Shown in pieces: positions 1 through 64,000 of a stretch of 64,000 bases of DNA. This stretch comes from an uncultured Eubacteriales bacterium. Lineage in GTDB: Bacteria > Bacillota > Clostridia > Christensenellales > Aristaeellaceae. The stretch spans positions 107,706-171,705 of the forward strand of contig CACWZP010000005.1 in NCBI GenBank assembly GCA_902765395.1, given 5' to 3'. Numbering within the stretch: position 1 is the first letter of the stretch; every line of letters starts with the position of its first letter. Both the position numbers and the translations under genes were made by a program. The notes under the pieces were generated by a model, which saw only the letters and a list, made by a program, of their open reading frames with translations, was not told where the DNA came from and ran no database searches.

Positions 1-1
1 C

Positions 2-3000
2 ACGTCGGACGCGCCGCTGCCGGTCAGCGTCCATGTGAGCTATAAGCTGGACGGCGAGGCCATTACACCCGATGAATTGGCAGGTAAGAGCGGCCATTTG
101 GAGATCACGATTGAGTATGCCGCGACGCAGACCGAGCGCGTAAATGTAGGCGGCAAGACAGAGAGTATGCCCGTGCCGTTCCTGATGGCCACCGTGATGC
201 TGGTGGATGACGACGTTTATGACAACATTGAGGTCACCAACGGAAAGGTCATCGACGCCGGCAACATGAAGGCTGTGCTATGCTACGGCCTGCCGGGCGT
301 CTACGAGGCGCTCCACTTGGACGAGTACGACGATCTTGACATTGATATTCCCTCGACCTCTATCATCACGGCGGATGTGACGGATTATTCCTCCTCCGGC
401 AGCTATACGATTGCTACCAATTCCATATTCAACAGCATCGGAGAAAACAATGACCTGAACCTGGACACGGGAAGCCTGACGGACGATTTGGACGATGCCA
501 TCACCCAGCTGATGGACGGCGTGGATCAGCTTTACGAAGGCATGGGCGAGCTGAGGGACGGCGCGGAGACCCTACATGACGGCACCGGCAGTCTGCTGGA
601 TGGCGCGGAACAACTGAACGACGGCCTGGGTACCCTGATGGAAAACGCGCCCGATCTTGCGGACGGCGTGGACGCATTGTTGGACGGTGCGGAGCAGTTG
701 GACGGCGGCGCGAGCGATCTGCTGGATGGCACTCAACAGCTGCATGACGGAACTGGCAATCTGCTGGATGGCGCGGAACAGCTTCACGACGGTGCGGGAA
801 GCCTTCTGGACGGCGTGGAGCAGCTTCACGACGGTACGGGAAGCCTTCTGGATGGCGCGGAGCAACTGAATGACGGTTTGGGTACGCTGGCGGACAGCGC
901 GCCTGATCTGGCAGACGGCGTGGACGCATTGCTGGACGGCGCGCAGCAGCTCAATGATGGCATCGGGAGCCTGCTGGATGGTGCGAATCAGGTAGACGAA
1001 GGCGCTGCCGCGCTGCTGGATGGCGTGGAACAATTGGATGAAGGCATTGAAACGTTGTCGGACGGGCTTTCAGAGATCGATGAGAACAGCGACGCGCTGG
1101 TTGATGGAGCGCGGCAAATCTTTGAGGCGATTATCGATTCCGCCAACGACGGCCTGGAGGAAAAGCGCGCGGACTTTGCCAAACTGCATATCGAACTGCA
1201 CACGCTGACAATAGACAACTACAGTCAGGAGCTCGCCCGTTTGAAGCGCGAATTGCTCACGAATGTCGAAGATTATGTCTACGAGCAGGCGAACGCCATC
1301 CTTGAGAGGAAGGTACGGGAGGCAGTCTATGCGGAGGTTGCCCGCCAGGTGCGCGAAGGTGCGTATGAGAAGGTGGTCGAGGCGGTCACCGAAGCCGCGC
1401 GGGAAAAGGTAAGGACGCAGGTCGAAGCCGCTGTGGCGGAGGTCGTCCGGCAAAAGGTGGAGGAAGGCGCGCGCGAGCAGGTACGCGAGCAGGTCGTCGC
1501 CGCTGTGCGGGAGCAGGTGGCTCAAAAGGTAGAGGCCGGCGTCGGAGAGGTCGTTCGCCAGAGGGTTGGGGAAGGCGCGCGAGAGCAGGTCCGTGCAAAG
1601 GTGGAAGCCGCCGTATTGGAACAGGTCCGCGCCGCAGTTGAAGCCGCTGCACGGGCCAAGGTTGAGGCTGCTGTGCGCCATCCGGATGAGGCGACAATCA
1701 GCGCCCAAGTGGAGCAGCAGATGCAGTCAGAAGCCGTACAGGCGCAGATCGAGGCTGCCGTAGCGGAACAGATGGCGTCTGAAGCCGTGCAAGCCCTGAT
1801 TGATTCTCAGTTGGATTCAGCGATCCGTCCACAGGTTGAAGCGGCTGTAGAAGCACAGGTGCGTTCCGGCGTGAAAGCGGCCGTTGAAGCGCAGGTACGG
1901 GCACAGGTGACAGCCGCTGTGGAAGCCGAGGTACGTCAGGCTATCATTGAACAGCTTTCGGGCCAGATTACCCCAACCCCCACGCCTACCGAAGCGCCAA
2001 CGGAGGAGCCCACAGAGGCACCCACCCAGGAGCCCACGGAAGAGCCCACGGAAGAGCCCACACAGGACCCTGACGAGGATCCGACAAAGGAACCCACAGA
2101 GGAGCCGACCGAGGAACCCACTGAGGAGTCCACGGAAGCACCCGCCAAGGAGCCCACCGAGGAGCCCACGGAAGCACCTACCGAAAAGCCCGCGGAGACC
2201 GGAAAGCCTGCGGAGACCGAGGGGTCTGCGGAGGCCGAGAAACACACGGAGACCGAGAGGCCCGCGGAGATCGGAAAGCCCGCGGAGACCGAGGAGTCTG
2301 CGGAGACCGAGAAGGCCACGGAGACCGAGAAGGCCACGGAGACCGAGAAGGCCGCAGAAACTCAGAAGCCCGCGGAAACCGAAAAGCCCGCAGAAACCGA
2401 AAAGGTCGCGGAAACTCAGAAGCCCGAGCATGTCGAAAAGTCTGATAAAATCGAAAAAACAACAGAGACAGAAGCACCCAAAACGGAGAAAGCCGAGGAT
2501 AAGAAAGCCGAGGATAATCCCGATGAAGGAAAGCACGAGGAGAAGAAAACTGAGGAGCAGACCGCCGAGGAAAAGCCCGAAGAGAAAAATGCTGGAGAAA
2601 ACCAGTCCGCGTTTTTGCTGACTTTTTCCGCGTTGGCTGAGGAGAGCGATATTGATTCCCAAGTGGAAGCATTGGTCGCTCAGAAAATGGCCTCTGAAGA
2701 AATCAAGGCCAGGATCGACAGTCTGGTCAGCCAGCAGATGGCCTCGGGAGCGGTCCAATCGCAGATCAACGCTGCTGTTGAAGCAAAGATGGCGGAGGAT
2801 GAAACGCAGGCTCAGATCGACGCTGCCGTTGAGGCCAAGAAGAATGATCCCGACGTTCGCGCACAGGCGGAGGATGAGGCCGAGAAGCAGGTTCGGGTCC
2901 AAGTTGAAGCGGCTGCGCGGCAGAAGATCATCGACGCCATTACGAACCTTTCGGAAGAAGAGATAGCCGCAATTGTCGAGCAGCAGATGGCCAGTAGCGC

Positions 3001-4549
3001 CGTTCAAGCGCAGATGGAAGCTGCTGTAAACGAACAGATGGCTTCTGACGAGATCACCGCCGCAATCGAGAGCAATACGGACGCACAGATGGCCACTGAT
3101 GAGGTGCAGGCGATGATCGAGGCAGAGTATGAGAACCAGATGGCATCCGATACCGTCCAGCAGACCATCGCGGAGAAGATCGAGGAACAGATGGCCACTG
3201 ACGAGGTGCAGACCATCATTGAAGCGAACACTGACGAACAGATGGCATCCGATACCGTTCAGGCGATGATTGAGGCGGAGTATGGGAACCAAATGGCATC
3301 CGATACCGTCCGACAGACCATCGCGGAGAAGATTGAGGAGCAGATGGCCACTGACGAGGTGCAGGCCATCATTGAAGCCAATACCGACGAGCAGATGGCT
3401 TCCGATACCGTCCAAGCGATGATCGAAGCGGAATTCGAGAAGCAGATGGCATCCGATACTGTGGCGCAGACGATTGACGATGAGATCGAAAAGCAGATGG
3501 CTTCGGACGCGGTCAAGGCGTTGATTCAACAGAATATCGAGGAGCAATACGCGAGCGACGAAGTGCAGGCGATGATCACGCAGACTATTTCAGAGCAGAT
3601 GGCTTCCGACAAAGTAAAGAGGATCATCCGTGACAACATCGCCGATCAAAAGACCAAGCCGGAATACCTGAACAGCGTTGCAGAAGCGCTGGAGGAAAAC
3701 GGGAAGGACGGCGAAGCGTATCGCACGCTGGCAGACCTGCTGGACAGCTTGGAAAGTGTGGAGGAGTTCTACAACGGCGTCATCGACTATACCGACGCCG
3801 TGGGGCAGGCGGCATCCGGCGCGTTGGAAATCAGCGACGGCGCTTATGAATTGCTGGAAGGCGCTGAACAGCTAAAGGGCGGCACGGCCGAACTGGCCGA
3901 CGGTGCGCAGCAGGTAAACGACGGTTCCTCCGATCTGCTGGACGGCGTGCAACAGTTGAACGACGGTACCGGCGATCTGCTGGACGGCGTGCAGCAGCTG
4001 CACGACGGGTCAACCGAGTTGAGGGAAGGCGCAGAGCAGTTGGATGACGGCGCTGCCGACCTGATGGATGGCGCGCGTCAGCTGAATGAAGGTGCTGCCG
4101 ATCTTGCGGATGGCGCTGGGCAGCTGGACGACGGCGCGGGTGATTTGCTGGGCGGCACGGAGCAGCTGAGGAATGGCACCTCTGACCTCCTCGATGGCGT
4201 CGGTCAGCTGAGCGAAGGAACAGACGCGCTGCTGGACGGCGCGGGACAGCTCTACGAAGGGTCCCAGGCGCTCGTAGACGGTGCTGGGCAGCTGGACGAC
4301 GGTACAGGCGACTTGCTCGACGGCGCGAACCAGTTGTTCGACGGCATGAGCGAGTTGAAGGATGGATTGGATGAGTTCAACGATGAGGCCATTCAGAAGC
4401 TCATCAGTTACCTGAACGACGACTTTGAAACGATGTCAGACCGCGCTGAGGCTATGATCGACCTGGCCAAGGATTACACATCGTATTCTGGCATTGCTGA
4501 CAACATGACAGGCATTACACAATTCGTCATTAAAACTGACGGCATCTAA
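2..4549 (+). CDS. YhgE/Pip-like giant repeat surface protein (5' end outside window)
   Basis: The frame is open from base 2, so the GTG at 35 is probably not the start and the gene is cut by the window edge. The visible 1515 or so residues start with a beta-rich domain of the YhgE/Pip type (LDGEAITPDELAGKSG). Next come heptad-like DG repeats (LLDGAEQLHDG), a long Val/Ala/Arg coiled-coil region, a Pro-Thr-Glu stretch, a Lys/Glu/Thr stretch, a 17-residue tandem repeat region, a second block of DG repeats, and a short tail ending IKTDGI. YhgE/Pip proteins are envelope proteins that in some bacteria serve as phage receptors or sit with type VII secretion; the DG repeats are typical of the family, the internal inserts are not. 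No C-terminal membrane segment is visible, so any membrane anchor would have to lie upstream of the window. The function is not known. Confidence 0.75.
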   Translation, partial: TSDAPLPVSVHVSYKLDGEAITPDELAGKSGHLEITIEYAATQTERVNVGGKTESMPVPFLMATVMLVDDDVYDNIEVTNGKVIDAGNMKAVLCYGLPGVYEALHLDEYDDLDIDIPSTSIITADVTDYSSSGSYTIATNSIFNSIGENNDLNLDTGSLTDDLDDAITQLMDGVDQLYEGMGELRDGAETLHDGTGSLLDGAEQLNDGLGTLMENAPDLADGVDALLDGAEQLDGGASDLLDGTQQLHDGTGNLLDGAEQLHDGAGSLLDGVEQLHDGTGSLLDGAEQLNDGLGTLADSAPDLADGVDALLDGAQQLNDGIGSLLDGANQVDEGAAALLDGVEQLDEGIETLSDGLSEIDENSDALVDGARQIFEAIIDSANDGLEEKRADFAKLHIELHTLTIDNYSQELARLKRELLTNVEDYVYEQANAILERKVREAVYAEVARQVREGAYEKVVEAVTEAAREKVRTQVEAAVAEVVRQKVEEGAREQVREQVVAAVREQVAQKVEAGVGEVVRQRVGEGAREQVRAKVEAAVLEQVRAAVEAAARAKVEAAVRHPDEATISAQVEQQMQSEAVQAQIEAAVAEQMASEAVQALIDSQLDSAIRPQVEAAVEAQVRSGVKAAVEAQVRAQVTAAVEAEVRQAIIEQLSGQITPTPTPTEAPTEEPTEAPTQEPTEEPTEEPTQDPDEDPTKEPTEEPTEEPTEESTEAPAKEPTEEPTEAPTEKPAETGKPAETEGSAEAEKHTETERPAEIGKPAETEESAETEKATETEKATETEKAAETQKPAETEKPAETEKVAETQKPEHVEKSDKIEKTTETEAPKTEKAEDKKAEDNPDEGKHEEKKTEEQTAEEKPEEKNAGENQSAFLLTFSALAEESDIDSQVEALVAQKMASEEIKARIDSLVSQQMASGAVQSQINAAVEAKMAEDETQAQIDAAVEAKKNDPDVRAQAEDEAEKQVRVQVEAAARQKIIDAITNLSEEEIAAIVEQQMASSAVQAQMEAAVNEQMASDEITAAIESNTDAQMATDEVQAMIEAEYENQMASDTVQQTIAEKIEEQMATDEVQTIIEANTDEQMASDTVQAMIEAEYGNQMASDTVRQTIAEKIEEQMATDEVQAIIEANTDEQMASDTVQAMIEAEFEKQMASDTVAQTIDDEIEKQMASDAVKALIQQNIEEQYASDEVQAMITQTISEQMASDKVKRIIRDNIADQKTKPEYLNSVAEALEENGKDGEAYRTLADLLDSLESVEEFYNGVIDYTDAVGQAASGALEISDGAYELLEGAEQLKGGTAELADGAQQVNDGSSDLLDGVQQLNDGTGDLLDGVQQLHDGSTELREGAEQLDDGAADLMDGARQLNEGAADLADGAGQLDDGAGDLLGGTEQLRNGTSDLLDGVGQLSEGTDALLDGAGQLYEGSQALVDGAGQLDDGTGDLLDGANQLFDGMSELKDGLDEFNDEAIQKLISYLNDDFETMSDRAEAMIDLAKDYTSYSGIADNMTGITQFVIKTDGI
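2984..3646 (+). repeat. 51-bp tandem coding repeat with 153-bp higher-order unit
   Basis: Within the large surface protein, a 17-residue unit starting QMASD or QMATD recurs with exact 51-bp spacing, from about 2984 through 3596. Three unit types alternate (ending AEYEN, AEKIEE and EANTDE), which makes a 153-bp higher-order repeat between about 3086 and 3442. Flanking units are more divergent. This pattern indicates recent tandem amplification of a helical rod segment. Confidence 0.85.
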
Positions 4550-4566
4550 AGCGCTTGCCGGTTTGG

Positions 4567-4606
4567 TCCGCCTCTGTCAGAACGATGGGGGCGGATCTAT
4601 GATTAC
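4567..4606 (+). terminator. weak hairpin after the surface protein gene
   Basis: TCCGCC (4567-4572) can pair with GGCGGA (4590-4595), followed by a T/A-rich stretch without a clean T-run. It may end the upstream transcript. The evidence is weak. Confidence 0.25.
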
Positions 4607-4650
4607 TATATCATGTGCAGAATGAATGGGAATGAAGCGAGGTCACGACA

Positions 4651-5775
4651 ATGAATAATGTTCTTGCATACTTAGAATGGCGCGGCGATCTTTCATTCTC
4701 TCAAAGCGGCTTCAACGAGGTTGACAATCTCATACTCTCCCTTTTGAGCTATTTTGACTTCAAGGAAATGCTGCCAGCACCGGGCGAGGGGGAGATCAGT
4801 GTTGAGCAGGCGTGCCAGGTTTATTTTCATGACAGGGACATGCCTGCTCCGCCAGACGAGCCCGCAAATTCCGGCAGGACGCTGCAATGGCTGCTGTACG
4901 CCATGGCCCAATGCAGACGATACAAAAAGATGAAGCTGTCGTGCGCCGTGGATATTTTCGACAAGGACAGTGCCACACAGTTTTATGCCCTCTGCATCCA
5001 CATCAATCGGAACCGTGCCTATCTGTCCTTTCGAGGCACCGGAGACGACCTCGTGGGATGGAAGGAGGATTTTCTGCTGGCTTGTATCCCGGAAATTCCA
5101 TCTCAGCGTGAAGCGTTGAATTATTTGGAGCGGGTCGCGGCGCTTTATCCTGATAAGACCTTCATGCTGGGCGGGCACTCGAAGGGTGGCAATCTTGCTG
5201 TCTACGCCGCTGCCAGCGCGTCCGAGGAAATTCAAAACCGCATTGTGTCGGTATGGTCAAACGACGGCCCGGGCTTTCAAAATGAGATGCTCATCTCAGA
5301 TGGGTATCAGAGGATTGCTTTCGCTGTTCATCACATCGTTCCAAAATCCTCCGTCGTCGGGATGCTCCTGGCACATGACGAGCATTATAAAATCGTTGAC
5401 AGCTCTCAGGTTGGTCTGTTACAGCATGACGGCTTTTCATGGGTTGTTTCCGGGAATCATTTTATCGAGCTGGAGGAGCTGACGATCCAAAGCGTCAAAG
5501 CAGATCGCGCCATCAGCAAATGGCTTCAGGGACTATCCCTTGAAGAACGCAGGCAATTCGTTGACTGCCTATTTGACGTACTATATGCTTCAGGGGTGAC
5601 AACGCTTTCAGAGGTACGGAGGGATAAGCTGAAGGCGCTGACCGCTTCTTTACCACACGTCAAGGAAATTCCAAAGGATAGTCGGGAACGAATCATAGAA
5701 TTCCTGGTTTTGCTCCGCCAAATTATCAGAAGACTGAGCATTGAAAGCAAACTGGATCGAATAAAAAAGCATTGA
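4651..5775 (+). CDS. DUF2974 (Mbeg1-like) alpha/beta-hydrolase family protein
   Basis: This 374-residue protein starts at an ATG with a GAGG-type ribosome site just upstream. It opens with the MNNVLAYLEWRGDLSF signature of DUF2974 proteins. Around residue 175 it has GGHSKGGNLA, which contains the nucleophile-elbow motif G-H-S-K-G of lipase-like alpha/beta hydrolases; the conserved SFRGTGDD stretch lies before it. No signal peptide is visible, so it is probably cytoplasmic. The substrate is unknown. It sits about 100 bases after the surface protein gene and 29 bases before the next gene, so the last two may be co-transcribed. Confidence 0.8.
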   Translation: MNNVLAYLEWRGDLSFSQSGFNEVDNLILSLLSYFDFKEMLPAPGEGEISVEQACQVYFHDRDMPAPPDEPANSGRTLQWLLYAMAQCRRYKKMKLSCAVDIFDKDSATQFYALCIHINRNRAYLSFRGTGDDLVGWKEDFLLACIPEIPSQREALNYLERVAALYPDKTFMLGGHSKGGNLAVYAAASASEEIQNRIVSVWSNDGPGFQNEMLISDGYQRIAFAVHHIVPKSSVVGMLLAHDEHYKIVDSSQVGLLQHDGFSWVVSGNHFIELEELTIQSVKADRAISKWLQGLSLEERRQFVDCLFDVLYASGVTTLSEVRRDKLKALTASLPHVKEIPKDSRERIIEFLVLLRQIIRRLSIESKLDRIKKH

Positions 5776-5804
5776 TAATATATACGAAAAGCAGAGGTGC
5801 TCCC

Positions 5805-6986
5805 TTGAACCATACATTGCGCATAATTGCATTGGTATTGATAACGGCGCTGCTGGGCAATTGCGGTGAAGTTGCTTTTGCGACATCTGTTGCATTTTCC
5901 GAAGTATCGCTATTTGCAGTAAATGTCGGCAAGGGCGACGCCCTCTTGCTCAGGGTCGGTGCATGGACGGGACTGATTGATACCGGAAAAGCTCGCGCCA
6001 TGGGACGAGTGGCACGGGCTCTTGAAATGCTTGGCATCGAACATTTGGATGCGGTGTTCCTGACCCACACCGATAAGGACCATGCGGGAGGACTTGAATG
6101 GCTTGCCAGGAGCGATATTGTTGTGGATATGTGGTACGCATCGGCTATGTTCATAGGCGTCAAGGAAACGAAGCACCCCGCGGTAAAAGCGGCGGCGATG
6201 CGCGGACAGGAAGTGTGCTGGCTCCAGCGCGGCGATGAAGTGCAACTGGAGGGCGGTACGGTGCTGCGGGTCCTGGCACCAGCTTCGCTATCTGAGGACA
6301 AGGATAATAACAACTCTCTTGTGATGATGTTGAAGAGCGACCAGGGCAGGATACTGCTCACCGGCGACATGGAACTTCCTGAAGAGGCAGAGCTGCTTTC
6401 CTATAGGGATGATCTTGCCTGCGAGGTGCTCAAGGTCGCCAATCATGCCGATGACGATACGACCAGCGATATCTTTGCCCAAGCTGTGTCAGCGCAGATC
6501 GCAGTAATATCGACCGACAGCCTCGAAAAACCCGGCACTCCTGATCCCGACGTGATTTGCCATCTGGAAGCGGCGGACAGCCAGGTGATTGTGACCCAAG
6601 ACGCCGAGTTGGGGTGGATGGTATCACTGTCTGACGGTGTAGCAACAGCTCGCGCGGTGAATATCGACGCGCCTTTGACATCGGGTATCTTTATTATGGA
6701 GGTGGATGCCTCGGATGACAGAATCTTCCTGGGTAATTACTCCGGAAGAAGTATCGATCTCGGTGGCTTTTACCTGCACTCCAGTCGGGGAGATGAGTTG
6801 TTCACATTCCCGGACAACGTGTTCATTGCCCCTGGAGATACGCTTGTCATAGGCACCAACTCCACAGAAGGACGATTGGATTTATTGTGGGACGACGAGA
6901 AGGTCGTTCATAAGAAGAATACCGACACAATCACGCTGTATGACCCATTTGGCCGTTTTATCGACAGCTGTGAGAATGGAAAATAA
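5805..6986 (+). CDS. Secreted metallo-beta-lactamase-fold (ComEC-C-like) protein with lamin-tail domain
   Basis: The TTG at 5805 is preferred over an in-frame TTG at 5772, because AGAGGTG (5793-5799) precedes it at normal spacing. The protein then starts with a hydrophobic signal-like segment (MNHTLRIIALVLITALLG); the Cys after NG-rich residues could also make it a lipoprotein. The main domain has the metal-binding signature THTDKDHAGG and LLTGDME, as in the hydrolase domain of ComEC/Rec2 and related phosphodiesterases. The last 110 or so residues (IFIMEVDASDDRIFLGNYSG onward) look like a lamin-tail domain, which is found at the ends of many secreted nucleases. An extracellular nuclease or phosphodiesterase is plausible but unproven. 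Confidence 0.75.
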   Translation: MNHTLRIIALVLITALLGNCGEVAFATSVAFSEVSLFAVNVGKGDALLLRVGAWTGLIDTGKARAMGRVARALEMLGIEHLDAVFLTHTDKDHAGGLEWLARSDIVVDMWYASAMFIGVKETKHPAVKAAAMRGQEVCWLQRGDEVQLEGGTVLRVLAPASLSEDKDNNNSLVMMLKSDQGRILLTGDMELPEEAELLSYRDDLACEVLKVANHADDDTTSDIFAQAVSAQIAVISTDSLEKPGTPDPDVICHLEAADSQVIVTQDAELGWMVSLSDGVATARAVNIDAPLTSGIFIMEVDASDDRIFLGNYSGRSIDLGGFYLHSSRGDELFTFPDNVFIAPGDTLVIGTNSTEGRLDLLWDDEKVVHKKNTDTITLYDPFGRFIDSCENGK

Positions 6987-7045
6987 CAGATAACACATGT
7001 CTTAGAATTAGATTTCGATCTATCAACATTTTAACGAAATCACGA

Positions 7046-8626
7046 TCACAGCTGTTGTCTCTCATTCATAGATAAAGCGTTTTCACCAAGGATAAACTTG
7101 ACATTCCCGGCAATGACCCGCATTTGCTTTCGCTGCTCTGCCAGCAGGCGCAATGCCGCCCTCTGCTGGTCGCGCTGGCGGGACAGGCGAGACTTCTCCG
7201 CTTTCAATTCCTTCATCGACGGGAATGTTCCGTCAGGTGAAGCGGCCTTCAGATGGCTGACGGCATTTTCATACTCGTCGATCTCGGCCTTATGTGCAGT
7301 ACGAAAAGCGCCCTTGTCCCCAGCTGAGAGAAACTGCCGGTACAATGCCTTATGGGAAAGGTATAGTCCAGTATAGTGGATGCGTTCGTTTATCGCCGTC
7401 AGAGCGTTCTGCGTCTCGCGCAGATCCGCGGAGGCTTGCTTGTATTGTGCCTCCGCCTGATCTGCCGCTTCTGCCAGCTTGTCCACGGTTCCAATGCCAT
7501 GCTCCTGGATGTAGGCGATTGTCCGTGCCATCTCCTGCAAATTGGACAGGGCGACCTGCCGGGCGTAGGCGCGGCTCTGCTGTGCCTTGACGCAGGTTTG
7601 CAGATCGACCACCAGCCGAAGCTCGGAATGGATGAAGAAGATGCGCGGCATTCCCTGGAACTCTGGCCGTCGCTGTTCTTCCTCCTGCTGCTGAAAACCC
7701 GCGATGCGCTCCGCGATCTGTTCTCGTTCGTAGATTCTTCCAAGCATCCTGCCGCGAATGGGCTTCTCGCGGTCAGGGTGCTTGTAGGAGATCACTCCAC
7801 GCGAAAAGCGAACGGCGATGCCAAACTGTTCCCGCATGATGCGGATGAAGTCCTGCTCATCCTTCGTCATTTCTACGGCCCTGTCCACGGCCTGCCGGAG
7901 TTGCTCTTTTATCGTGCTGTACTTGGTGTGAACCGGCTCGTAGCCGTCCTCACGGATTCGCCGGTTCCTCTCGTCCATCTTCTGCTGTCCGCGCTGGCGT
8001 TCCCAATACTCACGATTGGTTACGAGTCTGTCCGTTTTTAGTGAGATGTCATTGGGATACAGGTGTTCCCTCTCACAAATCGCATTTAGCTTTTCGTGCA
8101 TCCTCATCGTCAGTTTGTCCGTGGGATGGTGCTTGAAGCCCGCCTTTGCATCTATCGGCTCCTCCATGAAATCCTGCCACGGCACATCCAGCTTTCGCAG
8201 GCTGTTCAGTACGATATGGCAATGGAGATTGCCGCTGTGATTATGGCCGTCCGTATGGGTCACGATCAAGGTTTGATGTCCGGCAAAGAAATGCTTTGCA
8301 AATTCCACGCCGATGGCCTGCACCTTCTCAGGGGTCAGTCCATGATCCGGCACGTCCCGCGGGTCGAAGCTGATGATGTAATGATGCGCCTTGCGGTCAT
8401 TCTTCCCCAGGTTCTTATGCCAAAGCCGGTTCAGCTCCGTACACTCTGTGTTGAACGTGAACGGGTCGCAGTTGAGTGCGTCCAATAGATACCCTTCCCG
8501 CAGGATCATGTCCCCGTTCTCATCGAGGATGGGCTTCTGCGTATGGCTGTCATGCTGGAACAGCAGATACCGCTGCATCTGCCCATAGTCACTATTTTTT
8601 ACGGCGATATGCTTCAGAATAGCCAC
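7046..8626 (-). CDS. MobP-type conjugative relaxase
   Basis: This 526-residue protein would nick the element at oriT and stay attached to the transferred strand. The HUH-type metal site is visible around residues 121-137 (VTHTDGHNHSGNLHCHIVLN), as in VirD2/MobP relaxases. Candidate catalytic tyrosines lie near the N-terminus (NSDYGQMQRY). The second half is helical and charged. A longer reading from 8656 exists, but the GTG at 8626 has a GGGAGGCG ribosome site at good spacing and gives the expected MAILKHIAVKNS start. It overlaps the end of mobC by 35 bases, so the two are translationally linked. It converges with the gene ending at 6986. Confidence 0.9.
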   Translation of the reverse strand: MAILKHIAVKNSDYGQMQRYLLFQHDSHTQKPILDENGDMILREGYLLDALNCDPFTFNTECTELNRLWHKNLGKNDRKAHHYIISFDPRDVPDHGLTPEKVQAIGVEFAKHFFAGHQTLIVTHTDGHNHSGNLHCHIVLNSLRKLDVPWQDFMEEPIDAKAGFKHHPTDKLTMRMHEKLNAICEREHLYPNDISLKTDRLVTNREYWERQRGQQKMDERNRRIREDGYEPVHTKYSTIKEQLRQAVDRAVEMTKDEQDFIRIMREQFGIAVRFSRGVISYKHPDREKPIRGRMLGRIYEREQIAERIAGFQQQEEEQRRPEFQGMPRIFFIHSELRLVVDLQTCVKAQQSRAYARQVALSNLQEMARTIAYIQEHGIGTVDKLAEAADQAEAQYKQASADLRETQNALTAINERIHYTGLYLSHKALYRQFLSAGDKGAFRTAHKAEIDEYENAVSHLKAASPDGTFPSMKELKAEKSRLSRQRDQQRAALRLLAEQRKQMRVIAGNVKFILGENALSMNERQQL

Positions 8627-8990
8627 GGAACTCGCCTCCCATCTTCTCAACCTCATATTTCATGGCGTACAACTCGGAGATGGCGCGCTGGGTGCGCTCG
8701 TACATCTCCCTGGAGCGAACGCCGCCGCCGTTGTAGTGGTGGGCGATCTGATTGAGGTTAGAGCCGATTTTCCCAAATTCGGCAATCAGCTTTTTCAGCA
8801 TGGGCACCTCGGCCACGATCTCCTGACGGACAACGACTTTTCCCTTGATTACCATGCGTCGGATATATTCGGACACGCTCAGGTCGGCGGCGCGGGCTGC
8901 CGCTTCAATCTTGTTGTAGGTAGCCTGATCGAACCTGACACCGACGAATCGTTCTTTCGGCGCGTCTGGCCGTGTATTCTTCTTCCTCAT
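8592..8990 (-). CDS. mobC: MobC-like mobilization accessory protein
   Basis: This 132-residue protein has an N-terminal ribbon-helix-helix DNA-binding part (FVGVRFDQATYNKIEAAARA) and the C-terminal MobC region with IGSNLNQIAHHYN. MobC proteins bind oriT and help the relaxase open the strands. The start has GAGGAGG just upstream. A perfect hairpin at 9001-9019 lies directly before the ribosome site. The gene is immediately upstream of the relaxase. Confidence 0.9.
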   Translation of the reverse strand: MRKKNTRPDAPKERFVGVRFDQATYNKIEAAARAADLSVSEYIRRMVIKGKVVVRQEIVAEVPMLKKLIAEFGKIGSNLNQIAHHYNGGGVRSREMYERTQRAISELYAMKYEVEKMGGEFRGYSEAYRRKK

Positions 8991-9000
8991 CGTTCCTCCT

Positions 9001-9359
9001 CATGGCGCTTGCCGCCATGCTGTGAATGAAATGAACCAACCGCGCTCTGCGCGGATAAGCGGGTATGGGGAAAGTCCCCATCAAGATTCCGGTTTGACAG
9101 AAGTGGATACACTTTTGTTAAACGCGGAGGATCTTGCTCTGGAAGAAATCGACAGACCTGCGGCCTGTGCGATTTCTGATTGAAAAAGATGCCGTCCGAC
9201 CCCGTCGTAACGGTGGCTGTGAACGGCATCATACCTCGTTTTGATAGGAAATTCCGCGGGAACCGCGGAATGACCATGTAGTGAATCCGTAGGAGAAAAG
9301 TAGCCGGAGTAGCTACTTTTCCCTTGCCATAAAACAGGAACGTAGTCGAAGCGACTACG
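9001..9359. other. Hairpin-rich intergenic region, candidate oriT
   Basis: This gap between mobC and dnaC holds perfect or near-perfect inverted repeats at 9001-9019 (CATGGCG), 9040-9054 (CCGCGC, loop TCT), 9066-9080 (TGGGGA, loop AAG), 9145-9176 (GAAATCGACAG, one bulge), 9188-9230 (GATGCCGT, with an inner CCGT/ACGG stem), 9251-9271 (ATTCCGCGG, loop GAA), 9295-9321 (GAAAAGTAGC, 7-base loop) and 9341-9359 (CGTAGTCG, loop AAG). oriT normally lies beside mobC and the relaxase gene, so this is the likely place. The nick site cannot be read directly. A 96-codon open frame here is not credible as a gene. Confidence 0.6.
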
Positions 9360-9368
9360 AAATGCTAT

Positions 9369-10220
9369 CTATTTGGCTACGCCCTCCAGGAGCCGCTTTG
9401 CCTCCGCGATATTCTGCTCGGCGGCCCGCTGGCGAATCTGCGTGTTGTTGATCCTGATAGGATAGCAGTGCGCCAGCACCCTGTCAAATATCCTGGCATG
9501 GGGAATGTCGCGTGGCTCTCGCAACTGCCCGATGCTCAGGTTTGTGGTGATGAGCATCGGTTTTCCGCTCTGGCACCGGCTGTCGATGACGCTGAAAACC
9601 TGCTCCACTGCGAAGCTGGAATCGTGTTCCACGCCGAGGTCGTCGATCACCAGCAGCCGGTAGCGGTTCAACTCGTCCAGGTAGGCGTTGCGATCCGTGC
9701 CCGCCATGCCCATCATGTAGTTCATGACCCGCGAGAAGTTGGTCATGTACACGGATACCCTCTGCTCCATCAGCGCGTTGGCGACACAAGCCGCGATGAA
9801 GGTCTTGCCAGTTCCGACATTGCCCCACAACAGCAGCCCCATCCCGCGGGCCTCCATGTCCGGGAAAAGCTCCACATATCGCTTCGCCCTGGCAATTTCA
9901 GGATTGTAGCCCTTGTCGTTATCAAAAGTGTACTCCAGCAATCGCCTGTCCCGGAAGCCGTCCCGCTTGAGGTGCTCGATTTCATCCGCTTTCCGCTTCG
10001 CCGCGCGCATGGCATCCTCCACGTCATGCTCTGCCCGCTTGCAATCGCACAGCACGGGCGGGCAGAATACAATGCCGCCGTCGCTCGTCCGGATCGCCGT
10101 CTGGCGTGGTGTGCGGCAGTTCCGGCAGTACACCAGCCCGTCCTGTTCATTCAAATACTCATCCTCCGCGAGCGTCCTGTCCCGGAACAGGTTTCCGAGA
10201 AGCTCCCGCATACTGTTCAC
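9369..10220 (-). CDS. DnaC/IstB-like AAA+ helicase loader
   Basis: This 283-residue ATPase probably loads the replicative helicase during replication of the excised or transferred element. A Cys-containing N-terminal part (VYCRNCRTPRQ and PVLCDCKRAE) may bind zinc. Walker A is LLWGNVGTGKTF and Walker B is RLLVIDDLGVE, with a sensor-type LITTNLS. The GTG start overlaps the stop of rep (GTGA), and AAGGAGGG lies upstream. The length and order fit DnaC homologues of ICEs and phages. Confidence 0.9.
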   Translation of the reverse strand: MNSMRELLGNLFRDRTLAEDEYLNEQDGLVYCRNCRTPRQTAIRTSDGGIVFCPPVLCDCKRAEHDVEDAMRAAKRKADEIEHLKRDGFRDRRLLEYTFDNDKGYNPEIARAKRYVELFPDMEARGMGLLLWGNVGTGKTFIAACVANALMEQRVSVYMTNFSRVMNYMMGMAGTDRNAYLDELNRYRLLVIDDLGVEHDSSFAVEQVFSVIDSRCQSGKPMLITTNLSIGQLREPRDIPHARIFDRVLAHCYPIRINNTQIRQRAAEQNIAEAKRLLEGVAK

Positions 10221-11014
10221 AATGATTCACCCTCCTTGTACTCGTAGCTGACCGCCGCACAGCTGTCCTTTGACCTCCGCGCCCAGCTGCGCAGGGCGGC
10301 CTCGTAATTCTGATAGGTCTTGCCAGTGGAGGCCAGGTAGCACGACATATCATCAAGCAAAGGCTGGATATGCGGGTAGTCGCGGCGCAGCCGGGCGTAT
10401 CCCTCGTCTGAGAGAAACACATTTTCAAACTGCCCGTAGCCGCGGATACTCTTGCTCCCTGGCTTTTGCTCTGTCGTTTTTACTCCTTCATTTTTACTAC
10501 CTGGTAATGGATTACCGCCGTCGCCGGTAATCTGCTTCCGCCCTGGCCGGTAATCCGCTACCGCCGCGGGCGGTAATGCGTTACCGTCATCGGCGGTAAT
10601 GGGATACCGCTGGCGGCGGTCATCCGTTACCGGCGTGGGCGGTAGTTCATTACCGCCCACGTCCTGCGTTGGTTTCGGCCCGTCTCGCGGCACCTTCACA
10701 TAGATGAAATCTGCCTTGCCAATGCCCTGGTGTATCTTCTCGATCAGTCCCTTCTCCGCAAGGGCGTTGAGCGAGAGCCGGATGGTCTTTTCGCTGCGGT
10801 GGAGCGCGGCGGCCAGGTCTTCAACTGTAAAGATGATAACGGCCCGGCCATCCTTGTCCGTCCATCCGTCGCGGTTGAGACTGAGCCTCGCCCGGTCCAG
10901 CAGAAGCACATACACGAAGATGGAAACCGGCAGCAGATCCGTGTCAAACAATAATCGGGGGAATATCAGATAGGGCGGCATCTGTGTATCCCTGGTCAGG
11001 TAATCGCAGGTCAT
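10217..11014 (-). CDS. RepA-type replication initiator with iteron-bearing linker
   Basis: This 265-residue protein has an N-terminal winged-helix initiator domain (PPYLIFPRLLFDTDLLPVSI, then HRSEKTIRLSLNALAEKGLI). After it comes a variable Pro/Asp/Gly linker, then a C-terminal helical region (YQNYEAALRSWARR) like that of other RepA/DnaD-type initiators. The linker is encoded by seven 23-bp DNA repeats. It overlaps dnaC by 4 bases and the upstream small gene by 4 bases, so the rep, segregation and loader genes form one coupled operon. It likely starts replication of the circular form. Confidence 0.85.
   Translation of the reverse strand: MTCDYLTRDTQMPPYLIFPRLLFDTDLLPVSIFVYVLLLDRARLSLNRDGWTDKDGRAVIIFTVEDLAAALHRSEKTIRLSLNALAEKGLIEKIHQGIGKADFIYVKVPRDGPKPTQDVGGNELPPTPVTDDRRQRYPITADDGNALPPAAVADYRPGRKQITGDGGNPLPGSKNEGVKTTEQKPGSKSIRGYGQFENVFLSDEGYARLRRDYPHIQPLLDDMSCYLASTGKTYQNYEAALRSWARRSKDSCAAVSYEYKEGESL
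10503..10655. repeat. Seven 23-bp iterons inside the rep gene, candidate replication origin
   Basis: GGTAAT or a one-base variant begins at 10503, 10526, 10549, 10572, 10595, 10618 (GGTCAT) and 10641 (GGTAGT), exactly 23 bases apart. Each is followed after two bases by a TTACCG-like half, giving the partial palindrome GGTAATNNRTTACCG plus 8 less conserved bases. Because 23 is not a multiple of three, the repeats run through all codon positions, so DNA sequence rather than protein sequence is being kept. Initiator-binding iterons within the rep gene are known in several plasmid families. Confidence 0.85.
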
Positions 11015-11403
11015 TCACCAAGATAATCCCAGGGGATTTCATCGTCGGGGATGATGTCAGGCTTCGCGTCCTGCATGGACGGTTCCGCTTCGCCCTCGGC
11101 AGTCGGCGCACGCGCCAGCGCCGCCGTGCCGCCCTGCACGGCAAGCCCGGAGAGAAACGCGGGCAGCGCCAGCTTCATCATCTGCTCCGTCATGCCGATG
11201 ATTTTCTCGGCGTATTGCCTTCCGATCTCTTCCTCCGTCCGATCATCCCTGATTCCATTTGCCATATACGCGACCAGGGCTTCCGAAAAGGATTCCGAAT
11301 ACGACCAGCCCTTTTCCTTCTGGAGTCGCTGCAACGCTGCCCATGCCTGCCGGTGTTTCTCCTTGTCGAGATTGAAGCGCACATGGAAGATTCTCGCGTT
11401 CAC
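11011..11403 (-). CDS. Small partner of the ParM-like protein (ParR/StbB-like candidate)
   Basis: This 130-residue protein opens with MNARIFHVRFNLDKEKHRQAW, which resembles the ribbon-helix-helix start of ParR/StbB-type DNA-binding partners, and has an acidic tail (PDIIPDDEIPWDYLGE). Its start overlaps the stop of the ParM-like gene by 4 bases. By position and size it should bind the centromere-like DNA and the actin filament. No direct sequence proof of the family is visible. Confidence 0.6.
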   Translation of the reverse strand: MNARIFHVRFNLDKEKHRQAWAALQRLQKEKGWSYSESFSEALVAYMANGIRDDRTEEEIGRQYAEKIIGMTEQMMKLALPAFLSGLAVQGGTAALARAPTAEGEAEPSMQDAKPDIIPDDEIPWDYLGE

Positions 11404-12329
11404 GACTTATCCCTTCTTCTCAGGCTGGAGCTGGCCAGCGTCTCGTACCCCTTCGCCGTCGCGCACAGATCGTCGATGATGGTGACGCGGGTCTCGTCGT
11501 ATTCCCCGAAGTGGCGCACCAGGCAGCCCCCGCCGCCGACGATCATCAGCCGCACCAGCGCCGGATCGTATTCATACCTGCGCAGGGCGGCGAAGATGTC
11601 GGCGGTGTACTTCCTCGCCACGGTAATGATGCAGTCGAGGTACTTCCCGGCGATGTCGGCGGTGCCGGTGCGCAGCACCTGTTCCACGATGGAATCGTCG
11701 ATCTTCAGACCGAAGTTGTCCATGACGGCGTTCCTGGCCTGGATCATGCACTGGTTCACGCCCAGCTTCTCAGTCCAGGAGCGATCCTCCATCGGCTTGC
11801 GCTCAACGATGTACAGCACGTTCATGGTGCCGTTGCCGATGTCGGCCAACAGATTCGTGCCCTTCAAGCTGCCGAAGGTGTTGACCACGGCGGCGTAGCC
11901 CTGGGGGTACACGCTGCAACCCACAAAGCGAACGCGATAGTCCTTCCCGTTGTAGCGATACTCCACCTTCTCATTGCGCAACAGGTATTCCCGGAAGGAT
12001 TCCCGCTGCTTGCGTACCCACGTCAGCGGCAGCCCCGCGGCGAGATGCACGTTCGCCTCCCGCATACCTGCTCTGTTCAGCTCACAGGCCACGCCCATCA
12101 GCGTCAGCAGATAGAAATCCTCGTCCATCGCCTTGTTGACGATGAACTCCTTGTGACCCTCGCCGATGCGGTAATACTTGCCGACGTACTCCAGGATGTT
12201 GCCGGAGAATACCGGCTCGGTGTCGTATTCCGTGACGGCCGTCGGCGTGATCGTGTTCGCCGTCTTGATGTTCCCGTAGCCGTGGTCGATGCCGATCACG
12301 GCAATCTTCTTATCGTTCAGATAGATCAT
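11400..12329 (-). CDS. ParM/StbA-like plasmid segregation actin
   Basis: This 309-residue protein has the actin-fold signatures: phosphate 1 loop VIGIDHGYGNIKTAN near the N-terminus, phosphate 2 loop LLADIGNGTMNVLYI in the middle, and LMIVGGGGCL as the adenosine-side motif. ParM-type filaments push plasmid copies apart before division. Its presence in an ICE suggests a stage as a replicating circle that needs active segregation. It leads a block of overlapping genes with the small partner, rep and dnaC. Confidence 0.85.
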   Translation of the reverse strand: MIYLNDKKIAVIGIDHGYGNIKTANTITPTAVTEYDTEPVFSGNILEYVGKYYRIGEGHKEFIVNKAMDEDFYLLTLMGVACELNRAGMREANVHLAAGLPLTWVRKQRESFREYLLRNEKVEYRYNGKDYRVRFVGCSVYPQGYAAVVNTFGSLKGTNLLADIGNGTMNVLYIVERKPMEDRSWTEKLGVNQCMIQARNAVMDNFGLKIDDSIVEQVLRTGTADIAGKYLDCIITVARKYTADIFAALRRYEYDPALVRLMIVGGGGCLVRHFGEYDETRVTIIDDLCATAKGYETLASSSLRRRDKS

Positions 12330-12339
12330 GCTCTCCTCC

Positions 12340-12573
12340 TCAATTCGTTTCGTGTTCTCTGGAAAAGATGCCGTGCACGTCCTTCCTGGCGGGCAGCACG
12401 GCCTCCCGATAATACCGGCACAGCGGGCTGTCCCGATAGGCCAGCCCCAGCATATAGCAGTCCGCGTTCAACGGCAGGCAGCCCTCAACCGGATCGTAAT
12501 TGCCGCACTGTTCCACGACAGAGCGACGCACGGCCTCCAATTCCCGTTTCGTCAATTCGCCGGGGCGATACAT
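12340..12573 (-). CDS. Cys_rich_VLP domain protein
   Basis: The 77-residue protein starts MYRPGELTKRELEAV and carries the conserved spaced cysteines with VLP near the end (EQCGNYD, EGCLPL, DCYMLG, PLCRYYREAVLP). This is the Cys_rich_VLP family of ICE-encoded small proteins, likely metal-binding. GGGAG precedes the ATG at 12573; a longer open frame to 12609 has no ribosome site. It lies just upstream of the ParM-like gene. Its role is unknown. Confidence 0.8.
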   Translation of the reverse strand: MYRPGELTKRELEAVRRSVVEQCGNYDPVEGCLPLNADCYMLGLAYRDSPLCRYYREAVLPARKDVHGIFSREHETN

Positions 12574-12601
12574 ATTTACACTCCCTTCATCGTGGTATAA
12601 G

Positions 12602-12627
12602 AAAACCACCCGGCACCGAAGCGCCGG
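12602..12627 (-). terminator. Hairpin terminator-like element
   Basis: On the minus strand CCGGC (complement of 12623-12627) pairs with GCCGG (complement of 12610-12614), followed by GTGGTTTTC. It could reduce read-through from the small membrane protein gene into the Cys_rich_VLP gene. Confidence 0.4.
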
Positions 12628-12730
12628 ATGGCATGTTGCTCTATGGTCTTGTCGTTCTTTGGTTCTGCCCCTGACCTTCAGGAGCGGACGAACAGGCGGA
12701 GCCGGGCATTGAGGCCCGCGGTGGCGAAGT

Positions 12731-12799
12731 CCGAATCTTCGATTCGGCCTGAGCCATCCGCGCCATAAGGCGCGGATAACTTTGCCTCCGGCAAAGTTA
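12731..12799. other. Three adjacent perfect short-loop hairpins
   Basis: CCGAATC/GATTCGG (12731-12747, loop TTC), TCCGCGCC/GGCGCGGA (12757-12776, loop ATAA) and TAACTTTGCC/GGCAAAGTTA (12777-12799, loop TCC) follow one another at the 3' end of the small membrane protein gene. The style matches the array at 9001-9359. Confidence 0.7.
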
Positions 12800-13060
12800 C
12801 CTTCGCCCTCCGATCAGTCCGATGGCGATATGGGGCAGGATGTAGAGGATGAAGCTCACCGCCAGCAGCGGGATGATCTGCTGGAAGGTCGCCTCGTGAA
12901 AGGCGAAGCAGATCAGCCCCAGGCAAAACAGCGCGCTTGCCGCCAGGTAGAATACCCAATGGGACATGGCAACGGCAAAGGACGCGATCCAGCGCAGCAG
13001 GCCGGTGGCCAGCATCAGGACGAAAGCGGGAATCTTCAATACCCATTTCAAGATGCGCAT
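12797..13060 (-). CDS. Small membrane protein of unknown function
   Basis: The 87-residue product starts MRILKWVLKIPAFVLML and has about three hydrophobic segments: residues 8-30, 32-52 and 60-82. GGAGG precedes the ATG at 13060; longer frames upstream lack a ribosome site. It follows the HTH regulator in the minus-strand operon. Proteins like this recur in Firmicute ICEs, but no function is known to me. Confidence 0.7.
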   Translation of the reverse strand: MRILKWVLKIPAFVLMLATGLLRWIASFAVAMSHWVFYLAASALFCLGLICFAFHEATFQQIIPLLAVSFILYILPHIAIGLIGGRR

Positions 13061-13077
13061 AGCTGTCCCTCCAATCT

Positions 13078-13476
13078 TCATGTAGTCGTGTCGTTCTTCT
13101 CTCGGCGTTTCCGCCTGGATTCCCAATAGGCGTCCATAATGGCTTGAGCCATCGCGTCTTTCTGAGCATCGGACAAATAATCGCCCGACATGAGTGAAAC
13201 GGCCTGTTGCGTCAGCAGCCGCGCCTGTGTTTCATGCGAGTGATCCGCACGGATAAACGCAAAGGAATCCAAGGAAGGTATGCCATTTATCAGGGCATCA
13301 ACAGAAACGTCCAGTGCATCCGCGAGTTGTTTCAACAGTTTCTCTGTCCGTGGAAAGGTGGTGCCTGCTTCATAACCAAATATGGTGCGCGGAGAGACTC
13401 CAGCCAATTTCGCAAGGGCATTTTGCGATAGGTGCTTCTTTTTGCGAAGTTCTCGCACCTGTTCTCCAAACGTCAT
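13078..13476 (-). CDS. XRE-family HTH transcriptional regulator
   Basis: The first 60 residues form a Cro/C1-type helix-turn-helix (LRKKKHLSQNALAKLAGVSP, then RTIFGYEAGTTFPRTEKL). The rest is a helical regulatory part of about 70 residues. It is the first gene of the minus-strand arm and has a strong promoter with TTGCG-containing repeats directly upstream, so it probably represses itself and controls the switch between maintenance and transfer. Confidence 0.85.
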   Translation of the reverse strand: MTFGEQVRELRKKKHLSQNALAKLAGVSPRTIFGYEAGTTFPRTEKLLKQLADALDVSVDALINGIPSLDSFAFIRADHSHETQARLLTQQAVSLMSGDYLSDAQKDAMAQAIMDAYWESRRKRREKNDTTT

Positions 13477-13531
13477 AGCATACCCTCTGAAGAGTTATCC
13501 CTTTCATTAATAGCATAAAGTGCATTTCAAA

Positions 13532-13566
13532 TTGCGTATAATGATTATATCGCAACATGAATTGCG
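13532..13566. promoter_or_regulatory. Candidate operators of the XRE regulator
   Basis: TTGCG (13532-13536) and CGCAA (13551-13555) form a palindrome around an A/T-rich core, with a further TTGCG at 13562-13566 and another at 13630-13634, on the far side of the promoter. They flank the start region of the XRE gene, as expected for autorepressor sites. Confidence 0.5.
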
Positions 13567-13571
13567 ACTAC

Positions 13572-13600
13572 ATTCTATCAGATTCGCTACTCGTTGTCAA
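13572..13600 (-). promoter_or_regulatory. Sigma-A promoter of the minus-strand arm
   Basis: Read on the minus strand: TTGACA (complement of 13595-13600), a 17-base spacer, then TAGAAT (complement of 13572-13577). It lies about 100 bases upstream of the XRE start. Confidence 0.7.
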
Positions 13601-13679
13601 TATCAAATTTCAGAATTATCGAAAATAAATTGCGAATCCCTAAGGCTGAAAGTTATTTCAAAATTATTACAAATTTATT

Positions 13680-13880
13680 TCATATAATCACAACTTCATC
13701 TTGTTCTCTATAGTGTAATGTATATGCCGGTGGCTGGACAAGTAAATAGCCTAAGTTGCAGAAGGGCAAAGGATTATTCACATGAACGACTTGGTACGCT
13801 GAGTACGCCAATCGTTCTGTTCTGAATACCTTGTGTCCTTCTGCAACCTTTATGAAGAACTGGTTTGCTTGATAGTACAA
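13680..13880 (-). CDS. Doubtful small ORF in the divergent control region
   Basis: A 66-codon frame beginning with TTG reads QFFIKVAEGHKVFRTERLAY, with a hydrophobic middle. The ribosome site is weak and no family is recognised. It lies in the otherwise non-coding, AT-rich 13477-14043 interval. It may be a chance frame. Confidence 0.25.
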   Translation of the reverse strand: MYYQANQFFIKVAEGHKVFRTERLAYSAYQVVHVNNPLPFCNLGYLLVQPPAYTLHYREQDEVVII

Positions 13881-13899
13881 GTATGCCTTTTTGAATGAT

Positions 13900-13930
13900 C
13901 CTTTGCGCTTAATGGCGGAAAGGTTTTTTT
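13900..13930 (+). terminator. Terminator-like hairpin with T7 tail
   Basis: CCTTT (13900-13904) pairs with AAAGG (13919-13923) around an inner CGC/GCG stem, followed by seven T. It would stop plus-strand transcripts before the sigma-like gene, or act as an attenuator in its leader. No plus-strand gene is seen just upstream. Confidence 0.5.
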
Positions 13931-14043
13931 ATGCCCTCTACTGTATTGGCTCATTCGAGTCAATTCACAGCGTACTATTGTCCGCACGCCCCTCCTCGTT
14001 CTTTCTTCCTTCTGATTCCAGATTGTGAAGAAAGGACGAGACA

Positions 14044-14562
14044 ATGAAAGAAGATAATGGTTCGCTTTGTGGGGAAAACCACGACGATAAGCAAAACAAT
14101 GATCGCTACTCTATAGTGGATGCTGTTGGGAAGCAACATGTTTTCATTGCCGGAAAGGATGGCGTCACAGAGGAATGGATAGCCAGACTGAGGCACGATG
14201 AAAATGAGCTGCGCACATCCGACTTCAAATTCTACTACCTGTGGAACGGTAAGAACTACGTGCGTGTGGTTTATCGCTCGGACGATATAAGCCCGGCGGA
14301 ATTGGAGCACTATTCGACCATGCACGACAAATCTGCGGATGTTGAGCAGCTGATCATAGAGAGGGAAGCGGAGACTATTTCCCACACTCAATATCTGGCT
14401 GCGATGGCATCTTTGACCAAGAAACAGAAGGAGCTGATCTACAAAATGTTTGTATTGGGCATGTCAAAGGCTGATATTGCCCGCGAAGAAGGGGTCAAGC
14501 CGACCTCCATACAGTCACGCTGGGAGTGCATTTGCAAAAAGTTTGTAAAGTTCTTCGAGTAG
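14044..14562 (+). CDS. Sigma-70 region 4-like HTH protein
   Basis: The C-terminal 60 or so residues of this 172-residue protein (LTKKQKELIYKMFVLGMS, then KADIAREEGVKPTSIQSRWE) form a sigma region 4-type helix-turn-helix. The first 110 residues are unlike sigma region 2, so it is more likely a regulator than a full sigma factor. GAAAGGA precedes the ATG. As the first plus-strand gene after the control region, it may activate the transfer arm. Confidence 0.65.
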   Translation: MKEDNGSLCGENHDDKQNNDRYSIVDAVGKQHVFIAGKDGVTEEWIARLRHDENELRTSDFKFYYLWNGKNYVRVVYRSDDISPAELEHYSTMHDKSADVEQLIIEREAETISHTQYLAAMASLTKKQKELIYKMFVLGMSKADIAREEGVKPTSIQSRWECICKKFVKFFE

Positions 14563-14578
14563 AGACCGTATTTTAGGG

Positions 14579-14640
14579 CTGTTTTTGCCTTATGTGGTGA
14601 AGGAGCCATCTCATTTCATTTGAAAGCGAGGCAAAAACAG
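14579..14640 (+). promoter_or_regulatory. 12-bp inverted repeat around a translation start region
   Basis: CTGTTTTTGCCT (14579-14590) and AGGCAAAAACAG (14629-14640) are perfect inverse complements 38 bases apart. The loop contains AAGGAGCC and an alternative TTG start at 14620, and the second arm ends 3 bases before the ATG at 14644. Folding could control translation of the next gene. Confidence 0.5.
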
Positions 14641-14643
14641 TCC

Positions 14644-15024
14644 ATGAAAAACATCCGCAATGTATTCTTCATGCCCAGGGTGAAGCGGCAATTCGAGAAG
14701 GCGAAGGCCGCCCACCCTGAGCTTGGCAAACACATCAACGACCTGCGCAGCGAGATAGGCTACTATCTCGCCGCGCACAAGGCCGCCGGTATTCGCTTCG
14801 ACAGCAGGCACCTGGAGATCATCTATAGCGATGGCGTTACCGTCGTTCTGCGCCAGACGCTGGGCATTTGGATCATCACCAGGATCGTCCTGACCCTTCC
14901 TGTAAAGGAATATCGGCCGGTCTTTGGCTTCAAGCGCGTCAGGGAAGGGGCCCGCGAAGCGGTCAGGCGCGTGTTCATGCACTGGCGGTACTCATTCGAT
15001 GAACCGTCCTTTGCCCTCGCTTAG
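14644..15024 (+). CDS. Unknown basic 126-residue protein
   Basis: I do not recognise this family. The protein starts MKNIRNVFFMPRVKRQFEKA, is rich in Arg/Lys, has a short hydrophobic stretch (LGIWIITRIVLTL) and ends with DEPSFALA. A TTG start at 14620 is an alternative. It lies between the sigma-like gene and the polymerase-like gene on the same strand. Confidence 0.55.
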   Translation: MKNIRNVFFMPRVKRQFEKAKAAHPELGKHINDLRSEIGYYLAAHKAAGIRFDSRHLEIIYSDGVTVVLRQTLGIWIITRIVLTLPVKEYRPVFGFKRVREGAREAVRRVFMHWRYSFDEPSFALA

Positions 15025-15069
15025 AGGGACGCGGCCCCTTCAAAACTACATAGATATGAGGTGACGACC

Positions 15070-16860
15070 ATGAATCACTTGTACATCGACATCGAGACCA
15101 CCAGCGGCGCGAACCTGTCGAGCGCGGGCGCGTACCGCTATGCCGAGGACGATCATTTCCGCGTGCTTCTGTTCGGGTACGCCGCGGATAACGACCCCAT
15201 TCACATCGTCAATCTGGAGCAGGGCGAGCGCATCCCCGCGGAGGTCATCGAAGCCCTGGCGGACCCCGCCGTGACAAAGCTCGCCTACGACGCGCAGTTT
15301 GAGCGCGTGTGCCTGTCCCGGCATCTGGAGCTGCCGAGGAACGTGTACCTCTGCCCGGAACACTGGCGCTGCATGAAGGTATGGGCATCCTATCGCGGCC
15401 TGCCCTCCAGCATGAAGAAGATCGCCTCCGCGCTGGGCGTGACTATCGCTGCCGACCCGGAGATACAGCGCGTGCTGCGGGAAAAGTACCTCCATGATCT
15501 GCGCAAGGGCGGCGACCAGGCTCCCGAACGCTGGGAGAAAATGCCCGTGGTGCTTCAAACGCTCGGCCAATGCGTCCGGCAGAACCTCACGGCGGAGCGG
15601 GCGCTGTATGAGTACCTGCGGAGGTATCCCCTGCCGGAGACGGAGTGGGCGCACTACTGCATGGATCAGCGCATCAATGACCGCGGCGTAAAGCTGGACA
15701 GGAAGCTGGTCGGCAGCGCCATCAACTGCGATGATTTCTTTCGCGGCGGCATGGCGCGGCGCTTCAAGGAGATCACCGGCATCTGCGCGGATTCTCCGGC
15801 CCGGTTTCGTCAATGGCTGGCTGCCAACGGAATGCGGGTGGATTCTGTGTCAAAGGAGGCTGTGTCGCGGCTGCGCAAGACCGCGCCGGTGGAGCTGGAC
15901 GAGGCGCTCAGCCTGTGGGAGCTGCTTTCCCGCACGGAAACCCGCAAATATGTCGCGCTGGGCGAGGCGGTGTGCAATGACGGGCGGCTTCGTGGCCTGT
16001 TCCGTTTCTGCGGGCATCCCCAGGGCCGGTTCAGCTATCCGCTGATCCAGCTGGACAACCTGCCCGTCTGCCGTTCGTCCGAGCTTTCCGAGCTGCGGGA
16101 CATCGTTCGTGCCGGGGAGTTCAACAGCCTGGACAGTCAGTGCGCGTCTGTGACCGACATCCTGACCCAGCTTTTCGTCACATCTTTCATCCCGCGCCGG
16201 AAGTGCCGCCTGCTGGTGCTTGAATACCCCGCGCTGGAGCAACGGATTCTGGATTGGCTGGTTCGGGATGATTGGGAGGCTCACGCCAGCAGCAGGAACT
16301 ATGTGCGGGACGAGCAGCCCCGCGTATCCGAGTATTTCCATGACGATCCCCGCGTGACGCGCCTGTGCCTGGACATCGACAACGCCATCCGGCGCTGCCT
16401 GACCCATCCCGCCGTCGCCAAGACTCACGGGCTGCTGTTCAGCGGCTACAACGGAACCCTGTGCATCGAGCTTCCCTCCGGGCGGGCGCTGTGCTATCGG
16501 GAGCCGGAGATCATGTTCGGCGTGGACGGCTTCAGCATCATCATGTACGCCGGGATGAACAAGGACGGGAAATGGGACATCATGCAGGGCAACGGCGCGA
16601 AGTTCCTGCGGGACATTGTGCAGGGGCTGGCACGGGATGTGCTGCTGGACGCGATGCGGCGGCTCACGGACGCTAACTATCCCGTCATCCTGCACCTGGC
16701 AAACAAGGTGGTCGTGGAGAGTGAGGAACCCGCCGCGCTCATGGCCATCAGCGCCGTCATGGAGAAGCCGCCCCATTGGGCGAAGGAAATGAAGCTGACC
16801 ACCCAGGGCTACGCCTGCAACCGCTATCTGGAGAAGAAGCAGCGCCCCTCGCGCCATTGA
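15070..16860 (+). CDS. Degenerate phage-type family A DNA polymerase (likely catalytically dead)
   Basis: The 596-residue protein follows phage-type DNA polymerase I along its length. It has an exonuclease-like start (LYIDIETTSGANLSSAGAY), a middle region ending RFSYPLIQLDNLP, then palm elements. Key residues differ from the family as I know it. Motif A reads VLEYPALEQRI, where a DFSAIEAR-like sequence with Asp is expected (Glu at about residue 385). The fingers segment with the RQxGK-type motif B is missing. Motif C reads HLANKVV instead of HVHDEVV (about residues 542-548). In the exonuclease, the third motif reads CVRQNL instead of a YxxQDV form. The ATG at 15070 follows TGAGGTGA. Fold kept and chemistry lost suggests a structural or regulatory job in element replication. 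Confidence 0.75.
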   Translation: MNHLYIDIETTSGANLSSAGAYRYAEDDHFRVLLFGYAADNDPIHIVNLEQGERIPAEVIEALADPAVTKLAYDAQFERVCLSRHLELPRNVYLCPEHWRCMKVWASYRGLPSSMKKIASALGVTIAADPEIQRVLREKYLHDLRKGGDQAPERWEKMPVVLQTLGQCVRQNLTAERALYEYLRRYPLPETEWAHYCMDQRINDRGVKLDRKLVGSAINCDDFFRGGMARRFKEITGICADSPARFRQWLAANGMRVDSVSKEAVSRLRKTAPVELDEALSLWELLSRTETRKYVALGEAVCNDGRLRGLFRFCGHPQGRFSYPLIQLDNLPVCRSSELSELRDIVRAGEFNSLDSQCASVTDILTQLFVTSFIPRRKCRLLVLEYPALEQRILDWLVRDDWEAHASSRNYVRDEQPRVSEYFHDDPRVTRLCLDIDNAIRRCLTHPAVAKTHGLLFSGYNGTLCIELPSGRALCYREPEIMFGVDGFSIIMYAGMNKDGKWDIMQGNGAKFLRDIVQGLARDVLLDAMRRLTDANYPVILHLANKVVVESEEPAALMAISAVMEKPPHWAKEMKLTTQGYACNRYLEKKQRPSRH

Positions 16861-16871
16861 GGAGGCCGGGC

Positions 16872-17351
16872 ATGAAGTACACCAACCATCCCCGCCCTCC
16901 TATTCGGCGTCTGTCGGGCGAGACCCTCGTCAGGATCGCGGACAGGCTGGCCGGAATGTTGAACCTGACTGCTGTCGATCCCGTGGTTATACAAGCGGCG
17001 GTCATCACCGAGGGCGGCACCACGGAGATCGTCGGAGAGGGCGGCAATGAACAGATCGCCTGGATACGCGCGGACAGCATCTGTTATCTGCGCCTCCGGG
17101 ACTTTCGATTGCGCTACGCCTACGCCACGCGGGAGGCTGTCGAGCGAGACCGTCAATTTGCCGAGCATTTCCACGATTGCTGTCACATCAACCTGCCTGA
17201 TGTGATTACCGACGCCGCCAGAGAGGTTCTTCTGGAAATCGGCGATGCGGACTATTGGGTCGCTCCGGCCTTCAGAAATATGCTGACAGAGGAGGAGCGC
17301 CGATATGCGAGTGGGTGTCATGTGGAAAGTCCTGCGCCGGGCGATGTATGA
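16872..17351 (+). CDS. Unknown protein following the polymerase-like gene
   Basis: This 159-residue protein starts at ATG 16872 after GGAGG, 11 bases beyond the polymerase stop; the frame open further upstream is not used. It has a mixed sequence with CYLRLRDFRLRYAYATREAV and a His/Cys cluster (FAEHFHDCCHINL). No family is recognised. Its end overlaps the next gene by 47 bases, which suggests coupled translation. Confidence 0.6.
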   Translation: MKYTNHPRPPIRRLSGETLVRIADRLAGMLNLTAVDPVVIQAAVITEGGTTEIVGEGGNEQIAWIRADSICYLRLRDFRLRYAYATREAVERDRQFAEHFHDCCHINLPDVITDAAREVLLEIGDADYWVAPAFRNMLTEEERRYASGCHVESPAPGDV

Positions 17352-17610
17352 AACAGAAGGGTTTTACCTGCGTCTGTCGGATGACGCCAGTCTCGCGCAG
17401 GAGGTGCTGCTGTTTTTCCCGCATGGCGTGGTGGCGCTGCTCGTCATCATCTGGCCCGGCGCAAAGTTGGAGCCGAAACAGGTCAGGCGCATTGAACGCT
17501 TCCGTGACTACGCCATCCCGGTCTACTATACCGGCAGTCCGAAAGGAATCTACAGCGCGGTGGTCGGCGCGGCGCAGAGCATCGACCTGGGCGTGAACTA
17601 TTATCCCTGA
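17305..17610 (+). CDS. Unknown 101-residue protein
   Basis: It starts MRVGVMWKVLRRAMYETEGF, with GAGGAGG upstream inside the preceding gene. A hydrophobic strand-like stretch (VVALLVIIWPG) is visible. It ends IDLGVNYYP. No family is recognised. Confidence 0.6.
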   Translation: MRVGVMWKVLRRAMYETEGFYLRLSDDASLAQEVLLFFPHGVVALLVIIWPGAKLEPKQVRRIERFRDYAIPVYYTGSPKGIYSAVVGAAQSIDLGVNYYP

Positions 17611-17633
17611 AATGAGAATGGAGGTATCTGCCA

Positions 17634-17798
17634 ATGTCCCCCTTTGAAATAAACATCCTTCGATTTATCTTCACCCTCGACAACATACTGGTCGCGCTTA
17701 TGCCGTGGCTCAAGGCGCTGACTATCGCTGCGGTTATAGTGCTTGTCACTCTGCTTACCCGAAGGATAACCCGAAGAAAGGCCAGCTCTGTCAGGTGA
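17634..17798 (+). CDS. Small single-pass membrane protein
   Basis: A 54-codon gene starts at an ATG preceded by GGAGGT. The product has a hydrophobic segment (ALTIAAVIVLVTLL) followed by a basic tail (TRRITRRKASSVR), as in a single membrane helix with a cytoplasmic end. It lies 23 bases after the previous gene and 51 before the adhesin. Confidence 0.55.
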   Translation: MSPFEINILRFIFTLDNILVALMPWLKALTIAAVIVLVTLLTRRITRRKASSVR

Positions 17799-17849
17799 AC
17801 AAAGGCCACACCGTTACAACAATACCATCTTTTCGGAGGAAAATCGAAT

Positions 17850-20800
17850 ATGAAACACTATACCCATAAGCTGACGGCGCTGCTGCTGGCGGCGCTGATC
17901 ATGGTTTCTCCCGTTGCTCAGCTTGCCCGCGCGGAGGAGGCTGTCTACCACACCGAAACCAAGTACCCGCTGCTGGCCGATGTGCGCGACCAGCTGGACG
18001 AGGATGAAATCGTCACCGCTTATGATGTCGTTATCGACATGGGCGATTATTTCAATCCCGCCGATGTGTCCGGGTTCAAGGTGGAGAATACCAACCAGTC
18101 TACCGATAAGGTTGATGTCAGTTTCTTCTCCGCTCATGCGACGGACGGCACGGCGTTTTCGTCCGATATGCCCGGCAGCTACTTTGCCTATTACGTCGCA
18201 AAACCCGTCAGCGGGCATCCGGCCTATGAGATCAGCCGGAGGATCACGGTCAACGCAGTGGAGGAACCTGCTGTTCCCGTGGTGCCTGAGACCGTCGAGG
18301 CCTTCCAAGAAGACGAGTCTGCCGACGAAGATTCGGAGGATGACCCATATGAAGAATCGGAAATTAATGATTCCGAGGAAGCTGCCTTCGAGGATGAAGG
18401 TGAACCCGAAGAAGAATACGACGATGCCGAGGAATTTCCCCAGGAGGGTGATGTTTCCGAGGAAACTGATTCCGAGGGAACCCTTTCCGATTGGGAGGAA
18501 GAATCGGACGAAGACGATGACGCCGACCTCGGAGACGATGAATACGCCGGAGAATACGATGATGACGAATGTTCCGACGAAGATTTGACCTCAGGGGATT
18601 GGGACGAAGCCGATGATGACTTCGACGTTGAGGATTATGACGGCACAGATCCCGACGAAGAGTATTATGACGATCCCAAAGAGGATGACTTCGACGATGA
18701 GGACGAAAAGGAATTCATCGATGAATCCGATGTCGAAGATGAATCTGTAGACGATCCTGCTGGCGAGGGCGACGCCTCGGATGATGAGGACGAGGACGGC
18801 GAGGAAGCCGAAACCACGCCGGAGCCGTCAGATGATCCCACCTTCGATATGCCGCAGATCTACGATGAGCCTATCGAAACCATTGCACCCGTCGATAGTC
18901 CTGAACCCACCGAGGTTATCGTGGAGGAGACCTCCGTCGGTATTCCCGAGGACGATGAAGATGTCCCTGGCGATGACGGCGACGATGCTGTCGGTGATGA
19001 CAGTGATGAAGAACTCGATGGTGACGATGCCGCCAGCGACGATGGTGATGACGGTGAAACCACAGAGGGTACCGATGAGGAACCTTCCCCGGAAGAAGCG
19101 GTGGAGCCCTCCGAGGCATTCACCCTGCCTGTGGATCAGATTCTCACGACGGTTTTGGAACCGACGCTTTCCCTGGCTTCCGTTGACGGCGGTGAGGGAG
19201 ATGACGACGCCACCGAGGAAGAGGACGACATGGAGGAGATTGACCCGGACAACATCGTGTTGGAGGGCGACGCGAAGATGGTTCGCGGCAAGAAGGTCTC
19301 CTATCCCAGCAGCCTCGGAAGCTGGAGCACCTTTAAGTACACCGTCAACGGCAAGATGGCCTACTGTCTGGAATCCTCCAAGACCTCTCCGAAGGGCGGT
19401 TCCTTCGCTCAGGAAATACTGGACAGCAATCCCAACCTGACCAAGGCGCTGTACTACGGCTATGGCGGGCCGGAGGATTTGAGCGCCAGCTTCTTCCCGG
19501 ACTATTCCGCGAACGTGCGCTATATCCTGACGCATATCGCCGCCAGCTATTTCTTCACCGGCAGCTATTCCAGCGCGACGAAGGGCTGCTCGTCCAGCGG
19601 CTTGAAAAAATACCGTGTGCAGGAATGGATTGATTATATTGCCGGCCTGGAGGACCCGCCCTCGCCTGGTATCAGCCTGAGCGATAAGTCGCTTGAGGTG
19701 ACGGGCATCGCCAATGGCGTGCAGACCACCTCCAGCACCACGCTGAATGCCGACCATCGCAACAGCATTACACTTGCGCTACCGGATAATGTGACCTTTC
19801 ATAACGAAAACACCGGCGAGACGCAAACGGGCGGCACGGTGACCATTGGAGGCGGTACGACCTTTCACTTCTCCGCGCCGACCTCCGTCAGCGGGACCTG
19901 GAAAACCGGTGACATGAAGGGCATGATCGCCATGATCTGGAAGGTGCTGGTGGTCAAGACAGGCACCAAGACGCAGAAGCTGGGCAGCTACGCCTCCGAG
20001 GAATACGGCGGTTCCGTCCACTTCACTGTCACCTGGAAGAGCGAGGTCACGCTGAACATCGTGAAGGCCGATGCCGCCAATACGGACGTGCATCTGGCGG
20101 GCGCGGTCATCGGCGTGTACTCCGATGCCGACTGCACCAATCAGCTGACCACCATGACTACCGGCGCGGACGGTTCCGCCTCCTGCACCATCCCGCGGGA
20201 ATACGCCCGCCTGTACCTGAAGGAGCTGCAAGCGCCCACGGGCTACCGCCTGAGCAAGACGGTCTTCACCGTGGACATGCCAGATGGGGATTCCGTCACG
20301 GCGCTCATAAAGAACGATCAGCAGCGGGCCGGTCTCAAGATCACCAAGAGGGGTGAGGTGCTGACCGGCGCGGACGTGACCGATGCCGGCGTTCGCTTCA
20401 TCTATGAGACCCGCAAGCTCTCCGGCGCGGTGTACCGCGTCACCGCCGAGAGCGCCATCTACACTCCGGACGGCGCGCTGATGTACCAGAAGGGCGACGT
20501 GGTCGCGGACGCCCTGACCACCAACGACAGCGGCGAGGTCATGCTGAACAATGTGCCGCTTGGCAGTTATGTGGTGGAGGAGACGCAGGCTCCTGCGGGC
20601 TTTGTCCTGTCGGGCGAGAAGCACACCGTAAAGCTGGAATACGCGGGCCAGGACGCGGAAGTGGCCTTCAACGAGACCACCTTCACCAATGAGCGCCAGA
20701 AGGCTGCCGTCACCATCCACAAGCAGGACGGCGAGACGAAGAATCCCTTGGCGGGCGGTACGTTTGCCCTTTACGCGGGAAGCGCCATCGTCAGCTACAA

Positions 20801-23800
20801 GGGCGACAACCTCGTTGCAGCGGGAACCCTGATCGAGACGGTTGTGACCGGCGCGGACGGCAGCGCCGCCTTTGCCGCCGACCTGCCTGTGGGCTTCTGC
20901 TATGAGATACGGGAAGTTGCGCCGCCAGCGGGCTACACCTTCGGCGTGGAGAAGTATGAGTTCTCGTTCAGCGCCGCCGCGCAGACGCAGGCCGTGTCTG
21001 AGTTTGGCTACACCTTCTCCAATGACCGCATCACGGCCACGCTCAGTCTCCACAAGAAGGACGCGGAAACCGGTAATGAGCAGGGCGACGCCCAGCTTGC
21101 CGGAGCCGTTTACGCGCTGTATGCCCGCGAAGCCGTCGTCCACCCGGACGGCAAGACCGGCACGCTCTATGAGAAAGACGCGCTGGTGACGACCATGACC
21201 ACGGATGCCGTAGGCGACGCGAAGGCCGAGAACCTGCCGCTGGGCAAGTATTATCTCAAGGAGATCACGCCCTCCGCGGGCTATCTGCTGGATGCCAATG
21301 AGTACGACGTGGACTGCACGAAGTACGATCCCGGCAAGTACCTGATCCTGGTGGAAGCCACCGTGAAGGAGCAGGTCATCAAGCAGCCCTTCCAGGTCAT
21401 CAAGGCCGCGAACAACGGCAAGACCGACGCCGATCTCATCAAAGGCGCGGGCTTTACCGCGTGGCTGGTGTCCGACCTGATGAAGAACGCGGACGGGAGC
21501 TACAACTTCTCCAATGCGGAGCCTGTGGCGCTCGGCGCGAACGGTGAAACGGAAAGCTTCACCGACGAGAAGGGACACGCCACTTCCGTCCCGCTGCCCT
21601 TTGGCACTTACATCGTGCGTGAGACCACGACGCCCAAGAATTACGCGCCCGTGGACGATTTCATCGTCACCATCAAGGAGAACAACCCCACGAAACCCCA
21701 GGTGTGGCGTGTGCTGCTGGACGAGGAGTTCGCCGCGAAGCTGAAAATCTACAAGGCGGACAGCGCCACGGGACGCACGATCTTGCTGCCCGGCGCGGAG
21801 TTCTCCATCTACGATGTGGACAACGACACCTTTGTGGAGCAGGTCACGACCTACCCGCAGACCGTGAAGCACACCACCTTCACCACCGATGAAAGCGGCA
21901 CCCTGACGCTGCCGGAAACGCTGCGTCCCGGCCACTACCGCATCACGGAGATCAACGCGCCGTTCGGCTATACGCTGAACCGCGCCGAAGCGGACGTGAC
22001 CATCAGCGACGAGGCGCTGCATCAGGTGGACGCGGTATCCGGCGACCTGGTGATCGAGGTCACGATGCACGACGCGCCCGCACGGGGCCGCGTCACCGTG
22101 TACAAAGAGGGCGAAACGCTGTCCCACTATGAGGACGGGCAGTTCATCTACGAGGTGCAGCGCCTGCCCGGCGCGACCTTCGAGGTTATCGCCGCCGAGG
22201 ACATCTATACCGCGGACAACCAGAGGGACGCGAACGGCAACCGCTATCTGGAATACGCCGCCGGAACCGTGGTCGCCATGCTGACCACCGACGAGAACGG
22301 CGAGGCCCGTACCGAGGATCTGCCCCTGGGCACCTACAAGGTGATTGAGAAGAAAGCGCCTGTCGGCTATGTCCTCAAAGCCGAGCCGGTCACCGTCACG
22401 TTGGCATACGCCGATCAGGAGACGGAGATCGTGGTGGAGGCCGCGACGGTGGCAGACGCCCGCCAAAAGGTCAGCCTGGTCGTGGAAAAGAAGGCAAAGG
22501 ATAAGGACATCAGGCTGCCCGGCGCGACGCTGGGACTTTACGCGGGCGAGGACATCCGTGCGCATGATACCGTCATCGTGCCTGCCGGGACCTGCATCGC
22601 CACCGCTGTGTCCGACGAGACCGGCAGCGTGGCCTTTGACATTGACCTGCCCTTGGGCAAGTACCTCGTCAACGAGCTTCAGGCTCCGGTGGGCTACGTT
22701 CTGTCGGATGAAGTGGTCGAGTTGGAGGCGGCCTATCAGGGGCAGGACGTGAAGGTGGTCTCCGTCACCGGCATCTATGAGAACCAGTCGACCCGCATGG
22801 TCATCAGCAAGGCCGACGCCACAACCGGCGTGGAGCTGGACGGCGCGAAGCTGACGCTGTTGGACGCAAGCGGGAAGGAGATGGATTCCTGGACTTCCGT
22901 GGCGGGCGAACCTCACCTGATCGAAGGGCTGGCCATCGGCGCGACCTACACGCTGCGCGAGGACATCGCCCCGTATGGCTACCTGATCTCCAACACAGTC
23001 AAGTTCACCGTGGGCGACACCGCTGATATTCAGAAGGTCGTTATGAAGGACGAGGTGCCCACGGGCAAGATCATCATCAACAAGTCCGGCGAGTTTCTGA
23101 GCGACGTGTCCGTGCTTGACAGCGCCACCGGCTGGATTGGCAACACCTTCTCCTTCATCACCGGCGGCCTGAAAGACGTGACCTTCGGCGTGTATGCCTT
23201 TGACGATATCAAGCAGGCGGACGGCGTTTCGCCGGACTACTACGCCGCGGGGACGCAGATCGGCACCATCACCACGGACAGCACCGGCGTGGCGACGATG
23301 GAGAACCTGCCCCTGGGACGCTACATGGTGAAGGAGATCGCCACGCAGGACGGCTATGTGCTGGACGACCAGGCGCGGTTGATCGACCTGACCTACCGCG
23401 ATTCCAAAACGCCCGTCGTGACCTATTCCGAGGCGTGGCAGAACGAGCGCCAGCGGGCGCGGGTGACCGTCGTGAAAAAGCAAAAGGACGGCGACAGGCT
23501 GTTGGAGGGCGCGGTGTTCGGCCTGTACAGCGCCGAGGACATCACCGGGGAGAACGGAAAGGTCATTTTGGCGAAGGACACTTTGATCGAGCAGCGCGCC
23601 ACCGATTCCAACGGCAAGCTGACCTTTGAGGTCGATCTGCCGGTCGGCTTTGACTATACCATCAGGGAGATTACCCCGCCCGCGGGCTACGCCTCCGATC
23701 CCAATGCGCAGAGCTTTACCTTTGACGGCAGCAATACCGATGTCGCCGTCGTGGAGATGGAGTACGCCTTTAAGGATATTCCTACCCTTGTGGACGTAAC

Positions 23801-24461
23801 CAAATCCAGCCTCACCACCGGCGAGGAGCTGGAAGGCGCAAGCCTTCAGGTGACGGACGAGGACGGCAACGTGATCGACAGTTGGGTTTCCGGGACAGAG
23901 CCGCACCGCATCACCGGCCTGGTCGTGGACAAGACTTACACCCTGACGGAGACGCTGCCCGCGTCGGGCTACGTCACCGCCGAGAGCATCGAGTTCACGA
24001 TCTCAGACATCGGCGAGGTGCAGCCCGTGGAGATGAAGGACGATGTGACGAAGGTGAAGATTTCCAAGACCGACCTGACCGGGAAGAAGGAGCTGGAAGG
24101 CGCGACGCTGACTATTCTGGAGTCCGAGGGCAAGGTCGTGGAGACCTGGACTTCTACCACCGAGCCGCATTACATCGAGATGCTGCCCATCGGGAAGTAC
24201 ACGCTGCGCGAGGAAACCGCGCCGTCCGGCTACCTGGTCGCGGAGGATGTGGAGTTTGAGGTCAAGGATACCGGCGAGATCCAGACCGTTACCATGAAGG
24301 ACGCGCAGGAAAACCCGGAGCAGCCCGGAACCCCCATGCCGGATACGCCCAAGACCGGCGACATGAACAACCCGCTGCTGTGGGGCGGCATCGGCGTGGT
24401 CGCCCTGCTGGGGCTGATGACCGCTGTGCTGGTGATGCGGAAGAATCGCAGGAAGTTCTGA
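17850..24461 (+). CDS. Giant SpaA/Cna_B-repeat adhesin with sortase signal
   Basis: This 2203-residue surface protein has a signal peptide (residues 1-29), a small beta domain, an Asp/Glu-rich low-complexity region (about 150-440), a thioester-type domain (about 480-600) and about thirteen SpaA-like beta modules. The modules recur as a KxD-type start, then LxGAxFxLY, then ExxAPxGY, and many could form internal Lys-Asn isopeptide bonds. The end is a sorting signal: TPKTG (about 2166-2170), a hydrophobic helix and RKNRRKF. In the thioester domain the Cys is present (AYCLES, residue 506), but the usual Gln motif reads THIAAS (His at about 562). The class B sortase gene at 31997 could anchor it. 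Likely role: contact with recipient cells or host surfaces. Confidence 0.85.
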   Translation: MKHYTHKLTALLLAALIMVSPVAQLARAEEAVYHTETKYPLLADVRDQLDEDEIVTAYDVVIDMGDYFNPADVSGFKVENTNQSTDKVDVSFFSAHATDGTAFSSDMPGSYFAYYVAKPVSGHPAYEISRRITVNAVEEPAVPVVPETVEAFQEDESADEDSEDDPYEESEINDSEEAAFEDEGEPEEEYDDAEEFPQEGDVSEETDSEGTLSDWEEESDEDDDADLGDDEYAGEYDDDECSDEDLTSGDWDEADDDFDVEDYDGTDPDEEYYDDPKEDDFDDEDEKEFIDESDVEDESVDDPAGEGDASDDEDEDGEEAETTPEPSDDPTFDMPQIYDEPIETIAPVDSPEPTEVIVEETSVGIPEDDEDVPGDDGDDAVGDDSDEELDGDDAASDDGDDGETTEGTDEEPSPEEAVEPSEAFTLPVDQILTTVLEPTLSLASVDGGEGDDDATEEEDDMEEIDPDNIVLEGDAKMVRGKKVSYPSSLGSWSTFKYTVNGKMAYCLESSKTSPKGGSFAQEILDSNPNLTKALYYGYGGPEDLSASFFPDYSANVRYILTHIAASYFFTGSYSSATKGCSSSGLKKYRVQEWIDYIAGLEDPPSPGISLSDKSLEVTGIANGVQTTSSTTLNADHRNSITLALPDNVTFHNENTGETQTGGTVTIGGGTTFHFSAPTSVSGTWKTGDMKGMIAMIWKVLVVKTGTKTQKLGSYASEEYGGSVHFTVTWKSEVTLNIVKADAANTDVHLAGAVIGVYSDADCTNQLTTMTTGADGSASCTIPREYARLYLKELQAPTGYRLSKTVFTVDMPDGDSVTALIKNDQQRAGLKITKRGEVLTGADVTDAGVRFIYETRKLSGAVYRVTAESAIYTPDGALMYQKGDVVADALTTNDSGEVMLNNVPLGSYVVEETQAPAGFVLSGEKHTVKLEYAGQDAEVAFNETTFTNERQKAAVTIHKQDGETKNPLAGGTFALYAGSAIVSYKGDNLVAAGTLIETVVTGADGSAAFAADLPVGFCYEIREVAPPAGYTFGVEKYEFSFSAAAQTQAVSEFGYTFSNDRITATLSLHKKDAETGNEQGDAQLAGAVYALYAREAVVHPDGKTGTLYEKDALVTTMTTDAVGDAKAENLPLGKYYLKEITPSAGYLLDANEYDVDCTKYDPGKYLILVEATVKEQVIKQPFQVIKAANNGKTDADLIKGAGFTAWLVSDLMKNADGSYNFSNAEPVALGANGETESFTDEKGHATSVPLPFGTYIVRETTTPKNYAPVDDFIVTIKENNPTKPQVWRVLLDEEFAAKLKIYKADSATGRTILLPGAEFSIYDVDNDTFVEQVTTYPQTVKHTTFTTDESGTLTLPETLRPGHYRITEINAPFGYTLNRAEADVTISDEALHQVDAVSGDLVIEVTMHDAPARGRVTVYKEGETLSHYEDGQFIYEVQRLPGATFEVIAAEDIYTADNQRDANGNRYLEYAAGTVVAMLTTDENGEARTEDLPLGTYKVIEKKAPVGYVLKAEPVTVTLAYADQETEIVVEAATVADARQKVSLVVEKKAKDKDIRLPGATLGLYAGEDIRAHDTVIVPAGTCIATAVSDETGSVAFDIDLPLGKYLVNELQAPVGYVLSDEVVELEAAYQGQDVKVVSVTGIYENQSTRMVISKADATTGVELDGAKLTLLDASGKEMDSWTSVAGEPHLIEGLAIGATYTLREDIAPYGYLISNTVKFTVGDTADIQKVVMKDEVPTGKIIINKSGEFLSDVSVLDSATGWIGNTFSFITGGLKDVTFGVYAFDDIKQADGVSPDYYAAGTQIGTITTDSTGVATMENLPLGRYMVKEIATQDGYVLDDQARLIDLTYRDSKTPVVTYSEAWQNERQRARVTVVKKQKDGDRLLEGAVFGLYSAEDITGENGKVILAKDTLIEQRATDSNGKLTFEVDLPVGFDYTIREITPPAGYASDPNAQSFTFDGSNTDVAVVEMEYAFKDIPTLVDVTKSSLTTGEELEGASLQVTDEDGNVIDSWVSGTEPHRITGLVVDKTYTLTETLPASGYVTAESIEFTISDIGEVQPVEMKDDVTKVKISKTDLTGKKELEGATLTILESEGKVVETWTSTTEPHYIEMLPIGKYTLREETAPSGYLVAEDVEFEVKDTGEIQTVTMKDAQENPEQPGTPMPDTPKTGDMNNPLLWGGIGVVALLGLMTAVLVMRKNRRKF

Positions 24462-24471
24462 CAGAATGTGA

Positions 24472-24510
24472 GAAGGAGCCGTCGCTATGCTTCGGCTCCT
24501 TCGATTTCTT
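24472..24510 (+). terminator. Terminator after the adhesin, overlapping the HEPN gene end
   Basis: GAAGGAGCCG (24472-24481) and CGGCTCCTTC (24493-24502) form a perfect 10-bp stem with an 11-base loop, followed by GATTTCTTC. It lies in the tail codons of the antisense HEPN gene. Confidence 0.6.
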
Positions 24511-24922
24511 CAAGAGAGATTGCAACGCCCTGTGCAATCAGGTAATTGCCAATGGTGCGCATGAACAGGATGGCATTTTCGATTTGCAGATCGACATCCT
24601 CTTTTGCCACGATGTAGAAATCATCATAATCGCTGGCATTGCGGACTTCAAATGCCTGCGTAATGATCGCGGAGAGCTTTCTGTCAAGAATCTCTGTTTT
24701 CAGATAACGCTTCCTGAATTCAGCCATGACACCGCTGTGCTTGCTCATATCCACTTCCTCTAAGGCGAGGACAGAGCGCATGGAGTGGAATATGGCATAG
24801 TAGGAGCGATTCGCGGCGGCACGATAGTCACTGATGTCACGATTTACCTTGGCCGTATGCAGGCAGTCATGGGCGCGGTCAAAGCGGGCCTTTGAGAGAT
24901 CGCGTCTTTCTTCGATGGTCAT
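24485..24922 (-). CDS. HEPN-domain toxin-like protein
   Basis: This 145-residue all-helical protein has the HEPN layout: DRAHDCLHTAK, then the conserved RSYYAIFHSMRS helix, and near the end RNASDYDDF. It pairs with the MNT gene just upstream, overlapping by 4 bases. In known HEPN/MNT pairs HEPN is an RNase-like toxin and the MNT protein blocks it by adding nucleotides. The canonical RX4-6H motif is only partly visible (RNASDYDD lacks the His), which also fits the variant HEPN proteins linked to MNT. Confidence 0.8.
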   Translation of the reverse strand: MTIEERRDLSKARFDRAHDCLHTAKVNRDISDYRAAANRSYYAIFHSMRSVLALEEVDMSKHSGVMAEFRKRYLKTEILDRKLSAIITQAFEVRNASDYDDFYIVAKEDVDLQIENAILFMRTIGNYLIAQGVAISLEEIEGAEA

Positions 24923-25263
24923 GCGCTGACGCCTCCGGCGTTGTATCGGATTCCCTCTGTCACAATGTTCCTGTGGTAAGGCAGAGATTGTGGCTTGAAC
25001 TGATCCTGGGAGCGAACGCTCACGGAAATAGTCACGTCATGGTCGATGCACATATCCCCGACTATCGATGAGATCAGCATATTCCGCGCTCTGATTTCCT
25101 TTTCAGGGAGCGTTGAAATGAGCATGATGTCCACATCGGAGTACGGGCGATAGTCGCCACGGGCGTAGGAGCCATACAGATATGCGTCGCTGATCGGCAG
25201 AACCGGCGAGCAGCGTTCGTAGACTTCACTGAGGATTGACAGGGCTTCGTTTTTATCACACAT
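24919..25263 (-). CDS. MNT-type nucleotidyltransferase antitoxin
   Basis: This 114-residue protein has the minimal nucleotidyltransferase signature: LYGSYARGDYRPYSDVDIML, with both metal-binding Asp residues. The ATG at 25263 follows AAGGGGG; a longer frame to 25323 includes the promoter and is rejected. It is the first gene of the two-gene antisense module with HEPN. Confidence 0.85.
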   Translation of the reverse strand: MCDKNEALSILSEVYERCSPVLPISDAYLYGSYARGDYRPYSDVDIMLISTLPEKEIRARNMLISSIVGDMCIDHDVTISVSVRSQDQFKPQSLPYHRNIVTEGIRYNAGGVSA

Positions 25264-25287
25264 GGTCACAGCCCCCTTTCTGTCTCT

Positions 25288-25316
25288 ATCATACCATAGG
25301 ATATGAAGAAACGCAA
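25288..25316 (-). promoter_or_regulatory. Promoter of the MNT/HEPN pair
   Basis: On the minus strand TTGCGT (complement of 25311-25316), 17 bases, then TATGAT (complement of 25288-25293). It lies about 25 bases upstream of the MNT start. Confidence 0.6.
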
Positions 25317-25349
25317 GAATCATTCGAGAATCGAAATGAAGGTGAGATA

Positions 25350-25490
25350 TTGAAAACCATCCTCATCATCATCGGCGTCGCCCTCGTCCTGCTGATGGCC
25401 ATGATTGGCTATGCCTGTATCATCGTCGGCAGTGACGCGGAGCGCCAAATGGAAGCATGGGAGCGTGAGAGATATGCAGGAAGAGATTAA
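25350..25490 (+). CDS. Small membrane protein at the head of the transfer operon
   Basis: This 46-residue protein starts with TTG after GAAGGTGAG. It has one membrane segment (TILIIIGVALVLLMAMIGYA) and a charged tail (AERQMEAWERERYAGRD). It overlaps the pcfB-like gene by 17 bases. Short single-helix proteins often precede the coupling-protein genes in these elements. Confidence 0.6.
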   Translation: MKTILIIIGVALVLLMAMIGYACIIVGSDAERQMEAWERERYAGRD

Positions 25491-25989
25491 CCACAAGACG
25501 ATTACCGTGTATATCAGGGGCGCGAAGGTCACGGCGCAGACACTGAAAGCGGCGCTGCGCGCAATACTCCGCGCCAGAGAGAAGCACAAGCAGAACGTCC
25601 AGCGGCGGGAGACGCAGTATGAGCGCGAGGACGATGTGGCCGTCAATCGGGGCAAGCAGTCCCTGCGGGACTTGCAGGACGAGGGCAGCGAGCTGTCCAA
25701 CATCGAGATCACCGACGAGAACATCAAGTCCTTTGAACGCTATGCCCGGAAGTACGGCATCGACTACGCGCTGAAAAAGGACAAGGCGGCAGATTCGCCC
25801 CGCTATTTCGTGTTCTTCCGCGCGCGGGACGAAAAGACGATGGAAGCGGCCTTCAAGGAGTATGCCGAGTACACCACCAAAGAGAAAAAGCCCTCCGTGA
25901 AGAAGAAGCTCGCCGTCGCCGTGAAGCGCGCCATGCCCCAACGGGCGCGGGAGCGCGAGAAGAAGAAAGAAAGGACGGAATCCCGTTGA
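25474..25989 (+). CDS. PcfB-like (DUF3801) transfer accessory protein
   Basis: The 171-residue product starts MQEEINHKTITVYIRGAKVT, typical of PcfB/DUF3801 proteins. A helical basic part follows, with FERYARKYGIDYALKKDKA and a Lys/Arg-rich tail. PcfB works with the coupling protein PcfC in pCF10-type transfer. It overlaps the coupling-protein start by 4 bases. Confidence 0.8.
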   Translation: MQEEINHKTITVYIRGAKVTAQTLKAALRAILRAREKHKQNVQRRETQYEREDDVAVNRGKQSLRDLQDEGSELSNIEITDENIKSFERYARKYGIDYALKKDKAADSPRYFVFFRARDEKTMEAAFKEYAEYTTKEKKPSVKKKLAVAVKRAMPQRAREREKKKERTESR

Positions 25990-27854
25990 GCAACAAACAG
26001 AAATGGAATCAGGGCAAGCGCAAATCCCGCTGGCTGCCGCGCTTGCCGCCCACGGTCAACACAAAGCAAGTCGTGATCGGCCTGCTGCCTTATATCCTCA
26101 TCGCGTGGGTGGGCGATAAGCTGGGCTGGCTGTACCGCTATTGTCCGGGAAGCAATCTGCTCTCTCGGCTGGTGGTGCTGCTGTCCAATGTTCAGATGGC
26201 GTTCGGGTGGCCGCTGGTCAGCTTCCACCCCCGTGATCTGTTGGTCGGCGGTGTCGCTGCTGCCGTCGTGCGGATTGTAGTAGCCTACCGTGCCAGCAAC
26301 TCCAAGAAGTTCCGACACGGGCGGGAATACGGCTCCGCCCGCTGGGGTACGCCGAAGGATATCGCCCCGTTCATTGATCCCGTATACGAGAACAACATTT
26401 TGCTTACGGCTACGGAACGGTTGACCATGAACGGGCGGCCCTATCTCCCCAAATACGCCAGGAACAAGAACGTCATCGTCATCGGCGGGTCCGGCTCCGG
26501 CAAGACGCGGTTCTTCGTCAAGCCAAACCTGATGCAGATGCCGGAAAAGGTCAGCTTCGTCGTGACCGACCCGAAGGGCAGCCTCATCATCGAGTGCGGC
26601 AGGATGCTCGTCAGGGGCGGCTATCGCGTAAAGGTGCTGAATACCATTAACTTCGCCAAATCCATGCACTACAACCCCTTCCAGTACATTCGCAGCGAGA
26701 AGGACATTTTGAAACTGGTCAACGCGCTGATCGCCAATACCAAGGGGGACGGTGAGAAGGCCGGCGAGGACTTCTGGGTGAAGTCGGAGCGGCTGCTGTT
26801 CTGCGCGCTCATTGGCTACCTGTGGTATGAGGCCCCGGAGGACGAACAGAATTTCACGATGCTGCTGGAGCTGATCAACGCCTTTGAAGTGCGGGAGGAG
26901 GACGAGACGTTCAAGAACGCCATCGATCTGCTGTTTGACGATTTGGCCCACGACAAGCCGGATCACTTTGCGGTTCGCCAGTACGCCAAGTTCAAGCTGG
27001 CGGCAGGCAAGACGGCAAAGAGCATCCTCATCTCCTGCGGCGCTCGCCTCGCGCCTTTTGACATCGCGGAACTGCGGGACCTGCTGGCCTATGATGAGAT
27101 GGAGCTGGACATGATCGGGGATCAGAGGACGGCGCTGTTCATCATCGTCAGCGATACCGACTCCACCTTCAACTTCGTGGTGGCCATGATGTACAGTCAG
27201 CTGTTCAACCTGCTGTGCGACCGCGCGGACGACGTGCACGGCGGCAGGCTGCCGTATCATGTGCGGTTCCTGCTGGACGAGTTCGCCAACATCGGGCAGA
27301 TACCCATGTTCGACAAGCTGATCGCCACGATCCGAAGCCGGGAGATGTCGGCCAACATCATCCTGCAATCGCAGTCCCAGCTTAAGACTATCTACAAGGA
27401 CGCGGCTGAGACCATCATTGGCAACTGCGACACCATGCTCTTTCTGGGCGGGAAAGAGCCGAGCACGCTGAAAGAGATTTCCGAGACCCTCGGAAAGGAG
27501 ACCATCGACCTGTACAACACCTCTGACACCCGCGGGCAGAGCCGGTCAACGGGCCTCAACTACCAGAAAACCGGCCATGAGCTCATGAGCCGCGACGAGC
27601 TCGCGGTCATGGACGGCAACAAGTGCATCCTTCAGCTGAGGGGCGTTCGCCCCTTCCTCTCGGATAAATACGACATCACCCGGCACAAGCGTTACCGGAT
27701 GCTGTCCGACGCCAATCCCAAGAACGCTTTTCATATAGAAACCTACCTGCGGCACAAGCTGCATGTCCGGCCGGACGATGTGTGCGAAGTCTATGAGTAC
27801 GACGCAAGCAGCGTCCCGCAAAACGACCATGAGGGAGATCAGCCCGCAAGCTGA
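25986..27854 (+). CDS. VirD4/TraG-type coupling protein
   Basis: This 622-residue membrane ATPase brings the relaxase-DNA complex to the secretion channel. Two N-terminal membrane segments (about 30-45 and 80-100) precede the Walker A motif VIGGSGSGKTRF near residue 167. Further on are VTDPKGSL, the Walker B region VRFLLDEFANIG and the ILQSQSQLKTIY stretch usual for TraG. The TTG start overlaps the pcfB-like stop. Confidence 0.9.
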   Translation: MSNKQKWNQGKRKSRWLPRLPPTVNTKQVVIGLLPYILIAWVGDKLGWLYRYCPGSNLLSRLVVLLSNVQMAFGWPLVSFHPRDLLVGGVAAAVVRIVVAYRASNSKKFRHGREYGSARWGTPKDIAPFIDPVYENNILLTATERLTMNGRPYLPKYARNKNVIVIGGSGSGKTRFFVKPNLMQMPEKVSFVVTDPKGSLIIECGRMLVRGGYRVKVLNTINFAKSMHYNPFQYIRSEKDILKLVNALIANTKGDGEKAGEDFWVKSERLLFCALIGYLWYEAPEDEQNFTMLLELINAFEVREEDETFKNAIDLLFDDLAHDKPDHFAVRQYAKFKLAAGKTAKSILISCGARLAPFDIAELRDLLAYDEMELDMIGDQRTALFIIVSDTDSTFNFVVAMMYSQLFNLLCDRADDVHGGRLPYHVRFLLDEFANIGQIPMFDKLIATIRSREMSANIILQSQSQLKTIYKDAAETIIGNCDTMLFLGGKEPSTLKEISETLGKETIDLYNTSDTRGQSRSTGLNYQKTGHELMSRDELAVMDGNKCILQLRGVRPFLSDKYDITRHKRYRMLSDANPKNAFHIETYLRHKLHVRPDDVCEVYEYDASSVPQNDHEGDQPAS

Positions 27855-27894
27855 CCTCCCTCTTTCATTCCAACAAAGAAAGGAAAATGTGAAT

Positions 27895-28110
27895 ATGGCA
27901 TTCTTCAACTCCGCAATCACCATTCTCCAGACCCTCGTGGTCGCCCTCGGCGCAGGCCTCGGCGCGTGGGGCGTCATCAACCTGCTGGAAGGCTACGGCA
28001 ACGACAACCCCGGCGCGAAGTCCCAGGGCATCAAGCAGCTCATGGCGGGCGGCGGCGTTGCTCTGATCGGCACTCAGCTAATCCCCCTGCTGTCCGGCCT
28101 GTTCGGATAA
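27895..28110 (+). CDS. Maff2-family membrane protein
   Basis: The 71-residue product (MAFFNSAITILQTLVVALGA) with two hydrophobic segments and the glycine-rich GAGLGAWGVINLLEGYGND is a Maff2-family protein, small and probably VirB2-like. AAAGGAAAA precedes the ATG. It sits between the coupling protein and the VirB6-like gene, as in related ICEs. Confidence 0.85.
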   Translation: MAFFNSAITILQTLVVALGAGLGAWGVINLLEGYGNDNPGAKSQGIKQLMAGGGVALIGTQLIPLLSGLFG

Positions 28111-28140
28111 GCTCACAACGACTATGGGAGGAACTGACCC

Positions 28141-29013
28141 ATGTTTAACGCTCTCTTTGAAGAGATTGAGAAATGGATGCGCCAGCTCCTCTCCGGCATG
28201 GTCACGTCCAACCTGACCAACATGTTCACCGATGTCAATCAAAAGACCGGCGAGATCGCAAGTCAGGTTGGGCAGACCCCCCAGGGCTGGAACGGCAGTA
28301 TCTTTTCCATGATACGCAACCTCTCCAATTCCGTCATCATCCCCATCGCGGGCATGATCATCACGTTCATACTCTGCTATGAATTGATCTCGATGGTCAC
28401 CAGCGCAAACAACATGCACGACGTGGACACCTTCATGTTCTTTAAGTATTTCTTCAAGATGTGGGTGGCCGTGTGGATCGTGTCCCATACCTTCGATATG
28501 GTCATGGCGATCTTCGACGTGGGCCAGCATGTGGTGAACAGCGCGGCGGGAATCATCGGCGGCTCGACGGCGATAGACATATCCACGCTCGTCGGGCAAA
28601 TGAGTACGACGATGCAGACGATGGAGATCGGAGAGCTTGTCCTTCTGGCCCTGGAGACCCTGCTGGTGAGCTTTGGCATGAAGGTCATGTCGGTCATCAT
28701 CACGGTGGTGCTGTATGGCCGCATGATAGAGATTTACCTGTATTCCTCTGTTGCCGCCATTCCCTTTGCTACCATGAGCAACCGGGAGTGGGGACAGATC
28801 GGCAACAACTACCTGCGCGGACTGCTGGCGCTGGCGTTCCAGGGCTTCTTCATCATGGTGTGCGTGGCGATCTACGCCGTGCTGGTCTCCACGATGCAGA
28901 TCTCCGACAACATGCACTCGGCGCTGTTCGGCATCGCGGCCTATACCGTCATGCTGTGCTTCGCGCTGCTGAAAACCGGCAGCCTGTCCAAGTCCGTGTT
29001 CAACGCGCACTGA
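28141..29013 (+). CDS. VirB6/TrbL-like channel membrane protein
   Basis: This 290-residue protein has about six hydrophobic segments after an amphipathic start (MFNALFEEIEKWMRQLLSGM). The position between Maff2 and PrgI and the late LRGLLALAFQGFFIMV stretch match the VirB6-like component of Gram-positive type IV secretion. Confidence 0.8.
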   Translation: MFNALFEEIEKWMRQLLSGMVTSNLTNMFTDVNQKTGEIASQVGQTPQGWNGSIFSMIRNLSNSVIIPIAGMIITFILCYELISMVTSANNMHDVDTFMFFKYFFKMWVAVWIVSHTFDMVMAIFDVGQHVVNSAAGIIGGSTAIDISTLVGQMSTTMQTMEIGELVLLALETLLVSFGMKVMSVIITVVLYGRMIEIYLYSSVAAIPFATMSNREWGQIGNNYLRGLLALAFQGFFIMVCVAIYAVLVSTMQISDNMHSALFGIAAYTVMLCFALLKTGSLSKSVFNAH

Positions 29014-29036
29014 TAAAACAATGAAAGGAGTCCATT

Positions 29037-29420
29037 ATGGCTTATGTCTCCGTCCCCAAAGACCTGACGAAAGTCAAGAACAAGCTGGTGTTCAACCTGA
29101 CGCGGCGACAGCTGATCTGCTTCGCCCTCGCCGCGGCGATTGGCCTGCCGTTCTACTTCCTGACGCGGGAGGCGCTGGGCACCACCACGTCGGCCACCTG
29201 CATGGTGCTGTTGATGCTGCCCGCGTTCCTGTTCGCCATGTATGAGCGCGACGGCCTGCCGCTGGAGAAGGTGCTGAAGAACCTCATCACCACCAAATTC
29301 CTGCGGCCCGGCGTCCGCAAGTATGAAATGACCAACCTCTATGAAAAGAAAAAGGCGGTGCCCGCAAAGGGTACTGCCCGGAAAGGAGCCAGGAATGTTC
29401 CGAAGGAAAAGAAGCGTTGA
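29037..29420 (+). CDS. PrgI-family conjugation protein (VirB3-like)
   Basis: The 127-residue protein opens MAYVSVPKDLTKVKNKLVFN and has two membrane segments (ICFALAAAIGLPFYFL and CMVLLMLPAFLFAMY), typical of PrgI. The tail is basic. Its last 26 bases overlap the VirB4 gene. Confidence 0.9.
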   Translation: MAYVSVPKDLTKVKNKLVFNLTRRQLICFALAAAIGLPFYFLTREALGTTTSATCMVLLMLPAFLFAMYERDGLPLEKVLKNLITTKFLRPGVRKYEMTNLYEKKKAVPAKGTARKGARNVPKEKKR

Positions 29421-32019
29421 CCCCGGCATGACCGCCCGTGCGGAAGTGCCGGATAGCGCCTACGAGACGGATTTCGTCGATGCGCCGCCCGCGGGAAAGC
29501 CCCTGAGCCGCAGGCAGCGCCGCGCCGCTGAAAAGGCGGCAAAGCGGGAGGCAAAGGAGGCGGCGAAGCGCCAGGCTGCCCTCAGGAAGGCCGCCGCGAA
29601 GCACAAGGCCGCCGCGAAGAAGAAGGGCGCGAGGAACGGCGCGAAGAAGCCCCAGCCGCAGAAGCAGGGCAAGCGGGCGATCTCCGCCCAAGCGACCATC
29701 CCTTATCGGGAGATGGGCAAGGACGGCATTTGCCGCGTCCATGACCGGCTGTATTCCAAGACCATCCGCTACCTCGACCTGAATTACCAGCTGGCGCAGC
29801 CCGACGACAAGGCCGACATCTTCGACGGCTGGTCGGAGTTCCTCAACTACTTCGACTACACCATCCACGCCCAGCTGACCTTCTCCAACCGGCACAGTAT
29901 CGCCGCGGAGTTGGAGAATCTCATCAAGGTACGCCCCCGCAACGACGGATTCTCCGACCTGATGGAAGAATACGCCAATATGCTCCGGGAGCAGCTTCAG
30001 AAGGGCAACAACGGCCTGATCCGCACGAAGTACATCACCTATTCCATCGAGGCGGACAACTTCCGCGAGGCCAAGCCGAAGCTGGAGCGCATCGAGGCCG
30101 ACATCCTCACCAACTTCAAGGTGCTGGGCGTGGTGGCCTACCCGCTGACCGGCGCGGAGCGGCTCAAGCAGATGTACGAGTTTTTCAACCCGGACGCCAA
30201 AGCGCCCTTTGAGTTCAGCTATGACCTGGTGCTGAAATCCGGAATGTCCACGAAGGATTACATCGCCCCGACCAGCTTCAACTTCAAGAACCGGCGCTTT
30301 TACCGCATGGGAAACCGCTACAGCGCCGTGTCATATCTCCAAATCCTCGCCTCCGAGTTGTCCGACAAGATGCTGGCCGAGTTCCTCGACCTGGACAGGG
30401 ATATGGTCATCACCATGCACATCCAGTCCATCGAGCAGAGCGCCGCCATCAAGATGGTGAAGGGCAAGGTCAGCGACATCAACAAGATGAAGATCGAGGA
30501 GCAGAAGAAGGCGGTGCGCTCTGGCTACGACATTGACATCATCCCCTCCGACCTGAACACCTATTCCGGCGAAGCCCAGCACCTGCTGGACGATCTGCAA
30601 TCTCGCAATGAGCGCCTGTTCCTGGTGACGGTGCTGGTGCTGAACACCGAACGGACGCGGGAGGAGCTGGAAAACGCCGTGGGACAGGTGGACGGCGTAG
30701 CCCACCGCTACAACTGCGCGCTGCGGCGGCTCGACTGCATGCAGGAGGCAGGCATGGTCAGCAGCCTGCCCCTGGGCTGGAACCAGGTGCCCATCAAGCG
30801 GGCGCTGACCACCACCTCCACCGCCATCTTCGTGCCTTTTACGACGCAGGAGCTGTTCATCCCTGGCGAGGAATCGGTGTACTACGGCCTGAACGCCGTG
30901 TCCAACAACATGATCTACGCCGACCGGAAGCAGCTCAAGACGCCCAATGGCCTGATTCTCGGAACACCAGGTAGCGGCAAGTCCTTCACGGCGAAGCGGG
31001 AGATCGCCCATGTGTTTTTCTTCTCCGAGGACGACGTGATCATCTGTGACCCGGAGGGTGAGTATTACCCGCTGGTGCAGGCGCTGGGCGGCCAGGTGGT
31101 GCGCATCGCCCCCAGCAGCCACGATTACATCAACCCGCTGGACTTCAACCTGGACTATTCGGATGATGAGAACCCGCTGCGCCTGAAATCCGACTTCATC
31201 CTCTCCCTGTGCGAGCTGATCATGGGGCCGCGCAGTGGTATCGATCCGAAGGAAAAGTCCGTCATCGACAGGTGTCTTGCCATCATTTATGACAAGTACC
31301 TGCGCGACCCGCGCCCGGAGAATATCCCCATCCTGGGCGACCTGTACAACTGCCTGCTGAAGCAGCCGGAGAAGGAGGCGGCCTACATCGCCACGGCGCT
31401 GGAGATCTACGTCACCGGCAGCCTCAATGTGTTCAACCACCAGACCAACGTGGAGTTGACCAACCGCATCGTCTGCTTCGACATCAAGGACCTGGGCAAG
31501 CAGCTCAAAAAGCTGGGGATGCTGATCGTCCAGGACCAGGTGTGGAACCGCGTGACCGTCAACCGCTTCTCCCATAAGGCCACCCGCTACTACATTGACG
31601 AGTTCCATCTGCTGCTGAAGGAGGAGCAGACAGCCTCCTATTCCATCGACATCTGGAAGCGGTTCAGGAAGTGGGGCGGCATTCCCACGGGCATCACACA
31701 GAATGTGAAGGACCTGCTGGCCAGCCGGGAGATCGAGAACATCTTTGAAAATAGCGACTTCATCATCATGCTCAACCAGGCCGGCGGCGACAGGGCCATC
31801 CTCGCCAAGCAGCTGAACATCAGCCCGCGACAGCTGTCCCATGTCACCAACTCCCAGGAGGGCGAGGGACTGTTGTTTTACGGCAATGTCATCATCCCGT
31901 TCCGGGATCGCTTCGACAAGTCCACGCGGCTGTACAGCCTGATGACCACCAAGCCGGAGGAGGTCGAGGCCCGCATGGCGAGGGAGCAGCAGGAAGATGA
32001 ACATGAGGAAGATTCTTAG
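29395..32019 (+). CDS. VirB4-like type IV secretion ATPase
   Basis: This 874-residue ATPase has an Ala/Lys-rich N-terminal extension (residues 30-100), then the TraE/VirB4 domain. Walker A GTPGSGKSF lies near residue 523, with VIICDPEGEY after it and the Walker B-type RYYIDEFHLLL further on. The ATG at 29395 follows AAAGGAG and is preferred over the in-frame start at 29341. It powers channel assembly and transfer. Confidence 0.9.
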   Translation: MFRRKRSVDPGMTARAEVPDSAYETDFVDAPPAGKPLSRRQRRAAEKAAKREAKEAAKRQAALRKAAAKHKAAAKKKGARNGAKKPQPQKQGKRAISAQATIPYREMGKDGICRVHDRLYSKTIRYLDLNYQLAQPDDKADIFDGWSEFLNYFDYTIHAQLTFSNRHSIAAELENLIKVRPRNDGFSDLMEEYANMLREQLQKGNNGLIRTKYITYSIEADNFREAKPKLERIEADILTNFKVLGVVAYPLTGAERLKQMYEFFNPDAKAPFEFSYDLVLKSGMSTKDYIAPTSFNFKNRRFYRMGNRYSAVSYLQILASELSDKMLAEFLDLDRDMVITMHIQSIEQSAAIKMVKGKVSDINKMKIEEQKKAVRSGYDIDIIPSDLNTYSGEAQHLLDDLQSRNERLFLVTVLVLNTERTREELENAVGQVDGVAHRYNCALRRLDCMQEAGMVSSLPLGWNQVPIKRALTTTSTAIFVPFTTQELFIPGEESVYYGLNAVSNNMIYADRKQLKTPNGLILGTPGSGKSFTAKREIAHVFFFSEDDVIICDPEGEYYPLVQALGGQVVRIAPSSHDYINPLDFNLDYSDDENPLRLKSDFILSLCELIMGPRSGIDPKEKSVIDRCLAIIYDKYLRDPRPENIPILGDLYNCLLKQPEKEAAYIATALEIYVTGSLNVFNHQTNVELTNRIVCFDIKDLGKQLKKLGMLIVQDQVWNRVTVNRFSHKATRYYIDEFHLLLKEEQTASYSIDIWKRFRKWGGIPTGITQNVKDLLASREIENIFENSDFIIMLNQAGGDRAILAKQLNISPRQLSHVTNSQEGEGLLFYGNVIIPFRDRFDKSTRLYSLMTTKPEEVEARMAREQQEDEHEEDS

Positions 32020-32854
32020 TATCGGCTTGTTGATGGTATCCGTAGGCGGAATCGCTGTTAGCGCGGTCAACCTCATCCCCTATATGCGGGAGGAGGCGCA
32101 GTCAGCTTCGCTGTATGCGGAGCTGGCGGCAATTCATGCCGCTGGGGATGATTACCATACAGATGGCATAACCGTCACGCCGATGGCGACGACGACAGTC
32201 ACCAATGTGGAAGAAAGCGACCAGGTGGATGGCGAGGAGAGTCTGCCAGATGAAACGCCGGAGCCAACATCCCCTCCGGTCATCCATTCCGGTCTGCTGG
32301 CGCTGCATGAGAAGAATCCTGACTGCGTGGCGTGGATCACCATTGAGGGAACGGTCATCGACTATCCCGTGATGTATCGTCCCAGCCAGAAAAACTACTA
32401 TCTGCACCGCGACTTCAACGGCAACCATGCCTCTGCCGGGGCGCTGTTCATCGCGGAAAACTGTGATCCCGACGATGGCGACAACGTGATCATCTACGGG
32501 CACCACATGAACAGCGGAAAGATGTTTGCGGCGCTCAACAAATACAAGAAGCTGTCCTTCTATGAAGAACACAACCGGATTGTCTATGAGACGCTGCACG
32601 GGCAGGAGACCTACGAGGTCATGTTCGCCTTCACTACGTCAGTCTACACCGGCCATGACTTTGAGTATTACGCCTTCTCCAAAGCGAACAGCGCGGAGGA
32701 ATACGATGCCTACATCAGCGCCTGCCGGGAACGGACGCTGTACGATACGGGCGTAACGGCGCAGTACGGGGACAAGCTGTTGACGCTCTCCACCTGTGAA
32801 TACTCGCAGAAAAACGGGCGCATGGTCGTGGTTGCCAGGAAAATCAACGAATGA
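31997..32854 (+). CDS. Class B-type sortase
   Basis: This 285-residue enzyme has an N-terminal membrane anchor (ILSIGLLMVSVGGIAVSA), a Pro/Thr linker and a sortase domain. Catalytic residues are visible: His in NVIIYGHHMNSG, Cys in LTLSTCEYS and Arg in GRMVVVARK. It would cut sorting signals such as the TPKTG of the adhesin and join the protein to peptidoglycan. It overlaps virB4 by 23 bases, so it is an integral part of the transfer operon. Confidence 0.9.
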   Translation: MNMRKILSIGLLMVSVGGIAVSAVNLIPYMREEAQSASLYAELAAIHAAGDDYHTDGITVTPMATTTVTNVEESDQVDGEESLPDETPEPTSPPVIHSGLLALHEKNPDCVAWITIEGTVIDYPVMYRPSQKNYYLHRDFNGNHASAGALFIAENCDPDDGDNVIIYGHHMNSGKMFAALNKYKKLSFYEEHNRIVYETLHGQETYEVMFAFTTSVYTGHDFEYYAFSKANSAEEYDAYISACRERTLYDTGVTAQYGDKLLTLSTCEYSQKNGRMVVVARKINE

Positions 32855-32870
32855 AAGGAAGTGAAATGGC

Positions 32871-35321
32871 ATGGCAAAGCGCATCTACAAGGCCAAGGAT
32901 AAGCTCGTCCAGCGGCGCGTCCGTGGCGCGATGGTCGAGGAGAACGTGCGCACAAAAAAGCGGCGCAGGGTCGGCAAGAAGGATGTCGAGCTGGATGTGA
33001 ACATGGCACGAGGGCCGGATGACGGTATGGACAGCGCGTTGGAGGAGGTCAAGCCTGCACTCGGCAGGACGAAAGCCGGAAAGCGGGATGCCAGCCGGTA
33101 TGACCGCGACGAGGATGTGGAATCGCGTCCCCGCAGGCATGGCCGCGGCCAGCCGCGCCAGCTTGCGAGGGGCCGTGAGGCCATAGAGGAAGCAGAGGCC
33201 GAAAGCCTCCGGGAAACCGATGAACCGCTGGAAGCCCGCGCCACCGACATACCCCAGCACAGTCGTTCCCAGCGCCGTCAGGCCGTCCGTGCCGCCGATG
33301 GTGACGCCACTCCACCGGCGCGCAGCACTCGCTTCAAGTATCGCTCGGGCGATCTCCGTGATCGTTCCGCGAGGGACACGGGCGATAAGAAGCGCGAGCA
33401 GCGCAGGAACGCCAACCGGCTTCGGTACGACGAGGAGGAGAGGCGGCTTGAAGCGGAGATCAGCGATCAGGCTGAGGGTGAATCCATTGATACGCCTGAC
33501 TCCGAAATAAAGCAGCGGAAGCAGCGGCGCGTTCTTTCCGATGACGGCGGCGTGAAGATGGAAGCTGGTTCCGAAGAACCCATTGAAGGGCCGGAAGAAC
33601 CGGCAGACAGCGAAAGCCCTGCTCCATCCGAGGTCAAGCAGCGCCAGCGCGCGCAGGCCAGCGCGTTCCGAGAAGCCAAGGCGAAAGAGCAGGCCGCCGC
33701 AGAGACCTTTGAGGAGCTGACCGAGGGCGAGACTGCCCGGACGGAGAGCATCGCCTCCGCGAAGCGCAAGAGCCGTCTCAACTTCTCGGATGAAGGCTCC
33801 AACTTCGTCCACGGCGCGGGCAGGATAGCGAAGCGAACGGTGAAAACCGCCGCGACCCCGGCGCTGCTCTACGCGCGTCGGCAGCTTCATGAGGCCAGTG
33901 CGGAGAATACCGGCGTCCAATCCATTGAAGCAAGCGGGCTTGCCGTCCGCAAGACAACCGGCTTCGCCAAGTCCTCCAAGCGCGCGGCCAACCGGCGCAA
34001 GGCCAGCAAAGCGCGCATGGAAACCGTGAAGCAGGAACACGCCGCCCAGGTGGAACACCGAAAGAAGGAGCAGATACGCGCCTTCCACAAGAAGAAGCGC
34101 CAGCGCGCCGCCATCGCCGCCAAACGCAAGCAATCCGTGGTGTCCGCGGGCGGCTTCGTGGAATCCGCGGAAACCTCCTTCTCCATCCCGGAGAAGGCCA
34201 AGAAAGCGGTTCAATCCTTCTTCGCCGAGCACAAGGGCGCGATCATCGGCGTGGCCGCCGCGGGGCTGATCTTCGCCCTGATCGGCGTATCCATGTCCAG
34301 CGTCGCGTCGCTGGTGCATGGCGGCGGCACCACGGTGATCTCCACCACCTATGTCTCCACGGACGAGGACATCTACGCCGCCGAGAACGCCTACTGCGCG
34401 CTGGAGGATGGCCTGAACGCGCAGATTTATGGCCTGCCGAGCACCCATCCCGGCTACGACGATTACGAGTACCAGATCGACGAGATCGAGCACAACCCGT
34501 ATCACCTGATCTCCTATCTCCAAGTGAAATTTGGCGGCTTTACCTACAACGATGAGGTCAAGGCCGAGATCAACCGGCTGTTCCGGCAGCAGTATTCGCT
34601 CTCCCTCTCCACGGGCAGCGAGATACGGACGCGCGTGGAGACGGTCATGGAGACGCGGGAGATCTACGACGAGGAAACCGGCCTGACGGTCATCGAGGAA
34701 TATCCCGTGGAGCAGGAGGTGGAGTACGAGCATTGGACGCAGTACGCCGTGCTGACCAACCACTACTTCGACATGGTCGCCCGCGCCAATATGAACGAGG
34801 AAGAGACCATCATCTACGACGCGCTCAACAAGACCTACGGCAACCGGCCCTACCTGTTCGATCTCTCGGCGGCCTCCGGCGTCGGCAGTTCGGGAATCCA
34901 CTTCGACATACCGCCCGAAGCCCTGTCCGACGTGAAGTTCGCCAACATGATCCGGGAGGCGGAGAAGTACCTGGGGATGCCCTATGTGTGGGGAGGCAAG
35001 AGTCCGCGCACCGGCTTCGACTGCTCCGGCTTTGTGTGCTGGCTGCTGAACCATTGCGGCAACGGCTGGAACGTCGGCACCAAGCGGGCGAAGGAGCTGT
35101 GCCGCATGTGTACCTATGTGTCGCCCGACCAGGCGCGTCCCGGCGACCTGGTGTTCTTTGAAAAGACCTACGACACGGACGGCGCTTCCCACGTCGGCAT
35201 CTATGTGGGGCAGAACACCATGATCCACTGCGGCAACCCAATCAAGTACGGGCGCATCGACACCCGCTACTTCAAGGCGCACTTCCTGTGCTTCGGGCGC
35301 TTGCCCTTCTATGACGATTAA
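32871..35321 (+). CDS. NlpC/P60 peptidoglycan hydrolase of the transfer apparatus
   Basis: This 816-residue protein has a long basic, charged N-terminal half (about 1-440), a single membrane segment (IIGVAAAGLIFALIGVSM, about 455-475) and an extracellular part ending in a C40 peptidase. The peptidase has YVWGGKSPRTGFDCSGFVCW with the catalytic Cys, and SHVGIYVG with the His. Such proteins open the wall for the channel, as VirB1/CwlT-type enzymes do. The lysozyme domain present in CwlT is not visible. AGGAAGTG precedes the start. Confidence 0.85.
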   Translation: MAKRIYKAKDKLVQRRVRGAMVEENVRTKKRRRVGKKDVELDVNMARGPDDGMDSALEEVKPALGRTKAGKRDASRYDRDEDVESRPRRHGRGQPRQLARGREAIEEAEAESLRETDEPLEARATDIPQHSRSQRRQAVRAADGDATPPARSTRFKYRSGDLRDRSARDTGDKKREQRRNANRLRYDEEERRLEAEISDQAEGESIDTPDSEIKQRKQRRVLSDDGGVKMEAGSEEPIEGPEEPADSESPAPSEVKQRQRAQASAFREAKAKEQAAAETFEELTEGETARTESIASAKRKSRLNFSDEGSNFVHGAGRIAKRTVKTAATPALLYARRQLHEASAENTGVQSIEASGLAVRKTTGFAKSSKRAANRRKASKARMETVKQEHAAQVEHRKKEQIRAFHKKKRQRAAIAAKRKQSVVSAGGFVESAETSFSIPEKAKKAVQSFFAEHKGAIIGVAAAGLIFALIGVSMSSVASLVHGGGTTVISTTYVSTDEDIYAAENAYCALEDGLNAQIYGLPSTHPGYDDYEYQIDEIEHNPYHLISYLQVKFGGFTYNDEVKAEINRLFRQQYSLSLSTGSEIRTRVETVMETREIYDEETGLTVIEEYPVEQEVEYEHWTQYAVLTNHYFDMVARANMNEEETIIYDALNKTYGNRPYLFDLSAASGVGSSGIHFDIPPEALSDVKFANMIREAEKYLGMPYVWGGKSPRTGFDCSGFVCWLLNHCGNGWNVGTKRAKELCRMCTYVSPDQARPGDLVFFEKTYDTDGASHVGIYVGQNTMIHCGNPIKYGRIDTRYFKAHFLCFGRLPFYDD

Positions 35322-35354
35322 GCGGCATCGAATATGCCGGAAAGAGAGGAAAAC

Positions 35355-35996
35355 ATGAGAATCCGAAAGCTGATGAAAACCATACCCCTTCTGCTGGTCG
35401 TGTCGGCGCTGCTGATGGGCGCGCCGGCCTACGCCAATGTCCCCAAGGCCGCGGAGGAAGATACCGAACCGGCTGAGATCATCGAGGTCACGCCCACGCC
35501 CAGCCCCACGCCGGACGTCGCCTATGAACCGCTGCCGGAGGTCTCCATGCAGCCCTTCACCATCGCAGGAAACGGCGAGGTGCTGGACGATATATCGGAC
35601 GGCTCCAAGGAGTTCTACACCATCACCACCAGCAACAACAACAGCTTCTTCATCGTGGTGGACAGGGCGAGGGCTTCTGAAAACGTGTATATGCTGGCGA
35701 AGGTGAATGAGGACGATGTTTCCGACTTCATCGAAGGCTATACCGCACCGACGCCCACGCCCGCGCCCACGGTGCAGATTCAGCTGCCCACGCCCGCCCC
35801 TACACCCCAGGTCATCACCGTGGAGCCGGAAAAGAAAGAAACCAATATCAATTCCTATGCCCTGATCGGCGCATTGGCGCTGGCGGTCATCGGCGGCGGC
35901 TGGTACTTCAAGGTGTACAAGCCCAAGCACGAGGACTACGACGATGATGACGAGGGCATGGAGTACGACGACAGCGACGAGGAGAGCGACGATTAA
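35355..35996 (+). CDS. DUF4366-family membrane-anchored protein
   Basis: This 213-residue protein has a signal peptide (KTIPLLLVVSALLMGAPAYA), Pro/Thr linkers, a conserved core (FYTITTSNNNSFFIVVDRAR), a C-terminal membrane helix and an acidic tail (DDDDEGMEYDDSDEE). This is the DUF4366 family, found beside the NlpC/P60 gene in Firmicute ICEs. It is likely an outside-facing part of the transfer apparatus. ATG 35355 follows AGAGAGGA. Confidence 0.85.
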   Translation: MRIRKLMKTIPLLLVVSALLMGAPAYANVPKAAEEDTEPAEIIEVTPTPSPTPDVAYEPLPEVSMQPFTIAGNGEVLDDISDGSKEFYTITTSNNNSFFIVVDRARASENVYMLAKVNEDDVSDFIEGYTAPTPTPAPTVQIQLPTPAPTPQVITVEPEKKETNINSYALIGALALAVIGGGWYFKVYKPKHEDYDDDDEGMEYDDSDEESDD

Positions 35997-36033
35997 GCAC
36001 ACCCCTCGCCACAGCGACAAGGAAGTGATCTGA

Positions 36034-39000
36034 TTGGCGAAACTGAACAATATCCGCAACCTGGCCTATTCCGAAGCCGGTTCGGTCAGCAGTTCCCCGC
36101 AGGACTGGATGCGCTTCATGGACACCGCTTCGCGGATGTACCGCTACAGCTTCCTGGAGCAGCTGCTGATCTACGCCCAGCGGCCCGAAGCCACGGCCTG
36201 CGCCACGCTGGATACGTGGAATCAGAAGGTCGGGCGCTGGGTCAATCGCGGCGCGAAGGGCATCGCCCTCATCGACGACGCCACCCAGCCGGAGCGGTTG
36301 CGCTATGTCTTTGACATCGCGGACACCCATGCCGTGCGCGGCGCGCCCGATCCTTACATCTGGCGGTTGGATGACCGGCATAAGGATTGGTTTTTAGCCT
36401 ACCTGTACAATACCTACAACCTGCCCGATGTCAGCTCCATCATGCTGGCGCTGGAGCAGGTGGCCGAACAGGTGACGGAGGAGTACCTGGAGGACGCGAT
36501 GGACGGCATCGAACAGGAGATGAACGGCTCGCTGCTGGCGACGCTGCCGGAGGAGGCGCGGAGGGAAACCTTCCGCGCCGTCTTCCAGAATTCCATCTTC
36601 TATGAGGTGGCGCGGCGCTGCGGGCTGAACCCTGAAAGTTATCTCCGCGAGAGCGACTTTAGGGGCATTCAGTTCTTCAACCGGCTGGGCGTCCTCGCGG
36701 TGCTGGGCAACGCCGTGAGCAACCTCACCGAGATCATCCTGACGGACATCGGGCGGGAAATCCGCGCATGGGACAGGGAAAATCCCATCCAAGAAAATTT
36801 GCAGAAACCCCTTGCAAAAAATGAAAGCCCGGTGTATAATGGCTTTCGCGTGGTAAAGCGTGAAAGTAACGACGACGAACCCGAAGAAGGAGGGCAAGAG
36901 AATGGAGCTGACGTATCATCGCAAGGGAGATTACCTGTTTCCGAACCTGGTGATCGAGACGGAGAACGCGCCGCAGATCGGGAAGTACGGGATGCTGCGC
37001 AAGACCTACCTGAAGGAGAACCGTCCGAACTGGTATCAGAGCATGCTGGCGACGGGCAAGCTGACCCGGCACCTGTCGGAGATCGACCAGCGAGCGAACG
37101 AGCGCCTGGAGCAGCTGACCGAGCAGATGGCGCGGACGGAGGGCGTGACGGAGGCTCTGAAAGAGAGCGATCCGATGAGCTGGATTCAGCGGATGAACAA
37201 CCTTCGCAGCCGGGCGGACGAGATCATACTGACGGAATTGGTGTACAGCTGACCGAGGAAATAACCGAACAGGATTTGAACGAGGCAGAGGCGGAAATCG
37301 CCTCTGCCCTTTCTCTGCCCGAATTTCCCACCGCCAACCAGCAGATCCGAGCCATAGAGGCGCGCATGGCCGCACCCTATGAGCGCGAGATCACCGTGCC
37401 CACGGAGGTGGTGGACGAGATACTGCGCACGGGCGGCAATCGCCGGGGCAGCCAACTGCGACTGATCTACAACTATATGATCGAGCAGACCCCAGAGGCG
37501 GCCACGGCCTACGTCAAGCGGGAGTACGGCAAGGGTGGCAAGGGATTCACCATCAACGGCACCGACTATGCCGTTTGGTTTGACGAGCTGGGCTTGCAGA
37601 TCGCGGCGGGCCATTCTGTGTGGGAGCAGGCCATCGAAAAGGCGTTCCTGTCCTGGGACGACGTGGCGGGCAGAATCCACCAGCTTCTCAGGCAGGGCGA
37701 ATACGCGCCCCAGCCCGTACTGGACGCGGCGCGCGGGAATGCGCTGACCGAGTACGCCAACGCCCTGGCATTCATGGAGCGGGACATCGTGGACGATTAC
37801 CGGCACACCCTGTTCGATGAAGCTGAATTGGAGATGTTCAAAGGCGGCTTTCCCGAAGAGGTGGAGAAGGTGTCCCGCTTCCTCGACCACCAGGAGAACG
37901 TGGACAGGCTGGTGTCCCGGCTTCGTGACTTCGCGGCGGTCTATGCGGAGAATCGGGATGTGATGCGCTTTCACTATTACAATCCCACCCGCATGACAAA
38001 CGCCTTTGAAGCATTTTCAAAGCCGTGGACGCCCTTTCAGGCCAGGGAGGGATTCGCGTGGGAAAACCACGGCGTTTTCATCACCGAGGACGAGATCGAC
38101 GCGGAGCTGGCGGGCGGCGCAAGCTATGAAAACAGCAGGCTTGCCATCTACGCCCACTTCCTGTCCACCGACGACAGGAAAGTCCGCGCGGATTTCCTGA
38201 AGCATCACTATGGCGAGGGCGGCCATTCTCCCGCGCTGAACGGCAAGGATGGCGCGGATGAATCGCACGATTCCAAGGGGATTCGACTGCGCGTCGGTGG
38301 TTACACGAATCCTGCCGCGGAAGTCACCCTGTCCTGGGCAAAGGTGGCGCAGCGCATCGACTACCTCATGCGGAATGACCGCTATCTGACAGCCTCGGAT
38401 CATGCGAAGATGCCAGGGTATGAGCGCGAGATCATGGCGCGGCGCATCCGCACCTTCTATTACCACATGCCGGAGGACATCCCGCGTCCTGCCGGTGCTG
38501 ACCTGATTGCCGTCGAGGACAGGCAGCCCCTCGCGGATGCCCTGATGATGACCGATACCGCCGTGGAGCTGGTCAATCAGATGGACGACGCAATGGCAGC
38601 GCTGCCCACCGAAAATGAGCATTATCAGGAATGCACTGAGATACTGTTCCAGGTGCATGACTACATCGACGGCACCTACACGATCTTCTCGGAGCCGCCC
38701 TGGAAGAAGGAACCGGCGGCACAGAATCAACAGATGTCCATGTTCAGCCTGTTTGACCAGCCCGGAGAAAGCGAACATGAGATAGATGAGGATGAAGATG
38801 CGCCGGAGGAAGAAATCGAGGAATCTGCGCCAGATGTGGAAGCCGAATCGGAAGAAGCCTCAGATATGGAAGCAGAATCGGAAGAAGTCGAAGCGGAAGA
38901 AACTGAGGAGGCAATCGCACCCGTTTCTGACGATCCTGACCGGCTGACCGACGAGGAATACGCCGAGTACAGCGCCCTCAGAGCGCAGTACCCTGATACG

Positions 39001-42000
39001 CTCATCGGCTTTGAGCGCAACGGCTCCTTTGAGTTCTACGGCGAGGACGCCCGGCGCGTCGCGGAAAGGCTTGGTTTCCGGCTCATCGAGCGCGAGACCC
39101 CGGAGGGCACGGTGCAGGCGACGGGCTTTGCCGCGGATCAGTGGCAGTCCAACGCCCGGATGCTGTGGCAACACGGCGAGAGCGTGTACCTGTCGGGCAT
39201 CGCGGAGGACGGCAGCCGTGAAGAGGTCAAGCACCTGCGGGCGGAGGATTTCGTGCCGGAAAGCTCCGATATAGACGCCCCTGATCTTCCCGCCGACACC
39301 CTGGAGATGGGCATGATCGTCGAAGTGGATGGCCATCGGTTTGAGATCGAATCCATCGACATCCTCTATCATGAGGTGCGGCTAAAAGACCTGACCCTCC
39401 AAGAGCAATTTGGCTTTCCCATCTTCCGCGCCGAGCATTACGATGTGGTTCAGCAATGGATCAGGGACACGGCACAGTCCCAAAAGACCACAGCGGAAGA
39501 ACCGGTGAAGATGAAGGAGATTGTGATTGATCTCAGGCCGCGGGAGGAACGCGAAATACCGCTTGAGCCGCCGGTGGAGCGCCACAACTTCCGCATCACC
39601 GATGACGATCTCGGCGCGGGTGGGCCGAAGGCGAAGTTCCGAGCCAACATGGACGCCATCTATCTGCTGAAAACGCTGGAGAGCGAAAACCGGCTGGCGA
39701 CGCCGGAGGAACAGGAAGTGCTGTCCCGCTTCGTCGGCTGGGGCGGCATCCCCCAGGCGTTTGACCCGGATGCCCGCGAGTGGTCGGGCGAATACGCGGA
39801 GGTCAAGGCGGCCCTGACCCCGGAGGAATACGAGGCGGCGCGGGCCTCCACCCTCAACGCCTTTTATACGTCGCCTACGGTCATCCGCGCCATGTATGAC
39901 GCTCTGGACGGCATGGGCTTCAGGAAGGGCAACATCCTGGAACCCAGCTGCGGCGTGGGTAACTTCATGGGGATGCTGCCGGAGGGCATGAGCGCCTCCC
40001 GGATGTACGGCGTGGAGCTGGACAGCATCACCGGCAGGATCGCCCAGCAGCTCTACCAAAAGAACACCATCGCGGTGCAGGGCTTCGAGGAGACCGGCTT
40101 CTCCGACAACTTCTTCGACGTGGTGATCGGCAACGTCCCCTTCGGCGCGTTCAAGGTGGTGGACAAGCAGTATGATCGCTACAACTTCCTGATTCACGAC
40201 TACTTCATCGCCCGGTCTATCGACCTGGTGCGTCCGGGCGGCGTGGTGGCCGTCGTGACCTCCAGCGGCACGATGGACAAGCAGTCGGACGCCATGCGGC
40301 AGTATGTCGCCGCCCGCGCCGATCTGCTGGGCGCGATACGGTTGCCGAGAAACACCTTCCAGCGCAACGCGGGCACCAGCGTCGTGACGGACATCCTGTT
40401 CTTCCAGAAGCGGGAGAGCGCCGCCATCGAGCAGCCCGATTGGGTGAATCTCGGCGAGACCCCGGAAGGCTATCATGTCAACAGCTATTTCGTCCAGCAT
40501 CCGGAGATGGTGCTGGGCACTTTTTCGGATGAAAACACGCAGTACGGCAAGCAGGAGGCGACGGTGGAACCTATCCCTGGCGCAGACCTGGGTGAGCAGC
40601 TGTGGGAGGCCGTCAAGAACATCCATGGTCAGATCAACGAAGTGGAGCTTTCTGATACTGACCTGGAGGATGTATCGGAGGCGCTGCCCGCCGACCCGAA
40701 TGTGCGCAATTTCAGCTATACCGTGGTGGACGGCAAGCTCTATTATCGGGAGAACAGCGTGATGAACCCGGTGGATCTGCCGAAGAACACGGTTAATCGT
40801 GTGATCGCCATGATCGGCCTGCGGGACACGGTACGCGCATTGTTGCAGGGGCAGCTGGAGGACGCCACCGACGCGCAGATCGCCGCCATGCAGCAGAAGC
40901 TGAACGCGCAGTATGACGATTTCTCCAGGCAGTTCGGCCTCATCAGCGCCACCGCCAACAAGCGGGCTTTCCAGCAGGACAGCAGCTATTGCCTGTTGGC
41001 GGCGCTGGAGGTGCTGGACGAGAACGGCCAGCTGAAGCGCAAGGCTGACATCTTCACCAAGCGCACCATCCGAAAGCCGGAGCCCGTGGAATCCGTGGAC
41101 ACAGCCAGCGAGGCGCTGGCGCTGTCCATCGGTGAGCGGGCCAGGGTGGATTTGCCCTATATGACCTCCCTGTGCGGCAGGACTGAGGACGAGATCATCG
41201 ACGAGCTGCGGGGCGTGATCTTCCTCGCCCCTGAAAGCAACGAGTGGCAGACCAGCGACGAGTACCTGTCTGGCAATGTGCGCGAAAAGTTGCGGGCCGC
41301 GCAAAGCGCCGCCGAGCGTGATCCCGCCTATCAGGTGAATGTGGAATACCTGAAACGGGTGCAGCCCAAAGACCTGGATGCCTCTGAGATCGAAGTGCGC
41401 CTGGGGGCAACGTGGATCGACCCTCAGTATATCGACCGGTTCATCCGGGACGAGTTCCACACCGACTTCTGGCTGATCGGTCGGCAGATCAAGGTGCAGT
41501 ATTCCAAGGTATCCGGCCTGTGGAACGTCCAGGGCAAGAGCATGGATCGAGGCAATCCCATGGTCTACTCCACCTACGGCACCGAGCGGCTCAACGCCTT
41601 TCATCTGCTGGAGGACGCGCTGAACCTGAAAGACACCAAGGTGTACGACACCTTCCACGACGCGGACGGCGACCACCGCGTGCTGAACAAGAAGGAGACC
41701 ATGCTGGCCCAGCAGAAGCAGGAGCTGATTCGGGCGGCGTTCAAGGAATGGATTTTCAAGGACATGCGGCGAAGGGAGACGCTGGTCGCCAGGTACAACG
41801 AGCTTTTCAACGCCGTCCGGCCACGCGAGTACGACGGCAGTCACATCCGCTTCGTGGGCATGACGCCGGAGATCACCCTGATGCAGCACCAGAAGAACGC
41901 CATCGCGCACATCCTGTATGGAGATAACGTGCTGCTGGCCCACTGCGTCGGCGCGGGCAAGACCTTTCAGATGATCGCCGCGGGCATGGAGGCGCGGCGG

Positions 42001-44436
42001 CTGGGACTTTCACAGAAGAACCTCTATGTCGTGCCGAACCACCTGACGGAGCAGTGGGGCGCGGACTTCCTGCGGCTGTACCCCGGCGCGAACATCCTGG
42101 TTGCCACGAAAAAGGACTTTGAACCGGCGAACCGCAAGAAGTTCTGCTCCCGCATCGCCACCGGCGACTACGACGCTATCATCATCGGGCACACGCAGTT
42201 TGAGAAGATACCGCTGTCCCATGAAAGGCAGGCCGCCATGATCCAGTCACAGATCGACGAGATCACCACTGCCATCGCGGAGGAAAAGGCGGAGCAGGGC
42301 GGCAGGTACACCATCAAGCAGATGGAGCGCACGCGCAAGGGGCTGGAAGCCCGCTTGAAAAAGCTGAACGACCAGTCCCGTAAGGACGACGTGGTAACGT
42401 TTGAGCAGCTGGGCGTGGATCGGTTGTTTGTGGACGAGAGCCATTATTACAAAAACCTGTTTCTGTACACGAAGATGACCAACGTGGCGGGCATCCAAAC
42501 CACCGACGCTCAGAAGTCCTCCGATATGTACCTGAAATGCCGGTATCTGGACGAGCTGACCGGCGGCAAGGGCATCACCTTCGCCACGGGCACGCCGATC
42601 TCCAACAGCATGGTGGAACTGTACACCATCATGCGCTATCTGCAATACGATACGCTCCAGCGCACGGGGCTTGGGCATTTTGACAGCTGGGCATCCACCT
42701 TCGGGGAGACGGTGACGGCCATCGAGCTGGCCCCGGAGGGCACGGGCTATCGCGCCAAGACGCGGTTTGCCCGTTTTTTCAACCTTCCCGAACTGATTTC
42801 CATGTTCAAGGAGGTGGCCGACGTGCAGACCGCCGACATGCTGAAGCTGCCGGTGCCGAAGGCTGAGTTCGTGAACGAGGTCCTGAAGCCCAGCGAAATC
42901 CAGCAGGACATGGTGGCCTCTTTCTCTGACCGCGCCGAAGCTGTGCGCAGCGGAAGGGTCGATCCCAAAGAGGACAACATGCTGCGCATCACCAACGACG
43001 GCAGGAAGTGCGCCCTCGACCAGCGGCTGATGAACCCGCTGTTGCCGGACGATGAGGAGAGTAAAGTGAACGCCTGTATCCGAAACGCCTTTAAGGTATG
43101 GCAGGACGGACAGGCGGACAGGACGGCGCAGGTGATCTTTTGCGACCTGTCCACGCCGAAGGGCGACGGCAGCTTCAACGTCTATGACGACATCCGAAAC
43201 AAGCTGGAGGCGATGGGCGTCCCGCGGGAGGAGATCGCCTTTATCCATGAGGCAACCACCGAGACGCAGAAGGCCGAACTGTTCGCCAAGGTCCGCGCCG
43301 GCCAGGTGCGCGTCCTGCTTGGCAGCACCGCGAAGCTGGGCGCGGGCACTAATATGCAGGACAGGCTGATTGCCCTTCACCACCTGGACGCCCCATGGAA
43401 GCCCAGCGACCTGGAGCAGCAGGAGGGACGCATACTCCGGCAGGGCAATATGAACGAGAGGGTGCAGATCTTCCGCTACGTCACGGAGGGCACCTTCGAC
43501 GCCTATATGTGGCAGATCCTGGAGAACAAGCAGAAGTTCATCAGCCAAATCATGACCAGCAAGAGCCCGGTGCGCGCCTGCGAGGACGTGGACGACACAG
43601 CCCTGTCCTATGCGGAGATCAAGGCGCTGGCGACGGGCAACCCCTACATCAAGGAAAAGATGGATTTGGACATCCAGGTGGCCAAGCTGCGGATGCTTCG
43701 AGCCAGCCACACCAGCCAGATCTACCGTTTGGAAACGGACATCGCCCGAACCTATCCTGTCCAAATCGCCTCCGTTCAGCAGCGTATCGCAAACCTGGAG
43801 GCGGACAAAACGGCAGCGGCTCCGGTGCTGGCGCTCGACAAGGAACAGTTTGAGATGAAGGTGTCCGGCGTGGTCTACACGGACAGGAAGGATGCGGGCA
43901 ACGCGCTCATCAAGGCGTGCACCGCCGCCAAGACTGTCAGCCAGGAGCTGCCCGTGGGCGAATACCACGGCTTCCGGCTCTCGGCCAGCTACGACACCTT
44001 CACCAACAATTTTGAACTGTCCGTGCGGGGACAGGGCAAGTACACGATCAAGCTGGGCGCTGATCCCTTCGGCAACATCACCCGCATCAATAATGTCTTG
44101 GAAGGGTTTACAAACAACTTGGAGGAAGCGAAACGCAAGCTGGCCACGCTGGAGCAGCAGCTGGAGACCGCGAAGGAGGAGGTCGCCAAGCCCTTCCCGC
44201 AGGAACAGGAGCTGATCCAAAAGGAGGCGCGGCTGTCAGAGCTGAACGCCCTTTTGAACATGGATGAGCGCGGCTCGGAGGCAGCGCTGATCGACGAAGA
44301 AGCGACGGTGGACGAGGAATCCCAAGGCCGAGCAGTAGAGGAACAGCGAAAGGATGTGGTGGAAGCCGATGAGCCTGAACAGGACGAGAACGAGCCAATC
44401 GCCGCGAAATCCCGACGCTATCAGATGGCCATATAA
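36034..44436 (+). CDS. Giant N6-methylase/SNF2-like helicase fusion
   Basis: This is a 2800-residue protein. The N-terminal 250 residues look like the ArdC-type region of large polyvalent proteins. An acidic/Gly-rich linker (about 290-406) is encoded by DNA that also carries the nested tnpV. Two related modules then follow ([20 protein letters not shown] and a later copy). The DNA methylase has [13 protein letters not shown] (about 1301) and the catalytic-type motif GNVPFG (about 1367). The helicase has HCVGAGKTF (about 1970), LFVDESHYY (about 2134) and the C-lobe [13 protein letters not shown] (about 2430), with a coiled-coil end. Such proteins may protect incoming DNA from restriction. TTG start. 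Confidence 0.85.
36822..36850 (+). promoter_or_regulatory. Internal promoter for the nested tnpV
   Basis: TTGCAA (36822-36827), a 17-base spacer and a perfect TATAAT (36845-36850) lie inside the methylase-helicase gene, 52 bases before the tnpV start. The surrounding sequence is notably A/T-rich for this gene. Confidence 0.75.
36902..37252 (+). CDS. TnpV-family protein nested in another frame of the methylase-helicase gene
   Basis: This 116-residue protein ([20 protein letters not shown], later [16 protein letters not shown]) is a clear TnpV-type transposon protein. AAGGAGGG (36887-36894) and a strong promoter precede it. It lies wholly within the 2800-residue gene in a different frame, which stays open across it as a low-complexity linker. 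TnpV was named in Tn4451, and its role is not well defined. Confidence 0.85.
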
Positions 44437-44496
44437 CCCAACGACCAGAGTGAAGCTTGGTGTGAAGCATCCGGCTTCACTGCCATAGGAGTGCAT

Positions 44497-45846
44497 ATGA
44501 ACCGATACGATTTTTTGATCTATGAATCCCGCCAAGGCGAGGCAAGCATTGAGGCGGAGTCCCCGAAGGAGGCCAGGGACAAGCTTATGGAACTGTACAA
44601 AGCGGGCGGCATCGAGTTTTCGTTTGTCACCGGCACAGACAACGAAATCCTGAACATCACCCCGTTGAAAGCCGTGTCCCTACAACGCTTTGAAATCTTC
44701 GGCAAGGAAGCGCTTTTCACCGATCTTCCCGCCGACAAGGTGGACGCGCTGCAAGGCGTGGACAAGCTCTTTCGCTATGATCTGCGGCATGGGGATAACG
44801 ACAGCATCCCTTTGAAGGTGGAAATGCAAGTCACGGTCAACCGCTACGGCACAGTCTTTACCGCCGAGCCGCTTTTCATGGAGGGCGAGTTTTCCCGCGA
44901 TCTCTATGACGAGGATTGGGGTTTCCTCTCAGACGAGCCTCCCATGACCCCGGAACAATTCTACAACGCTATGCAGGAAGAGGAGAGACAGACCGTGCGT
45001 GAATACGAAATCTATCAGCTGAACGCTGGCGGCAGGGATCAGATGTTTATGAACATGAAGGAGCTGCGAGCGATGCACGTGACGCCCAACATCGCAAGCT
45101 ACAACGCCGTGTACAAGGGCACGCTGGAGCCGGGCATGACCCTGGACAGCCTATACACCAAATTCAATGTTGAGAGGCCGGAGGACTTCAAGAGGCATTC
45201 GCTATCCGTCAGCGATGTCATAGTTGTAAGCGACGAGCATGGAAAGACGGCCTGGTTCGTGGACAGCTTCGGGTTTACCCAGCTGCCGGACTTTTTCACC
45301 CAGCAGGAGCAGCAGCACGAAGCGCCCACGGAAGGCGAAAAGACCTACCTTCCCGTCTACCGGCGCACCGCCGACTATGCCCGTGAGGCCGGGGAGCGCG
45401 ACGAGTATCGCGCCTCTTATCAGGAGAACGTCAAGTGCAAGCAGGCCATCGAAAAGGCGATCAGCCTGGACTACGACGGCCAGTATCTGAACGACAACGC
45501 CATTTTCACGGTGCTGGATGCTTTCGGCCCGGAGCGCCTGTCCTGGGTGCTGGGCAACACCATCACGATGAAGGAGCACGACGGGCGGTTTTCCCGGAGC
45601 AACAGGTCATGGGCGCAGGCCATGAGCATCCCCATTGACCGGGACGGCTTCGGCAGCCTGCGGAATTGGAGCTACACCGTCGAGAGTCATCCCGCCATAC
45701 TCGATCTGTACACCACACTCCTGAGGAAAGAGCTGGAGAGGCCGCCCCAGGAGCGTATGGCGGAGAAGTCGGTTGCCATAGAGGAATCAAAGCCACGGCC
45801 TGAGCCGTCGAAGTCCGCCAAGCACAAGAGCGAGCCGAGCCTGTGA
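44497..45846 (+). CDS. YodL-like and DUF3849-domain protein
   Basis: This 449-residue protein has an N-terminal unknown domain, a YodL-type domain (EYEIYQLNAGGRDQMFMNMK onward) and a C-terminal DUF3849 domain (LPVYRRTADYAREAGERDEY). Such domains recur in large polyvalent proteins of ICEs and phages. ATAGGAG supports ATG 44497 rather than GTG 44491. Function unknown. Confidence 0.7.
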   Translation: MNRYDFLIYESRQGEASIEAESPKEARDKLMELYKAGGIEFSFVTGTDNEILNITPLKAVSLQRFEIFGKEALFTDLPADKVDALQGVDKLFRYDLRHGDNDSIPLKVEMQVTVNRYGTVFTAEPLFMEGEFSRDLYDEDWGFLSDEPPMTPEQFYNAMQEEERQTVREYEIYQLNAGGRDQMFMNMKELRAMHVTPNIASYNAVYKGTLEPGMTLDSLYTKFNVERPEDFKRHSLSVSDVIVVSDEHGKTAWFVDSFGFTQLPDFFTQQEQQHEAPTEGEKTYLPVYRRTADYAREAGERDEYRASYQENVKCKQAIEKAISLDYDGQYLNDNAIFTVLDAFGPERLSWVLGNTITMKEHDGRFSRSNRSWAQAMSIPIDRDGFGSLRNWSYTVESHPAILDLYTTLLRKELERPPQERMAEKSVAIEESKPRPEPSKSAKHKSEPSL

Positions 45847-45879
45847 GGGGCCATTGTGCAAACGGGGAGGCGATGACCG

Positions 45880-46719
45880 ATGCTTCAGGAACGCTGCCAG
45901 CTCTACCAGATGAAGGATGGCGAGGCGTTGCGCGAATACATCTTCCAACCCTTCGCCGCCCTCGCCTCCAAGCGGTACTTTCCGAACGAGACTGACTACA
46001 ACATGGTCTACGACGACCTGCTGCGTCCCAACGAGGATGTGCGGGCGGTACGGGAGCGACTGTCCATGTTGCAGCGTAAGCGGGGCTGCTTTCGGCAGAT
46101 CAATACCAGCGATGTGATTGTGCTGCGGCGCGAGACCGGCACGATCTGCTGCTTTGTCGATGGGGACGGCTTCGTGATGCTGGACGGCTTCTTCGGCCTC
46201 CCGGCCTCAGGCAATCCGCTGACGCTGGAAACGGAGCACTACGCCATCCCCGGCAAGAAGGGATTGTGGCGGGTCGTGGACAACATCACCTATGAGAACA
46301 ACCTTTTCTTCCTGCTGGAGCATGAGGAACACGGGCGTGAAATCCCTTGTGTGATCCTCGATTCCAAGGGAGAAGTGATATCGGACACAATCACAAAGGA
46401 TTTCGATGAAACAGCCGCGGAGCAGATGCGGCTGTTTCTGCACCCGGAGCTGCCGAAGCAGGCTACGGAACATGAGCGGCCCCCGAAGGAGCTTTGGCAG
46501 AAATTCTATGAGAACGGCGAGTACGTCCGTCACGCCAGCCACGAGGTCGGCAGCGAGGAAAACTACAACTACATCGACGGATTAAACAACAATCGTAAAC
46601 CCCAGCGGCCCGTCTGGGTCGATCCAAAGAAACGCCCGTCTGTTCGCAAGCGGCTTCAGGAAAAGCTGAGCCAGGTGCATGGCGGCAAGGATAAGCAACG
46701 GACGAGGGAAAAAGCGTAA
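45880..46719 (+). CDS. YodL-like and LPD28-like protein
   Basis: The 279-residue product has an N-terminal YodL-like domain (LYQMKDGEALREYIFQPFAA) and a domain starting GLWRVVDNITYENNLFFLLE that matches the LPD28 type. The tail is basic. GGGGAGG precedes the start. The first part resembles the middle of the previous gene, so the two share ancestry. Confidence 0.65.
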   Translation: MLQERCQLYQMKDGEALREYIFQPFAALASKRYFPNETDYNMVYDDLLRPNEDVRAVRERLSMLQRKRGCFRQINTSDVIVLRRETGTICCFVDGDGFVMLDGFFGLPASGNPLTLETEHYAIPGKKGLWRVVDNITYENNLFFLLEHEEHGREIPCVILDSKGEVISDTITKDFDETAAEQMRLFLHPELPKQATEHERPPKELWQKFYENGEYVRHASHEVGSEENYNYIDGLNNNRKPQRPVWVDPKKRPSVRKRLQEKLSQVHGGKDKQRTREKA

Positions 46720-46731
46720 AGGAGGCTGATC

Positions 46732-47475
46732 ATGAGCTTCTTGAATCATAAGAACAACCAGGAACACACACTGCCCGACGTGTTTACGGCGGTCAAGCAC
46801 GGTGTCACGGCGCGACAGGTCGCGGAGATGTATGGCATTCAGGTCAATGCCCACGGCATGGCCTGTTGCCCGTTTCACGACGATACCCATCCCAGCATGA
46901 AGCTGGACGAGCGATACTATTGCTTCGGATGCCACGCCAGCGGCGACGCCATTGACTTCGTTTCCAACCTGTTCCGAATCAGGAAGCGGGAGGCGGCGGT
47001 GAAGATCGCGGAGGATTTCCACGTTCACTACGATCCGAAGGGGCGTCCCGGACGCGGACAGCCGGTGACGCTCGAACAGAAAAAGGAATGGGAGATGCGG
47101 CAGCTTCAGACAGACTTTCGTGAATGGCGCGGGAAGGCGCTGTCCGACCTGAACGGCGACTACAGAATCCTCACCGAGAGGGCGGAGCAAAATGCGCCTA
47201 CAGACCGGAACGCACCGTTTCCGCAAGGCTTTGTACAAGCCTTCAATGACCGAACGTTGGTGGAGTTCTATATCGGCCTGCTGGAAACCGCGCCGCGGGA
47301 AACGCAGATCAACCTGTACCTGCATGACTGCGCCGCCATCGCCGCGCTGCATGATCGCGTCAACGGACGTGGGCAGCCGCGCACAACCGTCCGGGAAAAG
47401 CTGGAGGAGAAGAAGAACCTTCTGAAAGCGCAGCGGGACAGGGCTGTGAATCAACAGCAACGAGCGGCCATCTGA
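46732..47475 (+). CDS. CHC2 zinc-finger primase-like protein
   Basis: The first 90 residues form a DnaG-type CHC2 zinc finger (ACCPFHDDTHPSMKL, then YYCFGCHASGDAIDFV). The remaining 150 residues are helical and lack a TOPRIM domain. It may prime or regulate replication of the transferred strand. The start follows AAGGAGG. Confidence 0.85.
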   Translation: MSFLNHKNNQEHTLPDVFTAVKHGVTARQVAEMYGIQVNAHGMACCPFHDDTHPSMKLDERYYCFGCHASGDAIDFVSNLFRIRKREAAVKIAEDFHVHYDPKGRPGRGQPVTLEQKKEWEMRQLQTDFREWRGKALSDLNGDYRILTERAEQNAPTDRNAPFPQGFVQAFNDRTLVEFYIGLLETAPRETQINLYLHDCAAIAALHDRVNGRGQPRTTVREKLEEKKNLLKAQRDRAVNQQQRAAI

Positions 47476-47519
47476 CGAAGGTAACAGGCTATAAGGCTTC
47501 ACAATGGGGAGGCGATGAA

Positions 47520-48569
47520 TTGAGCCTGATTGTATATGATCTCTTTGGAGAGAAGCGGGACAAAGTGCAGCGCGCCATTGACCTAGTGCGCAGCTTTGAA
47601 CCGCCTGATAAATACTACTTGGCCTACAGCGGCGGCAAGGATTCCATCGTGGTGGAAGCCATCCTCCGCATGGCCGGGGTGGGCTATGATATCCATTACA
47701 ACATGACCACCGTTGACCCGCCGGAGCTGGTTCGCTTCGTGATCCGCCAATTCGAGGCGGTGATCTACGACCTGCCCGACGGGTCTTTCAAATATTTTGC
47801 CGTCAACGGCGGTAGCAGGCTGCTCTCCCCGGCGACTGCCCAAAGCATCGCCGGAAAGCGGTGCATCCACTTCACCATCCCGAAGTTGTCCATGCGACAG
47901 CTGATCGTCCATAAACAATTCCCGCCGACCCGTCTGGCGCGGTACTGTTGTGAGGCATTGAAGGAATCCCACGGGGAGGGCCGCGTGGTGGTTACCGGCG
48001 TTCGCTGGGATGAGAGCGCGGGTAGAAAACGCAATCAAGGGACGGTGACGATCTTCAACGGCAAGGCGGCGCAGGTCGCCGAGCAGCAGGGGGCGCGGTA
48101 CAACAACAACCGCGCCCGCGGCATTATCATGAACTATGACGACGCGGCCACCCGGCGCGTCGTGGAGATGTGCTACAGGACGCACAAGACGATGCTCAAC
48201 CCGATCATCGACTGGACAGACGAGGATGTGTGGGAGTTCATTCGCGCTTACAACATCCCGTATTGCGAACTATACGACACCGGCTGTACCCGCCTGGGCT
48301 GCGTTGGCTGCCCGATGGGTGGATACGCCGCCCAACGACGGGAATTGACGCGCTGGCCGCAGTATCGAAAGCTGTATGTCAGCGCTTTTGACGATATGCT
48401 GGCTGCCCGGCGGTGCGATGGCAAGCTGAATCACAGCAGCCTGTGGCAGAGTGGCGAGGGCGTTATGCAATGGTGGACGGGATATGAGCGAAAGGCAAAT
48501 CCGGAGCAGGTGGCGATGCCGCTTTTGACAACGGCAGTCGGCGTGACAGATGGGAGTGAAACGGCATGA
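47520..48569 (+). CDS. PP-loop ATPase of the PAPS-reductase-like family
   Basis: This 349-residue protein has the PP-loop YLAYSGGKDSIVVEA near residue 38 and two cysteine clusters (ARYCCEALKE; GCTRLGCVGCPMGG) that could hold an iron-sulphur centre. Relatives activate substrates with ATP for sulphur transfer or for RNA/DNA base modification (DndC is one). No dndD or dndE-like gene is nearby, so phosphorothioation is not supported. TTG start after GGGGAGG. The HTH gene overlaps its stop. Confidence 0.75.
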   Translation: MSLIVYDLFGEKRDKVQRAIDLVRSFEPPDKYYLAYSGGKDSIVVEAILRMAGVGYDIHYNMTTVDPPELVRFVIRQFEAVIYDLPDGSFKYFAVNGGSRLLSPATAQSIAGKRCIHFTIPKLSMRQLIVHKQFPPTRLARYCCEALKESHGEGRVVVTGVRWDESAGRKRNQGTVTIFNGKAAQVAEQQGARYNNNRARGIIMNYDDAATRRVVEMCYRTHKTMLNPIIDWTDEDVWEFIRAYNIPYCELYDTGCTRLGCVGCPMGGYAAQRRELTRWPQYRKLYVSAFDDMLAARRCDGKLNHSSLWQSGEGVMQWWTGYERKANPEQVAMPLLTTAVGVTDGSETA

Positions 48570-48979
48570 AGCAGGGAACGAGGCTGAATTATCTGAGGAA
48601 ACTTCGTTCCATGACCATGAAGGCATTGGGCATGAGGATGGGATTCGATGAAAAGGCCGCTTCATGCAGGATCGCGCAGTGGGAACAGGGCTTTAGGAAC
48701 CTGAGCCCGGAAAGCTCGGAATCCCTTGCAAAAATACTCAATGTAGCCCCTGCGCGTCTTTCGCAGACCCCTGAGAATCCTGTAGACGCGCTGATCGAGT
48801 ATTTCCTCTGGTTGGATGAAACGCATGACGCCACTTTCTACGGAGAAATAGCTCGGCTTTCTGAATTCCTTGCACAATACTGGAGCAAGCGTTCGTTGCT
48901 GGCAAGCGGAGAAATGAGTGCTGAGGCGTTCAGGGAATGGAAGTTGCATTGGGAACAGAAGAAGCAAATCAACTATTGA
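48566..48979 (+). CDS. HTH-type protein coupled to the PP-loop gene
   Basis: This 137-residue protein begins with a helix-turn-helix-like region (LNYLRKLRSMTMKALGMRMG, then RIAQWEQGFRNLSPESSESL), followed by a helical tail. ATGA overlap with the previous gene implies joint expression. It is probably a regulator. Confidence 0.7.
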   Translation: MKQGTRLNYLRKLRSMTMKALGMRMGFDEKAASCRIAQWEQGFRNLSPESSESLAKILNVAPARLSQTPENPVDALIEYFLWLDETHDATFYGEIARLSEFLAQYWSKRSLLASGEMSAEAFREWKLHWEQKKQINY

Positions 48980-48988
48980 CGATTTACA

Positions 48989-49026
48989 AGCCGTCAGAGT
49001 GTCATCACCGGCCTCTGACGGCTTTT
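48989..49026 (+). terminator. Rho-independent terminator before the integrase
   Basis: GCCGTCAGAG (48989-48998) pairs perfectly with CTCTGACGGC (49012-49021), followed by five T. It separates the transfer operon from the integrase gene. Confidence 0.9.
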
Positions 49027-49045
49027 TCTATATACGGAGGTCACT

Positions 49046-50413
49046 ATGAAGAACAGTATGGCTATGATGGAAGAAACCAGGGGCCAGGGGGCTCCTGCTA
49101 CAGTAGAGGCGCAGCTTGGCGATATAGCGGAGGGCATTCGACAGCTGGCAGGCATTTGCAAAAGTCAGCAGGATATGGTACAATACCTATTGGGATTCAG
49201 CTCAGGTCCGCACCTTGAAAACCGTTCAAATACCGTTCAAAATGATTCCTTGCCTGAAATATCAGAGAGGAGCTTTGATATTATGGCGAAGGAACATCGA
49301 ATCAGAGTTGTCGTTGGGCATGATGAGGAGGGCAACGAGATCATCAAGAGGCTGAGCGCCACCGACGAATTGAAGCTGGCTGACAAGGTGATTGAGGCCG
49401 TGGTGAAATCCGGTCGGATCAAGGATTTCATCGACCAGGAGATCGAATACGGCCCCCATGAGAAGCAGGTGCAGGAGGAAGCGGCACAGCCGCCCGTTGT
49501 GAAAACGAAGTTCTCCGATTACATCGTTCAATGGCGACGGATTTTCAAGACAGGCAAGGCGGCCACCTATGAAGTGTTCATGGATGCCAAGCAGAGCGTG
49601 CTGCTTAAATGGTTCGGGGACAAGTACATCGAGGACATTACGCCGACAGACGTGCAGGATTTCCTGAGCCACCGGGCAAAGACGTACAAGAAGGCAACCG
49701 TGAAGGCGGATTGGGCAATGCTGAAGGAGGTGCTTGATTCCGCGGTTTCCGACGATCTCATCGTCAAGAACCCGGCAAAGGACAAGCGCGTCCACAATCC
49801 CGCGAAGGCGGGGAAGGGCACGGCTCCGCTGACCAGGGAACAGATTGCCTCCATTCAGAAGGCCATCCCGGAGCTGGAAGACTCCAGAGAGCGCTGCCTG
49901 ATCGCGCTGCTGGCCTATACCAGTATGCGGCGCGAGGAGGTATTGGGGCTGATGTGGGAGAACATCAACTTCGAGACCCGCATGATCGAGATCAAACAGG
50001 CCGTAGTACATCCCGTCAATGTCGCTGTGACCAAGGAGACGAAAAACGAGTTCAGCGTCAGGCCCTTCCCGATGTGTGACCAGCTCTACAATATCCTGCT
50101 GGGTTGCAGAAAGCAGAGGGGCTACGTGATTTCCAAGGAGGATGGCTCGCCGGTCTCCCAGGTGACGTATCGCAGACTGTGGGATTCCTTGAAGTCTCAT
50201 ATCGAGCTGTACGGGATGACGGCCATCAATTTCCGGACGACCTTCGCAACCATGATGGTGGCATCAGGGGTGGACATCAAGACCACGCAGGCGCTGATGG
50301 GACACTCCACGCCGGAGATGACGCTGAAGGTCTACGCGAAAAAAGAGGAAAGCCGACTGCCGGACGCCGTTCGGAAAATGGAGACTTTCCTGGCCGGAAA
50401 TGCCGCGTTCTGA
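49046..50413 (+). CDS. Tyrosine site-specific integrase with N-terminal extension
   Basis: The 455-residue protein has an 80-residue N-terminal part (GDIAEGIRQLAGICKSQQDM), a core-binding domain and the catalytic domain. Arg-I is in TSMRREEV (residue 295), the second Arg in INFRTTFATMM (397), His in LMGHS (420) and the nucleophile Tyr in LKVYAK (430). The box II His expected three residues before R397 is Ile. GGAGG precedes ATG 49046, and a second possible start with GAGAGGAG lies at 49283 (MAKEHRIR). Confidence 0.9.
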   Translation: MKNSMAMMEETRGQGAPATVEAQLGDIAEGIRQLAGICKSQQDMVQYLLGFSSGPHLENRSNTVQNDSLPEISERSFDIMAKEHRIRVVVGHDEEGNEIIKRLSATDELKLADKVIEAVVKSGRIKDFIDQEIEYGPHEKQVQEEAAQPPVVKTKFSDYIVQWRRIFKTGKAATYEVFMDAKQSVLLKWFGDKYIEDITPTDVQDFLSHRAKTYKKATVKADWAMLKEVLDSAVSDDLIVKNPAKDKRVHNPAKAGKGTAPLTREQIASIQKAIPELEDSRERCLIALLAYTSMRREEVLGLMWENINFETRMIEIKQAVVHPVNVAVTKETKNEFSVRPFPMCDQLYNILLGCRKQRGYVISKEDGSPVSQVTYRRLWDSLKSHIELYGMTAINFRTTFATMMVASGVDIKTTQALMGHSTPEMTLKVYAKKEESRLPDAVRKMETFLAGNAAF

Positions 50414-50484
50414 CAGCCAGTTTGGACGTAAATCGAAAGATTGTGTTAACTGGCCTTGTTAAGCGCAAAAACGGAGGGTGTGAG

Positions 50485-50529
50485 AGCAGCCCGAAATCCC
50501 GCTTGATTCACCGAAAAAGGGCTGCTTTT
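50485..50529 (+). terminator. Terminator of the integrase gene
   Basis: AGCAGCCC (50485-50492) pairs with GGGCTGCT (50519-50526), followed by TTTTA. It ends transcription before the tRNA genes on the other strand. Confidence 0.75.
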
Positions 50530-50543
50530 AGGGCTATTTGCAC

Positions 50544-50572
50544 AAAGAAAAGGGTTGCACTTTGTGCAACCC
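50544..50572 (-). terminator. Terminator of the tRNA operon
   Basis: GGGTTGCAC (50552-50560) and GTGCAACCC (50564-50572) form a perfect 9-bp stem with a 3-base loop. On the minus strand it is followed by TTTTCTTT. It lies directly after tRNA-Leu. Confidence 0.85.
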
Positions 50573-50574
50573 TT

Positions 50575-50663
50575 TGGTGCGGGAAACAGGACTTGAACCT
50601 GCACGAATCGTAATGATCACTAGAACCTGAATCTAGCGCGTCTGCCAATTCCGCCATTCCCGC
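50575..50663 (-). tRNA. tRNA-Leu (CAG)
   Basis: The 89-base sequence has acceptor arms GCGGGAA and TTCCCGC, the anticodon stem CTAGA/TCTAG with loop TTCAGGT (anticodon CAG), a long variable arm, a T arm with TTCAAG, and an encoded CCA. It is the last tRNA of the operon and marks the right edge of the ICE. Confidence 0.95.
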
Positions 50664-50668
50664 ATAGA

Positions 50669-50753
<85 letters not shown>

Positions 50754-50784
50754 ACAATTCCCTGTTGCCGCTCCATCCGATGAA

Positions 50785-50860
50785 TGGAGCTGGCGATGGG
50801 ACTTGAACCCGCAACCTGCTGATTACAAATCAGCTGCTCTGCCAATTGAGCTACGCCAGC
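50785..50860 (-). tRNA. tRNA-Thr (TGT)
   Basis: The 76-base sequence has acceptor arms GCTGGCG and CGCCAGC, the anticodon loop TTTGTAA (anticodon TGT) between GCTGA and TCAGC, and an encoded CCA. It is the first gene of the tRNA operon. Confidence 0.95.
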
Positions 50861-50932
50861 CTATCATTCGATCGACGGCGACACCTTTCAGCATCCGGCT
50901 TCAAGTGCCTCATTGCGTCGGCAACGATATAT

Positions 50933-50960
50933 ATTATACACGATTTGGCCGGGATGTCAA
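50933..50960 (-). promoter_or_regulatory. Promoter of the Thr-Tyr-Leu tRNA operon
   Basis: On the minus strand TTGACA (complement of 50955-50960), 16 bases, then TATAAT (complement of 50933-50938). This is a consensus sigma-A promoter. Confidence 0.9.
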
Positions 50961-51043
50961 TAGTTTTTTGTGTTTAAATTTTGGTTTTTCTGGCAAGGAA
51001 GGGGGGATGGGTGAGTGTGTGCTAACAAATTGGCGGCCAGCGC

Positions 51044-51072
51044 TTGAAAAGTGGGAAGAAATATGTTAGAAT
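51044..51072 (+). promoter_or_regulatory. Promoter of the DtxR-family gene
   Basis: TTGAAA (51044-51049), 17 bases, TAGAAT (51067-51072). Because longer reading frames of the repressor begin inside this promoter, the start at 51129 is supported. Confidence 0.7.
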
Positions 51073-51128
51073 GGATTAAACCCGTTGAAAGGAGCGGCGG
51101 CCGCCGGGGCGGTCGCCTGGGTATAGCC

Positions 51129-51506
51129 ATGAGAATTCACAAGTCAGCGGAAGACTATCTGGAGATGATCCTCCGGCTCACAGAGGACAAGGGATATGCC
51201 CGTTCGGTGGACATCGCCCAGGGGCTGTCCGTCAGCAAGCCGTCGGTCAGCGTGGCCATGAAGCAGCTGCGCGAGGGCGGCTATATCGTCATGGACAAGG
51301 ACAACTACATCTCGCTCACGGAATCCGGCATGGAGATCGCCCAGCGCATCTACGAGCGCCACAAGGTTCTGACCCAGGTTCTGACGCTGATCGGCGTGTC
51401 TCCGGAAAAGGCCGAGGAGGACGCCTGCAAGGTGGAGCACGACATCTCCGTGGACACCTTCGACGCCATTCGCGCCCAGCTGGCCAGGCTGGAGGCGAAG
51501 CAGTAG
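51129..51506 (+). CDS. DtxR/MntR-family metal-dependent repressor
   Basis: This 125-residue protein starts MRIHKSAEDYLEMILRLTED, with the winged helix (VDIAQGLSVSKPSVSVAMKQ) and the metal-binding dimerisation helix (EEDACKVEHDIS). It lacks the SH3-like third domain, as in MntR-type proteins. It probably senses manganese or iron. No metal transporter is in view. Confidence 0.85.
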   Translation: MRIHKSAEDYLEMILRLTEDKGYARSVDIAQGLSVSKPSVSVAMKQLREGGYIVMDKDNYISLTESGMEIAQRIYERHKVLTQVLTLIGVSPEKAEEDACKVEHDISVDTFDAIRAQLARLEAKQ

Positions 51507-51521
51507 CTTTCGGGCACGATC

Positions 51522-51556
51522 AAACGGAGGGCGCGCGCGCAGCGCCCTCCGTTTTT
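51522..51556. terminator. Bidirectional terminator
   Basis: AAACGGAGGGCG (51522-51533) and CGCCCTCCGTTT (51543-51554) form a 12-bp stem between two convergent genes, with T5 on the plus strand and A3 on the far side. Confidence 0.85.
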
Positions 51557-51562
51557 GCGTCT

Positions 51563-52669
51563 TTACAGCTTTTGCACCCGGGCCAGCTGGCGGTTTTTGT
51601 AGGCCGGGTCGCCGGTGACCTCCCGGATCACGTTGATCTCCGGCGGCAGGGCGGCGTCTGGGCTGGGGGAGTAGATGAACAGCACGGCGCGGTCCTGGCT
51701 GAAGGGGTACACGTCCAGCTCGAAGCGGCAGCCGTCGTGGATGAAGCGATACTTCGTCTTGCGCACGCTGTGCAGGCCGCTGTCGCCCTCCATCAGGTAG
51801 CGCAGGTAGGTCTTTTCGGAGATGGGCTTCTCCGTGTCCCACTTGGCGCCGTCGGCCATGAAGTGCTTCTCGGTGTAGAAGTAGAGGTAGTCGCTGCCGT
51901 TGGCCTGCTGGCGGATGCGCCTCTCCACGCTGGGGTTGATCATGCGCAGGTAGGTCTGCATCATGTCCAGCGCCACGGCGTTGTAATTTTTCACCAGGGC
52001 ATCGATGTCCGGCATCTCCACCAGGAACTTGCGCTTCTGGATCATCGGCTCCGGCTCGCCCAGGATGCGGTAGATCTCCCGGATGGCCCGGTTCATCTTG
52101 TCCTCGAAGTTGACGGAGTTGTCGATGATGCGCAGGTTGGGGTGGCCGCTCCAGGCGCGCAGCGTGCGGTCGTCCATCTCCCGGGCGTACTCCAGCGACT
52201 CCGTGCGGGCGGTGTTGCCCAGGTTGTAGGCGAACTCCGCGCCCTTGGCGCAGGTGACCAGGTGGAGCACGGCGTCGTAATTGGCCAGCACGCTGGCCTC
52301 GGTGCGGCCGTCGAAGCGGGCGATCACCTCGGCGAACTCCTCGTCGGTGATGTAGGCCTTGTCGTCCATCAGCGCGCGGTCGTATATAATAAGTATGTTC
52401 TCCTCCGCCACCACCTGCGCCGCCTCCAGGGCCAGCTTCTCCTTGTGGATCTGGTCGGCCACCACGAAGTCCTGGAAGGCCAGCATGCTCATGCAGCCGC
52501 CGAAGGGCCGGATGCCGAAGCCGGAGATCAGCTCGGTGGCCGTCTCCGGGATGGTGATGACCCGCCAGCCGTCCTCCTGCTTGAATTCGTGCAGTATGCG
52601 GCTGATCAGCGTGGTCTTGCCCGCCGCCGGGCCGCCGGTCAGCACGATCTTGGTGATCTTCTTTGCCAT
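51563..52669 (-). CDS. AAA ATPase with CYTH-like C-terminal domain
   Basis: This 368-residue protein has a P-loop (VLTGGPAAGKTTL, about residues 9-21) and an AAA_28-type kinase-like first half. The second half (KRKFLVEMPDIDALVKN, then EKTYLRYLMEGDSG and KTKYRFIHDGCRFELDVYPF) resembles a triphosphate-tunnel (CYTH) fold. The substrate is unknown. It lies 13 bases downstream of the HAD gene in the same operon. Confidence 0.75.
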   Translation of the reverse strand: MAKKITKIVLTGGPAAGKTTLISRILHEFKQEDGWRVITIPETATELISGFGIRPFGGCMSMLAFQDFVVADQIHKEKLALEAAQVVAEENILIIYDRALMDDKAYITDEEFAEVIARFDGRTEASVLANYDAVLHLVTCAKGAEFAYNLGNTARTESLEYAREMDDRTLRAWSGHPNLRIIDNSVNFEDKMNRAIREIYRILGEPEPMIQKRKFLVEMPDIDALVKNYNAVALDMMQTYLRMINPSVERRIRQQANGSDYLYFYTEKHFMADGAKWDTEKPISEKTYLRYLMEGDSGLHSVRKTKYRFIHDGCRFELDVYPFSQDRAVLFIYSPSPDAALPPEINVIREVTGDPAYKNRQLARVQKL

Positions 52670-52682
52670 TGCTCCATCTCCT

Positions 52683-53345
52683 TTACACGCTCTCGTCGAA
52701 CAGCCAGTCCCTGAACGCGTCCACGGTCTTGAAGTACAGCTCGCAGCTCTGGCGCATGAAGCGCTCGATTTCGGGGATGTCGTTGGCCCAGCCCGCCGCC
52801 GCGAAGGGGACGCCCGCCGCCCGGGCCATGTCGTAGCCCGGCTTCAAATCGTCCAGCATCAGGATCTCCTCCGGCCGGAGCCGGTGTTTCTCCATGATCC
52901 TCTCCAGCGCCCAGGGGCTGGGCTTGCGCTGGCCCGGCGGACACTCCCAGCCGAACACCTCGTCCGGCTCGGGCAGGCCGTTCTCCCGGTAGTCCCGCAG
53001 GATGTTCTCCCGATAGGAGTGGCTCACCACGCACAGCAGCCCGCCGCGCTGCTTCTGCTCCCACAGGATCTCCCGCATGCCGGGATAGGCCTGGGGCACG
53101 TGGCGCTGGACATAGGCGTTCCAGTATTCCTGCTCCGCCTTCATCTGCGCCTGCGTCATGCCCACCTCGTCGCGAAAGAAGGCCACCACGCCGGGGTCGA
53201 AGTTCTTGATGAAGTACTCCTTAAGCGTGCAGCTGTAGTGGGGGAAATACTGTTTCGTGTACTCCACGAAGCAGGGATAGTGGACCGTGGCGGTGCTGTT
53301 GACGACGGTATCGTCGTGGTCGACGACCAGGCAGGGGTATCTCAT
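52683..53345 (-). CDS. HAD-superfamily hydrolase
   Basis: This 220-residue protein starts MRYPCLVVDHDDTVVNS, where DxDxT is the nucleophile motif. It also has VVSHSYREN (motif II region), a Lys in GQRKPSPWALE and LMLDDLKPG (motif IV). It likely dephosphorylates a small metabolite. Confidence 0.85.
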   Translation of the reverse strand: MRYPCLVVDHDDTVVNSTATVHYPCFVEYTKQYFPHYSCTLKEYFIKNFDPGVVAFFRDEVGMTQAQMKAEQEYWNAYVQRHVPQAYPGMREILWEQKQRGGLLCVVSHSYRENILRDYRENGLPEPDEVFGWECPPGQRKPSPWALERIMEKHRLRPEEILMLDDLKPGYDMARAAGVPFAAAGWANDIPEIERFMRQSCELYFKTVDAFRDWLFDESV

Positions 53346-53432
53346 GGGCCGCTCCTTTGTATTGATATTGTAGGATTTGACAACCGGCCGCCAAATTCCT
53401 GCCTGTGGGGAAAATCTTTGCGCGGCGCAGGC

Positions 53433-53469
53433 AAAAAAAGCGCCGGGAGCGGTCTTGCCTCTCCCGGCG
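53433..53469 (-). terminator. Terminator of the L,D-transpeptidase gene
   Basis: CGCCGGGAG (53441-53449) pairs with CTCCCGGCG (53461-53469). On the minus strand seven T follow the stem. Confidence 0.9.
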
Positions 53470-53475
53470 GTGTTT

Positions 53476-55302
53476 TCAGCTGATGATGATGACGTTCTCG
53501 TGGCGCTTGCAGTGCTCGAACAGCCACTTGGCGTCGCTCACCGACAGCCGCACGCAGCCGTGGGACGCCGGGTTGCCCAGCGCGTACAGCGAGCCGCTGC
53601 GCAGGCTGCTTTCGCTGTTGGTGGAGTAGATCACCGAGTGGAACAGTATGTCGCCCTCGATCTCGAAGGAGTACTGCGCCCAGCAGTTGAACTTCTGGAA
53701 GTGGTGCCAGCGGTTCATGGGGTGGCCGTCCAGGAAGATGCCCTTGGGTGTGGAATCGTGCAGGCCGGTGGAGCATTTGAAGGTCTGGACCAGGTCGTAC
53801 TGGCCGAACATGTTGCGCTCGTACACCTCCACCACCTGCCGCGCCAGGCTCACTTCGATGCGGTAGGGGAAGGGCTTGGCCACGGCCTTGATGGAGAACA
53901 GCGCCCGCTGGGTGGGTTCGTCGGGCTTGCCGGTTTCCTCCAGGTTGTTGGCCGCCTGGAACTCCTTCAGCGCGTTGCGGCTCTCCCGGCCGAACTTGCC
54001 GTCCACGCCGATGCGGGGCAGGTAGTACAGGGTGTACAGCCGGTTCTGCACCCGCTGGACCTCCACGTCGTTCTTGGTGTCGTCGGTGACGAAGCCGAAC
54101 AGGTCGCTGTCAAGCGCCTGCACCGCCTCCACGCTCAGCGTGGCGGGGTCGGCAAACAGCGCCGCCTCCGGGACGTTCCGGCTCTCCAGATATTCCCGCG
54201 CCCGGTCGATCACTGTCTCCAGGCCGGAATTGTAATTCCCGGTGGGGATGCGGGTGGTCAGGCCGCTGGCCAGCAGGGCCTCCTCCACGCCGCGCACCAC
54301 CAGGCCGGTGTCGCCGCTGGCAATGACGTGGGGCGCGCAGTGCTCCGCCGGCGGCGCCTCGATGGAAAACAGCGCGTCGAAGGTCTCCTTGTCGGCCAGG
54401 CCGTCCTTCTGGGTGATGCAGGCCTCCTGGAACAGCTTGATGGCCTCGATGGCGTAGTCGTCCAGCACGTCGTCCGGCTCCATGTCCATGTAGCCCAGGC
54501 TTTGCAGCCGACGCTCCAGCCGCAGCGCCTCGCTGTCGCTCTCGCCGGGGTTCACCTGGCGCAGGAACGTGGAGTACTCGTCGCTGTACAGGCAGTACTG
54601 GGTCAACGGCGTGGCCACACCGTCGTCGCTGATGCCGTCGGTGTAGCCCTGGGCGATCAGGTGCTTCTGGAAGTCGCGCACGGCGGAGACGGTGTTCTGG
54701 GCGTACTTGGCGTCCACCTCGCCCGCGTAGAAGCCGTAGAGCGCCAGCCGCCGCTGCAGCTTCTCCACGGCCTCGCCCTCGCTGCCGCTCTTCAGCGTGG
54801 CGGGCACGGCCTTGGCGTCGCTGGAAAACAGGAGCTGCAGCGTTTCGCTGTCGGCCTTGCCGTTGACGGGCAGGCTGTTCAGCCGCTGGAACAGCTTCAT
54901 GGCGTCGGCGGACTTGGGACCGATGATGCCGTCGGCATAGCCGTCCAGGTAGCCCAGGTCGATCAGCCGCTGCTGCACGTCCTTGGCGGTGGCGCTGGCG
55001 GGGTCCACGTGGGTCAGCGCGTCCAGCGTCGCCTGGTCCAGATGGCCGCTGGCCTCCAGGCCGTTCTGCTGCTGGTACGCCAGCAGCGCCGCCTCGGTCT
55101 TGGGGCCGTAGGCGCCGTCCGCCTTGCCGTTCAAAAGGCCCAGGTCGATCAGCCGCTGCTGGGCCGGGCGCAGCGAATCGTAATCGCCGTCCAGCCAGGC
55201 GGGTTCTTCGGTGGGCGCGGGCGCCTCCTCCGCGAGGGCGAAGGCGCACAGCAGCAGGGCCAGCAGCAGGGCCAGGGTTTTCAGCGCGCGGCGAGTGAAC
55301 AT
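53476..55302 (-). CDS. L,D-transpeptidase with multiple peptidoglycan-binding domains
   Basis: This 608-residue exported protein has a signal peptide (LALLLALLLCAFALAEEA), about six PG_binding_1-like helical modules (AQQRLIDLGLLNGKADGAYG and similar) and a C-terminal YkuD domain with the catalytic motif NPASHGCVRLS (about 575-585). It would form 3-3 cross-links in peptidoglycan or attach proteins to it. The upstream gap holds TTGGAGG and an extended -10 promoter. Confidence 0.9.
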   Translation of the reverse strand: MFTRRALKTLALLLALLLCAFALAEEAPAPTEEPAWLDGDYDSLRPAQQRLIDLGLLNGKADGAYGPKTEAALLAYQQQNGLEASGHLDQATLDALTHVDPASATAKDVQQRLIDLGYLDGYADGIIGPKSADAMKLFQRLNSLPVNGKADSETLQLLFSSDAKAVPATLKSGSEGEAVEKLQRRLALYGFYAGEVDAKYAQNTVSAVRDFQKHLIAQGYTDGISDDGVATPLTQYCLYSDEYSTFLRQVNPGESDSEALRLERRLQSLGYMDMEPDDVLDDYAIEAIKLFQEACITQKDGLADKETFDALFSIEAPPAEHCAPHVIASGDTGLVVRGVEEALLASGLTTRIPTGNYNSGLETVIDRAREYLESRNVPEAALFADPATLSVEAVQALDSDLFGFVTDDTKNDVEVQRVQNRLYTLYYLPRIGVDGKFGRESRNALKEFQAANNLEETGKPDEPTQRALFSIKAVAKPFPYRIEVSLARQVVEVYERNMFGQYDLVQTFKCSTGLHDSTPKGIFLDGHPMNRWHHFQKFNCWAQYSFEIEGDILFHSVIYSTNSESSLRSGSLYALGNPASHGCVRLSVSDAKWLFEHCKRHENVIIIS

Positions 55303-55335
55303 AGAAAAGATGCCTCCAAAGATGTGGTAATAGCA

Positions 55336-55344
55336 ATTATAGCA
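55336..55344 (-). promoter_or_regulatory. Extended -10 promoter of the L,D-transpeptidase
   Basis: On the minus strand TGCTATAAT (complement of 55336-55344) lies about 35 bases before the start. No good -35 box is seen. Confidence 0.55.
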
Positions 55345-55455
55345 TCATACCGGTTGGCTTTGGTGACAGGAAAACGGCTTTAAAAGGAAGATTCGTCTAC
55401 CCGCCGGCGCGCGCGCATACTATGGAAGCGCAAGCGACAAGCGGAGGTGTTTTTC

Positions 55456-55722
55456 GTGCAGATTCCCTGGGAGCTGGTGCTGTCCTTTGCCATTGGGCTG
55501 GCGCTGTTGTGCCTGATCGGCTATCTGCTGCTGGTGCCCATGCGGTTCATGTGGCGGCTGATGGCCGGCGGTGTGCTGGGTGCACTGGCGCTGGGGCTGG
55601 TGAACCTGGTGGGCGGCCTGATGGGCTTCGGCGTGGAGATCAACCCCTTTACCGCCATGGCCGTGGGGTTCCTGGGCCTGCCCGGCGCGGCGCTGGTGGT
55701 GGCGCTGCAGCTGCTGTTGTAG
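55456..55722 (+). CDS. bofA: BofA-family sigma-K processing inhibitor-like protein
   Basis: This 88-residue membrane protein has two hydrophobic stretches and the BofA-type end (GLVNLVGGLMGFGVEINPFT, then GLPGAALVVALQLLL). In Bacillus BofA holds back the SpoIVFB protease until sigma-K is needed. GTG 55456 is preferred because GGAGGT (55443-55448) precedes it; an earlier GTG at 55447 overlaps that site. Confidence 0.85.
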   Translation: MQIPWELVLSFAIGLALLCLIGYLLLVPMRFMWRLMAGGVLGALALGLVNLVGGLMGFGVEINPFTAMAVGFLGLPGAALVVALQLLL

Positions 55723-55807
55723 GGGAAGAACCAGGGCATTGCCCCGGAGCCCCATTCGCCGCCCAGCGATGGGGGATCAGCGAGGATCAAGACTACGTAT
55801 AAGTGCT

Positions 55808-56138
55808 TGTAGGGGCGGCGTTGCGCCGTCCCTACAAAAGAATATGTGCAAGCCCAAAGCCTCCCCATCTCAATGGGGAGGTGGCGCGAAGCGCCGGTGG
55901 GGCACTCCATCCAGGACTGCCACATTTCTCGCTGCATCCCAATCACGGGGCGGCCTGCCGAGTCGTGAATTGAAGCGAGCGGCTCGGCGCAGGGTGCCGA
56001 ACGCGAAGCTTCACTGAGCAGCGAGTGCAGGCCGCCAAAAAAGAGCGTTCCCCGGGCCTCATTTCGTCACAACTGCCGCGAAGACCTCATCTGTCACGGC
56101 TTCGCCGTGCCACCTTCCCCACCGGGGAAGGCTTTTTT
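55808..56138. repeat. Cluster of REP-like palindromic elements
   Basis: The gap between bofA and the next gene holds TGTAGGGGCGGC/GCCGTCCCTACA (55808-55836), CCTCCCCAT/ATGGGGAGG (55860-55881), GGCGC/GCGCC with loop GAA (55883-55895), CACGGC/GCCGTG with loop TTC (56095-56109) and CCTTCCCC/GGGGAAGG (56113-56131) followed by T6. These look like interspersed chromosomal palindromes, not genes. The last one may serve as a terminator. Confidence 0.7.
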
Positions 56139-56199
56139 GCTTCCCCGCGCGAATGTAGCCCCGCACATTTCCGGCACACCGCTGTCACAATGTTGTCGA

Positions 56200-56228
56200 T
56201 TGAGTATTGGGTCGCAATCTGCTATAAT
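56200..56228 (+). promoter_or_regulatory. Promoter of the 602-residue membrane protein gene
   Basis: TTGAGT (56200-56205), 17 bases, TATAAT (56223-56228). Confidence 0.75.
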
Positions 56229-56306
56229 TATATGTGTATGTATATAATCAGGCCCAAAGGATGCACCGCGCGTTGTCGCGGCGACTCCACTGAAAGGTGA
56301 TATACG

Positions 56307-58115
56307 ATGGAAATGACGTTTGAACAGGCCATGCGCCCCGGCATGCTGCAAGCCTTCGCCACGCGGCGCGGCAGCGGCTATATGATGCGCTCGGAGAAGC
56401 GCGGCGGCGGCTCCTATTCCGGCGGCCCCGGCCGCAAGCCCCCCAGGCGCAAAAAGGCGGGCTTCATCTACATCTTCTTCACGCTGCTCATCAGCCTGAT
56501 CCTCTGGCCCGTGGGCATGGTGATGCTCTGGCGGCGCAAGGTGCGGCTGCAGGCCGGCACGAAACTGCTGATCTCGCTGCTGACGCTGTGCCTGAGCGTG
56601 TTCCTGATCGTGTTCGCGCTGATGGTGCCGGTGGACAATCCCGAGTACACCGCCTTCCAGGATCGCGCCAACGACTGGCTGGACAAGGCCGCCGTGGACG
56701 TGGCCGCCGCCGGGGACGCCGCCTATAAGAAGGGCAGCGAGACCGTGCAGATCATGTCCGACTTCGCCCAGGCCGGCAGCGATTACGTGCTGGTGACCGG
56801 CGCGGATGCCCTGGACAAGGGCGTTGAGCTGGCGGGCACGGCCCGGACTTCCATCGAAGGCCTGTTCCACAAGGATCAGCCCGAGCCCACCGAGGCCCCG
56901 ATTGAGACCACCGACGCGCCCGAGGACACCGAGGCCACCGACGCGCCTGAGGACACCGAGCAGCCCACGGTGGTGGACGAGCCCATCGAGACCGAGGCCG
57001 CGCCCGAGGAGACCGAGGCGACAGGCGAGGATCTGGACATCCGCCTGCCCGAGGCGACCCCCGACGAGGCCGACGCGCAGCCGCTGGAGGAAGGTGCGCT
57101 GCAGTCGGACGGCAGCTTCGTGGCCGGGGCCGAACCCATAGAGGAGGCCACGGAAGAGCCCACCGAAGCGCCCGTGGAGGAACCCACCGAGGAACTCGCC
57201 GAGGAGCCTACGGAAGCCCCCGCGGAGGAAGCCACCGAGGCGCCTGTCGAGGAAGCCACCGAGGCGCCTGCCGAGGAGAACGTCGCCTCTCCCTTCGAGC
57301 TGTACACGCCCCAGCCGGAGGCGGACGCCGAACCTGAACAACCCGCCGAGGCGGCCGCGCCTGGCGCGGTGAAGAGCGCGGGCGACGCTACCGTCTACTA
57401 CTATACCGACGGCAGCAAGGGCTTCCATCGCACGCCCACCCGCCACGGCATGGGCAACGCCCCGGCGCACACGCTGGCGGAGGCCTTCGCCGACGGCAAG
57501 CACACCTGCCAGTCCTGCAACATGCCCGACGAGAGCATCCTCACCGAGGAGCACATCGCCTGGGTGGACGAGAGCAACGTCATCCACACCACCGACGAGT
57601 GCGCGTCCTTCGACGGCGAATGGCGGCTGATGCCGCTGGCCGAGGCCGTCGAGGCGGGCGACACCGCCTGCCCGGACTGCGGCGCGACGGATTACGTGGA
57701 GGGCATCTATCCCGCCCCCACCGCCACGCCCGAGCCGGAGACCATCAACCCCGCCACGGCGCTGAAGCCCGTGGGCGATATCATCGTCTACTTCTACGAC
57801 AGCGGCGTGGGCTATCACGTGAAGCCCGACTGCGTGAACATGTCCGGCGCGCCGGCCGGCACCCTGGCCGAGGCCGTGGCCGCCGGGAAGCACGCCTGCG
57901 GCAACTGCAATCCCCCGGACGCCTCGCTGATCGGCCTGCCGATGCTGTGGCTGGACGAGAGCAAGGTCTGCCACACCAGCGACGAGTGCGCCGCCTTCAA
58001 CGGCCAGTACAGCCTGATCGCCCGGGACGACGCCCTGGCCCAGGGCCTGACCGCCTGCCCGGACTGCGGCGCAGCGGACTACCTGGTGCCCGGCACCCTG
58101 CTGGCGGGAGAATGA
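56307..58115 (+). CDS. Membrane-anchored protein with repeated Cys-pair domains
   Basis: This 602-residue protein has a basic N-terminal part, two membrane segments (about 52-75 and 88-110), a long Glu/Pro/Thr region (about 190-340) and four Cys-rich units. Each unit has a His/Cys pair followed by CxxC (GFHRTPTRHGMG with CQSCN; TTDECASF with CPDCG; YHVKPDCVNM with CGNCN; TSDECAAF with CPDCG). The spacing resembles Ada-type zinc-binding modules. No known function. AAAGGTGA precedes the start. Confidence 0.65.
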   Translation: MEMTFEQAMRPGMLQAFATRRGSGYMMRSEKRGGGSYSGGPGRKPPRRKKAGFIYIFFTLLISLILWPVGMVMLWRRKVRLQAGTKLLISLLTLCLSVFLIVFALMVPVDNPEYTAFQDRANDWLDKAAVDVAAAGDAAYKKGSETVQIMSDFAQAGSDYVLVTGADALDKGVELAGTARTSIEGLFHKDQPEPTEAPIETTDAPEDTEATDAPEDTEQPTVVDEPIETEAAPEETEATGEDLDIRLPEATPDEADAQPLEEGALQSDGSFVAGAEPIEEATEEPTEAPVEEPTEELAEEPTEAPAEEATEAPVEEATEAPAEENVASPFELYTPQPEADAEPEQPAEAAAPGAVKSAGDATVYYYTDGSKGFHRTPTRHGMGNAPAHTLAEAFADGKHTCQSCNMPDESILTEEHIAWVDESNVIHTTDECASFDGEWRLMPLAEAVEAGDTACPDCGATDYVEGIYPAPTATPEPETINPATALKPVGDIIVYFYDSGVGYHVKPDCVNMSGAPAGTLAEAVAAGKHACGNCNPPDASLIGLPMLWLDESKVCHTSDECAAFNGQYSLIARDDALAQGLTACPDCGAADYLVPGTLLAGE

Positions 58116-58136
58116 CAGCTGGAGATACAAAGCATG

Positions 58137-58166
58137 ACAGGGACGGCATTGCCGCCCCTGTTTTTT
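58137..58166 (+). terminator. Terminator after the Cys-pair protein gene
   Basis: ACAGGGACGGC (58137-58147) pairs with GCCGCCCCTGT (58151-58161) with one mismatch, followed by T6. Confidence 0.85.
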
Positions 58167-58171
58167 GCACC

Positions 58172-58200
58172 TACACAAATCGTTGGTGTTGTGTTATAAT
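58172..58200 (+). promoter_or_regulatory. Promoter of the acidic membrane protein gene
   Basis: TATAAT at 58195-58200 is preceded by TGT (extended -10). A weak TACACA lies 17 bases upstream (58172-58177). Confidence 0.6.
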
Positions 58201-58233
58201 ATAGAAAACCCGGCATGAAAGGATTGACCGACC

Positions 58234-59103
58234 ATGGCAAAGAAAAGTGCAAAATCCAAGGGCTTTCGCAAGCAGAATGGCAAGAAGCCCTATCTGAGCA
58301 AGCGGGACATCGCCCTGCTGTGCGTGCTGGTGGCGGCGGTGGTCGTCGGCGCGATCTTCCTGTTCCGCTATGACGACGGCGCGCTGAAGGTGCAGGACGG
58401 CAAGGTGGTCGCCGAGGGCGACAACTGGCTGATCGTGAACGGCAGCAACACCCGCGGCGGCAGGCGCTATTACAAGCTGGGCGAGGTGGGCGAGCTGGAG
58501 GGCTACACCCGCGAGGCCCAGCCCAGCCTGACCGACGCTAACGTGACGGAGCACGTGTTCACCGCCCAGGATGAGGCGGCCGCCGTCGACACCGTCACCA
58601 TCTCGGCCAGTCACGCCACCGCCCAGGCCCTGAGCGCCTATGCCGCCGATACCATGCGGGCGCTGCAGGGCGCCGAGGTGACCGACGTGCGCCAGGAGGA
58701 GGTCGGCGGGAAGACTGTCCGCATCTTTGGCTACGCCGTTGCGCCCGTGGAGGCGGACGCGGCCGAGGACGAAGTCGCTGCCGAACCGGCGGAGGAAACT
58801 GACGAGGAAGCCGCCGAGCCGGCGGAGGAAACCGACGAGGAAGCCGCTGAAACGGAGGAAGCCGCCGAACCGGCGGAGGAAGTCGCTGAAACGGAGGAAG
58901 CCGCGACAGAGGAAGCCGCCGAGGCATCGCCCGCGTACAGCCGCGCCATCTGCGCCTATTTCGACGTCGACCACGACAGCAGCGTCATGGTGCGCCTGCA
59001 GGGCGGCGGGGACTCTGCCGACGCCTGTCCCACCGATGAGCAGCTGACCGCCGCGCTGGCGGAGGCCATCGGGGCCGTGAAGCTGGAGGTGAAAGGGAAG
59101 TAA
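58234..59103 (+). CDS. Membrane-anchored acidic protein of unknown function
   Basis: This 289-residue protein has a basic start, one membrane helix (ALLCVLVAAVVVGAIFLF, about 29-46), an outside domain (about 50-170), an Ala/Glu repeat linker (EEAAEPAEETDEEAAE, about 180-235) and a C-terminal piece with DVDHDSSVMVRLQGGG. The layout suggests a lineage-specific envelope protein. No family is recognised. Confidence 0.6.
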   Translation: MAKKSAKSKGFRKQNGKKPYLSKRDIALLCVLVAAVVVGAIFLFRYDDGALKVQDGKVVAEGDNWLIVNGSNTRGGRRYYKLGEVGELEGYTREAQPSLTDANVTEHVFTAQDEAAAVDTVTISASHATAQALSAYAADTMRALQGAEVTDVRQEEVGGKTVRIFGYAVAPVEADAAEDEVAAEPAEETDEEAAEPAEETDEEAAETEEAAEPAEEVAETEEAATEEAAEASPAYSRAICAYFDVDHDSSVMVRLQGGGDSADACPTDEQLTAALAEAIGAVKLEVKGK

Positions 59104-59120
59104 CCCGGGCAAAGATAAGA

Positions 59121-59287
59121 GCGCCGCAGTCGATCAGACTGCGGCGCAGACCGTTGACAATGCCCGCGAACGCAGAAATTCCCTGAAGAATCGCATGCGC
59201 GGAGGGAATTTCTGCTTCCTGTGTCAGGACAGCCTGCCAATTCGGTTGCTTACGCTTGTGTAAGCGCCCTCGTTGGCAGGCTGTCCT
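59121..59287. other. Three long inverted repeats in a row
   Basis: GCGCCGCAGTC/GACTGCGGCGC (59121-59147), GCAGAAATTCCCT/AGGGAATTTCTGC (59172-59215) and AGGACAGCCTGCCAA/TTGGCAGGCTGTCCT (59226-59287) are perfect repeats. The last encloses GCTTAC/GTAAGC. They lie between two convergent genes with no clear T-run. They could be terminators, a small structured RNA or a palindromic repeat element. Confidence 0.7.
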
Positions 59288-59329
59288 TCCTTGTCTTGCA
59301 GGCTTTTCAACGGCCTGCGGCGGTTTTGT

Positions 59330-60103
59330 TTATTTGCAGATGCCCTTGATGAACCTGGCGCACTCCTCGGGCCAGTGCCGGGCGTCGGGGAAGTCCGGCG
59401 CGAGGCCGATGCCGTGGGGCCCCTTCGGGAAGATGTGCAGCTCGAAGGGCACGCCACAGCGGGACAGCGCTCCGGCCAGGATCAGGCTGTTTTCCACCGG
59501 CACCAGGTCGTCGTTGGCAGTGTGCCAGATGTAGGCGGGCGGGGTGTCGGCGGTCACGTTCAGCTCCGCCGAGAAGAAGCGGCGCTGGGCCATGTCGTCG
59601 AAATTCCCCAGCAGCGCGTTCACGCTGCCGATGTTGGGAAACTGGTGGAAGCTGACCACGGGGTAGCAGGGCACGAAGAAGTCCGGCCGGCAGGACAGCC
59701 GCTCCACGGCGTCCTCGGCGTCGGGGTCGCCGGCGTCGTAGTGGGTGGCGGCGGTGCAGGCCAGGTTCGCCCCGGCGGAGAAGCCGAGGATGCCCACGTA
59801 ATCATAGCCCATGGCACGCACCACGCGGATGGCCCGCTGGGCGTCAGTGAGGGGCGCCATGTGGTGACAGGGCTTCACGCGGTAATCCAGCACGTAGCCG
59901 GCGATGCCCTCCAGGTTCATCCGTTCGGCCACGGGGCCGCCCTCGTGGTCGGCCTTGCAGACATAGCCGCCGCCGGGGCACACCACCACGGCGATCTTCG
60001 CCCCCAGCACCTCGTAGGCCGCCAGGCTCGGCTGGGCCTGGTCCGGGGACTGCTCCGAATACGGGGCGACGGCGTTGGGCCAGAGTTTGATGATGGGACG
60101 CAT
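59330..60103 (-). CDS. Alpha/beta-hydrolase esterase (acetyl-xylan-esterase-like)
   Basis: This 257-residue protein has VVVCPGGGYVCKADHEG (oxyanion region), the nucleophile elbow ILGFSAGANLA, Asp in HTANDDLVPVE and His in PKGPHGIGLAP, which complete a Ser-Asp-His triad. No signal peptide, so it is cytoplasmic and likely deacetylates small sugars or oligosaccharides. GGAGGT precedes the start. Confidence 0.85.
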   Translation of the reverse strand: MRPIIKLWPNAVAPYSEQSPDQAQPSLAAYEVLGAKIAVVVCPGGGYVCKADHEGGPVAERMNLEGIAGYVLDYRVKPCHHMAPLTDAQRAIRVVRAMGYDYVGILGFSAGANLACTAATHYDAGDPDAEDAVERLSCRPDFFVPCYPVVSFHQFPNIGSVNALLGNFDDMAQRRFFSAELNVTADTPPAYIWHTANDDLVPVENSLILAGALSRCGVPFELHIFPKGPHGIGLAPDFPDARHWPEECARFIKGICK

Positions 60104-60389
60104 AGTGACCTCCGATTATATCCAGAATAGCACACACTTGCAGGGGTATCGGGGGCGGCAGCACCCCGATATTCAATCGTGCCTGGCGACATGTGCGGCA
60201 GGCACGGAGGGATTCTCACTTAGGGATATATGGTTTCCCGGCGTGAAAATCCCTTCCCTGCGGATTTGCCGACCGGAGTTTTTGACTGTTTATTCCCGTT
60301 CTCTCCAAGCCATGAAACAGGCAAAACTCAAGGCAAACCCGTCAAAGGGGTGGTCGTGGCGGGGGAAGCAGGTTCCCCGCCACAGCTTA

Positions 60390-60653
60390 TCAGCCCTGCA
60401 GCCCCCGGGACTGCCGGTCCATGTCCTCCACCACGATGTCGTAGATCTCGCCCAGCGTGGCGCAGTACTCCAGCACCTTCCAGGGCTCGTTGGTGTGATA
60501 GTGGATCTTGATCAGCTCGTCGTCGCCCACGGCCAGCAGGCAGTCGCCCACAAACGCCGTCTCGAAGTGCTCGCGGATGGCGTCCTCGTCCAGGCCCTCG
60601 CCCTCGATCAGCAGCTGGGTGTCATAGCGGAATTCGGTGTATTCGCCGCTCAT
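60390..60653 (-). CDS. Stand-alone YloV/FakA-like C-terminal domain protein
   Basis: The 87-residue protein (EFRYDTQLLIEGEGLDEDAI, then GDDELIKIHYHTNEPWKVLE) matches a piece of the C-terminal part of YloV/FakA-type fatty acid kinase proteins, without the DAK kinase part. AAGGAGGAAA precedes the ATG, so it is a genuine small gene and not a broken one as far as can be seen. Confidence 0.7.
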   Translation of the reverse strand: MSGEYTEFRYDTQLLIEGEGLDEDAIREHFETAFVGDCLLAVGDDELIKIHYHTNEPWKVLEYCATLGEIYDIVVEDMDRQSRGLQG

Positions 60654-60756
60654 TTGTGTTTCCTCCTTATGGTCAACAGTCAGTCATTGATGATTAGCGA
60701 ACCGGCGCGGAGCGCGGTTGCGCGGGTCGGCGGCGTCCGAAGGGGGACGCCGACAA

Positions 60757-61326
60757 TCATTCAAACTCGATAAAGCCTTCGCCCATGCGGCTCACGGGGG
60801 CCAGCGCCTCCACGCGATAGCCCGCCGCGCGCAGCTTCTTCATTCCGGGCTGGAAGGCCTTGGCGATCACGGTGCCCACGCCCACCACCTGGGCGCCGGC
60901 CTGCTCGATCAGCGCGATGCCGCCGAAGGCCGCCTCGCCGTTGGCCATGAAGTCGTCGATCAGGATCACCTTGTCGCCGGGATGCACGAAATCCGTCTTC
61001 AGCGTCAGCAGGTAGGGCGCGTTCTTGGTAAAGGAGAACACCTCCCGCTGGATGATGCCGTCCTTCAGGATGCTGGACACGGACTTCTTCATGATTACCA
61101 TGGGCAGATCCATGGCCAGCGCGGTCATGGTCGCGGGGGCGATGCCCGAGGATTCGATGGTGACCACGCGGGTGGCGCCGGTGTCCGCGAAGCGGCGGGC
61201 GAACTCCTCGCCGATGGCCTTCATCAGCTTCACGTCCACCTGGTGGTTCAGAAACGAATCCACCAGCAGCACGTGCTCGCTCAACGCGCGCCCCTCTTCA
61301 AGGATCTTTTGTTTCAGCAGTTCCAT
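60757..61326 (-). CDS. xpt: Xanthine phosphoribosyltransferase
   Basis: This 189-residue enzyme (usual length about 190) converts xanthine and PRPP to XMP. It starts MELLKQKILEEGRALSEHVL and has the PRPP-binding motif KVILIDDFMANGEAA. GGAGGG lies 8 bases before ATG 61326; an earlier TTG is too close to it. No purine riboswitch was recognised upstream. Confidence 0.9.
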   Translation of the reverse strand: MELLKQKILEEGRALSEHVLLVDSFLNHQVDVKLMKAIGEEFARRFADTGATRVVTIESSGIAPATMTALAMDLPMVIMKKSVSSILKDGIIQREVFSFTKNAPYLLTLKTDFVHPGDKVILIDDFMANGEAAFGGIALIEQAGAQVVGVGTVIAKAFQPGMKKLRAAGYRVEALAPVSRMGEGFIEFE

Positions 61327-61348
61327 AGACAAAACCCTCCATTTTGAG

Positions 61349-61434
61349 AGTTTAGAGTTTAGAGTAAAGAGTTCAGATTGAATAGCCCAAGACCACCATT
61401 CTCTAAACTCTGACTCTTAACTCTCAACTCTTGC
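61349..61434. repeat. GAGTTTAGA-type repeat arms around a short spacer
   Basis: Copies of GAGAGTTTAGAGTTTAGAG on one side face CTCTAAACTCTGACTCTTAA on the other, making an inverted repeat about 80 bases long between the xpt gene and the CBS protein gene. It reaches slightly into the end of the latter. Similar short AT-rich palindromes recur in Clostridia and may be non-autonomous element remnants. Confidence 0.6.
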
Positions 61435-62743
61435 TTGTCGCGTTATCCTCAGACTGGTCCGCTTCCGTATCTTTGAGCACCTCCACGATGGCCCATTCCA
61501 CGCGGCGGTCGGCGATCTCCTCCACGCTGATGCGCAGGCCGAAGCACTCCACCACGGGGTGCTGGCCGTCGGCGGGGATCTCCGTGAGCCGGCTGAAGAT
61601 CAGCCCGCCCAGCGTGTCATACTCCTCGTCCTCCGGCAGCTCGATCTGAAGCGCCTCCGCCACGGTTTCCAGCTCCGCCGAGCCGGACACGCGCCAGCGG
61701 CCCTCGCCGATGGGGGTGATCTCCGGCTCCTCCTGGGCGTCGAACTCGTCGTAGATGTTGCCCACGATCTCCTCCAGCAGGTCCTCCAGCGTGATCAGTC
61801 CGCTGGTGCCGCCGTACTCGTCCACCACGATGGCCATGTGCTGCTTGCGGCTCTGCATCTCCTGGAACAGCACGTCCGTGCGCACGGATTCGGGCACGAA
61901 GTGGGCCGGGCGGATCAGCTCCTTCAGCGGCGTTTGGCCGCCCTCCACCCGGCTGATCAGCCAGTCGCGGGTGGTGAGGATGCCCAGCACGTTGTCGATG
62001 CTGTCCTCATACACCGGGAAGCGGGACAGGCCGCTCTCGCGGATGGTGGTGAGGATCTCCTCGTCGGTGGATTCGATGTCGATGGCGGTGATGTCCTTGC
62101 GGTGGATCATGCAGTCTCCGGCGTCCATGTTGTTGAACTCGAAGATGTTTTCGATCATCTCCTTCTCGTCCGCCTCGATGGCGCCCTTCTCCTCGCCGAT
62201 GTCCACCATCTGCAGTATGTCCTCCTCGGTCACGGCGTCGCCGGTGTCCGCGGGCTTGATGTTGAAGGGCTTCAGAAGCAGCGCGCCCAGCATGAGCGAC
62301 AGCCGGGTGACGGGGGAGAGGACGATCAGCGTCCATTCGGCGATGGCGCTAACCCTGTTGAACAGGCCCTCCCGCCAGTGGGCGGCCAGGTGCCCGGGCA
62401 TGACGCCTGCCAGCATGAAGGCGATGAGCGCATAGGGGACCAGCACGCAGGCCCCGGCCAGCAGCCGGCTCGGGATGCCCAGCCTGCCGCGCAGCGCCGC
62501 CCAGGCCGCCACCGCCCCGGACAGCAGCAGGAACGTGTGGGTCATGCGGAACTCGCCGAACTCGGCGCGCTCCGAGCGCGCGATCAGCCGCAGCGCCCGG
62601 CGGGCCTTCACGTCGCCCTCCTCGGCCTTGCGGTTGGTCTCGCCCTCGTCCAGAAAGGGAATGGCCGCCTCGGCAATGCGCACGATGGCCGCCAGAATAA
62701 GCGCGATCAGCGCGATGATACTCGGACCAAATGGGTCGTCCAT
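61424..62743 (-). CDS. CNNM/CorC-type CBS-domain membrane protein
   Basis: This 439-residue protein has about four membrane segments in the first 190 residues (DUF21-type), two CBS domains (DIESTDEEILTTIRESGLSR onward) and a C-terminal CorC_HlyC domain (WRVSGSAELETVAEALQIEL). Relatives export or control magnesium and other divalent ions. The ATG at 62743 follows AGGAGG and is preferred over 62803. Confidence 0.85.
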   Translation of the reverse strand: MDDPFGPSIIALIALILAAIVRIAEAAIPFLDEGETNRKAEEGDVKARRALRLIARSERAEFGEFRMTHTFLLLSGAVAAWAALRGRLGIPSRLLAGACVLVPYALIAFMLAGVMPGHLAAHWREGLFNRVSAIAEWTLIVLSPVTRLSLMLGALLLKPFNIKPADTGDAVTEEDILQMVDIGEEKGAIEADEKEMIENIFEFNNMDAGDCMIHRKDITAIDIESTDEEILTTIRESGLSRFPVYEDSIDNVLGILTTRDWLISRVEGGQTPLKELIRPAHFVPESVRTDVLFQEMQSRKQHMAIVVDEYGGTSGLITLEDLLEEIVGNIYDEFDAQEEPEITPIGEGRWRVSGSAELETVAEALQIELPEDEEYDTLGGLIFSRLTEIPADGQHPVVECFGLRISVEEIADRRVEWAIVEVLKDTEADQSEDNATSKS

Positions 62744-62847
62744 GATGGGGAATTCCTCCTTGGTTGGGTCGATGAACGGAATACTTCTTACATTATAACA
62801 CATTATGCGGCTTTTTCATCGACGCAGTGGAAAATTTGTGTAAGGAA

Positions 62848-62884
62848 AGACGGAAACAGACCACCGGCCGGGGCCGATGGTCTG
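62848..62884 (-). terminator. Terminator of the Big2 protein gene
   Basis: CAGACCA (62857-62863) pairs with TGGTCTG (62878-62884) around an inner CGGCC/GGCCG stem. On the minus strand it is followed by a short T/C-rich stretch. Confidence 0.6.
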
Positions 62885-62902
62885 TCGGGAGGGTTCATTG
62901 GA

Positions 62903-64000
62903 TCACAGGACGCCCGCTCGTTCAGAGTAATGAATGCTGACTACTTTGCCGCCCTTGATGTAGAAATTACAGTTTCCGTCCGGCGCCCAGATTTCGATGG
63001 AGTCTTCTCCTTCAGATTCATCGACATAATCGATTCCATAGAAGCCATTATTCCATTTCTTGAAATGGGCGGCGCCGTAAGCGTCGGCGATGGCATAGGC
63101 CGTGGCACGGTCCATGCCCACCTTGACGCCGAAGAGGGTGTATCTGGACGCCTTTTCGATGGAGAGGCTTTCAATCAAGGAAGTGGTGCTTTTCAGCTTG
63201 CTGTCATTCTTTTTTCTTTCCACGCGGCCCCACGCTGAAATAAACTCATTCTGGCAGAACTGCTCCTTCCGGTAAAAATTCTCAAAGTCCTCGCCCCAGT
63301 CTGCTTTGGCGTCTACATAATAGATCTTCGACTGCATCGGCACATTGAACTTCTTGGCAAATCTGGTGATGGGCTTGCCCATCCAGCCGGCCAGCTCGAA
63401 GGCGGACGGGCTCAGCACCTTCACGGTGAACGTGGTCTTGGCCTTCTTGTTGTTGTTGGCCGTGACGGTGATCTTCGCTGTGCCCTTCTTCAGCGCGGTG
63501 ATCTTGCCGCTGGCATTCACCGACGCGATTTTCGGCTTGCTGCTCTTGAAGGTTAGCGTGGATTTCGCCGTGGACGGGGAAAGGGTCGTGCCCAGCTTCA
63601 ACGACTCGCCCGGCAGCAGGGAGGCGGACTTGCCGTTTGTGATGCTCACCTTCGTGGGCTTGTAGGGGTCCACCACCTTCACCGTGATGGTGGCCTTGAC
63701 CTTCTTGTTGGCCGCGGCGGTGACGGTGATCTTCGTCGTGCCCTCCTTCAGGGGCTTCACCAGGCCGCTTTCGTCCACGGAGGCCACCTTCGGCTTGCTG
63801 CTCTTGAAGGTCAGCGCACTTTTGGCCGTGGCGGGCTGCAGCTTCGCCGTCAGCTTCAGCGTCCTGTCGATGTCCAGCGTGGCCTTTTTGCCCTGGTTGA
63901 TGGTCAGCTTCGTGGGCTTGGCGGGGTCGAACACCTTTACCGTCACCTTGGCCGTCTTGCCGCCGGCCTTGGCGGTGATGGTGGCCTTGCCCGGCTTGTG
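62903..64000 (-). CDS. Big2 (Ig-like) repeat surface protein (5' end outside window)
   Basis: The frame is open through base 64000, so the gene runs off the window and the GTG at 63946 is not its start. At least three Big2-type modules are visible (LTFKSSKPKVASVDESGLVK; ITVTAAANKKVKATITVKV and repeats), then a C-terminal domain of about 170 residues (AGWMGKPITRFAKKFNVPMQ to the end) with no known family. It is likely a secreted or wall-associated protein. Confidence 0.8.
   Translation of the reverse strand, partial: HKPGKATITAKAGGKTAKVTVKVFDPAKPTKLTINQGKKATLDIDRTLKLTAKLQPATAKSALTFKSSKPKVASVDESGLVKPLKEGTTKITVTAAANKKVKATITVKVVDPYKPTKVSITNGKSASLLPGESLKLGTTLSPSTAKSTLTFKSSKPKIASVNASGKITALKKGTAKITVTANNNKKAKTTFTVKVLSPSAFELAGWMGKPITRFAKKFNVPMQSKIYYVDAKADWGEDFENFYRKEQFCQNEFISAWGRVERKKNDSKLKSTTSLIESLSIEKASRYTLFGVKVGMDRATAYAIADAYGAAHFKKWNNGFYGIDYVDESEGEDSIEIWAPDGNCNFYIKGGKVVSIHYSERAGVL

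Follow-up and report, generated by a model that had tools for sequence, protein, structure and literature searches.

What is a DNA polymerase gene doing in a conjugative element when its product has lost both catalytic aspartates of the polymerase site? The question is raised by a gene of 596 codons in the window, the whole stretch of 64,000 nucleotides analysed here from an uncultured Eubacteriales bacterium. To our knowledge, few dead DNA polymerases kept by selection have been described. The product, called pseudo-polymerase in the following, was compared with its relatives, its near and distant copies were collected, and its neighbourhood was examined.

A phage-type polymerase homologue and its catalytic motifs

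The product of the gene is a phage-type family-A DNA polymerase homologue. It matched three DNA polymerase families of PHROG (phrog_17, 10285 and 7766; E 1.5e-40 to 5.5e-30), its similarity was significant over both exonuclease and palm, and it showed 33-42% identity to phage-type family-A polymerases. Every Pfam family stayed below its cut-off in scans of the 596-aa product, and NCBIfam gave no match at E 0.01. The AlphaFold2 model of the protein (56 rows) had a mean pLDDT of 84.4 and a pTM of 0.85, with residues 403-422 below pLDDT 50. In Foldseek searches with this model, Pol I of phage G20c was top in the PDB (E 1.2e-13) with Bst and Klenow entries next, and phage polymerases were top in BFVD (E 1.3e-33). 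A GAGGTGA site lies ahead of the ATG start codon and the same site is found before the two nearest copies (L033 and L034). The positions of the gene, its motifs and its neighbours are collected in Table 1.

Table 1. Features of the window around the pseudo-polymerase gene and in the rest of the element
Feature	Coordinates	Strand	Remark
Relaxase of conjugative element	7046-8656	-	
IstB/DnaC-like ATPase, RepA_N protein, actin-like (ParM-type) protein	9369-12329	-	
Divergent HTH regulator	13078-13476	-	
Sigma-70 region 4-like gene	14044-14562	+	First gene of a likely operon (operon inferred from spacing)
g134, partner gene	14620-15024	+	Relatives lie upstream of active-type polymerase in phage-type replication modules
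Pseudo-polymerase gene	15070-16860	+	596 aa; start at ATG 15070, GTG at 15061 also open, common end at 16860
Exonuclease motif I, Asp7 and Glu9	15088-15096	+	Intact in window copy, lost in L138
Exonuclease motif II, DAQFE vs NAxFE	15289-15303	+	Asn74 to Asp, Glu78 kept
Exonuclease motif III, CVRQNL vs YNxRDV	15571-15588	+	Tyr (168 to C) and Asp (172 to N) lost
Motif A, EYPALEQR	16222-16245	+	Catalytic Asp to Glu385
Short low-confidence linker replacing fingers with motif B	16276-16347	+	From alignment and model
Motif C, ANK vs HDE	16699-16707	+	Residues 544-546
159-aa gene, no known family	16872-17351	+	In L036 (about 60%); none in L037, L138
101-aa gene, no known family	17305-17610	+	97% in L036; none in L037, L138
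2203-aa ORF, repetitive sorted surface protein-like	17850-24461		By eye only
Transfer module: DUF3801, coupling protein, TrbL-like, TraG-type ATPase, sortase, NlpC/P60, CD1107-like	25405-35996	+	
Tyrosine integrase	49046-50413	+	

The initial annotation had given the protein a full polymerase I layout. Exonuclease, thumb and palm were all recovered, but the fingers are missing and the layout is not full. Its reading of the polymerase site held in the alignment to relatives: glutamate stands in place of the motif A aspartate, ANK in place of the HDE of motif C (ENK in the L034 copy), and no fingers or motif B are found between about residues 403 and 426. An intact pair of palm aspartates, looked for as counter-evidence, was absent from the same alignment. 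The protein thus has neither the motif A aspartate and motif C Asp-Glu of an active family-A polymerase nor its fingers with motif B (O helix). Both aspartates were present in all the 56 aligned relatives, which were chosen by homology and not by motif (26 from family genomes, 8 from the order or class and 22 viral), and HDE was found within the last 130 residues in 98 of the 98 full-length viral relatives, that is, the proteins of at most 750 aa out of 135 viral loci. Taq and other Pol I structures aligned to the relatives at motifs A, B and C.

In the exonuclease the earlier claim, that metal ligands are changed in every active site, went too far. One of the four carboxylates is lost (Asn172) while Asp7, Glu9 and Glu78 are present, so that motif I is intact and the four carboxylates of motifs I-III expected of an active DEDD exonuclease are incomplete by sequence. 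The third motif is altered as had been noticed, and relatives read YNxRDV there, not the expected YxxQDV.

Both aspartates and the fingers are lost in all four pseudo-polymerase copies described below. The same changes occur at four loci in three genome assemblies, which rules out a sequence or assembly error; the catalytic-site changes are real, neither chance nor artefact. The idea that the fingers are encoded elsewhere was rejected, as the genome of the window has only one other, distant polymerase locus. With neither catalytic aspartate nor the nucleotide-binding fingers left, DNA synthesis explains the gene poorly, and the prediction that the protein is dead as a polymerase is well supported.

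Near copies, a distant dead homologue and selection

Two near copies, 92% (L033) and about 82% (L034) identical, were found in one genome, the uncultured Clostridiales RUG13574 (G216). Pairwise dN/dS among the three near copies was 0.095, 0.194 and 0.144 by NG86 and 0.067, 0.109 and 0.074 by YN00. For the C-terminal palm part it was 0.065, 0.142 and 0.125, the lowest among the three parts of the protein in two of three pairs; in the exception, L033-L034, the middle part had 0.120. The pseudo-polymerase falls within the range of other element genes by NG86 (ParM 0.066-0.098; coupling protein 0.108 and RepA_N 0.162, one pair each), and the DnaC-like gene had 0.080-0.107, g134 0.176-0.391, the 159-aa gene 0.312 and the 101-aa gene 0.073. 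A partial copy, L035 (123 residues, 98%), was excluded from this comparison. Its contig (1-3930, titled Porphyromonadaceae) begins inside the near-identical copy and its match to the window, L033 and L034 ends after base 361, so it is either a misassembly, a wrong bin or a rearranged copy.

A fourth copy, L138, was reached through ParM and g134 searches in a genome of another genus of the same family (G073). Its polymerase has 563 aa and is about 31% identical to that of the window by blastp (33% in the four-row alignment), and its contig encodes a relaxase, a ParM and a surface protein which are 54%, 65% and 57% identical to their window counterparts. The gene order is sigma-like gene, g134, polymerase, one further gene and surface protein, beyond which coupling protein, TrbL, TraG ATPase and NlpC/P60 are situated. 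L138 is altered in every motif. It has RIAF for DIET in exonuclease motif I, Asn to Asp and Glu to Thr in motif II, REV for RDV in motif III, Glu for Asp in motif A and PNG in motif C, and its loss of the fingers is larger than in the window copy.

The two lineages carry the same two replacements of the polymerase aspartates (D to E in motif A, D to N in motif C). Among the 33 columns conserved at at least 90% in relatives and lost in both dead lineages, 11 show the same replacement, against a shuffle mean of 2.6; a value of 11 was reached once in 100,000 shuffles. The 60-row tree, built without catalytic and fingers columns, joined the four pseudo-polymerase copies with an SH-aLRT of 99 (98 without eight far rows), with L138 on a very long branch (4.13). 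A tree joining the three near copies with one viral row was not rejected (AU p 0.085), and two separate inactivations are possible. The common gene order and the replacements in common speak for one inactivation rather than two; it probably happened once, long ago.

No stop or frameshift was found inside the four full copies. Disrupted catalytic motifs are thus common to a clade under selection, which consists of four full copies and for which the AU test leaves the other tree open. The earlier view that the frame is intact and not decaying was borne out by dN/dS of 0.10-0.19, unbroken frames and the conserved ribosome site. The proposal of a retained but inactive polymerase is likewise well supported from sequence comparison, because dN/dS is low in the three near copies and the distant homologue L138, at the same place, is equally dead. 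Scaffold, clamp and decoy, the tasks suggested for it earlier, are candidate roles.

Such genes are rare in the genomes searched. Polymerase matches were present in 66 of 308 genomes of the family, and matches running unbroken across the fingers at four loci in three of them (the window, two in G216 and one in G073), both counts among the matches listed. Apart from that of the window (G000), no unbroken match was seen in the genomes with a match from the order (18/297), class (36/291) and phylum (18/169), these sets being sampled and overlapping and their partial matches at contig ends not classifiable. Dead copies as diverged as L138 are inconspicuous by score; it was the short frame and the neighbouring g134 that gave L138 away. 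Partial matches at 48-50% were seen in G119, G108 and G283. Within the genus, 13 of 28 genomes match this polymerase family, mostly with the fingers-containing type. Among viral contigs, P0001 or the L138 protein as query found no relative, and the three-copy profile found 57 distant polymerases. Polymerase frames of about 960-1030 aa were observed at L020, L029, G274:C6, G283:C87 and G244:C57. About 1.1 kb rather than about 0.2 kb separates the two halves of the match in L020 and L029, pointing to an intein or some other insertion within the fingers region.

The conjugative element and the phage-type replication module

Relaxase, coupling protein, type IV secretion ATPase and integrase occur in one stretch of the window, as in an integrative conjugative element, which we take to be Tn1549-like. 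The right side of the element also encodes a protein of 2800 aa that matches helicases and methylases, and a PAPS-reductase-domain protein (47520-48569) lies near the integrase. The pair of g134 and pseudo-polymerase is present in all four full copies. In the stretches compared of three ParM-related elements (L139-L141, 66-68% identity) no pseudo-polymerase was found. Promoter-like sites numbered 4 against 2.8 in shuffles and terminator-like sites 1 against 4.0, which gave no support.

The related elements differ among themselves. The sigma-like gene is only 43-47% identical among three of them (window 14044-14562, L036 8711-9241, L037 14435-14980) and the gene next to it is 83-94% identical, as if the sigma-like gene had been exchanged. 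The RepA_N match of L036 (1155-5964) is split by about 4 kb, probably by insertion into the gene. In L138 (11938-12986, G073) there is no RepA_N match and the DnaC-like match covers just 57 residues, whereas both genes are present in the window. The window's genome carries two further ParM-type genes (47-48% identical; G000:C1:198345-199241 and G000:C7:65402-66310), so it probably harbours further related elements.

The g134 gene links the element to another kind of locus. Matches to it occur in 15 of 300 family genomes, including that of the window, G216 and G073. At four other loci (G240, G146, G050 and G244) it is followed by S-adenosylmethionine synthetase, DUF2800, an Enc34-type ssDNA-binding protein and the polymerase. 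The G146 locus adds a VapE-type helicase and a phage-type integrase that resembles DNA invertases; since no phage structural gene was present among the ten proteins scanned there, the locus may belong to a prophage or to some other phage-like element. A single IMG/VR contig, L239, holds g134, DUF2800, ssDNA-binding protein and polymerase in this order. The IMG/VR scan gave no other viral relative of g134, and phage records gave no match. The gene after the dead polymerase of G073 is nucleoside 2-deoxyribosyltransferase-like (also a DUF7768 match), and a gene of this type lies at most 1 kb after the polymerase in 51 of the 72 viral loci which were long enough (8 of 80 were too short), one of the two baits coming from one such locus.

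DUF2800 and ssDNA-binding genes were not found between g134 and the pseudo-polymerase in the element. Judged by the module order in relatives, two members of a phage-type replication segment sit in the element, and the genes that lie between them elsewhere are missing. The comparison supports descent of the gene from a phage-type replicative family-A polymerase, kept with g134 in one conjugative element lineage.

Possible roles and comparison with known systems

Phage-polymerase origin, single inactivation and a non-catalytic role, taken jointly, form an account which we consider rather probable. Catalysis would have been lost early and probably once, through D to E in motif A, D to N in motif C and deletion of the fingers, and selection would since then have kept the inactivated protein intact. 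Function by binding and not by chemistry is the reading we favour and infer: the body of exonuclease, thumb and palm would hold DNA or a replication protein without extending DNA, and DNA or replication proteins are the most likely partners. Arg320, Gln327, Asn330, Gln518 and Arg522 are kept in all four copies and presumably lie in the DNA path of Pol I (Klenow Arg668, Asn678, Gln849). Net charge over the thumb and first palm part is +3 to +6 in the pseudo-polymerase copies against a mean of -2.5 (sd 3.7) in relatives. Retained DNA-track residues and a more basic thumb together point to binding. New aspartates at 329, 395 and 515 are conserved in all four copies and could repel DNA; we take 329 and 515 to be positions of minor-groove contacts, and the new acids there disfavour ordinary, unchanged primer-template binding. 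Polymerases predicted to be dead can still be active, as for archaeal PolB2 in the available part of PMC8764526, which argues against a non-catalytic role.

Interference with phage replication is, tentatively, the leading specific model. The pseudo-polymerase, expressed from an operon behind the divergent repressor-like gene of the element, would compete with the active polymerases of related phages for the phage ssDNA-binding protein, primase-helicase or primer-template, and would slow their replication. It is placed slightly ahead of a role in replication of the element because the parts kept belong to a phage-type replisome, because polymerases of this family, mostly with fingers, are common among the genomes of the genus, and because the G073 stretch has no RepA_N match and a DnaC-like fragment only. 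Searches of five window proteins against PADLOC models gave no match at E 0.01 and that of the L138 polymerase to RTasPolA (E 0.0037, 14 bits) is too weak; thus no known anti-phage defence system was recognised. A bolder form, which we hold to be doubtful, is that the element has co-opted a phage replicase as a constantly present dominant-negative inhibitor which poisons the replisomes of related phages or elements. The inhibitor would be a fingerless body without catalytic metal ligands, co-expressed with another protein of the same phage module, and the conserved new acids round the former active site would form a refitted binding surface.

A structural or regulatory part in the element's own replication or maintenance is possible. 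The protein might mark or protect primer ends, or link initiation proteins to the host replisome. It is found at the same place, behind regulatory genes, in all four full copies of the element lineage, and the RepA_N, DnaC-like and ParM-type genes indicate that the window element may replicate on its own. Against this, the gene is absent from the compared stretches of the elements with 66-68% identical ParM, and a link to RepA_N or DnaC-like proteins cannot be general, because G073 and L036 lack intact matches.

Residual enzyme activity is unlikely. It would consist of weak cutting or trimming of DNA by the exonuclease, or of a new metal site in the palm formed by the new acids. The three near copies do have three of the four exonuclease carboxylates, Asp329, Asp395, Asp515 and Glu385 are conserved in all four, and PolB2 is a precedent for activity in a polymerase earlier called inactive. 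L138, however, is without exonuclease motif I and the motif II acid, so what the lineage conserves is not nuclease activity, and no copy has the nucleotide-binding fingers.

We give as little credit to a task outside replication for g134 and the pseudo-polymerase as a pair, for example one in which the polymerase body holds or steers a RelE/ParE-like protein. Both genes occur together in all four full copies, and in Foldseek every one of the top seven hits to the g134 model is a ParE or RelE toxin. The model is weak, however (pLDDT 63.4, pTM 0.57, 4 sequences; helix-helix-three-strand-helix layout), the best E is 0.088 with none at or below 0.001, and family scans of g134 gave no match. A decaying relic of a captured phage module with its frame still unbroken is very improbable: the loss of catalytic residues, the missing DUF2800 and ssDNA-binding genes and the long L138 branch would suit it, but the low dN/dS contradicts decay, two lineages only about 31% identical are free of stops and frameshifts, and the ribosome site is conserved.

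The pseudo-polymerase can be set beside several known systems. Phage-type family-A polymerases (PHROG 17, 10285, 7766) share exonuclease, thumb, palm and the g134 neighbour with it, and the G073 copy also shares the nucleoside 2-deoxyribosyltransferase-like neighbour. Unlike them, the pseudo-polymerase is without catalytic aspartates and fingers, has no DUF2800 or ssDNA-binding gene beside it, and resides in a conjugative element. With Tn1549-like elements the element has in common relaxase, coupling protein, TrbL-like protein, TraG ATPase, NlpC/P60, CD1107-like protein, the giant helicase/methylase protein and integrase; the related L139-L141, in contrast, have no such polymerase in the stretches compared.

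The literature search, in which coverage of subscription journals was sparse, found no inactive family-A polymerase of a conjugative element, and the available part of a paper on polyvalent proteins (PMC5512222) names no dead family-A polymerase. The inactivated polymerases which the search did find are of family B, and the following comparisons are drawn from the accessible parts of the papers. Archaeal PolB2 is a conserved clade with disrupted polymerase and exonuclease motifs, like the present one, for which a structural role was proposed (PMC2527604) before it was shown to synthesise DNA (PMC8764526); it is cellular and of family B, while the window protein is additionally without fingers. 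The C-terminal module of Pol epsilon is a dead polymerase-exonuclease kept by selection (PMC2669801), but it is of family B and part of a larger active eukaryotic enzyme. Poxvirus F12, a dead family-B polymerase possibly of phage origin with a role in virion morphogenesis (PMC4304020), resembles the present case in that a viral or mobile genome retains a dead polymerase for another task, and differs from it in family and in that task. If the bolder form above were true, mobile elements would be fighting each other in a new way, by a dominant-negative replicase, and the gene may represent a novel form of conflict of conjugative elements with phages. One of these family-B classes turned out to be active. 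The active relatives, module partners and two divergent dead lineages of the pseudo-polymerase make the role of a catalysis-free polymerase body testable.
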